DNA of 64,000 nt. Source: Dastarcus helophoroides. Taxonomy: Eukaryota > Arthropoda > Insecta > Coleoptera > Bothrideridae. The position numbers and the translations under genes were made by a program. A model generated the notes under the pieces. That model saw only the letters and a program-made list of their open reading frames with translations. It ran no database searches and had not been told where the DNA came from. Below, one piece after another: positions 1 through 64,000 of this stretch; the stretch's first letter is position 1; every line of letters begins with the position of its first letter. Location of the stretch: assembly GCA_028583605.1 (NCBI GenBank), contig CM053334.1, positions 22,495,726 through 22,559,725 of the forward strand, written 5' to 3'.

Positions 1-137
1 CTGGGAACTCTCCTAGAGAGCAGAGCAACCGCTTCGCTAGGTGGCAGTGTTTCAACTGTTGGTAGTTCAGCTACCTATGATACACGCCTGGAGGGCTGCA
101 TGAATTTGTAGTCTAGGTTGCATTCTTCTTCTTGCAT
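1..137 (+). repeat. Partial hammerhead-repeat unit (3' end of 381-bp family)
   Basis: This segment matches the last third of the 381-bp unit that is tandemly repeated at 21469-22249. It shares the stretch from CTGGGAACTCTCCTAGAGAG through CTGCATGAATTTGTAGTC and ends at the same TAGGTTGCATTCTTCTT..GCAT boundary before T-rich filler begins. The window edge cuts off the part that would hold the hammerhead core, so no ribozyme is visible here. Sharing the 3' boundary with the other array suggests a fixed element end. Confidence 0.85.
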
Positions 138-638
138 CCTGAGCTTAACTTAAAACTGACTTTTTTTCTCAAAATTTCGAATGAACACTTTCTAATTGTA
201 ACAGAGTTTTCCAAAATTTCTGCCTTACCTGCAAACTTTCGTCTTTTTTCGCAATATTCTAAACCTAGACCTAAAATTTTGGCTTTTTAACGTCGAAAGT
301 TTTACTTTAATCTTGAACTTTGGACTTTTTTTCCAAAATATTTGATTCTATATTCAAAAACTGATGGTTTTTTAATTGGATTTAAAGTTTAAATATCTAA
401 TAATAAAAATTTTCAGATTTTTGAAATTGTAGATTCCTTCGAAGTACCTTTTACTAAAAATTCAAGCTTTAAATTTTTATTTTGTTAAAAATTCAATTTC
501 AAACTTTAAATTATAGGGTTAATCTGGACATGTTCATTTATTCTTAAATTTCATCAGAAATGTCGTCTTTTTTATCGAGATTTCGAAACAGTTTTTATTT
601 ATTCTTCATGGTAGACCCTTATTGACCGGAAATATTAT
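138..638. other. T-rich degenerate filler
   Basis: AT-rich, T-biased sequence with recurrent AAATTTCGA-like motifs. No open frame of interest, RNA gene or mobile element was seen. Confidence 0.6.
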
Positions 639-918
639 GTTTTTTTTCAATTTATTTAACATTTCTCGGCCCAGTTTGGAAATATTTAAATTTTTATGGT
701 TTGTTGACAATTTTCTAAACAGTTTTTGAAATGCGACTACGCATTAAATTTATTGAAAACGTCACCTCATGACAGTTCACAAATTAAGAGGTTAGTTTAT
801 TTTACATAGAATAGGAGTAATGAAAAATAGGAGACCAAAAATTAGATATGGAAAAATAAATTTTTTTTGTTATTTTGATAAATTAGAAAAATATAAAAAA
901 TACATAAAAAAGATTGTA

Positions 919-965
919 GCACTGGACATCGATGTTTCGCTCTCATTTGAGCTCGTCAGCAGTGC
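919..965 (-). ncRNA. Type I hammerhead ribozyme (complete core)
   Basis: Read on the minus strand: stem I 5' strand GCACTG, core CTGACGA, stem II GCTC..GAGC with a small loop, core GAAA, stem III CATCGATG, cleavage triplet GTC, and stem I 3' strand CAGTGC. GCACTG and CAGTGC are exact reverse complements (6 bp). Every invariant core residue (CUGANGA, GAAA, NUH) is present. Stem III is an 8-nt palindrome. It could form a 3-bp hairpin, or a longer helix between two RNA copies, which is the dimeric arrangement described for retrozyme and Penelope-type hammerheads. Cleavage is predicted after the C paired to position 925. Activity is inferred, not shown. Confidence 0.85.
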
Positions 966-1110
966 ATAACATGGAAAGGGAACAATGAGGAAGAAATACT
1001 TAAAAATAAAAAAAAATTTTTAACATATAAAAAAGAAAAATAAAGAAATTTTTAAATGAATAGACGTTTCATCATTAATTTACTGTGTTAAAAATTTAAA
1101 TATTTGAAGC

Positions 1111-1180
1111 TCGATCCACAAGAAACAACTACTCCGAGGGCTAATACCCCTTCCGGCATTGAACTACACTTGTGGGTCGA
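1111..1180. repeat. Inverted repeat / hairpin within TIR element
   Basis: TCGATCCACAAG (1111-1122) and CTTGTGGGTCGA (1169-1180) pair over 12 bp with one G-T type mismatch. The loop of about 46 nt is GC-richer than its surroundings and could be a structured part of the element's RNA. Confidence 0.6.
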
Positions 1181-1250
1181 AAAAATATTGCCAAACTGGG
1201 CCGAAGAAATGTTAAATAAATTGAAAAAAAAAACAGTTTTTATTATTGTT

Positions 1251-1731
1251 TTTTGTCAAATTTTGTTTTTTTTCTGAAACTGCCAAATTCAATTTGATTA
1301 AAATTATTTTTTTTAACCCTTAATTTTGACTCGGGGATTTTGATTTTATTTTGAAATTTCGAACCTGATCCTGAAATTTTGATTTTGTTTCGAAATTTCT
1401 GTTTAAACAGTTCCAAATTTTTCGTTCTTTTTTAGGTAACGATTTTCCTTTCATAATTTTTATTCTCACTTTTGTAAGAAATTTCGATTGTAAACTCGAA
1501 AGTTCAGGAAAATTTGTATTTGAATATAAACTTTCGACTTTTCTCAAAATTTCGATTTCAATTTTCACTTTTTTTTCTAATTGTTCGCTTAAAAACTCAA
1601 AATTTCTTTCTTTGTTGGGGCTTTTGGTCTTATATGTATTTTTAAAACTTCGACTTTTCAAATTTTTTTATAAACCGAGTTATTTCGAAATTTTGACGTT
1701 TTTTTCACAATTAAAAATTTGCACTTGCAAT
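1251..1731. other. T-rich degenerate filler
   Basis: TTTCGAAATTTCGAC-like minisatellite-derived sequence. The 113-codon minus-strand open frame here is lysine- and phenylalanine-rich and simply translates the repeat. Confidence 0.6.
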
Positions 1732-1849
1732 ATGTAACGCAATGTAAATAGATGGAATAGAATGTAAAATAGAATTGTATAATTTAGTAAATAAAAAAAG
1801 TTTCTAGAAGGATCTGATAAGGGGAAAGCGGCCGCGATAACGAAACAAA

Positions 1850-1899
1850 TGGCAGATAAGCGTTCCAGAAATTTAGGGAACGATAAGCCTTATCTGCCG
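1850..1899. repeat. Nested hairpin in LTR U3
   Basis: CAGATAAG and CTTATCTG flank an inner GTTCC/GGAAC pair just upstream of the TATA box. The outer arms recur in the LTR at 58221-58594 and, more decayed, at 18145-18418. This could be a conserved regulatory or structural element. Confidence 0.5.
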
Positions 1900-1927
1900 A
1901 AAAGTTCTAGAAGCAGGGGGCCAAAGC

Positions 1928-1934
1928 TATAAAA
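1928..1934 (+). promoter_or_regulatory. LTR TATA box
   Basis: TATAAAA followed by a GC-rich GGCGGTC. The same arrangement occurs at 58417-58423, and as TATATAGGGCGG at about 18314 in the other LTR copies. Confidence 0.7.
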
Positions 1935-2133
1935 GGCGGTCAGCTTTCCCTCGAGTCGATCAGTTAGAAGTCAGTGTAGTTAGTGGGTTAGCAATTAGTA
2001 AATAATAAGTGAGTTACTGTTCAGTTAAATGTGCCAAGTTAATTGTCAATTGTGGTGATCCAAGTTGAGTTCGATAATAAAGTGGGTATAATCCATCACG
2101 TGTAATCAATTCGAACCGATAGAGCGCGTAACA

Positions 2134-3420
2134 ATATTATTTATTTTTCGAATAGTTTTTCTTATAAATTTTAAACTTAACTTCTTTCGTAATATTCTCG
2201 AATACAGTTCCTGGTAATGGTGGTTTTGACCTTTTAGTGCCTTTTTTAGAGTATTTTGTATTTTTAATACCTTTTTTTAGCCATTCGTTTTTGCCTAATC
2301 TAACGTTTTGTTCACCTTTTACTTTTATTTGATTGTGCCTAAAATCCGATCTCTAATGATCATTAACAAATGATTTTCAGTGGATGAGAGAAAAGAAATA
2401 ATTAAGGCTACCACACTTTCTAAGTCCTGGCCTAATTTCTAGGCAAATCCGGAGAATCCAGATTGCACTTTCTAGTTCAATTTTTATACATTGCCAATGT
2501 AGAGAGGGCAATATCCTTCTTCTATAATTTCGAGGGCGGCGCATTTCACATGATAGGTCGCGAGTTCAAACCCTGGTGTCGGTTAGACATTTCTTAATTC
2601 TATTGCACGATTTTCAAAATAATGTAACTCGAAGAAAAATGATTATCGATATCATAGAGAATTTTTTATTTTGTTCTTTACAAATTAAACAGAACGAACA
2701 AGCCAATACTGTATATTTATAAATAATGGGGAATCTTTTCGTATATAGTCCATTTTATTTTAGTTCAAATTGCGTTACGGAATTAATTGATAAAGCCGCT
2801 AAAGCGTAATTGATAATGGATTGGGGGAAAATTCGAGATAGTAAAGAACAAGATCGTGAAAAAGCAGTAAAAATAGACGACCGGTTTGAACGAGTGCATG
2901 CGATACAGGAAACATAGGATATAGACAGGAGTTGATAGCCGATTTTACCAATAGTGGACCAATGAAAGCTGCCTGAAACAGATACGTAGACTTTACGATA
3001 CGAGACCAATTAGCGTTATGGCCGCTTGCGATTTCTTAGTTGCTGTGCTTAGTCGTTAACGATATAAGACTGTACCGGCTGCCTATCATCGTAAATTACC
3101 AATAAAAGCTTACCCATTGCCTAGGATCGACGACTCGAATCTACACAATCACCTCGGGAAAATAAGAAATTCACAACCGAGATGTACGATGCAAGCAAGC
3201 TCGCAAAGCTCACTGCATGGAGGTAACTTTCATTCTTGTATTATGGGATTGCATCGTACCAATGCATCATACCAATCAAGACCAACAGTAATCGTAGCAA
3301 ACAGTTTTTAGAACGTTTGATCTCTGCTGCGCAGACTGCGTCCAGACTGGCACCACTACTCAATTTTTAGCATAGGCTGTCAACGTGGATACAATAATAC
3401 AAATCTCCAGGGCGCAGTAG
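2134..3420. other. Non-repetitive island
   Basis: More complex sequence than the filler, with no convincing coding exon. The open frames at 2755-3009 (minus) and 3117-3311 (plus) show no recognised domain. A tRNA-like B box lies at about 2555-2572. Confidence 0.4.
2545..2590 (+). repeat. Possible tRNA-derived SINE remnant (B box)
   Basis: GGTCGCGAGTTCAAACCCTGG resembles a Pol III B box and tRNA T arm (consensus GGTTCRANNCC). A recognisable A box and a full cloverleaf are missing, and the T stem does not pair well. At best this is a decayed SINE. Confidence 0.25.
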
Positions 3421-4860
3421 ATTTTCATCTTAAACTTTCGACCTTAAACGCTAAATTTAATCAAAATTTCCATTTGTCCCAAAATTTGGAATTTAATCAT
3501 AAATATTTAAATTTAGTTCCAAGTTGTTTCCTTAAATGTCCATTTCAATTACGAAGTGGTTTTCGAATTCTGAATTTTTCGAAGACTAAATTTTGCTCTT
3601 TTCAAATTTCTATATATTATTATCTTTTTAAATCTGCCTACCTTAATTAAAAACTTTATCAATTATAAAATTTCCACTTCGTTTTTAATTTCAAAATTTC
3701 AACTTTAAAATTAACATTCTACAAATAATACGTAATTTTGAAAAGAAAAATCGCAATTTACTAACTTTCGTTGCTGATTAGCTTCCCTATTTTTAAAATA
3801 TACATGTTACTTTTGTAGATAGAGGAAATTAACGAACTCGTTGATTAATCCCTAAGAATTCTTGATATCCAGTATTGGGTAATTTATCAGTCTAATCTGT
3901 GTTGAAATTAAGAGAGGCAACATAATTTTTGGTGTAATGCAAGAGGGAGAGGGAGACGCTATAAGCATATATGTCAACTTTTAATTTTTTTTTAAATCTT
4001 ATTAGTGGGTTATTATGTGACAAGAGATAATAAATCGTCAAAGCAATACTTTTAATAATTATTATATTCTTTACAGATTTAACAAATCTGACAACTAAAC
4101 TTTCCAATAGTAGTATGAAAAAATTTGGTTTAAAAATAATATGAAAAAATTCAATTTTCTATTTATTTTCGAATCTGAGGCATTTTTCTTACAAAAATTA
4201 TTATACTTGCGTCATCGACACGTTATCGAATAAGAGCAGAACAATGATTTTTTTTCATCCGCGACGACTTTAAAAACATGATATATCTGGAAATATCCAT
4301 TTAGATTAATGAATGTTTCTTGTGCGTTCTGCGAGAGATAATTTTCCCATCTGATAAATGTCGACGCAGCGTTGTTCAGTTCGTATTTTTAATTTGACTA
4401 ATGGATCTCAAGATTGGCGATCACTTTTCAATTCGTCGAGCATTTTTTTGTGTTCCTTCCGTCTGCGAAACATTGAACATTGAAAAGTGTATAGAAAAGA
4501 CAATGCCGTCTGTCACTTCGCATTTCGGGATACCCGAATCGCATTAATAAAATATCAAATTGCTTCGGCACTCGAAAATTATAAGCTTTTTAATATTTAC
4601 CTTGTGGGGTTCGATTACATTTTCTTCTAATACGACACAGTTCAAAATAATGCCAATTATTTACGCTTAATATTTTTACCAGCAAACTAAATAGAGAGTT
4701 TGCTTGACTTAAGTTTTTATTCCATTCAAGCTGTGTAACACAAGCTGACGAAATTGATTCTAGAGCTAAAATAAATTTATGGTGTCCAATCATGATCTTA
4801 ATAAATCAGTTTTTATAACACAATAATTCCAATGGTGTTCGTTCAAAAAACGTTTTCTCG
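3421..4860. other. Filler (to about 3780) then unique AT-rich sequence
   Basis: No supported feature. Short minus-strand open frames at 3892-4107 and 4590-4793 have no recognised domains. Confidence 0.4.
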
Positions 4861-5930
4861 AAATTCGATCTATTTTTGGATAAAAACTGTGTAATATTTA
4901 CTTGGAAAATTTAAAAAATATATTGTTTGAATTCCAATATTTGTGAAAAGGTAATAATTCTGATCCATCTTTATAGAAAATCTGTCTTTCTTCTCAAAAT
5001 TTCGAAATTTCAAAATTGGAACAAGGGGGGACGGGTAATGCGTTCGTCGCCCTCTCACTTTCAACTTTTTTTTGAAATTTCAATTTGTTTCTCGAAATTT
5101 CCTACTTTTTCTTTTCAGAATTCGTCATTTTTTCGAAATTTTGGGTCTATCCTCTTTATCCAAGAAGTTTGACATTTTCAGGGAAGTTTTAAATTTTTTT
5201 CCAGATTTCGACTTTTTCACGAAATTTCGATCGTCTTTTTGAAAATTTAATTTTTTTGAATTTTCGTTTTCGACGCCGACATTCCTACCATGTTTTTCGA
5301 AATTTTCGACATTTGATTCCGAAATTCTATTCTACGCTTCTGTAGTTTTTGATTTTTTTTCGAAATGTTAATTTTTTTTCAACACTAACCTTTTTGCTTC
5401 AAATTCGACTTTCTCTGACCTTTGAATTTTTTTATAATTTCGACTATTTCTCTCGTAATTTAACTTAGTTTTACATCCAAATTCGATTTTTTATTTTTTT
5501 AGAAACCATTTTTCACCGAAGTTTATTATTTTCTCGAAATTTCGACTTTTTGTACTTAAGACTTGACCAATTTCGCAAAACTTCTATTTTTTCATTGAAA
5601 TGTCAACTTTTTATCAAATTTCGTCCTTTTCTGGAAATTTTAACTATTTTTTCAATATTCATCTTTTTTTTTCAAAATTTCGACTTTATTCTCAAAATCC
5701 GACTTTCTCTGGAAAAATTAAAATTTATTTACAACTTTTTTAATTAAAATATCAATGCTTCTCTTGAAATTTTGACTTCTTTTCTTAAAATTTGACTTTT
5801 CCTGCGAAATTCTCTACTTTGCCGAAAATTCGTTTTTTTTCCGAAATTTTAATTTTTTGTCTCAAAATTCGTGCTTATCCCTCAAAATCTCGACTTTATT
5901 ATAAAAGTTCCACTCTTTTTACATCAAAGC
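4861..5930. repeat. Degenerate TCGAAATTTCGAC minisatellite
   Basis: T-rich strand with the motif TTTTTCGAAATTTCGAC recurring roughly every 20-50 bases. Open frames across it are translations of the motif. Confidence 0.6.
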
Positions 5931-6040
5931 TTGATTTTCTTAGGTAATTTCGAATTTATTCCGCTCTATGAGCATTTTGACTTTTCGACTTTCGATTCCT
6001 TTTCGGTTTTGATTTTTTTAATTTCAACTTCTTTCCCCAA

Positions 6041-6137
6041 GAAGAGAGAGAGAGAGGAAGGGGAGAGAAGAGAGAGAGGAGAGAGAGAAGAGAGAGATCA
6101 GAGGTAGCGAGAGAGAGAGAAGAGAGAGATCAGAGGT

Positions 6138-6171
<34 letters not shown>
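6041..6171 (+). repeat. GA-rich microsatellite
   Basis: (GA)n and GAGAGAAG repeats. Sister tracts lie at 6449-6572 and 7618-7648 in the duplicated copies. It is purine-only over long runs. Confidence 0.9.
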
Positions 6172-6175
<4 letters not shown>

Positions 6176-6448
6176 GCTTTGAGGTTTAAAAATTACAGTT
6201 AATGTTCCTACCAATTGTAAAGTTATGCCAAATTAAGCAAATTTACCCACCATCCATATGAATTGAAGCAGTAATATGGAGCAGTTGGGGCAGTTATAGA
6301 TTGATTTTAATTTATAAATCGTACAACCATTTTTTTTTGATTTTCTTAGGTAATTTCGAATTTATTCCGCTCTATGAACATTTTGACTTTTCGACTTTCG
6401 ATTCCTTTTCGGTTTTGATTTTTTTTAATTTCAACTTCTTTCCCCAAG

Positions 6449-6572
6449 AAGAGAGAGAGAGAGGAAGGGGAGAGAAGAGAGAGAGGAGAGAGAGAGAAGA
6501 GAGAGATCAGAGGTAGCGAGAGAGAGAGAAAGAGAGAGAGAGAGAGATACAAGGAGTAGAGACTGAGAGAGG
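6449..6572 (+). repeat. GA-rich microsatellite (duplicate)
   Basis: Second-copy equivalent of the tract at 6041-6171, with extra AAGGAGTAGAG interruptions. Confidence 0.9.
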
Positions 6573-6580
6573 GGTGCTTT

Positions 6581-7617
6581 GAGGTTTAAAAATTACAGTT
6601 AATGTTCCTACCAATTGTAAAGTTATGCCAAATTAAGCAAATTTACCCACCATCCATATGAATTGAAGCAGTAATATGGAGCAGTTGGGGCAGTTATAGA
6701 TTGATTTTAATTTATAAATCGTACAACCATTTTTTCGGTTTTCTGTCTTTATTAGGAATATTTGTTGCAAACCAGGAGCGCCCTGCTAGGGGAGTTATGA
6801 GTTGATTTGTATTTATAAATCAAATTTTTTTCGATTTTTGGTTTTTTTGTTAATAGATAATGATTAAAACACATAACTGACGATATAAGTTTAGGAATAG
6901 TGAGTTGTTTGTAATTTTTTTTTTTTGCTTATATATTAACTTGGCATTAAATTTGTCGATATTGTGATGATTTTATACGAGATGATTTAATGCAGGATGC
7001 AAACGTAGATTGGTGGATGCACAAATGGCTTAGAAGGGATTCCCCGCACGTTTTCGCTCAAGAACGAAACGGTGGAATATCAATGGCAATGAATATTGGT
7101 GGAACGGACTGGTCCTTGGGTATCTTCAAGGATTGAAAAACAAATCTTGTCCCCTGCAATCAGGAAATATTAAAAAACACAACAGAGGTTGCTCTAACGC
7201 GTTTCGATTGCCAAGCTATCGTGTTCAGAGAGATACTTTTTTTCTTTTCAGAACTATTCAATTGGTTGTGAGAGTTGTATTTTTAGACTAAAGAAGCTGT
7301 TGTTGTATTTTGTTTTCGATTGGTGTTACGTAAATTTAAAATAAATGTCTAAAATAAAACTCAATCCCGGCGCATCCACCAAAACGCGTGTGTTGGGGTT
7401 GGTCGTTTTCCCATCAGTTTTCCTCGTTTTTTTGTGGGATAGTGGGCAGTAGGTTACATGTAAAGAATATATGTGTATTTGAGGTTTAAAAATTACAATT
7501 AATGTTCCTACCAATTGTAAAGTTATGCCAAATTAAGCAAATTTACCCAATTACCGAAATTTTTCAATCAACTTTCTCGTCCTCAACACATTATCTTTTA
7601 TTAAAAACCAATAACTA
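6581..7617 (+). mobile_element. Family A dispersed repeat, copy A
   Basis: About 1.04 kb, starting GAGGTTTAAAAATTACAG and ending near AAAAACCAATAACTA. It is collinear with copy B at 7663-8715. In order it holds an AT-rich 5' part with GGAGCAGTTGGGGCAG, a coding-looking block (about 6957-7136), the left arm of the foldback family beginning ATTGGTGGAACGGACTGG, a decayed hammerhead-like core on the minus strand (about 7200-7245), and a 3' part with CCGGCGCATCCACCAAAACG and GTGGGATAGTGGGCAG. The family is unclassified. No transposase or reverse transcriptase is visible. Confidence 0.7.
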
Positions 7618-7648
7618 AGAGAGAAAGAGAGAGAGAGAGAGAGAGAGT
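7618..7648 (+). repeat. GA microsatellite
   Basis: Short (GA)n between family A copies A and B. Confidence 0.9.
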
Positions 7649-7662
7649 TTTTGGGGTGTTTT

Positions 7663-8715
7663 GAGGTTTAAAAATTACAGTTAATGTTCCTACCAATTGT
7701 AAATTATGCCAAATTAAGCAAATTTACCCACCAACCATATGAATTGAAGCAGTAATATGGAGCAGTTAGGGCTGTTATAGATTGATTTTAATTTTACAAA
7801 TCGTACAACCATTTTTTCGGTTTTCTGTCTTTATTAGGAATGTTTGTTGCAAGCCAGGAGCGCCCTGCTGGGGGAGTTATGAGTTGATTTGTATTTATAA
7901 ATCAAATTTTTTTCGATTTTTTGTTTTTTTTTAATAGATAATGATTGAAACACATAACTGATAATATGAGTTTAGGAATAGTGAGTTGTTTGAAATCATA
8001 GCAGGAAGATTTTTTGTTTTGCTTATAGGATTAACTTGCATCAAATTTGTCGATATTGTGATGATTTTATACGAGATGATTTAATGCAGGATGCAAACGT
8101 AGATTGGTGGATGCACAAATGGCTTAGAAGGGATTCCCCGCACGTTTACGCTCAAGAACGAAACGGTGGAATATCAATGGCAATGAATATTGGTGAAACG
8201 GACTGGTCCTTGGGTATCTTTAAGGATTGAAATACAAATCTTGTCCCCTGAAATCAGGAAAGATTAAAAACACAACAGAGGTTGCTCTAACGCGTTTCGA
8301 TTGCCAAGCTATCATCTTAAGAGAGATACTTTTTTTCTTTTCAAAATTATTCAATAGGTTGTAAGAGTCGTATTTTTAGACTAAAGAAGCTTTTGTTGTA
8401 TTTTGTTTGCGGTTGGTGTTATGTAAATTTAAAATAAGTGTCTAAAATGAAACTCAATCCCGGCAGCATGCACCAAAACGCGTGTGTTGGGGTCGGTCGT
8501 TTATCCATCAGTTTTCCTCGTTTTTTTTTTGTGGGATAGTGAGCAGTAGGTTACGTGTAAAGAATATATGTGAATTTGAAGGTTTAAAAATTACAGTTAA
8601 TGTTCCTACCAATTGTAAAGTTATGCCAAATTAAGCAAATTTACCCAATTACCCAAATTTTTCAATCAACTTTCCCGTCCTCAACACATTATATTTTATT
8701 AAAAACCATTAACTA
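7663..8715 (+). mobile_element. Family A dispersed repeat, copy B
   Basis: Collinear with copy A in every block. The two copies share the same 3' tail (CCCAATTAC..AAATTTTTCAATCAAC), so the pair is a tandem duplication or adjacent insertion. This copy holds the intact 64-codon frame at 8036-8230. It also supplies the uninterrupted target sequence (AATAGATAATGATTG, about 7932-7946) that lets the transposon insertion at 13470-16105 be read. Confidence 0.7.
8036..8230 (+). CDS. Short open frame in family A repeat, possible captured exon
   Basis: A 64-codon frame containing CRYCDDFIRDD, VDWWMHKWLRRDS and YAQERNGG. It is preceded by a splice-acceptor-like tract TTTTGCTTATAG ending at 8028. The same block recurs at 6957-7136 and 16204-16355 with nearly the same protein reading; the first of these has TAA where this copy has CAA. 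The last residues (TDWSLGIFKD) translate the start of the foldback arm, so the natural exon, if any, is shorter. I do not recognise the protein. Composition (tryptophans, charged residues) is unlike the filler, which is why it may be an exon captured from a host or element gene. It could equally be a chance frame in a conserved repeat. Confidence 0.25.
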   Translation: MHQICRYCDDFIRDDLMQDANVDWWMHKWLRRDSPHVYAQERNGGISMAMNIGETDWSLGIFKD

Positions 8716-9255
8716 GAAATAAAGAATGCTCTGTAGTTTTTAAAATTCTATTCGCATTTTATATACGCTCATTATTTTTGGATATTAATTGTTAGAGTCA
8801 AAAGTGGCTTTTTTGGTCCATGACGTTCTCACGGTTAGGTTAAATACTGCTGGTGCCAAAAAAATTAGACTAAAGATGTAAAAACTAGACACACGGAGCT
8901 TACAGTTGCTTTTTTTACTTTTCTTTATGGCTATTTTGCTTTGAATTACAGCTTGTTGATAGTCACCTAAAAATTTGAGGTTATGTTGTTTATTCCTTAA
9001 TGCGCCTGATATATTTTATAAATTTAGTTTAAATAAATTTAAGAAAATGCGTTCAAGACATCAATCTCTTGAAAAATAGCGTATTGCAACTAACTATCCA
9101 AAGTTACAAATATTTCGCACAAAATTAGAGAATGGATGGAAATTCATTTGTAAGCAGTCTTTGAAATTTTCAAATAAATGTGGACACTTTGAAAATGAGT
9201 TACAATCTACGTCTACATTTACTTGAAAATTTAGATCTGTGCTTTAAAATTTTGT
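8716..9255. other. AT-rich spacer
   Basis: Nothing recognised. Grades into filler before the 634-bp satellite. Confidence 0.4.
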
Positions 9256-11686
9256 CTTTCTCGAAATTTCTACCTTTGTAAAAATTAGAAAAATTCGACT
9301 TTTTTGGAAACTTTCAGGAAAATGAACTTTTGAACGCCATATTCCGATTATTATTTTGCCTTTTAATCTCCACCTTATACCAGAAAGTATAAGATTTTTG
9401 TTAAAATTTAAAATGGAAAGTTTCCGAGTTTTTTATCATTTAAAAACTTTTTCAAATACCAAACTTTAATCGAGAGAATTCGGTTCACTTTTCCAAAATT
9501 TTGGGTTGTTTTTCAACATTTTTTTCTTTCGTAAAATTTGGATTATTAAGTTTTTTTCTAAAATGGGCTCAAAATTTGGTAAATTTAAAAATATGTTGAT
9601 TTTATTTTTTTGAATTTTGCATCTGGGTATCAAAAAAGTCCTTGTTTCCTCCCAATTTCGTTACAAATTTAATTATCACTTCAAAATTTGACTTTTTTCG
9701 AAAAGTTCGAGCCTAAACTCATCTAAACTCATCACTTTAAATTGCGCACAACTTTGTTTCGAAGTCTTAAATGTTTTATTAATTTCTCGATATAATTTTC
9801 AGAAATTAATCTCAAAATTTAGAATTTTTTCTAAAAGTTTCCAAACTTTCTTTCCATGTTTGTTATTTTTTTTTTGAAATTTTCTCGAAATTTCTATTTT
9901 TTTAAAAATTAGAAAAATTTGACTCTTCCTGGAAACTTCCGACATTTTATGAAAATGAACTTTTGAACGTCATAATCCGATTTTTCATTTTGCCTTTTTT
10001 TTAATCTCGACCTTATACCAGAAAGTACAACATTTTCGTTATAATTTAAAATGAAAAGTTTCCGAGCTTTTCAAAAATTTTTCAAACACCAAACTTTAAT
10101 CGAGAGAATTCGGTTCACTTTTCCAAAATTTTGGGTTGTTTCTCAACATTTTTTTTACTCGTAAAATTTCGATTATTACGTTTCTCCTAAAATGGCCTCA
10201 GAATTTAGTAAATTTTAATAAATGTTTATTTTATTTTTTTGAATTTTGCATTTGGGTATCAAAAAAGTCCTTGGTTTCTACCAATTTCGTTACAAATTTA
10301 ATTATCACTTCGAAATTTGACTTTTCTCGCAAAGTTCGAGTCTAAACTTATCTAAACTCATAACTTTAAATTGCACACAACCTTGTTTCGAAATCTTAGT
10401 CTTAAACTTTTCATTACTTTCTCGATATAATTTTTAAAAATTAATCTCAAAATATAGAATGTTTTCTTAAAGTTTTGAGACTTTTTTTCCATGTTTGTTA
10501 TTCTTTTTGTGAACTTTTCTTGAAATTTCTATTTTTTTTTAATAAGAAAAATTTGATTTTTCTTGGAAACTTCCGATATTTTATGAAAATGAACTTTTGA
10601 ACGCCATATTCCGATTTTCATATTGCCTTTTTTTTTAATTTCGACCTTATAACAGAAAGTATAACATTCTCGTTAAAATTTAAAATGAAAAGTTTCCGAG
10701 CATTTCAAAAGTTCTTTAAACACCAAACTTTTATCGAGAAAATTCGGTTTACTTTTCCAAAATTTTGGGTTGTTTCTCAATATTTTTTTTCTCGTAAAAT
10801 TTCGATTATTAAGTTTCTTCTAAAGTGGACTCAAAATTTAGTAAATTAAAAAAAAATTTTGATTTTATTTTTTTGAATTTTGCATCTGGGTATCAAAAAA
10901 GTCCTTGGTTTCTACCAATTTCGTTCCAAATTTAATTATCACTTCGAAATTTGGCTTTTCTCGAAAAGTTCGAGTCTAAACTCATCTAAACTCATCACTT
11001 TTAATTGCACACAATCTTGTTTCGAAAGTCTTACTTAAATTTTTCATAACTTTCTCGATATAATTTTTAAAAATTAATCTCAAAATTTAGAATTTTTTCT
11101 AAAAGTTTCGAGATTTCCTTTTCATGTTTGTTATTTTTTTTTGTGAAATTTTCTCGAAATTTCTACCTTTTTAAAAATTAGAAAAATTCGACTTGTCTTG
11201 AAAACTTCCGACATTTCATTAAAATGAACTTTTGAACGCCATATTGCGATTTTTATTTTGACTTTTTTTAAAATCTCGACCTTATACCAGAAAGTATAAC
11301 ATTCTCGTTAAAATTCAAAATGGAAAGTTTCCGAGCATCTAAAAAGTTTTTCAAACACCAAACTTTAATCGAGAGAATTCGGTTCACTTTTTCAAAATTT
11401 TGGGTTGTTTCTCAGCATTTTTTTCTCTTGTAAAATTTTGATTATTAAATTTCTTTTAAAATGGCCTCAAAATTTAGTAAATTTAAAAAAAATGTTGATT
11501 TTATTTTTTTGAATTTTGCATCTGGGTATCAAAAAATTCCTTGGTTTCTCCCAATTTCGTTACAAATTTAATTATCACTTCGAAATTTAACTTTTCTCGA
11601 AAAGTTCGAGTCTAAACTCATCTAAACGTATAACTTTAAATTGCACACAACCTTGTTTCGAAATCTTAGTCTTAAACTTTTCTTTA

Positions 11687-11739
<53 letters not shown>

Positions 11740-13095
11740 CTTTACTTTCTCGATATAATTTTCAAAAATTAATCTCAAAATATAGAATTTTTTCTAAAAG
11801 TTTCGAGACTTTCTTTCCATGTTTGTTATTTTTTTTGCGAACTTTTCTTGAAATTTCTATTTTTTTTAAATTAGAAAAATTTGATTTTTCTTGGAAACTT
11901 CCGACATTTTATGAAAATGAACTTTTGAACGCCATATTCCGATTTTCATTTTGCCTTTTTTTTAATCTCGACCTTATACCAGAGAGTATAACATTTTCGT
12001 TAAAATTTAAAATGGAAAGTTCCGAGCATTTAAAAAGTTTTTTAAACACCAAACTTTTATCGAGAGAATTTGGTTTACTTTTCCAAAATTTTGGGTTGCT
12101 TCTCAACATTTTTTTCTCTCGTAAAATTTCCATTATTACGTTTCTTCTAAAATGGCCTCAAAATTTGGTAAATTTAAAAAAATGTTTATTTTATTTTTTT
12201 GAATTTTACATCTGGGTATCAAAAAAGTCCTTGGTTTCTCTCCCTTTCGTTATAAATTTAATTATCACTTTGAAATTTGATTTTTCTCGAAAAGTTTGAG
12301 TCTTAACTCATCTAAACTCATCACTTTAAATTGCACGCAACCTTGTTTCGAAATTCTTAGTCTTAAACTTTTCATTATTTTCTCGATATAATTTTCGAAA
12401 ATTTATCTCAAAATATAGAATTTTTTCTAAAAGTTTCGAGACTTTCTTTCCATGTTTGTTATTCTTTTTGTGAACTTTTCTTGAAATTTCTATTTTTTTT
12501 TAATAAGAAAAATTTTATTTTTCTTGGAAACTTCCGATATTTTATGAAAATGAACTTTTAAACGCCATATTCCGATTTTCATTTTGCCTTTTTTTTAATC
12601 TCGACCTTATACCAGAAAGTATAACATTTTCGTTAAATTTTAAAATGGAAATTTTCCGAGCATTTAAAAAGTTTTTCAAACATCAAACTTTAATCGAGAG
12701 AATTCGGTTTACTTTTCCAAAATTTTGGGTTACTTCTCAACATTTTTTCTCTCGTAAAATTTCGATTATTACGTTTGTTCTAAAATGGCCTTAAAATTTG
12801 GTAAATTTAAAAAAAATGTTGATTTTATTTTTTTGAATTTTGCATCTGGATATCAAAAAAGTTCTTGGTTTTTCCCAATTTCGTTACAAATTTAATTATC
12901 ACTTCGAAATTTGACTTTTCTCGAAAAGTTCGAGTCTAAACTCATCTAAACTCATCACTTTAAATTGCACGCAACCTTGTGTCGAAATTCTTAGTCTTAA
13001 ACTTTTCATTACTTTCTCGATATAATTTTTAAAAATTAATCTCAAAATTTAGAATTTTTTCCAAAAGTTTCGAGACTTTCTGTCCATGTTTGTAA
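9256..13095 (+). repeat. 634-bp satellite, six tandem copies
   Basis: The marker AATGAACTTTTGAACG recurs at about 9321, 9954, 10588, 11223, 11916 and 12549, giving spacings of 633, 634, 635, 693 and 633. The 693 interval contains the (TA)n expansion at 11689-11737. Each unit also carries GGTTGTTTCTCAACATTTTT, TTGCATCTGGGTATCAAAAA and CTCATCTAAACTCATCACTT. Units are diverged by a few percent to about 10 percent by eye. Open frames inside (for example 11823-12299) are satellite translations. The unit itself looks built from the TCGAAATTT filler motif. Confidence 0.92.
11689..11737. repeat. (TA)n microsatellite
   Basis: About 24 TA dinucleotides inside the fourth unit of the 634-bp satellite. 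They account for that unit's extra length. Confidence 0.95.
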
Positions 13096-13283
13096 AGTTC
13101 GAATTGTTAGCTCAAAATTTATACTTCTCCATAAATATTAATGTCTTTTTTCCAAAATGTTTGTACTTATTTTGACATTGCTACTAATTTTTCTAAATTT
13201 CGAATGTAAGATGTCAAAGTTTGAATTTCTGTTCTAATAATTCTCATTTTGTTGGCAGAATTTGACGTTATTTTTTGAATTTC
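13096..13283. other. T-rich filler
   Basis: No feature seen. Confidence 0.5.
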
Positions 13284-13469
13284 CATATGAATCGAAGCAG
13301 AAATATGGAGCAGTTGGGGCAGTTATGGATTGATTTTAATTTATAAATCATATAACCATTTTTTTGGGTTTTCTGTCTTTATTGCAGACCAAGAGCCCCT
13401 GCTAAGGGAGTTATGAGTTGATTTGGATTTATAAATTAAAGTGTTTTTGGTTTTTTTGTTTTTTTAATA
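13284..13469 (+). mobile_element. Family A repeat, copy C (left part)
   Basis: Starts at CCATATGAATCGAAGCAG and runs to TTTTTTTAATA, matching copies A and B. It resumes at 16108 after the inserted DD41D transposon. Confidence 0.8.
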
Positions 13470-14120
13470 GGGTGGGCCACGTTGAATGTTGCGGCCTCTA
13501 GGTGGTGTAACATATTTCAAAAAATAAATACAGCAGTTAAATATTGGACGCTAAGGTGTACATGCTAAAAATATTTTCAAATATACAGGGCGGTTCAGAA
13601 AATTGCTACATATCAAAGTTGTGATTTTTTAAAGGAGACACTATGTTTTTTTTTCCCATTTTTAAATTCAGTGCAAAAAAGTACGTCAGTTTTATTTAGG
13701 TTTCCCTGTACCAAAACATTACCCTTTTTAAATTAATCAGGTTTTTTTAAAAAAGACGAGTTTTGCAAAAGGTTAATCTTACTCCCGAAAGTGAAAAATT
13801 TTAATGGTGGCGTCTTCAAATTTTTATTTGGCATACCTCTTGCTAGAAAATGCAGTTGCGGCAAATACCTAACTTTGTAATAGGGCCTTTCAAATTTACC
13901 GAAACATTTACTTGAAGTTGGGATTTCAATTTCTTTGTAAATTTAAATGGAACAGCCAGTATATTTTTATTTTAAATACTAGAAAATTTAATTCTCTTTT
14001 AGACTGGTATGCACTTTTTCTACTTAAGTTCAATGGTTTGAGAGATAAAACTCATTTTTGACGAATTATGCTGCTTTTAATCCGATATCCAAGATAAAAT
14101 AACATTTGATCAAAGTTGAC
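13470..14120 (+). repeat. Left long inverted repeat of DD41D element
   Basis: About 650 bp, diverged, pairing with 15450-16105. It is much longer than the usual tens-of-bases TIRs of Tc1/mariner elements. Confidence 0.65.
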
Positions 14121-14228
14121 AGACGTCAGTGAGCTGACATAACTCTTATAATAAGTTAAATTGCACTTTCTTAATTCAAGAGAGTTTATGTTGACTTCTT
14201 TATTAAGTTAGTAGTTGAATTTGCTAAA

Positions 14229-15287
14229 ATGGGAGGATATTCTGTTGACGAAAAGGTCAATATGATTTTGACAATAGGCGAATGTTACGAAAACTGTTTA
14301 TTAGCATCCAGAGTATACTCTCAACAATTTCCAGGTAAAAGGCATCCAGATAAAAATGTCTCTCAAAGACTGTTAGCAAGTTTTCGTGAATCAGGTAGCA
14401 TTGGTTATGAAACCAGTAAAATGTCAAAACCTGTTACGGGAAACGAAGAAAATGAGTTTCTTATAATGTAGTTAATTACTGAAAACCCTAATGTAAGTAC
14501 CGGAATTCTTGAAAAAGAAACTACGATAAGCAGAACAAGTATACGAAGAATCATCAATATCATCCATATCACTATGAAATGCACCAACATATGTACGGAA
14601 GAGATTTTGAAAGACGTTTGGAATTCTGTGTATGGTTTCTTGAAAAAGTTGGAGAAGAACCTGACTTTTATGGTTCTATTTTATTCACAGATGAATGCAC
14701 GTTCCATAATACCTCCCTAGTTAATCGTCACAATTTTCATTATTATAGCACTGAAAATCCACATTTATTTCATAGTCAGGATTATCAAAATCGTTGGAGC
14801 GTTAATGTATTTGGTGGAGTTATTGGCTATAACGTCGTTGGGCCATACTTTTTTGATGGCTCCTTAAGTGGGCAAGTTTTTTTAAGCTTTCTAAAAACAC
14901 ATTTCTGGATTATACTAGAAAATGTACCCTTAAATACTAGGTCAAATGTGGGTTCAGTTAGACGGAGCTCCTGCCCATTTTCACACTTCCGTAAGGAAAT
15001 ATTTAAATAGGAAATTTCAAAATAAATGGATTGGTAGAGGCGGTCCCCATAGCTGGCCACCCAGATCGCCGGACTTAACCCCAATGGACTTTTTCCTATG
15101 GGGGTATGTAAATAATATTGTATACAATGTTTCCCCTACCACCCCAGAGGACATGAAAAATCGAATACGAAATGCTTTTGAAACAATTGACGAAAGTATT
15201 TTAACAAATGTTAAGAACTCTTTTGAGAAAAGAATAAGACTTTGTGTAGAACAAAATGGTTCCCACATTGAACATTTGTTGGAGTAG
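14229..15287 (+). pseudogene. Tc1/mariner DD41D transposase, disrupted
   Basis: A cut-and-paste transposase acting in the nucleus on the element's own TIRs. The N-terminal 60 residues (YSVDEKVNMILTIGECYENC.. ASRVYSQQFPGKRHP) resemble the DUF4817 helix-turn-helix domain often fused to these transposases. The catalytic Asp codons lie at 14690 (FTDEC), 14961 (LDGAPAHF) and 15087 (TPMDFFLWG), with 41 residues between the second and third, which defines DD41D. Downstream WPPRSPDLTP and the C-terminal region to about 15284 are present, so coverage is near full length (about 350 codons). It is broken by an in-frame TAG at 14469, a frameshift around 14553-14560, and a one-base insertion around 14942. 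The start at 14229 (ATGGGAGG) agrees with the HTH domain. The catalytic residues survive although the frame is lost, so decay is moderate and the copy is not autonomous. Confidence 0.9.
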
Positions 15288-15449
15288 AACATTGTTTTTT
15301 ATTTCTGTTGGATATTAGTTTCGCAATTTTATTAAATACTGCTCTAATATGTAGTTGTCTTTTTTAAGTAAAACTATTTGTAAATTAAGCTACGTTAAAA
15401 TAGAACAAATGAAATTACCTCACAATAAGTCACTATAGTTTAGCAAAGC

Positions 15450-16105
15450 ATGCCATCCTTGATCAAAATTTGTTTCTTTTTGAATAATGATGAGAAATAG
15501 CACAATTCCTGAAAACAGTTATATCTCTTAAACTACTAAATTTAAGCATAGAAAACGTACATACCAACTTAAAGACAATTAAATATGTCATTATTTAAAA
15601 TTAAAAGATACTGGGTGTTCCATTTAAATTTACAAAGAAAACGACGTCCGAAGTTTAAGTAAATGTTACGGTGAATTTGGAATATCCTGTATAAATTTTG
15701 AAACTTATCCAAACTGCATTTTCTAGTAAATGGTATGCCAAATGAAAATTTATAGATGACACTGTCAAAATTATTTACTTTAAGGGATAAAATATTTCTT
15801 TTTGAAAACCTTGTATTTAAAAAAAAGTGGATTTTCTCAAAAAACGTTAGGTTTGGGTATAGGAAAACCATATAAAAATTGACTTTATTTTTAGCGCTGA
15901 ATGTAACAATAAAAAGAAAAATATGGTGTCCCATTTAAAAAATTACAACTCTTATATGTAACTATTTCCTAGAACATGCTGTATATTTGAAAATATTTTT
16001 GACATGTAGATCCCAGCAACTCAGTATTTAAACATAATATTTATTTTAAAAAATATGTTATCTTATAGCTCCTAGAGGCCGCAGCGTAGAGGTTGGCCCA
16101 CCCTG
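15450..16105 (-). repeat. Right long inverted repeat of DD41D element
   Basis: Reverse-complement partner of 13470-14120. The 121-codon minus-strand frame at 15569-15934 lies in this arm and is not a gene. Confidence 0.65.
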
Positions 16106-16107
16106 TA

Positions 16108-16355
16108 TAATGATTGAAACACATGACTGACGATAGTGAGTTTAGGAATAGTGAGCTGTTTGAAATAATAGCAGAAAGATTTATTTTTTTGCTTATAGAT
16201 GAACTTGGCATCAAATTTGTCGATATTGTGATGATTTTATACGAGATGATTTAATGCAGGATGCAAACGTAGATTGGTGGATGCACAAATGGCTTAGAAG
16301 GGATTCCCCGCACGTTTTCGCTCAAGAACGAAACGGTGGAATATCAATGGCAGTG
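16108..16355 (+). mobile_element. Family A repeat, copy C (right part)
   Basis: Resumes at TAATGATTGAAACACATGAC and runs through the coding-looking block with its splice-acceptor-like TTTTTTTGCTTATAG (to 16198). It ends abruptly after AATATCAATGGCA, before the foldback arm. Confidence 0.8.
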
Positions 16356-18140
16356 ATCTATCTATAAAACTCATATTCAGTCTAGAAGTGGGTACGTGTG
16401 CGATTCCACAATCGCGCCATACCCATCTAAAGTCATCTTCCTGACATATGCTCATAGCCGGTCACATATTTGCTATTTTTCTGTCTGCATCGTCATATGT
16501 TGTAATGTCCTACAATTTGTACATCGCTCTGGAGAGTAATAAAGATATTAGTGGGATTCGCTATAAGAATATCACATTGGAATGCATGTATGCCAGTCGA
16601 ATATATTGCTGAAGTTTTCAGGGCGAAACATGTTAAAAATCTGAAAGAATAGGATAACCCAGTTTGTTATTGTTCCTATCATAATGATTATGGCATCAAA
16701 AGGTGTTCTTTTACTGACTCATTGACCGTTTTCAAATTTTTCATTTTTATCACCTTTTCTTAAGCGTTGTATCAAACTAATTTACTTGATAATTGTTGAA
16801 ATATACGTAAGAATATAATGCTAATTTCGAGAAAATGTTAATTGTTTTTAAATTTCAACTGTTTTTCAAATGTGTATCCCATAGTAGAAAGAAGGTAGTA
16901 AATTTTGTCCAAACTTCAAAACTAAAAAAATCTAAAAATTGGTAATTTCGAAGAAGTTGAAATTTCCTGAAAATGTTTAAAAAATGAACAACGTTGTTTT
17001 AAAAATGGCCACAATTTACATCGTCTTCCGGAAATGCTCTTAATGCTAGACATGTAATACACTGTTTTTTACTTTTTTTTTTAAAAGTTTAATCCACTTT
17101 GATTCTATTTTCGGTTAGTAATCTACTGTTAAACATTTTGTCTAGGTTATATCGTCTGAAAATAATTGGGTCATAATATCTCGTGAAAAAAATCATGTGT
17201 GAATCGTTTGCTGTTAAAATAATTGAATTTTTGAATTTCGGAACTTTAGAAATTCCTGAGACTTAAAATAAGGACTCTTTCATTTGCGCCTGCGCAAACT
17301 TTAAGACAAATAGACCTTCTCGAGCATCGTTTGCTGGACGACTTCGCTGATTTGAAGAAGTACTAAGATTTTTGATGATTTGTTTGCTTGTCAACTTTGT
17401 GGACTTACTTCGACGTCTACCTTCCAGGAACAGAACCTGCCTGCTCTCCACGTGACGTCTAAAAAAATACATTTGACGGAATAAAATTTGTTTTACGGTT
17501 AATAAAATTTTAAATATATTTGACGCCTTGAGTCTTTCAACTTAAGAATCACTTTTTAATGACTTCGGATTTAATGGCTTATTAATACCGTGAGCCATCA
17601 ATAATTTAAAACATCATCGGCCTTCTTTGTTCTGTTTATTAGGTAATTAGAGGTCTATATAAATTTTATAGGTTGTTATGATTAATATAGAACATCCATC
17701 ATAACGCCAACCAGACAAAAAATCGGTGTAATGAGGTAACATATTCAACAACAAAGTCATTTTAAGGATCTCTTAAAATCAATAGAGACGCAAATATGCT
17801 GCAAATTGCTTTATAATCCATAGCAATATTGTAAGCAACCAGAGTTGGCCCGCATTGTTTATATTTCGTGGCGCCAATTACCAGGAAAGAATTCCAATCT
17901 CAGCTGGTCCCGGCTGCGGGGACACTCTCCCAGCGTCACTCGGGCCTGGCGGAAGTGGATTGTTAATTTGATATTCCTGTTCAATAAATCGATAAATCGT
18001 TACCTGTTTTAACGTTCATTCAATTAATATTTTAAAGTTTGTGTTACCTCTTATTATCGTTATAATTTGTGTGTCGCTACCGTTATTGGTGTTTAAATTA
18101 TGGAGGAGGAACACGAATCTAACAATATATAAATGGCAAA
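16356..18140. other. Mixed unique sequence
   Basis: No recognised gene. A GC-richer, complex stretch at about 17800-17960 (GGTCCCGGCTGCGGGGACAC) and a 69-codon minus-strand frame at 17263-17472 rich in Ser/Arg could hold conserved sequence, but neither shows a domain. Confidence 0.35.
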
Positions 18141-18144
18141 GTAT

Positions 18145-18418
18145 TGTAGCGAAATGTAAATTGTAGAATTTAGTATGTAGGAAAATTTTCTAGAAAAATC
18201 TAATGAGGGAAAGCGGCTGCGATAATAAAGCAAACGGCAGATAAGCGTTTCAGAAATTTCGGAAAACGATAAACCTTATCTGCGGGATTTTTCTAGAACC
18301 CGGAAGCGAAAGCTATATAGGGCGGTCGCCTTTCCCTCGAATCAGTCACTTAGAGTCAGTGTAGTTAGTTATTGAGTTAGTAGTTAGAAGTAAGTTATTC
18401 AGTAAGTTATTCGCAACA
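18145..18418 (+). mobile_element. Solo LTR, copy 2 (shortened, clear 4-bp TSD)
   Basis: Starts TGTAGCGAAATG and ends CGCAACA, flanked by the perfect duplication GTAT (18141-18144 and 18419-18422). It is homologous to the LTRs at 1733 and 58221 over the AGATAAGC hairpin, a TATATA box and TCAGTGTAGTTAG. It is about 100 bp shorter because it lacks the polyadenylation-signal region. It is more diverged than the other two, so older or from a sister subfamily. Confidence 0.85.
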
Positions 18419-18422
18419 GTAT

Positions 18423-19600
18423 TTTTGTCTGTTTACCCTCTCTTTACGACTCAATTACGCTATTTTGATAAAAATTGTTAGCGACATACCTTGTAAGGCA
18501 GGATGCAAGTAAGGGACGCGCTAGAGGGCGCAACTATGTTACCCAACACTCCGGTAGCTTGCTAAATATACAGATGATCGTATCAACGAATTTGAACAAA
18601 ACCTCATTCTGCAATCTACAAAAACTTTAAAAATTTTGACTCATATATTTAACAGAATTATTTTGTTATTCAGAGGCGAGTTTTGCAAATACATTTTGAT
18701 TAGTAAGCATTATAATAGTACAACGAGGCGTTAATTTTGGCGTTGAAGGACCAAATGGACGTTTGAAAATATTTTTTAGTCGTCAGGAAGGAACGAAATG
18801 CTGATGGGCCGATAGAGCGGAAACTGAACAATATCCTTGAAAGAACGATCTCTCGGTGATTATTTTTGAGTTGAATTGAACGCACGAACGGGCAAAGTGC
18901 AGGGAGGGGGATCAAGGATGGGGACTTGTAAGTGACACTGACAGATATACAAATGAGACTTGATATCCAAGCTCTATAGATATTCCCTATTTGAGATATT
19001 GCTGCACACTTTTCAATAATGTCTAATGGAAACGATGCCTCTCTTTGTTCTTAATATCAATGCTCTCGAAGAGCCGCTTTCACATAGCTTAAAACAAAAG
19101 TTTCTCATCGCTTACACTTCGCGAATGAACGACAAATTGGAATTTTATATAATAAGCCAACTGTTACATGTTTGCAATAACCGATATCTCTGTTACTAGC
19201 TGATGTAGTTAACTAGTTTTGAATATTTCTCTGAAGCTTATAGCACAAAATAAGTAACAACCAGAAGGCTAACTCTCATCACATGACCGTTTGAGTTCCG
19301 TGACCTTCAAGTCTGTCTATGTTGAAAATCTATGTTGAAAGTGTCAGTGCAGTAGAGATGGCAAGGTCAGAAATTTTAAAAATATCGAGTCCGGTTATAT
19401 ATCCAACTGCTGGACCCTTTTCTTTAGAATTCAAGTATCACATTTCGTTCTACTAATGCTAGTGTAGGGTTTAATTCTTGAAAGAAATTCCTAGAGTTAC
19501 TCAAATATCATCAAAACACAGTAATTGAAATAAAGTGCGGTACGTCTATGTTAAAAAGCTGTTTATAACAATTCAAGGTTACAGGTTGTCGGCATCGGCC
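18423..19600. other. Unique sequence with a relict 116-bp satellite monomer
   Basis: Mostly non-repetitive. The stretch 18551-18640 (GCTAAATATACAGATGATCG, TGAACAAAACCTCATTCTGC) is a single diverged monomer of the satellite arrayed at 40.99-42.92 kb. No gene was recognised. Confidence 0.5.
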
Positions 19601-19828
19601 ACAAAGAGATAATGCGAGAGTTAACCTTCTGGTTGTTACTTGTGATAGCTTGTCTGTCGAAATTCGACAAGTGTTGTTGTATATCTGAATTTTTCTTGGT
19701 TTCAGGGGACAGGATTCGTATATCAGTTTTTAAAGATAATCAAGGACTTATCCGTTCCATAAAAAAACTACCTGATATAATTTACGACTCTACTCACTAC
19801 TGTCATGGTCATTACTCTATCGTCATCT

Positions 19829-19871
19829 TCTCTCTGAAGATGATAGCTTGGCTATCGAAACGCGTTAGAGC
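19829..19871 (+). ncRNA. Hammerhead-like motif, unit 1
   Basis: CTCT + CTGAAGA + T + GATAGC-TTG-GCTATC + GAAA + CGCG + TT + AGAG. The CUGANGA and GAAA boxes, a 6-bp stem II, a palindromic stem III (ACGCGT) and a 4-bp stem I are all visible. An extra unpaired U between CUGAAGA and stem II departs from the canonical core, so activity is doubtful. It may be a degenerate retrozyme/Penelope-type hammerhead. Confidence 0.5.
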
Positions 19872-19986
19872 AACCTCTGTTGCGTTTTTTTAGATAATCA
19901 AGGACTTATCCGTTTCATAAAAAAACTACTTGATATAATTCCCGACTCTACTCACTACTGTCATGGTAATTACTCTATCGTCATCT

Positions 19987-20029
19987 TCTCTCTGAAGATG
20001 ATAGCTTGGCTATCGAAACGCGTTAGAGC
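19987..20029 (+). ncRNA. Hammerhead-like motif, unit 2
   Basis: Same core as at 19829-19871, 158 bp downstream. Paired cores in a tandem repeat are what would be needed to excise a unit-length RNA. Confidence 0.5.
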
Positions 20030-20204
20030 AACCTCTGTTGTGTTTTTTTGAAATATTTCTTGGTTTTAAGTGACAAGAAGTGTATTTCAACTCGTAACTA
20101 TTGTGAAGAATTTGCCACGTGAAAGTTTTCGCGAGTGGATGGTAATACCGCGTCATTGCACCCTATCACATATAGTAAAAATTTAAAACAAACTTTTTAA
20201 TTTT

Positions 20205-20245
20205 TCTTGGTTTCAGGGGACAAGATTTGTATTACAATGTTAAAT
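20205..20245 (+). repeat. Foldback-arm fragment
   Basis: TTTTTCTTGGTTTCAGGGG then ACAAGATTTGTATTACAATG. An isolated terminal arm of the foldback family. Confidence 0.6.
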
Positions 20246-21468
20246 GAATCCATTTTCTTTTACTTTGACACTTTTTAAAATTTTGATTTTTTTGGAATTC
20301 CCTTTTTTTAAACTTGTTTTTTTTTAAATTTTGACCTTTTTTAAAACTTTGACTGTGAAAATTTCGATTTTTGCGTAGAATAGAGGCTTATTAAAGTTTT
20401 GAATTTTTTTGAAAACGTCGAGTTTTAGAATGGTTGAATTTTCTCAAAATTTCAGTTGCCTTTCAAAATTTCGAATCTGTTTATCAATATGATATAACCG
20501 AAATTTTGAAAAAATCTAAGGTTTTTGAAATGTCCGACATTTTATCAAAACTTTATCCAAAATTTCGATATTTTTCGAAATTTTTACTCCTTTCCAAAAT
20601 TTCTACTTTTTTGAAAATCTCCACTTTTTTGAAAATTTCCACTTTTTTGAAAATTTTTCTATTTTTTGAAAACTACCTTCTTTCTGAAAGTTTTAAAATA
20701 CTTAATATTTTCGAATTATTTTGAAAACATCGACCTATTTTGAAATTTAGATTTTTTGATTAAAAATAATTTTTAAAATATTACATACTTTGAGAAAGAA
20801 ATTAAAAATTCCAATCAAAATTTCGACTTTTTAAAACCTGTTTATTTTTTGTTAAAATTTAAATATCCAAAAATTCGACTTTTTCTAAAATTGTAACCTT
20901 CAAAATTTCTACATTTTTTTTGAAATATTTGACTTTCCTTATAATTTTGCCTCTTCTTCAATAGTGAATCTTTTCGAAAATTTCGCTTCTTTGGAAATTT
21001 TGATGACTTAATTTTTTCAATCTTCGACTATTTTTGAAAATCCTGACAATTTGTCAAAATGTTAATTTCTTAAAATTTCGAATTTATTCGCAAATTTTCC
21101 AATTCCAATTTTCAAAATATTTGAAAATGACGACTTTTGCAGAATTTAAATTTTCTTTGAAAATCGTAAATTCTTTTTAGAAATTGTAATCTTTTCAATT
21201 CAGCCTTTTTTCAAAATTCCAATTTTTGTTGAAAACCTTGACATCAAAAATTTTTGAATTTTCAATAGTATCAAATTCTTTATAAAAATCTACCTTCTTC
21301 AAGGTTTTATACTTTTTTTAAAACATTGGTTATTTTTTTTTTTAATTTGGAATATTTTGAAAATCCTGACCATTTTTAAGTCTTAAATCTTTTCCAAAAT
21401 TTTGCTTTTTTCGAAATTTTATTATTTTTAAAAATTATTGTTTTGTAAACTTTTGATTAAATAATCAT
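20246..21468. repeat. T-rich degenerate minisatellite filler
   Basis: Contains a short local tandem of TTTTTTGAAAATTTCCAC at about 20600-20660 and otherwise irregular AAAATTTCGA motifs. No gene. Confidence 0.6.
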
Positions 21469-21610
21469 CTAGGTTGCATTCTTCTTGCATACGACATTGT
21501 TGGCGATGGCCATAGTTTCTCTATGGACCAATAGGTGGTAGTACTAAAGAATCACTCGCTTGACGCCTGTGAATGTTTTAGTACTTACTTGTCGGCACAT
21601 TTATTAGCAT

Positions 21611-21682
21611 TCGAGTTGGATATACCAAACTGACGAGATCTAACAAGATCGAAACCGGTATTTGGTTTCCAAACTTCGAATC
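21611..21682 (+). ncRNA. Type I hammerhead ribozyme, unit 1
   Basis: Stem I ACCAAA (21624-21629) pairs with TTTGGT (21661-21666) and extends through an internal loop, TTCGAGTTGGA against TCCAAACTTCGAA. Core CTGACGA is 21630-21636; stem II is GATCT-AACA-AGATC (21637-21650); core GAAA is 21651-21654; stem III is CCGG (21655-21658); cleavage is predicted after A21660 in GTA. Stem III (ACCGGT with core pairing) is palindromic and too short to close a loop well, so activity probably needs two cores pairing, as in newt and cave-cricket hammerheads. Confidence 0.92.
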
Positions 21683-21991
21683 TAATAAATGTTCAAACCT
21701 ATTGGTCTGTGCATTATAGAACCTTTGTCTTCTGGGAACTCTCCTAGAGAGCAATCGCTTCGCTAGGTGGCAGTGTTTCAACTGTTGAAAGTTCAGCTAC
21801 CTATGATTCACTATACATACACGCCTGGAGGGCTGCATGAATTTGTAGTCTAGGTTGCATTCTTCTTGCAGACGACACTGTTGGCGATGGCCATAGTTTC
21901 TCTATGGACCAATAGGTGGTAGTACTAAAGAATCACTTGCTTGACGCCTGTGAATGTTTTAGTACTTACTTGTCGGAACATTTATTAGCAT

Positions 21992-22063
21992 TCGAGTTGG
22001 ATATACCAAACTGACGAGATCTAACAAGATCGAAACCAGTATTTGGTTTCCAAACTTTGAATC
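21992..22063 (+). ncRNA. Type I hammerhead ribozyme, unit 2
   Basis: Core CTGACGA at 22011-22017, the same GATCT-AACA-AGATC stem II, GAAA at 22032-22035, and stem I ACCAAA/TTTGGT. Stem III reads CCAG instead of CCGG, so it no longer self-pairs perfectly, but three of four bases fit against unit 1. Predicted cleavage is after A22041, exactly 381 nt from the unit 1 site. Confidence 0.88.
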
Positions 22064-22249
22064 TAATAAATGTTCAAACCTATTTGGTCTGTGCATTATA
22101 AAATCCTTGTCTTCTGGGAACTCTCTTGGAGAGCAACCGCTTCGCTAGGTGGCAGTGTTTCAACTGTTGATAGTTTAGCTACCTATGATTCACTATACAC
22201 ACCTGGAGGGCTGCATGAATTTGTAGTCTAGGTTGCATTCTTCTTGCAT

Positions 22250-25200
22250 AATCAAAAGTTTGCAAAAAAATAAAAAAATTGACATTCTTCGACTTTTTTC
22301 GAAATTTTATCATTTTTTAAGTTTTTAATTTTCTTGAAGAAATTTTGGCTCTCCTTGAAATTTTGACTTATTTGAATTTTTTAATATTTCGTACATTTTT
22401 CCCCAAAAATAAGGAAATTTCTGACAAAATTTGCGCTTTTCCTTTCCAAAATGTCGATAATTTTTAAAAATTTCGTCCTTTTTTACTAACTTTCGCCTTT
22501 TTAAAAAAAAATTTGATATTTCTTTTGAAAATTGAAGTTTTTTATTCAAAATTTTCAATCAAAACTTTGGATATTTTTAAAAGATGCCTTTTTTAAAGAT
22601 GTTAACTGTTTAAAATTTCGACTTTTCTTGACATTTTATCATTTTTCAAGTTTTTAATTTTTTTAAAGAAATTTTGACTTTCTTTGAAATTTTGGCTTAT
22701 TTGAGTTTTTTACAATGTTGCAAATTTTTACCGAAAATTGCGAAATTTTTGACCAAAATTGGGAAATTTTTGACCAAAATTGCGCTTTTCCTTTCCAAAA
22801 TGTCGATAATTTTTTTTAATTTCGCCTTTTTTTAAAAATTTCGCCTTTTTCTTAAACATTTCAATATTTCTTTTCCAAATTTAAGTTTTTTATGAAGATT
22901 TTCAATAAAAACTGTAGATATTTTTTAAAATGTCTGTTTTTTAAAATTTGAGTGTTGAAAATTTCGGATTTTTTTGAAATTTTAGATCTTTTTTGAGAAA
23001 TATGACTGTTTTTCAAAATCTTGAAAGTTTTGGTAATTTTTTCCATTTTAAAACTTTAGTTTCCTTAAAAATTTCGTTTTTCTTTTCTCGAAATTTCATC
23101 ACCTTTTAAAAATTTTGATTTTTTTTGTCAATTTTAACTTTTTTAAAAAATGATTTGTTTTTGAAAATTTTAGGTGTTCAAAATTTCGGATTTTTTTGAA
23201 ATTTTAGATCTTTTTTGAGAAATATTGACTGTTTTTCAAAATCTTGAAATTTTTGGTAATTTTTTCCATTTTAAAACTTTAGTTTCCTTAAAATTTTCGT
23301 TTTTTTTCTCTTTTAAAAATTTTGATTTTTTGTCAATTTTTAATTTTTTTGCAAACTTTCGTTTCCATTTGAATTTTTATTTTATTTTTTAAATTTTGAC
23401 TTTTTGAATGTTCTTAATTATTTAACAAAGTTTTGAGTTTTTCTAACAATTTGGTAATTTTTGATAAAATTTGGACTATTTTCAAAATGTCGAAATTTTT
23501 TTCCAAAATTTCAATTTGTGAAAATTTCGACATGTTTTAAATTTTTTTTTAGAATTCCCAATTAACAATTTTGACTTTTTAAAAAAATGCTTTGTTTTTG
23601 AAAATTTTAGGTTTCAAAATTTCGGATTTTTTTGAAATTTTAGATCTTTCTTGAGAAATATTGACTGTTTTTCAAAATCTTGAAATTTTTTTTGGTAATT
23701 TTTTCCGTTTTAAAACTTTAGTTTTCTTAAAAATTTCGTTTTTTTCTCGAAATTTGATCACCTTTTAAAAATTTTGATTTTTTGTCAATTTTTAATTTTT
23801 TTGCACACTTTCGTTTCTATTTGCATTGTTATTTTTTTAAATTTTGATTTTTTGAATGTTCTTAAGTATTTAACAAAATTTTGAGTTTTTCTAAAATTTG
23901 GTAATTTTTGATAAAATTTGGACTAATTTCAAAATGTCGAAATTTTTTTCCAAAATTTCAATTTGTTTATGAAAATTTCGACATGTTTTAATTTTTTTTT
24001 TTGGAATTCCCAATTAACAACTACGACTTTTTCTAAAAATGACTTGTTTGTGAAAATTTTAACTGTCCAAAATTTGACTTTTTTTTTGAATATTTCAGTT
24101 TTCTAAATTTCAACCCTTTTTGATTTAAAAATTAAAATTTTTCTAAAAATTTCGCAATATTTTAATATTTAGATTTTTTGTTTGAAAATCAGCCATTTTT
24201 AAAATTTTGCACTTTTTTACACTTTGTTTTTTAATTTCAGTTAAAATTTTGATTTATCTCCAAAAATTTTGCTGCCAACATTTTTGTACTTTAAAAACTC
24301 TAAACTTTCTTTTGAAAAAATCCACCTTTTTCAAAATATCAGACTTTCTTTAGAAGTATTGACTACATTTCCAAAATTTGGAAGTTTTTGGAAACCTTTG
24401 TCCATTTTCCAAAATTTGGAATTTTTTGACAATTTTTGTCCATTTTGAAATTATCAAGTTTTTTTCAAAATTTCGTTTCATTCAATATTCCATCAGTTTT
24501 CGAAATTTTCGTTTTTTTTTGAACTTTCGATTTTTTTACAAATTGTGAACTTTTTTGAGGAAACTGAGACTTGCATTAAAATAACCACTTTTTTAAATTT
24601 CCTGTTCTGAAAAATGTTTCTGAAAATTTTTACATTTTTGACCAAATTTGCACTTTACCTTTCCCAAATATCGATGATTTTTTGAATATTTCGATTTTTT
24701 TTTTAAACTTCGGCACTTTCTTTTACAAAATTTACGTTCTTTATAAAAATTTTCAAATAAATACATTGACCTTTCTAAAGATTATTTTAGAAATTTTAAC
24801 TGTTCAAAATTTTAAAGTTTTTCGAAACATTTTAGTTTCCAAAATCTTCACTTTTTTGATATCAAAATTTCAAATTTTTCAAACAATTTCGCAATGTTTT
24901 AATATTTCGAAATTTTTGTGTGAATATCTGGAGTTTTTAAATTTTAAATCTTTTAGCATTTTTTTAAGTTCCAATCAAAATTTCGTACTTTTTTCAAAAA
25001 TTTTGACCAAAAAAAAATGTTTGGTCTTTTAAAAGTTTAAACTTGCGAAAAAATCTACCTTTTTCATAATTTAGGACCTTTTTTTAAAAATATTAACTAC
25101 ATTTATTAGGATTTAAAAATTTTTGAAAATGTTGTCCATTTTCAAATTATTTTTTTTAATTTCTCCTTTTTTGGAGATTTTATCATTTTTCAAAATTTTG

Positions 25201-26330
25201 ATATTTTTCTTACAATTTTTGATTTTTTGCAAAGTTTCGTTTTTTGCAGAGTTTTGTTTTTTTTTGAGAAAATTGTGACCTTGCTTTGAAGTTTCATCCT
25301 TTTTGTTAATTTTTTGGCTAAGTTTTCTGGTTACCAAATGGTAAATCTGGCAATTTTTGGTTACATTTTGAGTTTCTTTTCAAAATGCGTCATATTTTCC
25401 AGAATTTCGATTTTTTCTGAAGATTTCGACATTTTTTTCAAAATTTAATCTTTTTATGAAAATTTACTAATAAAATGTTGGCTTTATTAAAAAAGTGTTA
25501 CGACTTTTATAAAACATTTTATTTATCTAAATTTCTTCAAACGTTTTAGTTTTCAAAATTTGAACATTTTTTTTAAATTGATTTTGCTGCTAATTTTGAC
25601 TTTTCTTTGGTATTTCGACAGTTCCAAAATTTAACAAAATATGTCAAGTTCTTTTGTAAAACTCTTCATTATTTCAAAATTGCGACTATTTTTAAATTTT
25701 TACACTATGTTTTTCAAAATTTTGCTTTTTGTTTTGAAATTTCGCAAATTTTTCAAATCGTCTAATTTTTAGAAAATGTCAACTCTTTTAAAATGTTGAT
25801 ATTTTTTAAATCTTCTCATTTTTTGAAAATTTTAATATTCTTTTCTTGGAAATTTTAACGTCGTTCTGCTTATTTTCAAAAATTTCGACTAAAGCTCTTG
25901 ACTTCATTTTCGAACAATTTGACTTAAGTTTTTGACTTATTATAAAAAATTTTTGACCTTTCTTAAAATGGTATATTTTTGTGAAAATTTTGCTTTTTTC
26001 GGAAAATTGGAGTTTTTTGAAAATTTTAATATTTTTTTTGAAAATTTAAACCTCGTTTTGCTTATTTAAAAAAAATTGACTAAAGCTTTTGACTTATTTT
26101 CAAATATTTGACCAACATTTTTGACTTATTTTCAAAAATTTTGACTCAAATATTTGACTCTCTTAAAATGTTATTTTTTTTAATTCTGCCTTCTTTGGAA
26201 GATTTGGAATTTTCTGGAAATTTTGCCCTAGTTTCAAATATTAACTTTTATTTCTTCAAAATTTCATCATTTTTTAAAATTTTAACTTTTTAGGAGTCCG
26301 GACAATTATTTTAAAATATCGACATCTTAG
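22250..26330. repeat. T-rich filler with local tandem duplications
   Basis: A continuous degenerate AAATTTCGAC-type minisatellite. Within it, blocks of about 430 bp repeat (GAAAATTTCGGATTTTTTTG at about 22953, 23180 and 23612), as do blocks of about 300 bp at 22290-22560 and 22620-22890. No gene. Open frames (for example 24682-25032) are Phe/Ile/Lys-rich translations of the repeat. Confidence 0.7.
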
Positions 26331-26694
26331 GAATCATCACCTTTCGGATTTTTTTTTTTTGGTAACCCCAATTGTTCAAAATTTTTTTGATAGTTTTCTT
26401 TGGCGCTTCATCGCCATCTATTCTTGCTTCCGTATTCTACTCGCGGTGCTTTGAAGGCATAATGGGGTTACCTTTGCGAGTGGATTAAACTAAAAAAAAA
26501 AACTTTGCCGATTTTTAAACAACACATGAAGGAGTCGAAGTGACGAGAAAAAAATAAATATTTTGGACAAAAAAGACATTTCTAAATTACAAAAGTCAAA
26601 AACTGGAGAGAAATCTACAAGAATTCGCAACAAAATTACTTTCGAAGCAAAAATAAAACTTTCGTGGGAAACACGAAAATTCATTGTTTTTTTA
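26331..26694. other. Mixed AT-rich sequence
   Basis: A short complex stretch (CTTTGGCGCTTCATCGCCATC at about 26399) between filler and a family A fragment. No feature assigned. Confidence 0.4.
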
Positions 26695-27060
26695 AAAATG
26701 GAAATACAAATCTTTGTTCCCTGAAACCAAGAAAAATTAAAAAAACCAACAAAGGTTGCTCTAACGAGATCGATAGTCAAGCTATCATCTTCAGAGAGAT
26801 ACTTTTTTCTTTTCAGTTCACTTCTTTTCAATTTTCAACTAGTTGTAAGGATGGTATTTTTAGACCAACGAAACGTTTGTTGTATTTTATTTTCAGTTCG
26901 TGTTATGCAAATTTAAAATAAGTGTCTAAAATGAAATCCAATCCCGGCGCATTCACCAAAACGCATGTGTTGGGGTTAGTCGTTTTACCATCAGTTTTCG
27001 GCGTTTTTTTTGTGGGATAGTGGGCAGTAGGTTACATGTAAAGAATATATGTGTATTTAT
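26695..27060 (+). mobile_element. Family A repeat, copy D (3' part)
   Basis: Runs from GGAAATACAAATCTTTGTTCCC through the minus-strand hammerhead-like core to GATAGTGGGCAGTAGG and GAATATATGTGTATTT. It lacks the coding-looking block. The 113- and 85-codon frames across it (26490-26831 minus, 26664-26921 plus) are incidental. Confidence 0.75.
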
Positions 27061-28500
27061 TCCGGCGGCCGGCGCATCCGGATTCGGAGCATTTAGTTTA
27101 GTTTCCGGGAGGAAATACCACCGGAGCTGTGGTCTTACCGGATTCAAATGCCTGCCTGTGGTCCCTTTCACCCCAAGAAGCCGTCTGCCCACTCACCCGC
27201 ATTCCTGCTAACGGCTACCAATTATGCAAACCATCGTACTCTTTCATCATTCAGAAGCCCATTATTCACTGCTTAATACTCCTTGTCTTCAATAATGCAT
27301 AGAGGTGGTAATTCGTTTATTGACTTGCCAAGCTCGTGTACGACCCGTTCGAGCTTTGATTTGGTTCTGTTGGTGTAATCTTCATTTACAGTTTAATTTA
27401 ATATCCTAACAACAAACAAAATATGAACTTATTTTAATAAACAAAAATTGAGGTGAATGAAGTTTGTAGTATTCCGATCGCTTGGATGAACTCTTCGGTC
27501 ACCTGATACTTCGTCTGCGTAAATTATAATAAATCTGATAAGATTTTCTTTAGGTACCATTGGAATGTATGACAACTTAAACAAGTTAATATAAGCAAAT
27601 AATAACACAAAAGTAGTGATAAAAATATATTTTGAAACAGACATAATTTTTTCTGGTTACAAAAGTCCATTTTTTAACAAATTTTATTTTACTCACGTTT
27701 TTTCTCGATTTTCATTACTACTCCAAATTGTCATGGAAGCTGAAAAAAAAGATAGTCTCAATTAATATAACAAACGACACAGTTTTTTATTGCATGTTTC
27801 GGAGGTGAAGAATTCTTAAACTTCATTTTTTTTTTTTTGAAAATAAAAGCATTAAATTTTAACTATCCTGCCAAAATAACTTAATTTTGCAAAAGCGTAA
27901 AAAATTTAACTATTTTAAGTGCGTGCGAATCCCTGGGCTATAGTTTTAACTCCGGTAGGTAACAACTCATCAGCTTCATTATCATTTTGACTTAAATTCG
28001 AGGGAGCTAATCTTATTACCTCTCTTAAACTAAATCCCGTAACGCTACGTCCGCTAGATAAATATTTATAAGTGGTTTCCTCTATCTACGTCCGTAAAGT
28101 GACCATCCAATACAACGCAATTTTACAGTCGATAAAGAGTCAACGGGCATTAAGCCTCCCCCAATTTCTCAATATACACCGAAGCAGACCACAAGCAATT
28201 TCAATTTATTTGCAACAGAGGATTCGGCCGACTATTAGCCCTGTTTCTGCCGAATTATTGAAGCCGTCCAATAACCCCCCCTCTATCAGATCCCGGGGAT
28301 GTGGATCTGTTAACTAAAACAAACCATCAAGATCACCACAGAAGATTATTTCAACGTAAAGTTAGAATATCGTTTGGTTAGAAAATTTACGCAATAACAA
28401 ACTGAGTGGCGCGTTCTCCCTGCAAAATGAAAAATTACGTGTTATAACATGTGACCTGGTGGTACTTATAGAACAAACATTGTTTTTTCTAGAAGTATTT
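27061..28500. other. Non-repetitive island
   Basis: Starts with a GC-richer block (GCGGCCGGCGCATCCGG at about 27064) and includes a complex stretch at 28020-28320 with an 81-codon plus-strand frame lacking any recognised domain. It could contain conserved non-coding sequence. No exon can be supported. Confidence 0.35.
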
Positions 28501-30540
28501 AGATTATTTCCCAAAATTTTGACTTTCTACTGTTTTCTAAGGTAACGAGAAATTTCGTCCCTTTTTCCGAAGTTTCCGAATTAGATTTTATACTAGGTTC
28601 GAACTTTTTTCGAATCGTAAACCTTTTGAAACCTGTAAGTTTTTAAAATTTCGACCATAACTAGAAATTTCAATTTTTTTTTAGTAATTTTCATTGGTGG
28701 TCAAATTAAAAAAAAGATTCAATTTTCTTCTTCTCGAAATTTCTTGAAATACTGAGCTTTTCGAAAAAGTTAATATTTCATCTGTTCTTTTAAATTTCAA
28801 AAGAGGAAATTAAAAGTGGAATATTTTTATTTTCTCCCAGAATTTCAACTAAATAAAGTACCCCCTAAGAACTTCTAAGAACGTCTACTAGATTTGAAGA
28901 ATCACATAATTTAAAGGTGTCCATAGACGTTACAATTCCTAAAAATAGAACATTACAAAGTTACAATATTTTCAACTAGATTCAAACTGGTAACATTTCG
29001 AAAGTTTTACAATCTTACATTCGTTTTTTATTTTGTAAACCTACTCTGTAACTAGCTCAACCTCGTTGTACTTTTCGCCACAAACACAACTAATAGGTGA
29101 GCTTTGTTTCGCTGAATGTTTGGCAATAGCAGCAATAGAAACGAAGGGCAATTCCGTTTACCCGTAGAACATCTGATAATGAGGGACGGAGGCAACCATC
29201 GAACGCCCTTCAATTGCTTTGTTTAATGGAAACACTTTCGTTTCACGGATGAACCCTAACCAGTTATCGGTGCTCAATGGCACTAGGCTTTTACTTTCTT
29301 TTGCGTTCTATTGCTAATGTTGCACGGCCTGTTATTAACGCCGATACGTTCCTTTATTCCCGACTTTGGCTAGGTCATGAGACTCTCTAATGATCTGCGT
29401 TTTGCTTCTCTTGGTAAAATAGTTTCGTAAAAAGCTCTGAGGAGGTCTGTCTCATGCTAAGCTTATTCAAATTTTTTCAGCGACTTGTTGGTTGAGAAAC
29501 TTGAATAATTTTGGACTTTAGTTGCAAGAACGTATTTGATATTTCTAGAATCCGTTGAAATTTCGATCTTTTCCTCGAAATATAGATTTTTTTCTCGAAT
29601 TTTCTACCTATTTCTCGAAATTTCTACTTTTTTCTCGAAATTTCTCAATTTTTCTCGAAATTTCTACCTTTTTCTCAAAATTTTAAAGTATTTTTCAAAA
29701 TTCGTTGCTGTTTTTGGAAATCTTTTTAAAATTCGTCTTTTTCTCGAAATTTGGATTCTTCTCACAAAATCCATCTTTCTTCGGACTTCAGATTTTATTT
29801 AAAAATCAAATCCTTCAAGTTCCTGGAAATTTTCAACTTTTTCATAGAAATTGATCTTTTTTTAAATTCCGATATTTTACAACATTCGTCTTTTTCATAA
29901 AGGACTAAGGTCAAAATTTTCTCAAAAGTTGATATTTTTCTTGCGATACTTTCTTTTTTTTTTGATATTTCATCTTTTTCCTTGAAATTCGCTTTTTATC
30001 AGGAAATTCCACTTTTTCACGGAATTTAATTTTATTTGCTCGAAATTTCGTTCGTTTTCTAGAAATTTCGGATTTTTTTCCGAAATTCGTTATTGATTTT
30101 AAAAATTTCGACCTTTTTCTGGAAATTTATCTTTTTTATCGAAATTTCGATATTTCTTTCAAAATACACTTTTATTGTTTCACAAAGGTTTCGACTTTTT
30201 CCTCGAAATTTATCTTTTTATCGCAATTTCGATATTTCTTTCAAAATACACTTTTATTCGAACTTTGGATTTCATTTCAAAATCAAATCATCTATGTTAT
30301 TGATAATCTCAATTGTTTCATCGAAATGTGTCTTTTCAAAATTCGTTTTTTTCTAATCAACTGTGTCTTAAAATTTAACCATTTTCTGAAAATTGGACTT
30401 GCTGTGCAACATTAACATTTTTTTTTTCGAAATTTCACCTTCTTTCGCCTTTTTCTCGGAATTTCGACTACTTTTTTCAAAGCTTATTTTTTTTAAATTC
30501 CAAATTATTTTGTATTAGTTTTCTTAAAATTCGAATTAAT
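28501..30540. repeat. T-rich minisatellite filler with a unique patch
   Basis: 29560-29720 is the clearest view of the basic unit, TTTTTCTCGAAATTTCTACC, at a period near 21-22 bp. A non-repetitive patch lies at about 29040-29470. No gene. Confidence 0.6.
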
Positions 30541-33500
30541 TTGAAAATTCTAAATATCTGCTCTTCTCTTCCCTTCTCCCCCTTCTCTTCCCTTCGCTTC
30601 TTTTCTCATTTCTTTTCGTATTTTCTCTTCTCTTCTATTTTCTTCTCTTCCCTTCTCTCTTTTCTTGTTTTCAATTCCGTTATTTTCTCTTTCTTCTTTT
30701 CACTTCTCTTATTTTCTCTTCTCTTATCTTCTCTTCTCTTCTCTTCCCGTCTCTTCTCTTCTCTTCTCTTCTCTTCTCTTCTCTTCTTTTCTCTTCTCTT
30801 CTCCTCTCTTCTCTCTTCTCTTTTCTTTTCTTTCTTTTTTTTCTTTTCTTTTTTTTTCTTTTCTTCTCTTCTCTTCTCTTTTCTTCTCTTTTCTTCTCTT
30901 TTCTTCTCTTCTCTTTTCTTCTCTTCTCTTCTTCTGTTCGCTTCTCTTCTCTCCTCGTCTTATCTTGTCTAAGTTTTTTCCATCTCTTCTCTTTCTTTTC
31001 CCGTCTCTTCTCTTCTCCTTTCTTTTCTTCTCTTCTCATCTCTTTTTACTTTTTTTATCTCTTCTCATCTCTTCTCATCTTTTTTCACCTTTTCTTTCTC
31101 TTCTCTTGTCTTCTCTTCTCTTCTCTTGTCTTCTCTTCCCTTCTCTTCTCTTATCTTTTCTTCTCTTTTCTTCTCTTCTCTTCTTTTCTCTTCTCTTTTT
31201 TTCTGTTCTCTTCTCTTCTCTCCTCGTCTTTTTTCTTCTCTTCTCCTTTCTTCTCTTCTCTTCTCCTTTCTTTTCTTCTCTTCTCATCTTTTCTAATTTT
31301 TTCCTATCTCTTTTCATCTCTTTTCATTTCTTCGTATCTCTTCTTATCTTTTCTCATCTTTTCTCATTTCTTTCCATCCCTTCTCACCTTTTCTTATGTC
31401 TTATCATCTCTTCTCATCTCTTTTCACCTCTTCTTTCTCTTCTCTTGTCTTCTCCTCTCGTCTCTTTTCTTCTCTTCTCTCCTCTTCTTTTCTTGTCTCA
31501 TCTAGTCTCATCTCTTCTCATATCTTTTCATCTCTTCTCATCTCATCTCATCTCATCTCATCTCATCTCTTCTCAACTCTTCTCAACTCTTCTCATCTCT
31601 TCTTATCTCTTCTTATCTCTTCTTATCTCTTCTCATCTCTTTTTATCTCTTCTCATCTGTTCTCATCTCTTCTTATCTTTTCTCATTTCTTTCTGTCTTT
31701 GCTTATCTCCTTTCATCTCTTCTGATCCCTTCTCATCTTTTCCTTCTCTTCTCTTCTTTTTCTTTTCTCGTCTTTTCTATTCTCTACTCTTTCTTCTCTT
31801 CTCTTCTTATCTCTTATCCTTTCTTATCTCTTTTTATCTCTTCTTTCTCTTCTCCTCTGTTTTCTTCTCTTCTCTTCTCTCTTCTCCTTTCTTTTCTTCT
31901 CTTCTCATCTCTTCTCATCTTTTCTTATCTCTTTTCAACTCTTCTTATCTTTTTTCATCCCTTCTCATCTCTTCTCATCTCTTCTCAACTTTTCTTTCCC
32001 TTCTCTTGTCTTCTCTTCTCTTCTCTTCTCTTCTCTTCTCTTCTCTTCTCTTCTTTTTTTTCTTCTCTTCTCTTCTTTTCTCTTCTCTTCTCTTCTCTCC
32101 TCTTTTCTTCTCTTCTGTTTTCTACTGTTCTCTTTTCTTCTCTTCTCATCTTTTCTCACCTCTTCATATCTCTTCTCATCTCTTTCTTTTCTCTTTTCGT
32201 CTCTTCTCTTCTCTTTTCTTCTGTTCTCTTCTCTTCTCTCCTCGTCTTTTCTCTTCTCTTCTCCTCTTCTCTTCTCTTCTCATCTTTTTTTATCTCTTTT
32301 CGTCTCTTCTTATCTTTTCTCATCTCTTCTCATCTCTTTTTATTTTTCTTATCTCTTATCATCTCTTCTCATCTTTTCTCACCTTTTCTTTCTCTTCTCT
32401 TCTCTTCTCTTTTCTTCTCTTCTCTTATCTTCTCTTCTCTTCTTTTCTCTCTTTTTTCTTCTGTTCTCTTCTCTTCCCTTCTCTTCTCGTCTCTTCTCTT
32501 CTCTTCTCTATTCTTTTCTTTTCTTCTCTTCTCTTCTCTTTCTTTATCTTTCCTTCTCTTTTCCTCTCTCTCCCTATTTCTCTCCTTTTTTTACCTCTTT
32601 TTTCTTTTCTACTTTTTTCTTTTTTCATCTCATCTCATTTCATTTCATCTTATCTCATCTCAACTCATCTTATCTCATCTCATCTTATCTCGCATCTCCT
32701 CTCCTCTCCTCTCCTATTTTCTCCGCTTCTCTCGTCTCCTCTTTTCTTCTCTTTTCTTTTTATTTTTCCCTTCCTTCTCTTCTCTTCTCTTTTCCTTTTT
32801 TTCTCTTTTCCTCCCTTCTCTTCTCCTCTCTTCTCTTCTCTTCTCTTCTCTTCTCTTCTATTCCTTCTCTTCTCTTCTCTTCTCTTTTCTTTTTTCCTCT
32901 TCTCTTGTCTTCTCTTCTCTTCTCTTCTCTTCTCTTCTCTTCTCTTCTCTTCTCTTCTCTTCTCTTCTCTTCTCTTCTCTTCTCTTCTCTTCTCTTCTCT
33001 TCTCTTCTTTCTCTTTTTCTTCTCTTCTCTTCTCTTCTCTTCTCTCTTTTCTTCTCTTCTCTTCTCTTCTCTTCTCCTTTCTTCTCTTCTCTTCTCTCTT
33101 CTCTTCTTTCTCTTCTTCTCTTTTCTTCTCTTCTCTTCTCGCCTTTTTTCTTCTCTTTTCCTTTCTTCTCTTCTCTTCTCATCTCTTCTTATCTTTTCCT
33201 ATCTATTTTCATTTCTTCGTATCTCTTCTTATCTCTTCTCATATCTTCTCATTTCTTTCCATCTCTTCTCACCTTTTCTTATCTCTTATAATCTCATCTC
33301 ATCTCTTCTCATCTCATCTCATCTCATGTCATCTTTTCTCATCTTTTCTTATCTCTTCTTATCTCTTCTCATCTCTTCTCATCTCTTCTCATCTCTTCTT
33401 ATCTTTTCTTATCTCTTCTTATCTCTTCTTATCTCTTCTCATCTCTCCTTTCCCTTCTCTTTTCTTCTCTTCTCTTCTCTTTCTTTTCTCGTCTCTTTTC

Positions 33501-34210
33501 TTCTCTTCTCTCCTTTTCTTTTCTCGTTTCATCTCGTCTCATCTCTTCTCAACTCTTTTCATTTCTTCTCATCTTATCTCATCTCTTGTCATCTTTTCTC
33601 ATCTCTTCTTATCTCTTTTCATCTCTTCTCATCTCTTCTCATCTCTTCTTATCTCTTCTCACCTCTTCTCATCCCTTTTCATCCCTTCTCATCTCTTCTT
33701 ATCTCTTCTCATCTCTTCTCATCTCTTCTCATCTCTTCTCATCTCTTCTCATCTCTGTTCATCTCTTCTCATCTCTTTTCATCTCTTCTCATCTCTTTTC
33801 ATCTCTTCTCATCTCTTCTCATCTCTCCTCATCTCATCTCATCTCTTCTTATCTCTTTTTACCTCTTCTAATCTGTTCTTCCTTTCTCTTCTCCTCTCTT
33901 TTCTTCTCTTTTCTACTTTTCTTTCCTCGTTTCATATTTTCTCATCTTTTTTCATCTCTTTTCGTCTCTTTTGGTCTCTTCTCGTCTTTTTTTTTATCTC
34001 TTCTCATTTCTTCTCATCTCTTCTCATCTTTCTTCTCATCTCTTTTCTTCTCTTCTCTTCTTTTCTCTTCTTTTTTCTTCTTTTTTCTTCTTTTCTTTTC
34101 TCTTCTCTTTTTTTCTCTTTTTTTCCCTTCTCTTCTCTTTTCCTCTCTCTTGTTCTCGTTGCTTCTATCCACTTCTCACCCCTCTTTCTCTGTCCCTCTT
34201 TCTATCTCTC
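30541..34210 (+). repeat. Compound TTCTC / ATCTCTTCTC satellite, 3.7 kb
   Basis: Degenerate (TTCTC)n pentamers alternate with blocks of the decamer ATCTCTTCTC (for example 31050-31110, 31520-31730, 33340-33440, 33590-33840) and a pure-ish ATCTC patch at 32625-32695. The pyrimidine strand is almost exclusively + over 3.7 kb. Because the pentamer has no stop codon in any frame, it yields open frames of up to 1068 codons of Leu/Phe/Ser; these are not genes. Confidence 0.97.
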
Positions 34211-35215
34211 GATTGTGTTCGAAACATTTGGCCCTTTTCGAAATTCGACTAATTTTCTTAGCATTGGGCTTTGTCTCAAAATATAAACCTCTTAGAACCC
34301 GACTTGTGGAAATGTTAGTGATTTCTTGAAGTTTGCCCTTTTCTTGTTAAATTTTCATGTTTATCACAAAATTTGATTTTTAATGTTTTTAAAAATTTCG
34401 GCATTTTTCTACAAGGTTTTGTTTTCTCCTTAAAATCAGTATTTTCCAAAAATTCGCCTTTTGCCCTAAATTTGGACATTTTGACTTTATTCTCGGATTT
34501 CAGCTTATTGGACTTTTCTTTCGAAAGTCGTCTAATTTTCGAAATTCTGCTGTTTCTCTTGATGTAAATCTAAGCAATAAATAAGAATCCGATTGTCGCT
34601 GTAAGTTCAAAATTTGAAGCATAATCTCTGTGTTATGGCTTCCAGCGGCCCTAAATTACGTGTATCGGCCGAATTGCAGTTGATGGCCGACGTCCAATAA
34701 ATAAAAAAGACAAATATTCGCCCGACCGCTTGAAATATAATCCCTATTTTATATTCCATAGCATTTTGAATCATTTATCCACTTTGGTGGGTTCTTTAAA
34801 ACCCTAATAAAATCAGAGGATCTCGCTGAGGCACGGATAAGATGGATGGTCAGATATCAATATAAGGAATGGCGACTCGACGCCCCTTCGATCCCAGAAG
34901 GCCGTGACCGTCTCGGCCCGCTATGTTTTACAATGTTACATATATATTGCACCCTTCCGTCAATTCGCCCTATCAACTTCGAATTCCTTAAATCGTCTGG
35001 ATAAAACGCGCTGGGGCCGTTTGCAAACATTTTGATTTCACAAAAGAAATAAGCGAAGCCGAATGCGTTTCATTTCGTATTCTTTGGTCATTTTGACCCA
35101 ATTTGATGGCATTCTTATAAGATAAAGGTTTTCCAGAACCTCCACATACCTCGTCATTTCACAATTCACTAGTTTTGTAATTCTAATGGTTGATACTGAC
35201 CAGAAACTTGCGTAT
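34211..35215. other. Filler to about 34580, then unique sequence
   Basis: The complex stretch 34600-35130 (GGATCTCGCTGAGGCACGG, GTGACCGTCTCGGCCCGC) shows no coding exon I can support. Confidence 0.4.
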
Positions 35216-35217
35216 GA

Positions 35218-35395
35218 ATTTTGATGGGATTGACTGGTCCTTGATTATCTTTAAAAATTGAAATACAAATGTTGTCCCCCGAAACCAAGAAAGATTAAAA
35301 AACAACGGTCGCTCTAACGCGTTATAGCAACCTTTGTTGTGTTTTCTTGGTTTTAGAAGACAAGTTTTGTATATCAATTTTTGTGCGTGAATGTA
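35218..35395. mobile_element. Foldback element, short copy
   Basis: The left arm (GATTGACTGGTCCTTGATTA, AAACCAAGAAAGATTAAAAA) and right arm (GTTTTCTTGGTTTTAGAAGACAAG, TATATCAATTTTTG) are inverted around the centre GCTCTAACGCGTTATAGC. The hammerhead-like stem II region is deleted. Confidence 0.75.
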
Positions 35396-36600
35396 ACAAT
35401 TCCGAATTCTATTTCCTTAAGTGTAGTGATGACTTATCATTGAAGTAATATGATTATATCCAAACTGGTACATAATACACGAATGCTCTTGATGAGTAAA
35501 CAACTTTGGAATTAGAGGACTACTGAATTCGGAAATGAGATGAAACTTTCATGCATTTTTAATGATGTTAAGGGTAAAAGTAGAAACTGTGGGATTTAGG
35601 TAAAGAGGACATATATTGTATGACCATGCTACGAGTCTCTCATTCATTGGAACAAATTCCCTAACAAAGCAGACACTTGGAGTGTCTCGTATATCGTCTG
35701 GTGCTCCTTTATAAATCAGGTGCGAATAAGGAAATTCCGCCGAGTGGCCAGTGGCTACTAAGTATGGGGGAGAACGAAACGAACGTGAATAGGTATTGTC
35801 CGGCCATGGTTCAGATACTTGAAACAATCGCCGTCAACTTTAGTTCTGCACTGTGCATTTCGCTGGCCGGTCCAGCGGCGCTGCTATCTGCCCTTTCTTT
35901 ATCACAACATACCGTGTGACGGGTAATAGATACCAAACTCACCAACAGAGCGACTACGCTCTACCTATCTCGGCCAAAGTCGATATGTAAGAGATACGGC
36001 CGTTGTCGCAAAATGAATTTGTAGGTGCATACTGGCTAACGAGATAACATTAAATATATGCATAATTGTTCATGCATAAATGTCATTTTCAATATTAAGA
36101 GCGGAGGCTCTCGAAGTGCGAGTCATGGTAGTAGTCGCCTAAGTTAGTTAACTCGGCATACATTTTTGAAAATTGCAACTATTTATGAAACATTTATTTA
36201 TAAAAAAAAAAAAAACGAGAAAAACATTTATCATGGGAGCATATATAGTTTAAAAGAAAATTGGAGAGGGGTAAATATTTTTAGAAATTTCAAGGTTTTT
36301 CAAAAAATTCTTTAAGAATTCAGAGTTCTTTGATTTTCGTATCTGAATAACGATTTATTTTTAAATGTTAAAAGAAAAAAAGACGTATACATTTCATTTT
36401 AAACTAGAAATGTGTAGTTTTGTATAAATTTCAAGAATTCTTTTATATTTAATCATTAATTTTTTTAAGGATAACAATTCTGGCGTGCTCAAAACTTTTC
36501 ATTCCATGGACTCTCGGAACGAGGTTCCTCTCAAAATTTTGACTTTAGGAAGGAATCTGTAACAAAATAGCTCTTTCAACTTTTTCTTTTCGTTTCTTCT
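35396..36600. other. Unique sequence
   Basis: No recognised gene. Overlapping opposite-strand frames (35549-35827 minus, 35677-35919 plus) lack known domains. Moderately GC-rich blocks (for example 35850-35990) may be conserved. Confidence 0.35.
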
Positions 36601-36628
36601 GTTTTTTTCTCTTCTTTGCTCTTTTTTG

Positions 36629-37272
36629 CTCTTCTCTTCTCTTCTCTTCTCTTCTCTTCTCTTCTCTTCTCTTCTCTTCTCTTCTCTTCTCTTCTCTTCT
36701 CTTCTCTTCTCTTCTCTTCTCTTCTCTTCTCTTCTCTTCTCTTCTCTTCTCTTCTCTTCTCTTCTCTTCTCTTCTCTTCTCTTCTCTTCTCTTCTCTTCT
36801 CTTCTCTTCTCTTCTCTTCTCTTCTCTTCTCTTCTCTTCTCTTCTCTTCTCTTCTCTTCTCTTCTCTTCTCTTCTCTTCTCTTCTCTTCTCTTCTCTTCT
36901 CTTCTCTTCTCTTCTCTTCTCTTCTCTTCTCTTCTCTTCTCTTCTTCTCTTCTCTTCTCTTCTCTTCTCTTCTCTTCTCTTCTCTTCTCTTCTCTTCTCT
37001 TCTCTTCTCTTCTCTTCTCTTCTCTTCTCTTCTCTTCTCTTCTCTTCTCTTCTCTTCTCTTCTCTTCTCTTCTCTTCTCTTCTCTCTTCTCTTCTCTTCT
37101 CTTCTCTTCTCTTCTCTTCTCTTCTCTTCTTCTCTTCTCTTCTCTTCTCTTCTCTTCTCTTCTCTTCTCTTCTCTTCTCCTCTCTTCTCTTCTCTTCTCT
37201 TCTCTTCTCTTCTCTTCTCTTCCCTTCTCTTCTCTTCTCCTCTCTTCTCTTCTCTTCTCTTTTTTCTCTCCT
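36629..37272 (+). repeat. Near-pure (TTCTC)n pentamer array
   Basis: About 127 pentamer copies with only a handful of interruptions: register slips near 36944, 37083 and 37130, and C/T changes near 37179, 37222 and 37239. Far more homogeneous than 30.5-34.2 kb, so recently expanded. The 228- and 221-codon frames within it are repeat artefacts. Confidence 0.98.
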
Positions 37273-39900
37273 CTTCGAAGAAATGGTTTAGTTTTAATTT
37301 AGTTTTTTTCCTAAAATTTCAACCCTTAACCTCAAAATTATTCTTTAAACAGTTTTTAAATGTTAATGTCGAAAGAAAATAGACATTTCCAGACTAACAT
37401 CACTTCGAGGATACGCATAAAATGAAAATGTTTTTTTTTAAATAGATTTCCAGCTTTCTTCGATTTGTTTATTTTTTCTCGGTTTTTGTAATTTGAATTT
37501 TGTTTTCTTGAAGATTTGGCCTTATGTACAAAATTTTTTTTTAGAACTGTTTGTTCTTATAGTTTTTATTAAGCTGCCCTACAATTTTTTGTTTCTACAA
37601 AACTAGCAACTATGGCATAAATATTTGCGTGTTACACGTTACTGAAAGCGTCACTCGCAATATTATCGATTAGTTCGAATGTGATTTTCGCCTTTTGAAT
37701 GATGTACCGATAGCATGTCGAAGCGGAGGGGTGGAGGTGGGTGTTATTGAGACAGTATTTGTGGGGGGTAGAACGGTTTAAAAGAACATTGTGGGGTTGG
37801 CTCTAATCGATTCCCTTTTCTTTGTAGCTGATCTGTTACAGATGTCGATTTTATAGCGCCGGAAAACGCTTTCAAACGATTCCCTTAATGTCACTGCTAA
37901 TATCTTTCAACCATTCGAGGCCCCCCTTGTTTCCTTGTATCGTAGAAATATGGCTTTTTGAATTTTCAGTCGTACATTAAAATACGATGCGATCTTTAAT
38001 GTCGCGGTTTGTTTTATTGCTGGAAACATCAAAATATTTTGTTACGTTTCGTATCACTTGCATTTGATGTTGTGCAGTCGTAATTTATACTTACGAATGG
38101 ACGGTGCTACTCAAAATAGACGCGTCTTCATCTTATTAGAACGAAAAGCTTTGCCAAAAACATACGCGATTTTCTGATTAATATGCGATATATTTCCTAA
38201 AAATTATAATTCTGTAGAGAGCCTTAGTCATAATAACATTAATTTTAAGAGAAGATAGAGAAAAATGACTATGATATAAGTACGTAATTATCTTTTAGGT
38301 TTTGATTGAAAAAACATATGTTCAAATCAATTCAATACTTAATCTAAAACCGTGAACAGTGCAGAATATTTAGAAAAAATAGGTACAAATATTACAAAGC
38401 GTCTGATCCTCGAAAGATTCCGAAGACCATAGACTTTTGTGAATCTATAAGTTAAGCAGGTGATGCCAGAGGAATTTCTTTACATCACGAATTAACGAAT
38501 CATCTTTTTTTTTCTTCACGGACGCCACAACCCTTAAATATTTCGGAATAATAAGCACTTAAGTATTCCTGTAAATACAATGTACCTGTCTAGCAATTGT
38601 TTGGGCTGTTAGGACGTTTCACTGTTGGCACATTTTTCATCAACAACTGCCGGCGATAACATGCTACGAAATTAAATGGTGTGTTGTTCGAGTGTTAAAC
38701 ATTTATTTTCTGGATACGTCGTTATTTATATTTTAAATTTCCTGTTTAATTTTGGGAGTATGGTTAATTTTTTCCTAGGCTTTTCACGCTCATTTATTTT
38801 TTAGAATTTCTGTTATGTTTTTAGCCAAATCTGTTAAAAAAAGAAACCAAACGAGGTAAATTAGACGTAATTATTTTCATACTAGTTTCTAGTATATGAA
38901 ATTATACAAATAATTCTATGGAGTAAGAGCTAAAAATTTGTAGCTCATTAGATCAGTTTACCTTTTCTCTACACCTGATAAGTACCTGCTGACCTATAAA
39001 ATCGTAAACAGTTAATTGAAAGCTTGAATCAGTATCGTATTGTGGGGGAAATTTGTGAGTGGATTTTTCTCCTCTCTTCATCAGTGTTACTTTTTTCATC
39101 TTTCCAACCAAATACATGATTATATTATAAGTGAAACATCCTGTAAATCATGTGGATGCATCAAAAACTTGATCAGGATTATTAGTTCACCATTTGGTCC
39201 AACTTAAATACTACAATTAATTTAAAAATTATCTAAAGTGTAAGAAACAGCTTCCCCTGATGACAAATGAAATATGCCGATTAAGGCCGTCGCGAACTCG
39301 GTGACATAAGTTGTGAACATAACCTGAAATGCTTTGTAAGACGTCACCTGTCAAATAACCTTCTAAAGTAAACTTCTTACGGCAAAGTCAACCAATTTAG
39401 CATACCATTATCTATAATAACACACAAAATCGCAAGCATAAGTTGCTAAATTGCTAAATTGACAATATTTAATACCTCACCTTGGCATAATCTTAATACA
39501 GTTTCCAACTTTGATAATTAGTGTTCTTAAGCTCGAGTTAGACAAACACTGCACTAACGGATTTATTTTAGACTTTATTTGCCCCCTGTTTAGCAGCCGC
39601 TCCTTGTTCGATGCCAGAAAATCCGGCGAGTTGCTCTCGTTTTGTTGGGAATGTGTGAAGGAGAAACTTATGGGGGGCATTTTCCTAAATCTGTTTGCAC
39701 ACCTGATTGTAATTTAATAGGGATTTTTACAAGATGTACTTCTGTTTGTCTATCTGCACTTTGTAAGGCTTATAATAACCCTTTGTTTTATCCACTTGCT
39801 CCTTGCTATCGCATTTAAGAAACATCCCATCTATATTCATGAACAACCCTTTCCCATTTTTTAATCAAATATTTTCAGTTCACTTAAGTTATGTAGTAAT
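37273..39900. other. Largest non-repetitive island (part 1)
   Basis: Mostly single-copy sequence by eye, with no supported exon. 67/68-codon frames on both strands at 39477-39717 are mutual shadows and unrecognised. Confidence 0.35.
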
Positions 39901-39955
39901 TTAATGATACGAAATTAGACTTTATTTCTATCCCAGGAAAGATACACGACCGAGG

Positions 39956-40093
39956 ATGGAAACTGTCTCAAGTAACTACGACGAGGTGGTAAAAAATCGA
40001 CTAGTCTCTCATGGAAAGTACTCATCTCCAAATCTTATAAAAATTCTGTCAAAGCAACAAGGTCCTGATGAAATATTTCTACTTACGAACTAG
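39956..40093 (+). CDS. Possible short exon, unrecognised
   Basis: A 45-codon frame from ATG 39956 to TAG 40091, reading METVSSNYDEVVKNRL and SPNLIKILSKQQGPDEIF. It lies 20 bases after a splice-acceptor-like TTTATTTCTATCCCAG (AG at 39935-39936), and the frame is open back to that AG. Composition is protein-like and unlike the filler. No family is recognised. An overlapping 103-codon frame in another phase (40068-40379) competes with it. This could be a terminal exon of an unseen gene or chance. Confidence 0.15.
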   Translation: METVSSNYDEVVKNRLVSHGKYSSPNLIKILSKQQGPDEIFLLTN

Positions 40094-40379
40094 TATAAGT
40101 GGTAGATTTATAGCCATATCGATAAAAACCAGTAAAATATTGTCTTTGGCAGAGGTTTCTCTCCAAGAAAAATCCTTAACAATACTCGGCAAAGCACATC
40201 AAAGTGTTGATAGCGCAAGAAAGAATAATATATTTCCTGTAAGAAGTGTGAGGGGCTTCTTTAATCCGATATATCAAATCAAAGATCGCTGGGATCTCTA
40301 CACGACTGATCTTATAAGGGCTTATAAGAAGACGTACAAAAGCAGGTCTAGCCACTGTAACTCCTCTCGGATAACTTGA

Positions 40380-40980
40380 TTTCCTATTGATTTCCTTCCA
40401 TTTCGAGTTTACACTTTAATTCTACACGCCGCGACGATACTTGATTCGATAAAAACATCGAAGTTGTTTCTTTCCACCGCAAAGCTTTTGCACCCTGAAT
40501 AACAAGTTAGTTTAATCCAAAAGAATGACGTTTCTTTATTTTTCTTTAACTAATTCTCGTAAAATGTACAAAAGCATGAATAAACAACATAAAAAATACC
40601 CTGACTGGAATTTGTGCAATTAATAGAGACCGATCAAAATTTTGATATTCAGTAAACATTTTCAAAAAAAAAAGTCGAATTTAGGCACAGAAGTCGAAAT
40701 TTTGAATAACAAACCTAAAAGTTCTATTAAAATAGGTTTGTTCCACCAAAATGTTTGTTTTGTAGAAAATTTAAAATAAAAAAAAATGCATTACCAAGGA
40801 GATTCCAAGATTACTCACACTTTCTAGAAAAATATTTTATAAATTTTAAGGTTTCTCTATGTTCAAGTAACAAAAACTTATGTACTTATTAATTTTAATT
40901 AACATCTCTGTGACCCAGTTTGGAAATATTTACATTTTTAATAATAAAAGTTGACAATATTCTGAACAAAACATATCTGT
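40380..40980. other. AT-rich sequence with a fragment of the 640-1250 element
   Basis: About 40905-40980 (CCCAGTTTGGAAATATTTAC, AGTTGACAATATTCTGAAC) matches the left end of the TIR element at 640-720. The rest shows nothing recognised. Confidence 0.5.
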
Positions 40981-40984
40981 AGAG

Positions 40985-42925
40985 CTGAAGACTCGTTAAG
41001 CAGCTAAATATAGACATGATTGTATCAACGAATTTAAACAAAACATCATTCTGCAATCTGCACGAACTTCTTAAAACTAGGCACCCCGGATTAGATTATT
41101 ATTATTATTATTACGTCTTGTTTAGCAGCTAAATATAGACATGATTGTATCAAAGAATTTGAACAAAACATCATTCTGCAATCTGCACGAACCCCTAAGA
41201 CTGGGTACACCATATTCGATTATTATTACATCTTGCTAAGCAGCTAATTATGTACAAACATGATTGTATCAACTAATTTGAACAAAACATCATTCTGCAA
41301 TCTGCACGATCTTCCTAAGACTGGGTACACCAGATTCGATTATTGTTACATCTCGTTAAGCAGTTAAATATAGCCCTGATTACATAAACGAATTTGAACA
41401 AAACATCATTCTGCAATCTGCACGAACTCTTTAAAACTGGACACACCGGATTAGATTATTCTTACATCTCCCTCAGCTAAAAATGAAAATGACTGTATCA
41501 ACGAATTTGAACAAAAAATCATTCTGCAATCTGCACGAACTCCTTAAAATTGGCCACACCAGATTAGATTATTATTACGCCTCGCTCAGCAGTTAAATAT
41601 ACATGATTGTATCAACCAATTTGAACAAAACATCATTCTGCAGTCTGCACGAACTCCTTAAAACTGGGTACACCAGATTCAATTATTATTATATCTCGCT
41701 AAGCAGCTAAATATGTACAGACATGATTGGATCAACGAATTTGAAAAAAAAATCATTCTGCAATCTGCACGAACTCCTTAAAACTGGTCACACCGAATTA
41801 GATTATTATTACGTTTCGCTAAGCCGTTAAATATAGACATGATTGCATCAACAAATTTGTACAAAACATCATTCTGCAATCTGCACGGACTCATTAAAAC
41901 TGGCCACACCGAATTAAATTATTATTACGTCTCGCTAAGCAGTTAAATATGTACAGACATGATTGAATCAACGAATTTGAAGAAAACATCATTCTGCAAT
42001 CTGAACGAACTCCTTAAAACTGGTCACATCGAATTAGATTATTATTATTCTCGCTAAGCCGTTAAATGTAGACATGGTTGCATCAACAAATTTGAACAAA
42101 ACATCATTCTGCAACTTGCACGGACTCATTAAAACTGGCCACACCGAATTAAATTATTATTACGTCTCGCTAAGCAGTTAAATATAGACATTATTGCAAT
42201 AAGGAATTTGAACAAAACATCATACTGCAATCTGCACGAACTCCCTAAAACTGGGTACACCAGATTCGATTATTATTACGTTTCGTTAAGCAGTTAAATA
42301 TAAACTTGATTGCATGAACGAGTTTGAACAAAACATCATTTTGCAATCTGCACGAACTCTTTAAAACTAGAGACAACGGGTTAGATTATTATTAAGTCTC
42401 GCTTAGCAGCTAAATATAGACATGATTGTATCAGCGAATTTGAACAAATCATCATTCTGCAATCTGCACGAACTCCCTAAAACTGGGTACATCAGATTCG
42501 ATTATTATTACGTCTCATTAAGCAGTTGAATATAGACATGATTGCACGAACGAATTTGAACAAAACATCATCCTGCAATCTGCACGAACACTTTAAAACT
42601 GGAAACACCGGATTAGAATATTATTACGTCTCGCTAAGCAGCTAAATATAGACATGATTGTATCAGCGAATTTGAACAAAACATCATTCTGCAATCTGCA
42701 CGAACTCCCTAAAACTGGGTACACCAGATTCGATTATTATTACGTCTCGTTAAGCAGTTAAATATAAACTTGATTGCATGAACGAATTTGAACAAAACAT
42801 CATTCTGCAATCTGCACGAACTCTTTAAAACTGGACACACCGGATTAGATTATTCTTACGTCTCGCTAAGCAGCTAAAAATGAAAATGATTGTGTTATCG
42901 AATTTAAACAAAACATCATTCTGTA
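40985..42925 (+). repeat. 116-bp satellite, 17 monomers with A/B alternation
   Basis: The landmark CATTCTGC (or near variants) recurs at about 41047, 41172, 41291, 41407, 41520, 41634, 41754, 41870, 41990, 42105, 42221, 42337, 42453, 42569, 42685, 42801 and 42917; the last eight intervals are exactly 116. In the right half, two monomer types alternate: one with CTGGGTACACCAGATTCGAT and GTTAAGCAGTTAAATATAAAC, the other with CACACCGGATTAGATTATT and CGCTAAGCAGCTAAATATAG. This gives a 232-bp higher-order unit. Single relict monomers lie at 18551-18640, 47640-47745 and 55830-55925. Confidence 0.95.
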
Positions 42926-45120
42926 TCTTTTCAAAATTTCGAATTTCTTTGAAAATCTTGATTCTTTGCCATTTCAATTTTTTGCATAAGTTTTAAAACA
43001 ATGATGACTTTCTTGGCAAATATCGATTTTTTTCAAAGCTCGACAATTTTTTAAAACGTGGTCCTGTTCTAAAATTTGCTACTATTTTTCAAAATTTCTA
43101 CTTAGTTTTCAAAATCTGCGTTTTCTTGAAAAATTTTAAATGCTGAAATTTTGACTTTAAAATTTCTACTTTTTTTTCAAATTTTTGCCCCCTAGTTTGC
43201 CATATTTAGCCTTTTAATTTTTGTAAATTTTGGCTTTCAAAAATGTTGATCTTTTTTTCAAACTATATCTATTTTTCCAAACTTTGACTTTTTAAAAATT
43301 TTGAAATTGAAAATTCAAATTTTTGAATTTTTTTTCAAACTTCGAGTTTACGTAAAAATTGCCTTATTTATTTAATTTTAAATTTTTTTTGAACAATTTT
43401 TACTTTTTTCGAAATTTTAAAATTTGAATATTTTGAATGACCACTTTTCAATATTTTGGCCTTTTAAAATTAACTATGTAATTTTTTTTCTAAAGTTTCG
43501 TCTTTTTTGAAATTTTCTTTTTGAAAATTTTAACTTTTGATTAAATTTTCGACATTTCTCAAAGTTCTTATAATTTTGACTTTAACATGTCCACTATTTT
43601 TTCAAATTTTCGTCTCCTTTTTCTAATATCTTAACTTTTTTGAAAATGTTGGCTTTAAAAATCTCAAGCTTTTTTCAATATATATTTATTTTTCCAAAAT
43701 TTGACTACTTCAAAAATTTAAAACTTTTTTCTAAATTCTCGAGTTGAGTATTTTAAACCTTTGTTCTTTTTAACTCCTAAGTTAAGTTATATAATATAAA
43801 AACTGCATTTATTAAATTTTGAAAATTTTCCGATTTTTCAAAATTAAAAATTTAAAAATATTGAGTTAACTATTTTTTTAAATTTTGTCTTTTTAAAATG
43901 AAGTATACGATTTTTTTCAAAATTTCAATTTCTTGAAATTTCGGATTTCACTTTGAAAATTTTAACTTATTTTCAAATTTTCGACATTTTTTAAAATTTT
44001 CTTTCATTTTTCAAAATTTTGACTTCAAACTTACTAGTATTTTTTTTAGACTTTCATCCCCGTTTTGCTAATATTGCAACTTTTTTAAAAATGTTGTCTT
44101 TAAAATTTCAATCTCTTTTCAAATTATATCTATTTTTTCAAGTTTTGACTTTTTTAAAAGTTCAAAACTTTTTTCAAAATCCTCGAGTTAAGTTTTTTGA
44201 AACTTTTGTCTGTTTGACTCCGAATTTTTATGAAAATGGCCCCTTTTATTAAATTTTTCACTGCTTTTCGAAAATTTTGAATTTTTTCAAAATTTTCAAA
44301 TTTGAAAATTTTGAAGTTCCTTGCTTCATTTCTCAATATTTTGCCTTTTTAGAATAGATGTATGAATTTTTTGCACTTTTCTGAAAAATCTGATTTCTTT
44401 TTAAAAATTTTAAGTTATGAAACTTTTAACATTTTTAAAAATTTTACTTTAAAATTTTCTTTTTCTTTTTAATTTTCCCTTATTCGCTATTTTAAAAATA
44501 CCGACAATTTTTGGAAATCCATCTAAATTTCAAAATTTTCCAAATTTTTCAAATTATTCCACATATTTTGTATTTTAAACAAATTCCATTCATTTTTGAG
44601 AATTGCGCCGTTTTTTGAGCGTTTAAATTTCAATAAAATTTTGATTTTTTTGGAAATTTGGTTTTTTAATGAAATTTTCCAAATTTTTGACAATTGTACT
44701 GTTTTTTAAGTTTTTAAATTTTTAGAAAAATTATATTTTTAAATTTCAAAGCTTTTTTAAATTTTTGACCATTTTTCAATATTTGGAGTTTTTCAAAAAA
44801 TAAATCAAAAATTTTTCTAAAACTTTAATTTCGAGCTTTTCTGAAAATTAAAAATTTCGACATTTATTTACGACTGCTATCAAAATTTTCGAATTTATCC
44901 AACATTTTGACATTTTTTCAACATTTTACTGTTTAGCATTTTAAAATTTGGAAATCTTGGAATATTTCGCTTTATTTCGAATTAAAAGTTTTGGCAATTT
45001 TTCAAAATTTCGACATTTTTCAAAATTTCGACGACTTTCGAAGATTTAAACTTTTCTTGAGGATTTTGGTTTTTTTTTTCGAACTCAGTTTTAATTCAAA
45101 TTTTCGACCTTTATTGAAAA
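42926..45120. repeat. T-rich filler with about 445-bp tandem repeat
   Basis: Blocks containing ..TTTTGCTAATATTGCAACTT, CCTCGAGTTAAG and ACTCCGAATT-like landmarks recur at about 43180, 43610 and 44055, giving about three diverged units. No gene. Confidence 0.6.
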
Positions 45121-45310
45121 AACTTAAAGAATGGCATGAATTAATTTTCTACAATACTTATGGGAGGTACGACATAAAGGTTGGGAACCATGGCCATCAA
45201 ATACTATATTTTTTCAAGTGTACTCTTCTGGAAAATACTGAAAACATGGTGACAGCCCCAAATTTCACTATATCTGAAATTACTTAAATTAAATTAAAAA
45301 AATCAACTAA
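45121..45310. other. Short complex block
   Basis: GGGAGGTACGACATAAAGG to CATGGTGACAGCCCC is not filler-like but shows no recognised feature. A 98-codon frame ends here by running out of filler. Confidence 0.35.
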
Positions 45311-45545
45311 AACATTATTGTAACAAAACAAAATAACACTTCAATGCAACAAATTTAAAAACGTTTTATAATACGAGTTCATTTTCAACTTGAGTTCTTC
45401 CTTCCAAACATTTTTGTGCCATTCATACACCTGAGTTCTTAAAACAAGTATCTCCAAAATATGCTTCTAGTCTACAAAGAATTTCGGGAGCTTTACACCT
45501 TCAAAGGCAAGAAATTTAATAATAATGCACTGCGCAACGTGCGGA
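45311..45545 (-). pseudogene. Mariner HTH fragment, unit 1
   Basis: The most diverged of the three units (for example AGTTCTTAAAACAAG, CTTTACACCTTCAAAGGC). It has no long open frame but is homologous to the HTH reading of units 2 and 3. Confidence 0.7.
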
Positions 45546-45557
45546 TGAACCTCTTGC

Positions 45558-45869
45558 TCATTTATTGTATTTACAAGTGACAAACGGCGAGAAAACAAAG
45601 TAACACTTCAATGCAACAAATTTAAAAACGTTATATAATACGAATTCATTTTCAACTTGAGTTCGTCCTTTCAAAAATTTCTTGTGCGATTCATACACTT
45701 GAGTTTTCTTCAAACAAGTATCTCCAAAATGTGCTTCTAGTCTACGAAGAATTTTGGCGGGCTTTACACATTCAACGGCAAGAAATTTAATAATAATGCA
45801 CTGCGCAACGTGCGGATGAACCTCTTGCTCATTTATTGTATTTACAAGTGACAAACGGCGAGAAAACAA
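45558..45869 (-). pseudogene. Mariner-type HTH fragment, unit 2
   Basis: An open frame of 103 codons reading EQEVHPHVAQCIIIKFLAVE, KPAKILRRLEAHFGD and VYESHKKFLKGRTQVENE. This matches the Mos1-type N-terminal helix-turn-helix layout (IKF..; L...YGD; V..WHKRF.EGR..V.D), which binds the transposon ends. After VENE the frame runs into unrelated FVLYNVFKFV and junction sequence, so the second HTH, linker and DDD catalytic domain are missing. Not a functional transposase; a domesticated DNA-binding role is conceivable but unsupported. Confidence 0.7.
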
Positions 45870-46176
45870 AATAACACTTTAATGCAACAAATTTAAAAAC
45901 GTTATATAATACGAATTCATTTTCAACTTGAGTTCGTCCTTCCAAAAATTTCTTGTGCGATTCATACACTTGAGCTTTCTTCAAACAATTATCTTCAAAA
46001 TGTGCTTCTAGTCTACGAAGAATTTCGGCGGGCTTTACACAATCAACGGCAAGAAATTTAATAATAATGCGTTGCGCAACATGCGGATAAACCTCTTGCT
46101 CATTCATTGTATTTACAACTGAGGAACTTCGAGAACGAAATTGGCTTGGGCGCAGGAAGTCACATGATATCCCCAC
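45829..46176 (-). pseudogene. Mariner-type HTH fragment, unit 3
   Basis: A 115-codon frame. Its domain part reads NEQEVYPHVAQRIIIKFLAV, KPAEILRRLEAHFED and YESHKKFLEGRTQVEN, a better match to the family than unit 2 (QR rather than QC; an in-frame Met before NEQE). The first 23 codons come from the neighbouring minisatellite. The C-terminus SPFVTCKYNK reads into the unit 2 junction, which proves the tandem arrangement. Lacks the catalytic domain. Confidence 0.7.
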
Positions 46177-46620
46177 CTAACATGTCTAAGAGAATGGGCC
46201 CTCATGGCGACATGATAAAAATTCCGGTTCATATTTGATTTACCCTCTAAGTTGGACGTTTTCCTGTTAAGTTCAGTTAGGTTTTCGGCAGAGGAAGGAA
46301 TTGGCTTGAGCGCAAGAAGTCACGTGATATCCCCACTTAATATGTCTAAGAGTATGCGCCCTCATGGCGACATGATAGAAATTCCGGTTCATATTTGATT
46401 TACCCTCGAAGTTTTTCCTGTTAAATTCAGTTAGGTTTTGGCAGAGGAAGGAATTGGCTTGAGTGCAGGAAGTCACGTTTTATCCTCACCTAACATGTCT
46501 AAGAGTATGCGCACACTCCTGACGCCCCCATGGCGATATGATAGAAATTTCGGTTCCTATTTGATTTACCCTCGTAGTTGGACGTTTTCCTGTTCAGTTA
46601 AGTTTCGGCAGAGGAAGTCG
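46130..46620 (+). repeat. About 157-bp tandem repeat, three copies
   Basis: GAATTGGCTTGRGYGCAGGA occurs at about 46135, 46296 and 46449, followed each time by AAGTCACGTGATATCCCCAC, AACATGTCTAAGAG and TTCCGGTTCATATTTGATTT. The unit ends with GTTCAGTTAGGTTTTCGGCAG. Abuts the mariner HTH array directly. Confidence 0.85.
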
Positions 46621-48640
46621 CCCATAAAAAAAAGAACCTGCTGCTTCCCCTCTACGAAATTTACTAAAAAATATTTTCGTGTTAAACCGATTTCGATAAT
46701 TACTCTCCTATTGTTAAATTGTCTCAGGAAATATTCTCTTGAATCGCTGCAGTGTAACTAGCAAAGAGTCATAAACAAATATTCTAATAAAATATAACTC
46801 TAATGGTTAGTAATTTATCACTTTCAGGAAAGTTTATTGTGGGTCTGATTAAATGTGATCCCAATTCTTTCATGAGCCTTTTAGGTCAGGGTCTATTGGG
46901 CATTTGTGGCCAGGTATTTCACACCTTTTATACTAAAATTTTATTAAACTATGAAGTAAATCGTCTTTCTTCAATGCATAAACAATTTTCTTGTATTCTA
47001 TTTCCGGATAATTCTCAGCTTAAGGTCAGAGTTTATAACAAACATTCCAAATCGAGTAGTTCTCTTTTTTTTATATGCGTAAACCGTCGAATCAAAGTAA
47101 AATCTGTAAGACAGGATCATATGAGGATTTTTGACACTATGGGCTGGTGTGCCTGTCAGTCAGTCATTTCGATCCCACATCAAACGTCTTTCGCTTTGCG
47201 CTTCATTTCATGCGAGCGTTTTTTGTTCTGTTCTCGCAACGGAATCGTTCCATCTCTGTCCGTATCTCATCGTCCACTGGGGCATTGTGTAACGTTTTGT
47301 TTTCTCCTGTTGGTATCAATATAACTTTGAGTGACACGTTATATATTGAAAAACGTTAAACGTATTATTAGCTGCAGCAGTTTAATATTTAATACATATT
47401 TATTAGCCTTCCGACTACGAAATCCAAATGCCTACAGCACAAGAATGTAATACCTATCACTGTCACGGGATGTCATAATACAAATTATGGACCATAGAGT
47501 TTGTATGTTTTACGAGGAAAGACGAAATGCTGATAATATAATATGTCGAACTTTGTGGGAACAGGTGGACAACTTAATATTGATAGAAATGTCACTCTTT
47601 AGTAAAAGTGTAACTACGATAATCACGGATGCTTTCGCTAGGTAGCGAAATATAAGCACGATCGTATCAACGAATTTGAACAAAACATCATTTTACAATC
47701 TGCACGAATTCTTTCAAGCTGTGCATAGCTGATTAAGCTATGTGGCAGATGCAGTCTCGGATAATGGCTACCTAAATATAGCCAATTACAGGAAAAGTAT
47801 ACTTGACAGTTCATAGATATTTTCTCTAACCTAAAAATGGTGTTAATTTTAATTGTCGTCTGATTATTTTTATTATTAAAACCATATAAAAAATTGTGAC
47901 CTAAATGAATTGAAAATGTATGCAAACTACGAGTAGTCATGCGTTTGAAAGCAGCATTGAACCAGAGACTTATTGAACACTAAAGCGAAATACAGAACTC
48001 GAAGCGGTTGAACCACTTTTGGGTTGTAGGGCTTTTTGTCATATATCTACGATCTATAATGGATATGAACCAGTTCTATTATATCGATTGTTTATTTCGA
48101 TTCAAATATTCAAATCAAAGGATTTCAATACTTCCTTTATAAGCACACGAACAAAAAAAGCTTCTATCTAAATATGAATAGCTTCTGATCTTATTGATGT
48201 CTTGATTTAAATGCAGGTGTACGCGATGAAAGGAAATTTCTATTTAAAAATAGAACGCCCAAAGCTGTGGGCGTTATTGTGAATAAACTAATAAAATATG
48301 AGGGTTTCCAGTGGTTCCGTTTTTGCATAATCGTAATTTGAAATTATACATCGATGCTTGATTTCGCACGTTAGGGAAACATGTTGAACTAAGCATCCTC
48401 AAGTAGCAAGTCCAATACTGCTTCTCGTTACCACTTAAAATCTTAAATGTTTCCACCCAATCGCTTCTCAATCGGACTACCTTTTGCAGAATGGAACCAA
48501 CCCCAAAATAGTTAGTTAAAGTTTTATTTATAAATTACCAGCACATATTGACCAATAACATATTTAGACGTAAAATATGTACAAAGAATATATTTACTTG
48601 CACTTTACCAAAAATAACTTATATACTAAAATTTTACGTT
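46621..48640. other. Non-repetitive island
   Basis: Single-copy by eye, including the 173-codon frame at 46803-47324 and a relict satellite monomer at 47640-47745 (GATCGTATCAACGAATTTG, TGAACAAAACATCATTTTAC). Confidence 0.4.
46803..47324 (+). CDS. 173-codon open frame, unrecognised
   Basis: This is the longest open frame that is neither simple repeat nor filler. It reads SGKFIVGLIKCDPNSFMSLL near the N-terminus and RQDHMRIFDTMGWC mid-way, with a hydrophobic Cys-rich end (GHCVTFCFLLLVSI). There is no recognised domain, clear signal peptide or neighbouring exon signals. At this AT content, 173 codons by chance is uncommon but possible. Treat as hypothetical. Confidence 0.15.
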   Translation: MVSNLSLSGKFIVGLIKCDPNSFMSLLGQGLLGICGQVFHTFYTKILLNYEVNRLSSMHKQFSCILFPDNSQLKVRVYNKHSKSSSSLFFICVNRRIKVKSVRQDHMRIFDTMGWCACQSVISIPHQTSFALRFISCERFLFCSRNGIVPSLSVSHRPLGHCVTFCFLLLVSI

Positions 48641-49240
48641 TCTTGAGTTGATTAATTTTTGCAAAATAAAACTAAGCACGTTATTGTATAAAAGGAAGAT
48701 AATTTAGAGAAAATGTCAATGTTTCTAAAAACATAAAAAGATGAATATAAAGAGAAATGCAGCTTTTCGAAAAAAAAATCAATTTCTGACATTTTCTTTC
48801 AAAAAGTAACATTTAAAGGATCAATTCAGAAAAACATGATTTTCGAACAAAAAAGTCTAAATTTCTAAAAATCAGTATCAACATTTGAGCTAAAAATCCA
48901 AACTTTAGGAAAGAAACTTTAAAGCCAAGCTTTAATAATCCAGTCAAAGCGTGTGAAAATTTGGATTTTAAAAGGTGAAACTTAAAAAAAACCAATGCTA
49001 GGAAAAAGGGCAAAATTTTAAAAGGAAAACGACCGAAATTTTGAAAAAAACTTCGATAATCGAGCAAAATTTCAAAGAGAAAACGATCGAAATTTTGAGA
49101 AAAACTCCAAAATCAAGAAAAAATTTGAAAATTTTTAGGGAAAACGATCAAAATTTTGACAAAAACTATGAAATCGAAGAAAAATTGGAAAGTTTTTAGA
49201 GAAAGTCAATTTTAAGAAAAGAAGTCGAATGTTACAAATA
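48641..49240. repeat. A-rich minisatellite filler (inverted bias)
   Basis: From here the filler shows AAAGTCGAAATTTTGA on the + strand, the reverse complement of the T-rich form to the left. No gene. Confidence 0.6.
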
Positions 49241-49243
49241 ATG

Positions 49244-52040
49244 TTGAAATGTAAAAAAAAATAATTTGAAAAACTGATCGAATTTTCGGGAAGAAAAATT
49301 TGGGAAAAATGTGCAATTTTTGCACAGAAGCACTAAAGGTCTAATAATGCTGAAAAAAAGCACCTTATTTTCAGAAATAGTTGAAATACAGAACTTGTTC
49401 CCTGAAACCAAGAAAGATTAAAAAAAAAACAACAAACGTTGCTCTAACGCGTTTCGACAGCCGAGCTCTCAGCTTCAGAGAGATACTACTACTACTAACG
49501 TTTGTCGTGTTTTTATATCTTTCTTGGTTTCAGAGGAAAAATTCTGTATTTCAATTTTTGAAGATAACCAAGGACCAGTCCAATCCACCAAATTCAGAAA
49601 AAGTGAAAATTCCGGAGGACGGATTTAAGGAAAATACGACATTTTGCGAAAAAATAGATATCTCGTGTTGAAACAATCAGATTTTGAAAATATCTCCGAA
49701 AAAAAAAACAAATTTCCAGAAAAAAAGAAGAATTTTTGCACAGAAATTAAATAATTTTGAAAAAAAAGTCAAAATTCCGAAGACGAATTTCGACAAAAAT
49801 ACAAAATTTTCAGACAGAAAACGATCGAAATTTTGAGAAAAACTCCGAAATCGGGAAAAAAATTCGAAATTTTTTAGAGAAAGTCAATTTTAAGAAAAGA
49901 AGTTGAATGTTGCCAATAATGTTGAAATGTAAAAAAAAATTAATTTCAAAAACTGGTCGAAATTCCGAGAAAAAAAATTTGAGAAAAAAAGTGGAAATTT
50001 TGCATAGAAATCCAAAAAGTCTATTTTTCCTAATAATACCGAAAAAAACAAATTTTTTTCAGAAATACGAAATTTTGAAAAAAATGGGTATTTTGTGTTG
50101 AATGTAAAATTTTCAGACAGTTAAATTTTGAAAATTATTCTCGGAAAAACAAATTTGCAGAAAGAGAAGAATTTTTGCACAGATATCTAAAAGATATTTT
50201 TCCGAATAAAGTCAAAAATTAAAAGTCGAAAGTCGAAATTCTAAAGACGAATTTCGAGAAAAATACGAAATTTTGAGAAATATAGAACAATCGAAATTTT
50301 GAGAAAAACTCCGAAGTCGAGCAAAATTTCAAAGAGAAAATGATCAAGATTTTGAGAAAAACTGCGTAATCGAGAAAATATTCGAAATTTTTTATGTTTT
50401 TTATGTTAATAATGTTGAATAATGTTGAAATGTAAAAAAATAATAATTTTAAAAACTGGTCAAAATTCCGAGAAAAAAAGTTAAGAAAAAAAGTGGAATT
50501 TTTGTACAGAAATCCAAAAAGTCGATTTTTCCTAATAATACTGAAAAAAAACAATTTTTTTTCCAAAATAGTGAAAATTCCGGATGACGAATTTGAGGAA
50601 AATACGAAATTTTGCAAAAAAAATGGATATCTCGTGTTGAATGTAAAATTTTAAGAAACAGTTAAATTTTGAAAATCATTCCGGGAAAAACAAATTTGCA
50701 GAAAAAGAAGAAGTTTTGCACAAAAATTTAAGTTATTTTTTCGAATAAAGTCGAAATTAAAAAAAGGAAATTTTTAAAAAAAAGTCAAAATTCCGAAGAC
50801 GAATTTCGACAAAAATGCAAAATTTTCAGACACAGAAAACGATTGGCATTTTGAGAAAAACTCCGAAATCGAGAAAAAATTCGAAATTTTTTAGAGAAAC
50901 TCAATTTTAAGAAAAGAAGGTGAATGTTGCAAATAATGTTGAAATGTAAAAAAAAAATAATTTTAAAAACTGGTCGAAATTGGGAGAAAAAAATTTGGGA
51001 AAAAAAGTGGAATTTTTACACAGAAATTCAAAAAGTCGATTTTTCCTAATAATACTAAAACAAAGCAAATTTGTTTTAAAAAATAGTGAAAATTCCGGAC
51101 GACGAATTTAAGGAAAATACGAAATTTCGCAAAAAATGGTATCTCGTGTTGAATGTAAAATTTTGAGTAACAATCAAATTTTGAAAATATCTCTGGAAAA
51201 ACAAATTTCCAGAAAATCAAGAATTTGTTCACAGAAATTAAATAGGGCGATTTTTCTGAATAAAGTGGAAATTAAAAAAAAGACATTTTGAAAAAAAAGT
51301 CGAAATTCCGAAGACGAATTTCGAAAAAAATATGAAATTTTGACAGAACAGAAAATGATCGAAATTTTGAGAAAAACTCCGAAATCGACAAAAAATTCGA
51401 AAATTCTAGAAAATGTCAATCTTAAGAAAAGAAATCGAATGCTGCAAATAATGTTGAAATGTAAAAAAAATTAATTTCAAAAACTGGTCAGAGTTACGAG
51501 AAGAAAATTTGAGAAAAAATGTGAAATTTTTGCACAGAGGTCCAAATAGTCGATTTTTTCGAATAATATTAAAAGAAAGCAAATTTTTTTCAGAAATAGT
51601 GAAAGTTCCGGACGACGAATTTAAGGAAAATACGAATTTTGCGAAAAAAGTGATATCTGGTGTTGAATGTAAAATTTTGAGAAACAATCAAATTTTGAAA
51701 ATAACTCCGATAAAAAATAAATTTCCAGAAAAAAAAAGAATTTTTGCACAGAAATTAAATAAGGCGATGTTTTCGAATAAAGTGGAAATTAGAAAAAGGA
51801 AATTTTAAAAAAAAAGTAGAAATTCCGAAGACGATATTTCGAGAAAAATACGATATTTAGAAAAACAGAAAACGATCGAAATTTTGAAAAAAATTCCGAA
51901 ATCGACAAAAATTTGAATTTTTTTGGAAAATGTCAATTTTAAGAAATGTAAAAAAAATAAATTTAACAACTGGTCGAAATTCCGAGAAGAAAAAGTGGAG
52001 AAAAAAAATGGAATTTTTGCACAGAGGTCCAAAAAATAAA
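49244..52040 (+). repeat. About 510-bp satellite, five to six copies
   Basis: GTTGAAATGTAAAAAAA followed by AAAACTGGTCGAAATTCCGAG recurs at about 49244, 49920, 50423, 50938, 51450 and 51937. Shared landmarks are AGTGAAAATTCCGGACGACG and GAATTTTTGCACAGA. Spacings are close to 510; the 676 interval contains the foldback insertion at 49381-49589. Minus-strand frames of 80-130 codons here are satellite translations. Confidence 0.85.
49381..49589. mobile_element. Foldback element inside 510-bp satellite
   Basis: Left arm TTGAAATACAGAACTTG.., right arm ..CTGTATTTCAATTTTTGAAG ending CCAATCCACC; a decayed hammerhead-like core (CTGAAGCTGAGAGC on the minus strand) lies at the centre. Comparison with the empty satellite units (TTCAGAAATAGTGAAAATTCC) shows insertion in TTCAGAAA, which appears on both sides (about 49370 and 49592) as a target duplication of about 8 bp. 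Confidence 0.8.
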
Positions 52041-52837
52041 TTTTTCCTTATAATGCTAAACGAAAATAAATTCTTTTAGAAATAGTGAAAATTCCGGACG
52101 ACGAATTTAAGAAAAACACGAAATTTTGCAAAAAAAGGAGGTCTTGTATTGAATGTAAAATTTTGGGAAACAAATTTTAAAAATAACTCCAGGAAAAACC
52201 AAAGTTCTAGAAAAAAAGAATTTTTACAGAACTTTAAAAGCGATTTTTCCAAAAAAAGTCAAAATTTAAAATAAAATTCTTAAAAAAAAGTCGGAATTCC
52301 GAAGACTAATTTCGAAAAATATACGAAATTTTGAGAAACATGTCTATTTTGCAAAAAATGTAATGTTTTAAGATACTCTTTATGTCGACAAATTTTGAAA
52401 TTAGTCTAACGAATTTGAAGGGAAACAGCGAGAAAGCTGTAATTTCGGAAAAATCGGAAAAAAAAATAAAACAAAACGAAAACGAAATTTTATCAATCAA
52501 AAATTAATTTCACCAAACAAAAGCGAATTTGATAAAAAGGCGCAATTTTGAGAAAAATATCGAGGCTTCAACAAAACACGATCAAAATTACAACAAAAAT
52601 ATCAACTTTTTGAAAACAAATTTATTAAAAATTGGAAATATTTTAGTCAGATTTTGTCGAAATTTCGAAAATTGGGCGAATTTTGGGAAAATGTCAGAAA
52701 TTGCTGGCTAAATATTTGTTTTCTTTTGAGTGTTTAAGCCAGAGGTAGACGAGCACTCCACCATGTCCAGAATTGAAATGGTTGTCAAAATTTTGAGAAA
52801 CAAGTCGAAATTTTCAGAAAGTTAAATTAAAGAAAAC
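52041..52837. repeat. A-rich filler
   Basis: Degenerate units of the same motif. A short complex stretch lies at 52735-52790. No gene. Confidence 0.5.
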
Positions 52838-53090
52838 TGAAATACAAATCTTGTCACCTCAAATCAATAAAGATTAAAAAACACATAAAAGGTTGCCTTA
52901 ACGCGTTTCGATGGCCAAGCTATTATCTTCAGAGAGATACTAGCACCTAATCCTAATCCTCTCCTGAAGATGATAGCTTGACTATCGAAACGCGTTAGAG
53001 CAGCCTTTGTTGTAGTTTTTTAATCTTTTTTGGTTTCAGGGGACAGGAATTAAGTATTTATATTTGTGAAGATAACCAGTCCGTTGCACC
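52838..53090. mobile_element. Foldback element with two opposed hammerhead-like cores
   Basis: Left arm TGAAATACAAATCTTGTCACC, right arm GGTTTCAGGGGACAGG..CCAGTCCGTTGCACC. A core-like motif lies on the minus strand (about 52894-52940) and another on the plus strand (about 52960-53003: CTGAAGATGATAGCTTGACT, then ATCGAAACGCGTTAGAGC). The centre CACCTAATCCTAATCC is unique to this copy. Confidence 0.75.
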
Positions 53091-53676
53091 GAAAAGAAAA
53101 AAAAACTGTTGTAATTCCATAAAAAAAAAATTGTTTAGGATTCCTTGCCCTTATACAAAAACTGTAAAGCTTCGAAAAATATTGTTCAAAAGTTTTATTG
53201 TTTCATTAAAAAATCCATCAAATTTAAAAGAAGGCAAATTTGATAAGCCAATCATAATTTATATAGAATTTTAAGAAATTTTCAAAAAAAGTCGAAATTT
53301 GAGGAAGAGTGTAATTTGGAATTAAAAAAACAACGAATGATTTTGAGGTAACATTTCAAAATTATAACAACAAATTCAACAAACCATAAAAATTTAAATA
53401 TTTCCAAACTGGGCCGAAGAAATGTTAAATAAATTGAAAAAAACAACAAATTCAAAATTACAAAAAAAGAGAAATTTTGTGAAAGAAGATGAATTTTGAG
53501 GAAAAAAAGTCGATATGATTAAATTTCAAATAAGAATGGATTTTGAAGAAAGATGGATTCTGGAAAAAGGCCTTCTAGTCGAATATAAATTTTTGATTGA
53601 TTGGTCGAACCAGAGGGGATGAATACTATGCCCTACCCTATTTTAGCTGCGTCTATGAAAAACATTTAAACATAAT
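53091..53676. repeat. A-rich filler with a fragment of the 640-1250 element
   Basis: About 53395-53450 holds AATATTTCCAAACTGGGCCG and AAATGTTAAATAAATTG, the right end of the TIR element seen at 640-1250. Otherwise filler. Confidence 0.6.
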
Positions 53677-53891
53677 AAAAAGTTAATAATATTGGTGGAA
53701 CGGACTGGTCCTTGGTTATCTTCAAAAATTGAAATACAAATCTCGTCCCCTGAAACAAAGAAAGATTAAAAAACACAACAAAGGTTGCTCTTGTGTTTCT
53801 TAATCTTTCTTGGTTTGAGGGGACAAGATTTTTATTTCAGTTTTTGAAGATATCCAAGGATCAGTCCGTTCCATCAATATTATTAACTTTT
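53677..53891. mobile_element. Foldback element, nearly perfect hairpin
   Basis: The left arm 53677-53778 and right arm 53791-53891 are inverted copies of about 101 bp with few mismatches and a 12-nt loop (CAAAGGTTGCTC). The outer ends are AAAAGTTAATAATATTGG and its complement. The hammerhead-like core is deleted. The 5' part ATTGGTGGAACGGACTGGTC equals the junction inside family A copies A and B. Confidence 0.9.
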
Positions 53892-55640
53892 TGTTTTGCA
53901 GAAAGAAACTAAAGCACTTGACAGGTTTCTTTATCCTGCCCAACTCATTCAGCTGAATGGTTTTTTGGTTAATAGGTGGTGCTAGGTTTTAAAATGAGAC
54001 CTGGTCCTTTTTTCCAGCAACTGCTATAATTTCTTCTGAACGATGTGCCAAAAATTCAATTTTTAGGAATCTGTGGCTTGGTTTTGTCTGCAAAAAGCCA
54101 AGGCAATTACCCCTTCAATGCCCCATCTAAAATCCTTTTCATTATTTGTTTGTAATAACTAAATTACTACGTACCTGGTCCCACCAAATAGCTTATAAAT
54201 TACACCTTTAATTGCCAACTTAAATAGTTTCTTTAAATATGATCATTAATTATTAATGTCATTTGTGTCATTTTCTATTGACCAAAAAAAAAGTCGTATT
54301 TCAGTTAACTATTTCTTGTCCACATAAAAAGGTCCTTAGGTCCTTCATATAATACTATTTAGGCTAGTCGGTTGAATCTTTTTTGAAATTCCTAATTTTT
54401 TTTTTGAAATTGGGTGCGTAGACTTGTAAATTAATTTTTCAGTTAAAATTTTTGAGTTTAAAATTGAATTTTCTTATATTTTCTATTTCAAGTATAATTA
54501 ACATTTTTAGTTTAATAATTTCGAAATTTCCGTAAAAGATCTGGTCAAAAACTTAAGAGTTCTGTTAGGTATCAACTTTCGTTCCTTTTCTTCAATTTAG
54601 TTTTCTACGGAATTTTTTTTTAAATATTTACTTTTTTAATCTACGTAGAACGATACAAAAATCGACTTTACTGCAAGTCCGTTCGCGTCGCAAAGTTTTC
54701 CTTTTAGCAAAGGTCATGAACATAAGAAAAACTCAAAATTAAGAGACAAAAAATGTTCAAATGCAGACACGAAATTCTGAAAAATAAGTTAAAAATTTCT
54801 AGTAACAAGTCAACATTTCAAGATCTCACAATTTATTATTGAAAATGAAATTTCGATTTTACAGCAGAAATTAAAACACAGTGTTAATAAAAATGTCATT
54901 TCGAGAAAAGAATCCGCATTTTGGAAAACTTTAAAAAAAAAATTAAAATTTGGCACAATTCTTTATAAATATTCAAAAACTTAAAATCAGAAATTTCGAA
55001 ACTGAAACCAGAGATTTCTAGTTTAAGAAAAAATTCGTGTTTTTTCAAAATAATGTTCAAATTATTGTAGTGTATTAAATTTTTTACTTCAAAGTAAATT
55101 TTACTTTTGATTTTGTTTCCAAATTCTTTAAATAACTGTTTTCTAAAATTTACAGCTTAAATTAGAAATCTCCAGATGAAAGCATCATGTTTCGAGAATG
55201 AATCAAAATTTTGAATTGAGTTTAATGAGTAAATTCCTTGATTAAAATCGAAATGAGAGAAAATTAAAATTACAAATTTCTAAGAAAAACTAGAAATTAT
55301 TTATAGTAATTTCAAATTTTAAAATCAAGTCAAAAGTTTGTGGTTAAAATTAGAATCTCGAGAAAAAAGTCGAAAAAACGAGATAAAAATTAAAATTAAA
55401 AACAATAAAAGTTTAGGAAATATTAAAAATTGCTGAAAAAAATTTAAATTTAATTTTTTTAATGGCGGGATGCTAAATTAGTGTTATTTTAGGAAACACT
55501 CAACATTGATTTTTTTCCTAAAATTTTATATTTTCTGGCAGAAATTTGAAGGAGATCCTCGGAATTTGTTACTTGTACTTATTCAAAAAAAAATGTCCTA
55601 GAGCATCGCTTACTGTAAAAAAATGAAAAAGGCATGAAAC
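53892..55640. other. Unique sequence (to about 54400), then A-rich filler
   Basis: No recognised gene or RNA. Confidence 0.4.
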
Positions 55641-55647
55641 ATAGATT

Positions 55648-55810
55648 AGCAAAAAGCAAGGGATCTTGCTTTTTGCTATTTTTTAACAAGAAATCTTGCT
55701 CTTGCTAAAAAAACTTCTTGTCTTATCTTGTGCTTGCTCATAAATTTCTAGTCTTGTTTTTTCGACAAGAACAAGACAAGAAGAAGAAAAAGTAAGACAA
55801 GAACAACTTT
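55648..55810. repeat. CAAGA/TCTTG palindrome cluster
   Basis: AGCAAAAAGCAAG (55648-55660) pairs perfectly with CTTGCTTTTTGCT (55665-55677) around a GGAT loop. TTCTTGTCTTA (55715-55725) pairs with TAAGACAAGAA (55793-55803). Many extra TCTTG and CAAGA words fill the space between. Confidence 0.85.
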
Positions 55811-55829
55811 TTCGTAAAACACTAGCTGG

Positions 55830-55925
55830 AGGGCAGCTAAATCATATCAACGAATTTAAACATGGCATCAATTCTGCAATCTGTACGAATTCTTAAAAGA
55901 TTGTGCCAGCTGATTAAGTTAGTTT
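55830..55925 (+). repeat. Relict monomer of the 116-bp satellite
   Basis: GGCAGCTAAATCATATCAAC, AATTCTGCAATCTGTACGAA and GCTGATTAAG match the 40.99-42.92 kb monomer with about 20 percent divergence by eye. Confidence 0.7.
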
Positions 55926-56384
55926 TGCTTCGGTTATCCCAACTATGTAATTTTACAACTGAAAAAGTATATGTTTGATCCACAGCACCATCAATCGCTT
56001 CTGACACTAATCTACTCTATAATCATGAAATCCGGTCACTCAACAGAAATAACTAGACCACTTCCCCTCAAAAAAAGACAGGTTCACACAATAGGAGAAA
56101 ACAAATGGACATTATAATGACGCGACCGACCAAACTTGCTTTGGTGTGTGAGATAAGAGATTTTCAAATAAAAACAAAGAAAAAAATTATTCAAATACCA
56201 CGCTTTGCTCATGGGGGTTGAATAGACTATAGTTTTTTCCTCAACAAATAAAAATTCGAAGGCGAGATGTCAGCTCTATTTTTATTACAAAATAATCGTA
56301 CTCATCGCATTCATTGTCTTTGTTTCTTTTTTAGCGTTAATTAAAAAGCTTTGGGTATACACCTTTTTTGAGTGAATGATCAAC

Positions 56385-56875
56385 CTTTTTAAAACAGACA
56401 AACTCGAAAGAAAGTTGCCATTCACATTGAATAGATATGCGACCAATCAATCAATGAGCATCTCACGGAATGTCCGGCGCATCCATCCAAAAGTTGACCT
56501 CTGTAGCGTGTTGATTCTCTTATTTTTTTATTTATAAATGGTAAAAAAACGTTTTAAAATAGACAAAATCAAAATAAAGTTACCAATTACATTGAATAAA
56601 TATGCGACCAATCAATTAATCAGTATCTCACGGGACGTCCAGCGCATCTATCAAAAGCTGACCCCTGTAGCTTGTTGATTTTATTTTTATATTTATAAAA
56701 GGGGAAACAAACTTTTTAAAAGAGACAAACTCGGAAAAAAGTTGCCAATTACATTGAATAGATATGCGACCAACCAACTAATCAGTATCGCACGGGACGT
56801 CCGGCGCATCCACCAAAATGTGACCCCTCTGGCGTGTTCAGCTTTCTGATTCTTTTATTTACAAAAGGGGAACTA
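56385..56875 (+). repeat. About 163-bp tandem repeat, three copies
   Basis: TATGCGACCAATCAAT recurs at 56436, 56601 and 56763. Each unit also has CGGGACGTCCGGCGCATCC, TGACCCCTSTRGCGTGTT and TTTTTAAAANAGACAAACTC. The CCGGCGCATCCACCAAAA core is also in the 3' part of family A (about 7368 and 26944), hinting at common descent. Confidence 0.85.
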
Positions 56876-58150
56876 TGCACGTTTTTCATTGACTTAGGTA
56901 AATTCTGAGGTTCGATAAAGCTTTGGTTAGAAGCTGAATACATTCGATTAAAACTAGTTGGCTTCTAAGGAAAGTGGAGCTTATAGATAAATATTATCGT
57001 TTAATTAAATGCATTTTGCGACTTACAGACGCGCGACTACAGATGTTGTTCCCGCTGTAAAGTTTGTCGATGACTTCTTAATTAACAAGCATCCATGTCG
57101 GATAAGACAATTGATTCCGGCACGTAAATTGAGTGTAAGATTGTGATTAGGAGAAGGAAAGGAAACAATAGTCCCGTATTCAGGAATCATACACATGAAA
57201 TAGACATGTATTATCTGCTATTCAATACGGTAGGCGCTAAATCTAAACTTGCATCAAGTATAGCTTTGAAGTTGACAATTCAATTGTTCTGCCAAACCTT
57301 ATCGTTCTATTCCTCTCATCCGTTCGAAGCCCGGCTGGCTGAATTTTCTAGTGTTGCCTTTGCCTGCATGCATACATGCGGATAATTCACTTGGCTTTCT
57401 GATAAATTCGCCATACAATTTCTTACCATGAACACAATTCTGATAAAAAGATTTATATAATGAAAGATTTGGAGCCAGTGCCAGTGGTGGTTTCCAAATG
57501 ATTAGCTCTCGCTTCGTAAGAAAGCTTGATACATGATATTAACACTCGAAGCTAAACTAAAGACAAGCCACATTATACGTAGAACGTGCCCTAGCAGGCA
57601 GGTGGTCCGAGTATCTTGAAATAAGAAGGCTGAGAGATGCGACGCACCGATGGTCACTTGTCTATCCGCCTGTCAAACTCCAGGCGAACCTTTGATCGCG
57701 GTTGGTCAGTAATTACACGGCCTACTCCGATACACTTAATTATAAATGGAGATTGAGCCGGTTAAACTGGTTTTTAATTGGTTGTCAACTTGTTACTCGA
57801 TACCATTTAAACTATACAATAACGCTTCAGTTGTTTTACTTCTTCTCTTTTTCGTTATCGTGTTCTCTACTGGAAATTATATGATATCGAAGCTGTCAAG
57901 ACTCTATAATACATCAAGCGGGACTTTATATGCACCGAACAGCAAGATGTATTCTACAAAAATAGGACCGATGTTATGAGGTAAGTGCCAAAGGAAGTTA
58001 AGATTAAATGGTATGACTATCTGGTGATGCATCGGAATATTTCCATGAGACATACTCAGATAATCTTCAAGGGTCTAATACTTCCCTGATATCGAAGTAT
58101 TCCACGGCCAGAGACACTACAAAAACTTCTTCCGGAATTGGACAGTGTCA
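56876..58150. other. Non-repetitive island
   Basis: No recognised exon. 80- and 77-codon frames at 57143-57385 and 57746-57979 lack known domains. Confidence 0.35.
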
Positions 58151-58159
58151 AAGGACAAA

Positions 58160-58905
58160 AGTGTTCTAGGTTTGGATTTCTCGATTCTCGACAGTCTGAA
58201 GTGTATAACGATTATTATATTGTAACGCAATGTAAATAGATAAAATAGGATTTAGAATAGAATTGTAGAATTTAGTAAATAAAAAGAGTTTCTAGAAGGA
58301 TCTGATAAGGGGAAAGCGGCCGCGATAACGAAACAAATGGCAGATAAGCGTTCCAGAAATTTCGGCAAACGATAAGCCTTATCTGCGGAAAAGTTCTAGA
58401 AGACAGGGGCCAAAACTATAAAAGGCGGTCAGCTTTCCCTCGAGCCAGTTAGTTAAAAGTCAGTGTAGTTAGTGAGTTAGTAAGAGGTCAATAAGTGAGT
58501 TCATTATCCAGTTGTAGTGATCCAAGTTGAGTTCAGTAATAAAGTGGGTATTATTCGATAAGTGTAATCAATTCGAACAGATAAGCTCGCAACAATATGG
58601 TCTGTGCATTTACGGCCATTACAGGATGTTGACAACGCATGATGGTGACACATGATGGTAATTCGAAACCATAAGTTTACTACCTATATAAAATCACCAA
58701 ATGCGCCTAAAGAAGTTCTAGGTTTGGATTGCTCAATTCTCGATAGTCTGAAATGCATAACGATAGCCTTTGCGCGAGTAAGCTTATATCATATGTTACT
58801 GTGTATTTACTGCTAGTAGAGTATGATAGCAACGCATGATGGTAACGCTAAACCATAAGTTTACTCTCTATACAAAATCACCTAAACGCGCCTAATAAAG
58901 TTATT
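58160..58905 (+). repeat. About 173-bp tandem repeat interrupted by a solo LTR
   Basis: GTTCTAGGTTTGGAT..CTCGA occurs at 58166 and 58717; removing the LTR and its 4-bp duplication leaves a period of about 173. AACGCATGATGG and ACCATAAGTTTACT recur within the following units. The LTR sits between TTATAT and ATATGGTC, matching the unbroken CATATGTTACTG of the next unit. Confidence 0.8.
58221..58594 (+). mobile_element. Solo LTR, copy 3
   Basis: A 374-bp LTR starting TGTAACGCAATG and ending CGCAACA, with ATAT on both sides (58217-58220 and 58595-58598). TATAAAA is at 58417-58423 and AATAAA in the U5-proximal part. Closest to copy 1 (1733-2133), with the same GCGGCCGC word. Confidence 0.88.
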
Positions 58906-61900
58906 TTATAAAGTTTTGTATTTTTTAAAAAACAAAATTTTAAACGAACTTCAGCTTTTATAAAAATTTTGAAAAAAGAAGATTAAAAAAATGTCGATTT
59001 TTTAATAAAAAAGTCAAAATTCTTAGACTTCCAAATCAAAAATAAAATAAAATTAATATTTAAAAAGAAGTCATAAATCAAAAAAAAAATTGAAATTTTA
59101 GAAAATGTTGACATTCTAATGAATAGTTAAAATTTTAAGACAAAAATCAAGCCGAAATTCTGAAAAGAGAAATCGAAATTTTTCAAAATAGTCGAGAATG
59201 AAAAAAATTGAATTTTGAAAAAATCGAAATTGCCGAAAAGGATCGCAATTTTTGAAGTCCTTAAGATTTTAAAAAGAAAAATTCTGTTAAAGTTAATGAT
59301 TTTCAAAAAGCTAAAATCTTTAAAGGTAAAATGTTGAAGAAATTTGAGGAGAGCAAAGAAATTCATTGAAAAAACGCTAAAATTTCAAACAAAAAAATTT
59401 GAGAATTTAAGCGATTTCAGATTTTTTAAAAATTTTGACAAAGACCATTTAAAAAATGACTTTTTAATAAAAGAGAAAGAATTCCTAGAATTCCAAAAAA
59501 AACAAATAATTATTTAAAGAAAGCTGAAAATTGCAAAAAAGTCGAAATTTCAGAAAATGTTGAAATTCGAAAGACTTCGAAATTTTAAGGCAGCATTTCC
59601 AAAAAATGTAGAAATGTTCAAAAACTTGAAAACTGGAAAAAAAGTAAAAATGTTCAAAAACTGTGAAAATTTAAAAAAATGTCAAAACTGAAAAACAATT
59701 TGAAATTTTTAAAGTTCCAAAACAAAACCTGAAAAAAATTGAAATATTATAAGGTCGAAAACTTTGAAATAAATCAACATTTTTAAAAAATCTCAAGATT
59801 ATTGAAACAGTTAAGGTTTTTGTTAAAATAACAAAATTTTCCAAAAAGTTTTATATAGTCGAGGTTTTCAAAAAAAGGACCCAGAATTTTTCGTATAGTC
59901 AAAGCATTCAAGAGTGAAAATTTGGAAAAAGGTCGAAATTTTGTAGTACAATCGAAATTTGAAAAAAATGGGACTATTCGGAAACGTCAATATTTAAAAA
60001 AATCAATTTTAAAAAACAACCAAAGAAGCCATTCTAAAACACCCAAATTATTGAAATAAACTTGAAGGTTTGAAAAAACTCAGAATTTTGGAAAAAGTCA
60101 GAATTTTAAAATAAGTGGAAAATATATTTAAAAATTCGTAAACTCGAAAAAGGGGAACTTTGAAACTTTAATTTTACTAAAATCCAGCCTTTCAAAAAAC
60201 TGGAATTTAATAATTTTTAAAACAGTCAGAATTCCGAAAAAAATCGAAATCTTACAAAATAGGTTTCACTTCTGAGGTTTCATTGCCTAAAAAAGGTCGC
60301 AATTTTTAAAGTCGGTGAGATTTTAAAGAAGAAACTTGGATAAATTTAAAGATTTTCAAAAAGTCGAAATTTTTAAGGTTAAAATTTGGAAAAAATTTAA
60401 GAATTGCAAAAAAATCTAATAAAAAAACGCTAAGAGCTTTAAGTCTGCATTTCCAAACAAAGTAGAAATGTTCAAAACTGTTGAAAATGTGAAAAAAAGT
60501 AAAAATGTTCAAAAACTGTGAAAATTTAAAACAATGGTAAAACTAAAAAAGAATTTGTAATTTTAAAAGTTCCAAAACAAAACCGGAAGAAAAATCGAAA
60601 TATTAAAATGTCGAAAACTTTGAAATAGATCAACATTTTGAAAAAATGTCGAAAATATTGAAATAGTCAAGGTTTCTGTAAAAAACACGAAATTTTCTAA
60701 AAAAATTTCAATAGTCGAGATTTTCTAAAAAATGTACTACAAATTTTGTAATACAATCGAAATTTTGAAAAAAGTTGGATCCATTCCGAAACGTCTATAT
60801 AAAAAAAAACGAGAAAATTAAAATTGCACAAGTCAAACCAAAAAAAAAGCCTTCATTTTGGAAAAACTAAAATTCTTGAAATAGACTCGAAGTTTTGAGA
60901 AAACCAAGAATTTTGAAAAAAAAATCTGAACTTTAAAATAAGTGGAAAATATTTCAAAATTCAAAAACTTGAAAAAAAGGGAAATTTAAAAACTTTAGGT
61001 TTACTTAAATCCAGCCTTTGAAAAAAAACAGGAATTCGAAAATTTTCAAAAAATTCAAAATTCTGAAAAATGAAATCGAAATTTTACAAAAGAGTCGAGA
61101 ATTAAAATAACCTGAGGTTTAAAAGGATCGAAATTGCCTAAAAAAGATCGCAATTGTTGAAGTCGTTGGGAGTTTTGAAAAAAAAAATTGTAAATTTAAA
61201 GATTTTCAAAAAGTCAAAATTTTTAACGTTAAAATTTGGAAAAAATTCAAGAAGTGCAAAGAAATTTAATGAAAAAATATTTCAAAGTATTTCGAAGTTT
61301 TAAGTCTGCATTTCCAAAAAAGGTAGAAATGTTCAAAAAGTGTTGAAAATTTGAAATAAAGTAAAAATGTTCAAAAACTGTCGAAAATTTAAAAAATGTC
61401 AAAACTGAAAAAAATTCCAAATTTTAAAAGTTTCAAAACAAAACCTGAAAAAAGAAACGAAATAATTAAAATGTCAAAAACTTTGAAATGAATCAACATT
61501 TTGAAAAAATGTCGAGATTATTGAAACAGTCAAGGTCTCTGTAAAAAAACGAAATTTTCTAAAAAAAATTCAACAGTCGAGATTTCCAAAAAAAAGTACC
61601 TACAATTTTCCTGAAAAGACGAAACGTTCAAGAGTGAAAATTTGGAAAAAGATCGAAACTTTTGTAATACAATCGAAATTTGGAACAAAAATTGGACCAT
61701 TCAGAAACGTATATATTCACAAAATCAATTTAAAGAAACCACTAAAAAAGCCTTCATTCTGAAACACCCAAATTTTTGAAACAAACTCGAAGTTTTTTGA
61801 AAAAACTCAGAATTTTGAAAAATAGTCTGAATTTTAAATAGGTGAGAAATATATTTAAAAATTTGAAAACTTAAAAAAAGAGAAATTTTAAAACTTTAGT

Positions 61901-62540
61901 TTTACTATAATCCAGCCTTTCACAGAATTGGTATTCGAAAATTTTCAAAATAGTCAGAATTCTGAGAAAAGAAATCGAAATCTTACAAAATAGACAAGAA
62001 TTAAAAAAACCTGAGGGTTGAAAAAATCAAAATTGCGTAAAAAGGGTGTCAATTTTTGAAGTCGTTGGGATTTAAAAAAAAATTGTGTAAATTTAAAGAT
62101 TTTTATAAAGGGAAATTTTTAAAGTTAAAATTTGGAAAAAATTCGTGAAGTACAAACAAATTTAATAAAAAAACGTTAAAATTTAAAAAGAATTCGAAGT
62201 CTTAAGTCTGCATTTTGAAAAAATTAGGAATATTTAAAAAGTGTTGAAAATTTGAAAAAAAGTAAAAATTTTTAAAAACTGTTTTAAATTTAATAACTGT
62301 CAAAATTAAAAAATATTCCAAATTTTAAAAGTACTAAAACAAAATCTGAAACAAAAATCGAAATATTTACATGTCGAAAACTTTGAAATTTTGAAAAAAT
62401 GTCGAGATTATTAAAACAGTCAAGGTTTCTCTAAACAAACGAAATTTTCTAAAACACTTTCGTTAGGCCAGATTTAAAAAAAAAGTACCTAGAATTTTTC
62501 TGTAAAGTCGAAACGTTCAAGAGTGAAAGTTTGGAAGAAG
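58906..62540 (+). repeat. About 870-bp satellite, four copies
   Basis: GAAACAGTCAAGGTTTCTGT-like landmarks at about 59808, 60663, 61525 and 62413 give spacings of 855, 862 and 888. Blocks with AAAGATTTTCAAAAAGTC and TTTGAAATAGATCAACATTT recur in the same order. A-rich on + and built from the AAAGTCGAAATTT motif. No gene. Confidence 0.8.
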
Positions 62541-64000
62541 GTTAACATTTTTTCCCCCCTTGGACCACTGTGACTCCCGAAAATATTTACTGTTGAGAAA
62601 AACGTCGAAATGTTCAAAAAAAGTCGAATTTTGAGAAATTACGAAATTTTGAAAAAAAAACGACAAATTTTGAAATAAAGATTGTCCTAATTTAGAAAAA
62701 GATAAATTATATATTAAAAACAGTTTTGGGGTAAAATTGGAGTTTTCAAGAAGCAAAATTTAATTTAAAAACCACTGCGTTTTATAAAATTTCAAAAATA
62801 TCGAATTTTCGAGATTTTGGAATTTAAAAATTTTCGAAGACCCAAACAAATTTTGAAGAATATACATTAAAAAATCGAGGAAAGGGGTAACATTTTAGGA
62901 AAAGGGAAGAAAGTTACGAGAACAATTTAGTAAAAAATCGAAATTTCCCAGAGACTCAAATTTCGTCAAAGTTTCGAAAAAAGGTCGAATTTTGAGAAAA
63001 ATATTTAACATTTCAGAAAAAAAGTCGAAATTCAAATTAAAGAGCCGACATTTCTGCACTCAATATTTGTTTTTTGACGCCTGCCTTTCCCCTGGACCAC
63101 TCTGGTTCTAGAAAATTTTTACTATTGAAATAAACTTCAAAATTTTCAGAAAAAGTCGAATTTTGAGAAATTACGAAATTTAAAAAAAAAACGACGAGTT
63201 TTGAGATAAAGATCCTCCTAATTTAGAGAAAGACAAATTAAAATATAAAAAAAAATTGGGGTAGAGTCGCAATTTTCAAAAAATAAAATTTACTTTAAAA
63301 TTCTAACGTTTTATACAATTTCAAAAATATCGAATTTTTGAGAAAAAAAATATTTTCGAGGTAAAAATCGAAACCTTCGAAGACCCAAACAAATTTTGAA
63401 ATAAAAAAATTTAAAGGCCGAGGAAAAGGGCGATATTTTAGGAAAGAGAGAGAACGTTTGGGAACATTTAGTAAAAAATTGAAATTTTCCAGAGTAAAAT
63501 TTTTTTAAGTTTCAAAACAATGTCGAATTTTTGAGAAAAATATTTAAAATTTCAGGAAAGAAGTCGAAATTAAAAAAAAAGAGTCGACATTTTTTCACTC
63601 TATATTTATTTTTTGACGCTTGCCTTTCCCCCTGGACCACTGTGACTCCCAAAAATAAATAAACGTCTACGTTCTTAGAAAAAGTCAAATTTTGAGAAAT
63701 TAGTAAATTCTGAAAAAACAAAACGACGAATTTCTGGATAAAGATCGTCGTAATTTAGAGAAAGACAAATTAAAATATAAAAAATAAGTTTTGGGGTTAA
63801 GACGAAATTTTGAAGAAATAAAATTGAATTCAAAAATCTCGTGCTTTTTAAAAATTTTAAATATATCGTATTTTTTAAAAAAAAAACGATTTTTGAGGTA
63901 AAAATAAAGTCAAAAAACCGAGGAAAGGGGCGAAATTTTGCAAAAAAGAAAAAAAATTTTGAGAATAATCTAGAAAAAAAATCGAAATTTCCCAGAGTCA
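62541..64000 (+). repeat. About 535-bp satellite, at least 2.7 copies
   Basis: CCCCTGGACCACTSTG recurs at 62562, 63094 and 63634 (spacings 532 and 540), each preceded by TTTTTTGACGCCTGCC-like sequence except the first. The array continues past the window end. No gene. Confidence 0.85.

Follow-up and report, generated by a model that had tools for sequence, protein, structure and literature searches.

Animal retrozymes are noncoding tandem retroelements that carry hammerhead ribozymes (HHRs). Where it deals with their mobilization, the description by Cervera and de la Pena (2020; PMC7229834) leaves the mobilizing element open and puts forward Penelope-like elements (PLEs) as a strong candidate, on the grounds that both kinds of element carry type I HHRs, both occur in tandem, and the two coexist; its account of amphibian ribozymes reports that HHR_Amex1 of the axolotl is active mainly as a dimer. 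In the parts of PMC3846280 that describe Adineta, the Pen families have inverted pseudo-LTRs, one of which may carry a 31-bp tail, and duplications of 8 to 10 bp; the head-to-head arrangement is given there as the commonest among Penelope copies and is ascribed to self-priming on an antisense template. Purified PLE protein, in the experiments of PMC11167929 that concern priming, cuts and extends both target strands, and starts at two internal sites, which correspond to the tail. The start site was the same for both strands in those experiments, which does not favor a strict strand-to-site rule. The phrase "nonautonomous Penelope" occurs in PMC6685494.

We analyzed a 64,000-nucleotide stretch of the Dastarcus helophoroides genome (the window), in which a preliminary description had picked out a tandem HHR-bearing repeat, together with copies of the repeat elsewhere in the assembly. 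We put a probability of roughly 0.7 on the reading that the repeat is a nonautonomous, noncoding retrozyme of the animal kind, mobilized by a PLE and inserting by two-ended target-primed reverse transcription.

The tandem hammerhead repeat and its copies in the genome

The features of the family in the window are as follows.

21469 to 21849, plus strand: unit 1, 381 bp, 94.8% identical in sequence to unit 2
21850 to 22227, plus strand: unit 2, 378 bp, assigned by sequence
22228 to 22249, plus strand: 22-nt terminal piece of a third unit, the outer A end (unit position ∼22)
21461 to 21467, plus strand: possible left copy of a target duplication of the single-arm window insertion, ATAATCA, 5 to 7 bp, found by eye and too short for certainty
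22248 to 22254, plus strand: possible right copy of this duplication, found by eye and overlapping the final two bases of the element
21612 to 21683, plus strand: HHR 1, with stem I ACCAAA/TTTGGT plus an outer pairing, CTGACGA, stem II GATC/GATC, GAAA, and helix III A(CCGG)T, a loopless palindrome; Rfam HH9, 34.4 bits, E 9.7e-7, below gathering
21993 to 22064, plus strand: HHR 2, core as in HHR 1, helix III broken (CCAG); Rfam HH9, 30.5 bits, E 1.7e-5, below gathering
1 to 137, plus strand: right end of another insertion of this family, most of which lies beyond the window

The tandem repeat at 21468 to 22249 is real and consists of two HHR-bearing units of 378 to 381 bp, with the edge CTAGGTTGCATTCTTCTTGCAT found at both of its ends, as had been described; no other long direct repeats were seen in the window insertion or in the loci read. 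The further copy reported to end at 137 has the same ending, with three extra bases in its edge. It belongs to a head-to-head insertion that starts at position 6777 of locus L047, with a B end on the left, an A end on the right (both defined below), and a 9-bp repeat, ATCCTGAGC, in both flanks. A consensus unit of 377 bp was derived from the 62 full units in loci L009 to L048, including the two in the window; its G+C content is 42.4%. The unit had been called noncoding, and the circularized consensus bears this out, the longest stop-free runs being 45 amino acids on the plus strand and 72 on the minus strand.

The CTGACGA motif begins at 21630 in unit 1 and at 22011 in unit 2, with predicted cleavage sites after 21660 and 22041, 381 nt apart, just as first calculated. 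Unit 1 contains every core residue, including CTGACGA, stem II, GAAA, UA, and stem I ACCAAA/TTTGGT, and the epithet "perfect" that had been given to the stems of both HHRs applies to it; unit 2 has an intact core and has lost the helix III palindrome (CCAG). The Rfam check that had been proposed gave a mixed result: there were no matches at gathering over the whole window, and the HH9 model (RF02275) aligned in full length to both HHRs below its gathering score of 52. The shortfall is explained by the model, which expects a looped helix III, where the sequence here reads GAAA-CCGG-UA with no loop. A descriptor composed after the motif was known, and scanned over both window strands, found 5 HHR-like sites, including the pair in the tandem units, compared with none in 30 first-order Markov sequences; sites in tandem do not count as independent.

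The form of helix III bears on how the ribozyme would work. ACCGGU is palindromic and loopless, so that a normal helix III would be possible only between two ribozymes; both HHRs lack the loop, and a single copy is not expected to suffice for cleavage. The palindrome is kept as ACCGGT in 60 of the 62 full units, and the whole HHR motif is intact in 58. Unit 2 of the window, one of the two palindrome exceptions, has ACCAGU, which would allow pairing with unit 1 at the cost of a single mismatch. In the minimum-energy fold of the monomer, the core CUG is paired with the helix III palindrome, and a monomer would thus be held inactive, with weak cleavage expected.

A search of 538.9 Mb in 50 contigs with the HHR core, allowing at most two mismatches, returned 3,661 forward and 3,655 reverse copies; the reversed-pattern control returned none. 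This total of 7,316 places the family beyond a local dimer, and copies lie dispersed on contigs C1 to C13. Forty loci (L009 to L048), picked as the best unit 1 matches and not at random, were read, most of them with ∼3 kb of flanks. Mapping a tetramer of the 377-bp consensus onto them yielded 44 insertions; loci L001 to L008 overlap loci in this set and were left out of the arm and unit counts. A RasGEF frame lies ∼2 kb from the unit copy in L025, with best matches of up to 90% identity; its identity to a sequence of Anoplophora glabripennis is 86% across 74% of the frame, and to one of Callosobruchus maculatus 80% across 59%, in line with a beetle as the probable host.

The window also holds two further families with HHR-like cores. 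The second family, at 640 to 1240 on the minus strand with its core at 959, has a loopless palindromic helix III (ACATCGATGT) and 2,109 core matches in the genome at up to three mismatches; among the first 100 listed, all on contig 1, neighbors closer than 1.3 kb were head to head in 11 cases and in the same direction in 1. The third family is very common (window positions 19726 to 20049, 52833 to 53078, 7103 to 7237, 8197 to 8330, 26691 to 26803, and 49365 to 49581; 24,727 core matches in the genome at up to three mismatches), and several copies are head to head. Its core has one extra U (CUGAAGA-U) and its helix III is ACGCGU; counted without L047 and L048, which overlap or adjoin the window, 17 of 29 copies have an intact core, and in 4 of 29 both bases of one stem II pair have changed. 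The extra base, together with a hairpin that would compete, makes ribozyme activity of this family doubtful. The remaining features of the window are (TCTTC)n arrays of ∼3.6 kb (30557 to 34156) and ∼0.7 kb (36595 to 37276), which give rise to long spurious open frames; a satellite array with a 116-bp period and ∼15.6 copies (41104 to 42923); and frames that resemble mariner-type transposases by eye (14513 to 15287 and 45829 to 46176), for which a Pfam search at 0.001 gave no match in 14513 to 15010 or 45829 to 46176.

Layout, ends, and flanking duplications of the insertions

Two arms lie head to head in 32 of the 44 insertions. The inner arm ends are variable, and the outer ends are fixed, falling at unit position 18 to 33 (A) or 249 to 259 (B); the extension is 146 nt, from B to A in the unit. 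Both outer ends could be classified in 28 insertions, of which 27 are A/B, one (L042) is A/A, and none is B/B (P = 1e-7 against free assortment); this count leaves out 11 insertions without an opposite arm at one side and 5 with an end outside the two classes. No head-to-head junction is present in 12 of the 44, including the window's own insertion at 21468 to 22249 and, by the rule applied, L039, where a short opposite arm is visible. In L018, two arms of 99% and 93% identity lie tail to tail ∼500 bp apart, apparently as two separate events. In a differently drawn sample, which overlaps the 40 loci in at least L017 and L042 and consists of the first 100 listed HHR matches (exact, on contig 1), neighbors closer than 1.3 kb comprised 13 head-to-head, 5 same-direction, and no tail-to-tail pairs.

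Flank repeats were scored as the best exact match between left and right flanks, with boundaries free to slide 14 nt. A repeat of at least 8 bp was found in 27 of the 28 bounded insertions, compared with 5.6% of 754 mismatched flank pairs. Seventeen of the 27 A/B insertions have a repeat of 12 bp, and A+T makes up 78% of the repeat sequence. Each head-to-head structure thus behaves as a single insertion event. At 26 of the 32 inner junctions, the arms either overlap by no more than 6 nt or leave no more than 3 nt between them. No consistent poly(A) or simple tail was seen at the insertion ends of the 44 mapped insertions.

An inverted layout with flank repeats and internal tandem repeats might be expected of a DNA transposon or fold-back element with terminal inverted repeats, or of a satellite, in which the HHR would be a product of chance. 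This we consider the least probable of the readings weighed here: the outer ends are unlike each other, the inner arm lengths vary freely, and the unit encodes no protein, and the control scan, the conservation of the motif in the full units, and the dispersal of the copies on contigs C1 to C13 also speak against it.

Twin priming during L1 retrotransposition generates 5′ inversions together with target duplications. Mobilization by a LINE, with the inverted arms arising in this way, would therefore account for both the inversion and the duplications, and RVT_1 fragments, possibly of LINEs, are found in two loci (L038 and L013). Twin priming fixes one end only, however, whereas here both outer ends are fixed and unlike; in addition, the insertions lack a consistent tail, and the resident PLE described below has a similar layout. 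We regard a LINE origin as improbable.

A third source of inverted arms is fold-back self-priming of a single cDNA, as proposed for Penelope in the portion of PMC3846280 that treats copy arrangement. Some junctions look the part, in that the arm starts lie within 10 nt of each other at 5 of 32 junctions (1.8 expected) and two junctions overlap by more than 30 nt within the portion of the unit that is self-complementary. At the other 27 junctions, however, the starts are more than 10 nt apart, and self-priming predicts A/A or B/B outer ends, which is the opposite of what the classified insertions show. Self-priming is accordingly rated very improbable, and the one-of-each end rule speaks for target priming at both ends from a single template rather than for a cDNA that primed itself.

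A resident Penelope-like element with a similar layout

An open frame in locus L027 contains a GIY-YIG domain (25.8 bits). Among the 37 relatives listed for this frame, the 5 named ones are from insects; several carry PF26215, a helix-turn-helix domain, two carry PF00078, and one has all three domains. This combination identifies the L027 frame as that of a PLE. A further copy was read in L017.

L027, 4578 to 5490, and L017, 2433 to 2806: regions of a PLE that has near-identical copies in the genome and open frames of up to 814 amino acids

The genome contains 4,592 PLE candidates. Among the best 150 of these, many are ∼100% identical and some have frames of 600 to 814 amino acids; the 23 neighboring pairs within 6 kb in this subset comprise 22 head-to-head, 1 same-direction, and no tail-to-tail pairs. 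Read by eye, each of the copies in L027 and L017 has one short end, while the other end runs on for a further 33 to 41 nt; both copies are flanked by 12-bp repeats, the final bases of which are perhaps the element's own. The copy in L040 has the same layout with a partial tail, and L013 shows one end only, again by eye. When the PLE end was mapped elsewhere, tail-reaching copies had 9 partner arms (L017 included), of which 7 stop at or near the short end (158 to 168 of 175, with the short end at 156 to 162) and 2 stop earlier; among 40 scored end copies, no two that reach the tail lie within 1 kb of each other. This mapping is coarse, since the query ended 13 to 19 nt past the short end and favored tailed copies.

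Just upstream of the PLE short end, an HHR-like relic was recognized by eye, with stem II GCCAG/CTGGC, GAAA, and the palindrome ATACGTAT, and without the consensus core. A likeness between the B end of the unit and the long end of the PLE, also noted by eye, was dropped because it conflicts with the order of the sites relative to the HHR.

The PLE and the unit could in principle be parts of one element. PLEs carry minimal HHRs in their pseudo-LTRs and form partial tandems and inverted pseudo-LTRs, according to the relevant passages of PMC3846280 and PMC7761336, and GIY-YIG and PLE matches are plentiful in this genome; the unit might therefore be the pseudo-LTR of a coding PLE and the arrays truncated PLE debris, with no separate element. 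Two observations make this unlikely. The arms hold up to four full units and a near-complete one in direct succession (L010), with no run above 72 amino acids, and the sole PLE among the flanking frames of the loci, that of L027, lies ∼370 nt from a unit insertion, with ends and a duplication of its own. Comparison of the unit with the L027 PLE region by blastn gave nothing significant, and no start-site sequence is common to both; nor, with this region as the comparison, was a PLE found whose start region resembles the A or B end of the unit. The shared layout strongly suggests that a PLE is the mobilizing enzyme of the retrozyme-like unit, and falls short of proof because the unit and the one PLE read have no start-site sequence in common.

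Templates, predicted start sites, and comparison with known systems

The lengths of the arms bear on the nature of the template. Among unsplit arms, the longest A arm measures 1,026 nt and the longest B arm 1,201 nt, both exceeding the 377-nt unit, and the A arm of L010, which is split in the alignment, extends to ∼1,900 nt. Arms beyond unit length read through the cleavage site, and the template must therefore be longer than one unit or circular. Neither arm is consistently longer: in the 22 insertions with both arms unsplit, the A arm is the longer in 13 (Wilcoxon P = 0.80). Inner arm starts show a mild excess within 5 nt of the cleavage site (6 of 78, compared with 2.3 expected), so that some templates may be cleaved linear RNA.

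Two common variants of the family, at positions 93 and 105, were used as markers of the template. At marker 93, both arms are equal in 17 of 19 insertions by majority (shuffle mean, 11.6; P = 0.005), and at marker 105 they are equal in 20 of 20, with all copies alike in 19 (shuffle mean, 11.6; P = 0.0001). Within arms of at least two units, marker 93 agrees in 23 of 24 and marker 105 in 22 of 24. Across all positions, non-consensus bases are common to 81 of 453 within-arm and 47 of 343 between-arm comparisons, a low level of sharing that is expected if most changes arose after insertion and that limits the claim of a single template. From the agreement between arms, one RNA variant seems to have templated both, and a shared template is well supported by the two markers at the level of sequence. 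The agreement seems to fit a single circle; a multimer of uniform sequence, or a pair of RNAs from the same array, would fit equally well.

Folded as a circle, the consensus reaches −134.3 kcal/mol, compared with −90.2 (standard deviation, 4.8) for 100 shuffles (z, about −9). Along the RNA, the order is the HHR, ∼61 nt, B, 146 nt, and A, and the fold brings the last two together in a helix.

21478 to 21490, plus strand: A strand of the predicted start-site helix (consensus 10 to 22), with reverse transcription start A at its 3′ end; from the A ends and pairing probabilities
21709 to 21722, plus strand: B strand of this helix (consensus 241 to 254), with reverse transcription start B (∼253) at its 3′ end; from the B ends and pairing probabilities

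Of the 13 nt leading up to A, ten are paired with the strand that terminates at B, at probabilities of ∼0.6 to 0.8; among position pairs separated by 30 nt or more in the same circular fold, 0.37% reach this extent of pairing. Folding a linear piece that begins at the cleavage site and stops shortly after A does not give the helix; as the product of one consensus fold without covariation, the helix is a lead only. We tentatively propose, as an idea that is more doubtful than the main reading, that both starts may sit at the 3′ ends of the strands of this one helix and that a PLE enzyme dimer docked there might prime the two cut target strands, one site each, on a single circular RNA. If true, helix-docked priming would make the insertion concerted and two-ended and would explain the predominance of A/B ends and the near absence of A/A and B/B; the optional "tail" long known from Penelope elements would then be a second start site.

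The insertions can be pictured as follows. Arrays of the unit would be transcribed, and their HHRs, acting in pairs held together by the palindromic helix III, would cut the RNA into units of ∼377 nt, which would be ligated into circles. The reverse transcriptase/endonuclease of a PLE would cut both strands of an AT-rich target, ∼12 bp apart. From the fixed pair of ends, we infer that one RNA variant would be primed on both strands, at site B (∼253) on one and at site A (∼22) on the other. Each polymerase may pass unit length and would stop at a variable place, and the two cDNAs would be joined in the middle of the element, mostly with little or no overlap. The product would be a pair of head-to-head arms with A and B facing outward, flanked by target duplications. 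Retrozyme-like insertions that carry a PLE-type scar, found beside a PLE with an equal scar, bear on the question of the retrozyme mobilizer left open in 2020, and the end rule, which also concerns the way in which Penelope elements themselves insert, is testable with the PLE protein that has already been purified or with the insect's own PLE.

Among known ribozymes, the best model for the HHR is Rfam RF02275, Hammerhead_HH9, which aligned in full length and differs in score (34.4 and 30.5 bits, compared with a gathering score of 52) and in having the helix III loop that is missing here. Minimal type I HHRs of PLEs with no helix III loop, reportedly described by Luense, Weinberg and Breaker in 2017, are said to cleave as a dimer; the HHR described here sits instead in a retrozyme-like noncoding unit and has a longer, bulged stem I. 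The amphibian satellite HHRs (newt, and axolotl HHR_Amex1) are similar in that helix III is one base pair capped by a palindromic tetraloop and in that they cleave better as dimers, in the account of them given in PMC7229834; they differ in sequence and in host, and two fixed ends form no part of that account.

The likeness to animal retrozymes extends to traits listed for them in PMC7229834, namely, short tandem noncoding units (170- to 400-nt class) with a type I HHR, a G+C content below 50%, target duplications above 4 bp, a predicted self-paired circle, and thousands of copies. Judged by the definition of a retrozyme, the family has a repeat within 150 to 450 bp, a type I HHR in each unit, no coding capacity at a G+C content below 50%, and duplications above 4 bp. 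Helix III is mostly stable in invertebrate retrozyme HHRs, as surveyed in part of PMC7761336, in contrast to the loopless helix here, and the head-to-head arms of this family have no counterpart in the treatment of genomic copies in PMC7229834, the main text of which does not contain the word "inverted." In the literature on retrozymes, PLE priming, nonautonomous PLEs, and coleopteran HHR retrotransposons, with subscription journals mostly outside the search, the layout is unreported as far as titles and abstract openings go. The suggestion that the family may be undescribed is consistent with that literature, repeat libraries such as Repbase lying outside the comparison.

PLEs provide the closest parallel for the insertions themselves. 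The Pen elements of Adineta, in the sections of PMC3846280 devoted to them, share the head-to-head inverted arms, the optional extension at one inverted end, and the duplications, and PAc of Anolis, as characterized in the corresponding part of PMC11167929, shares an HHR, internal reverse transcription starts, and AT-rich targets. In contrast to the PLEs of these accounts, the unit has no protein, its start sites are 146 nt apart rather than 30 to 40, and its arms consist of a 377-nt repeat; the combined reverse transcriptase and GIY-YIG open reading frame of a PLE is lacking, and the head-to-head layout with target duplications and the extension at one end are present. The preliminary view that this is a retrozyme rather than a complete PLE holds for the unit, which is tandem, noncoding, HHR bearing, present in thousands of copies, predicted to fold as a self-paired circle, and free of a PLE reading frame; its insertions, however, carry a PLE signature that is common to them and the resident PLE.
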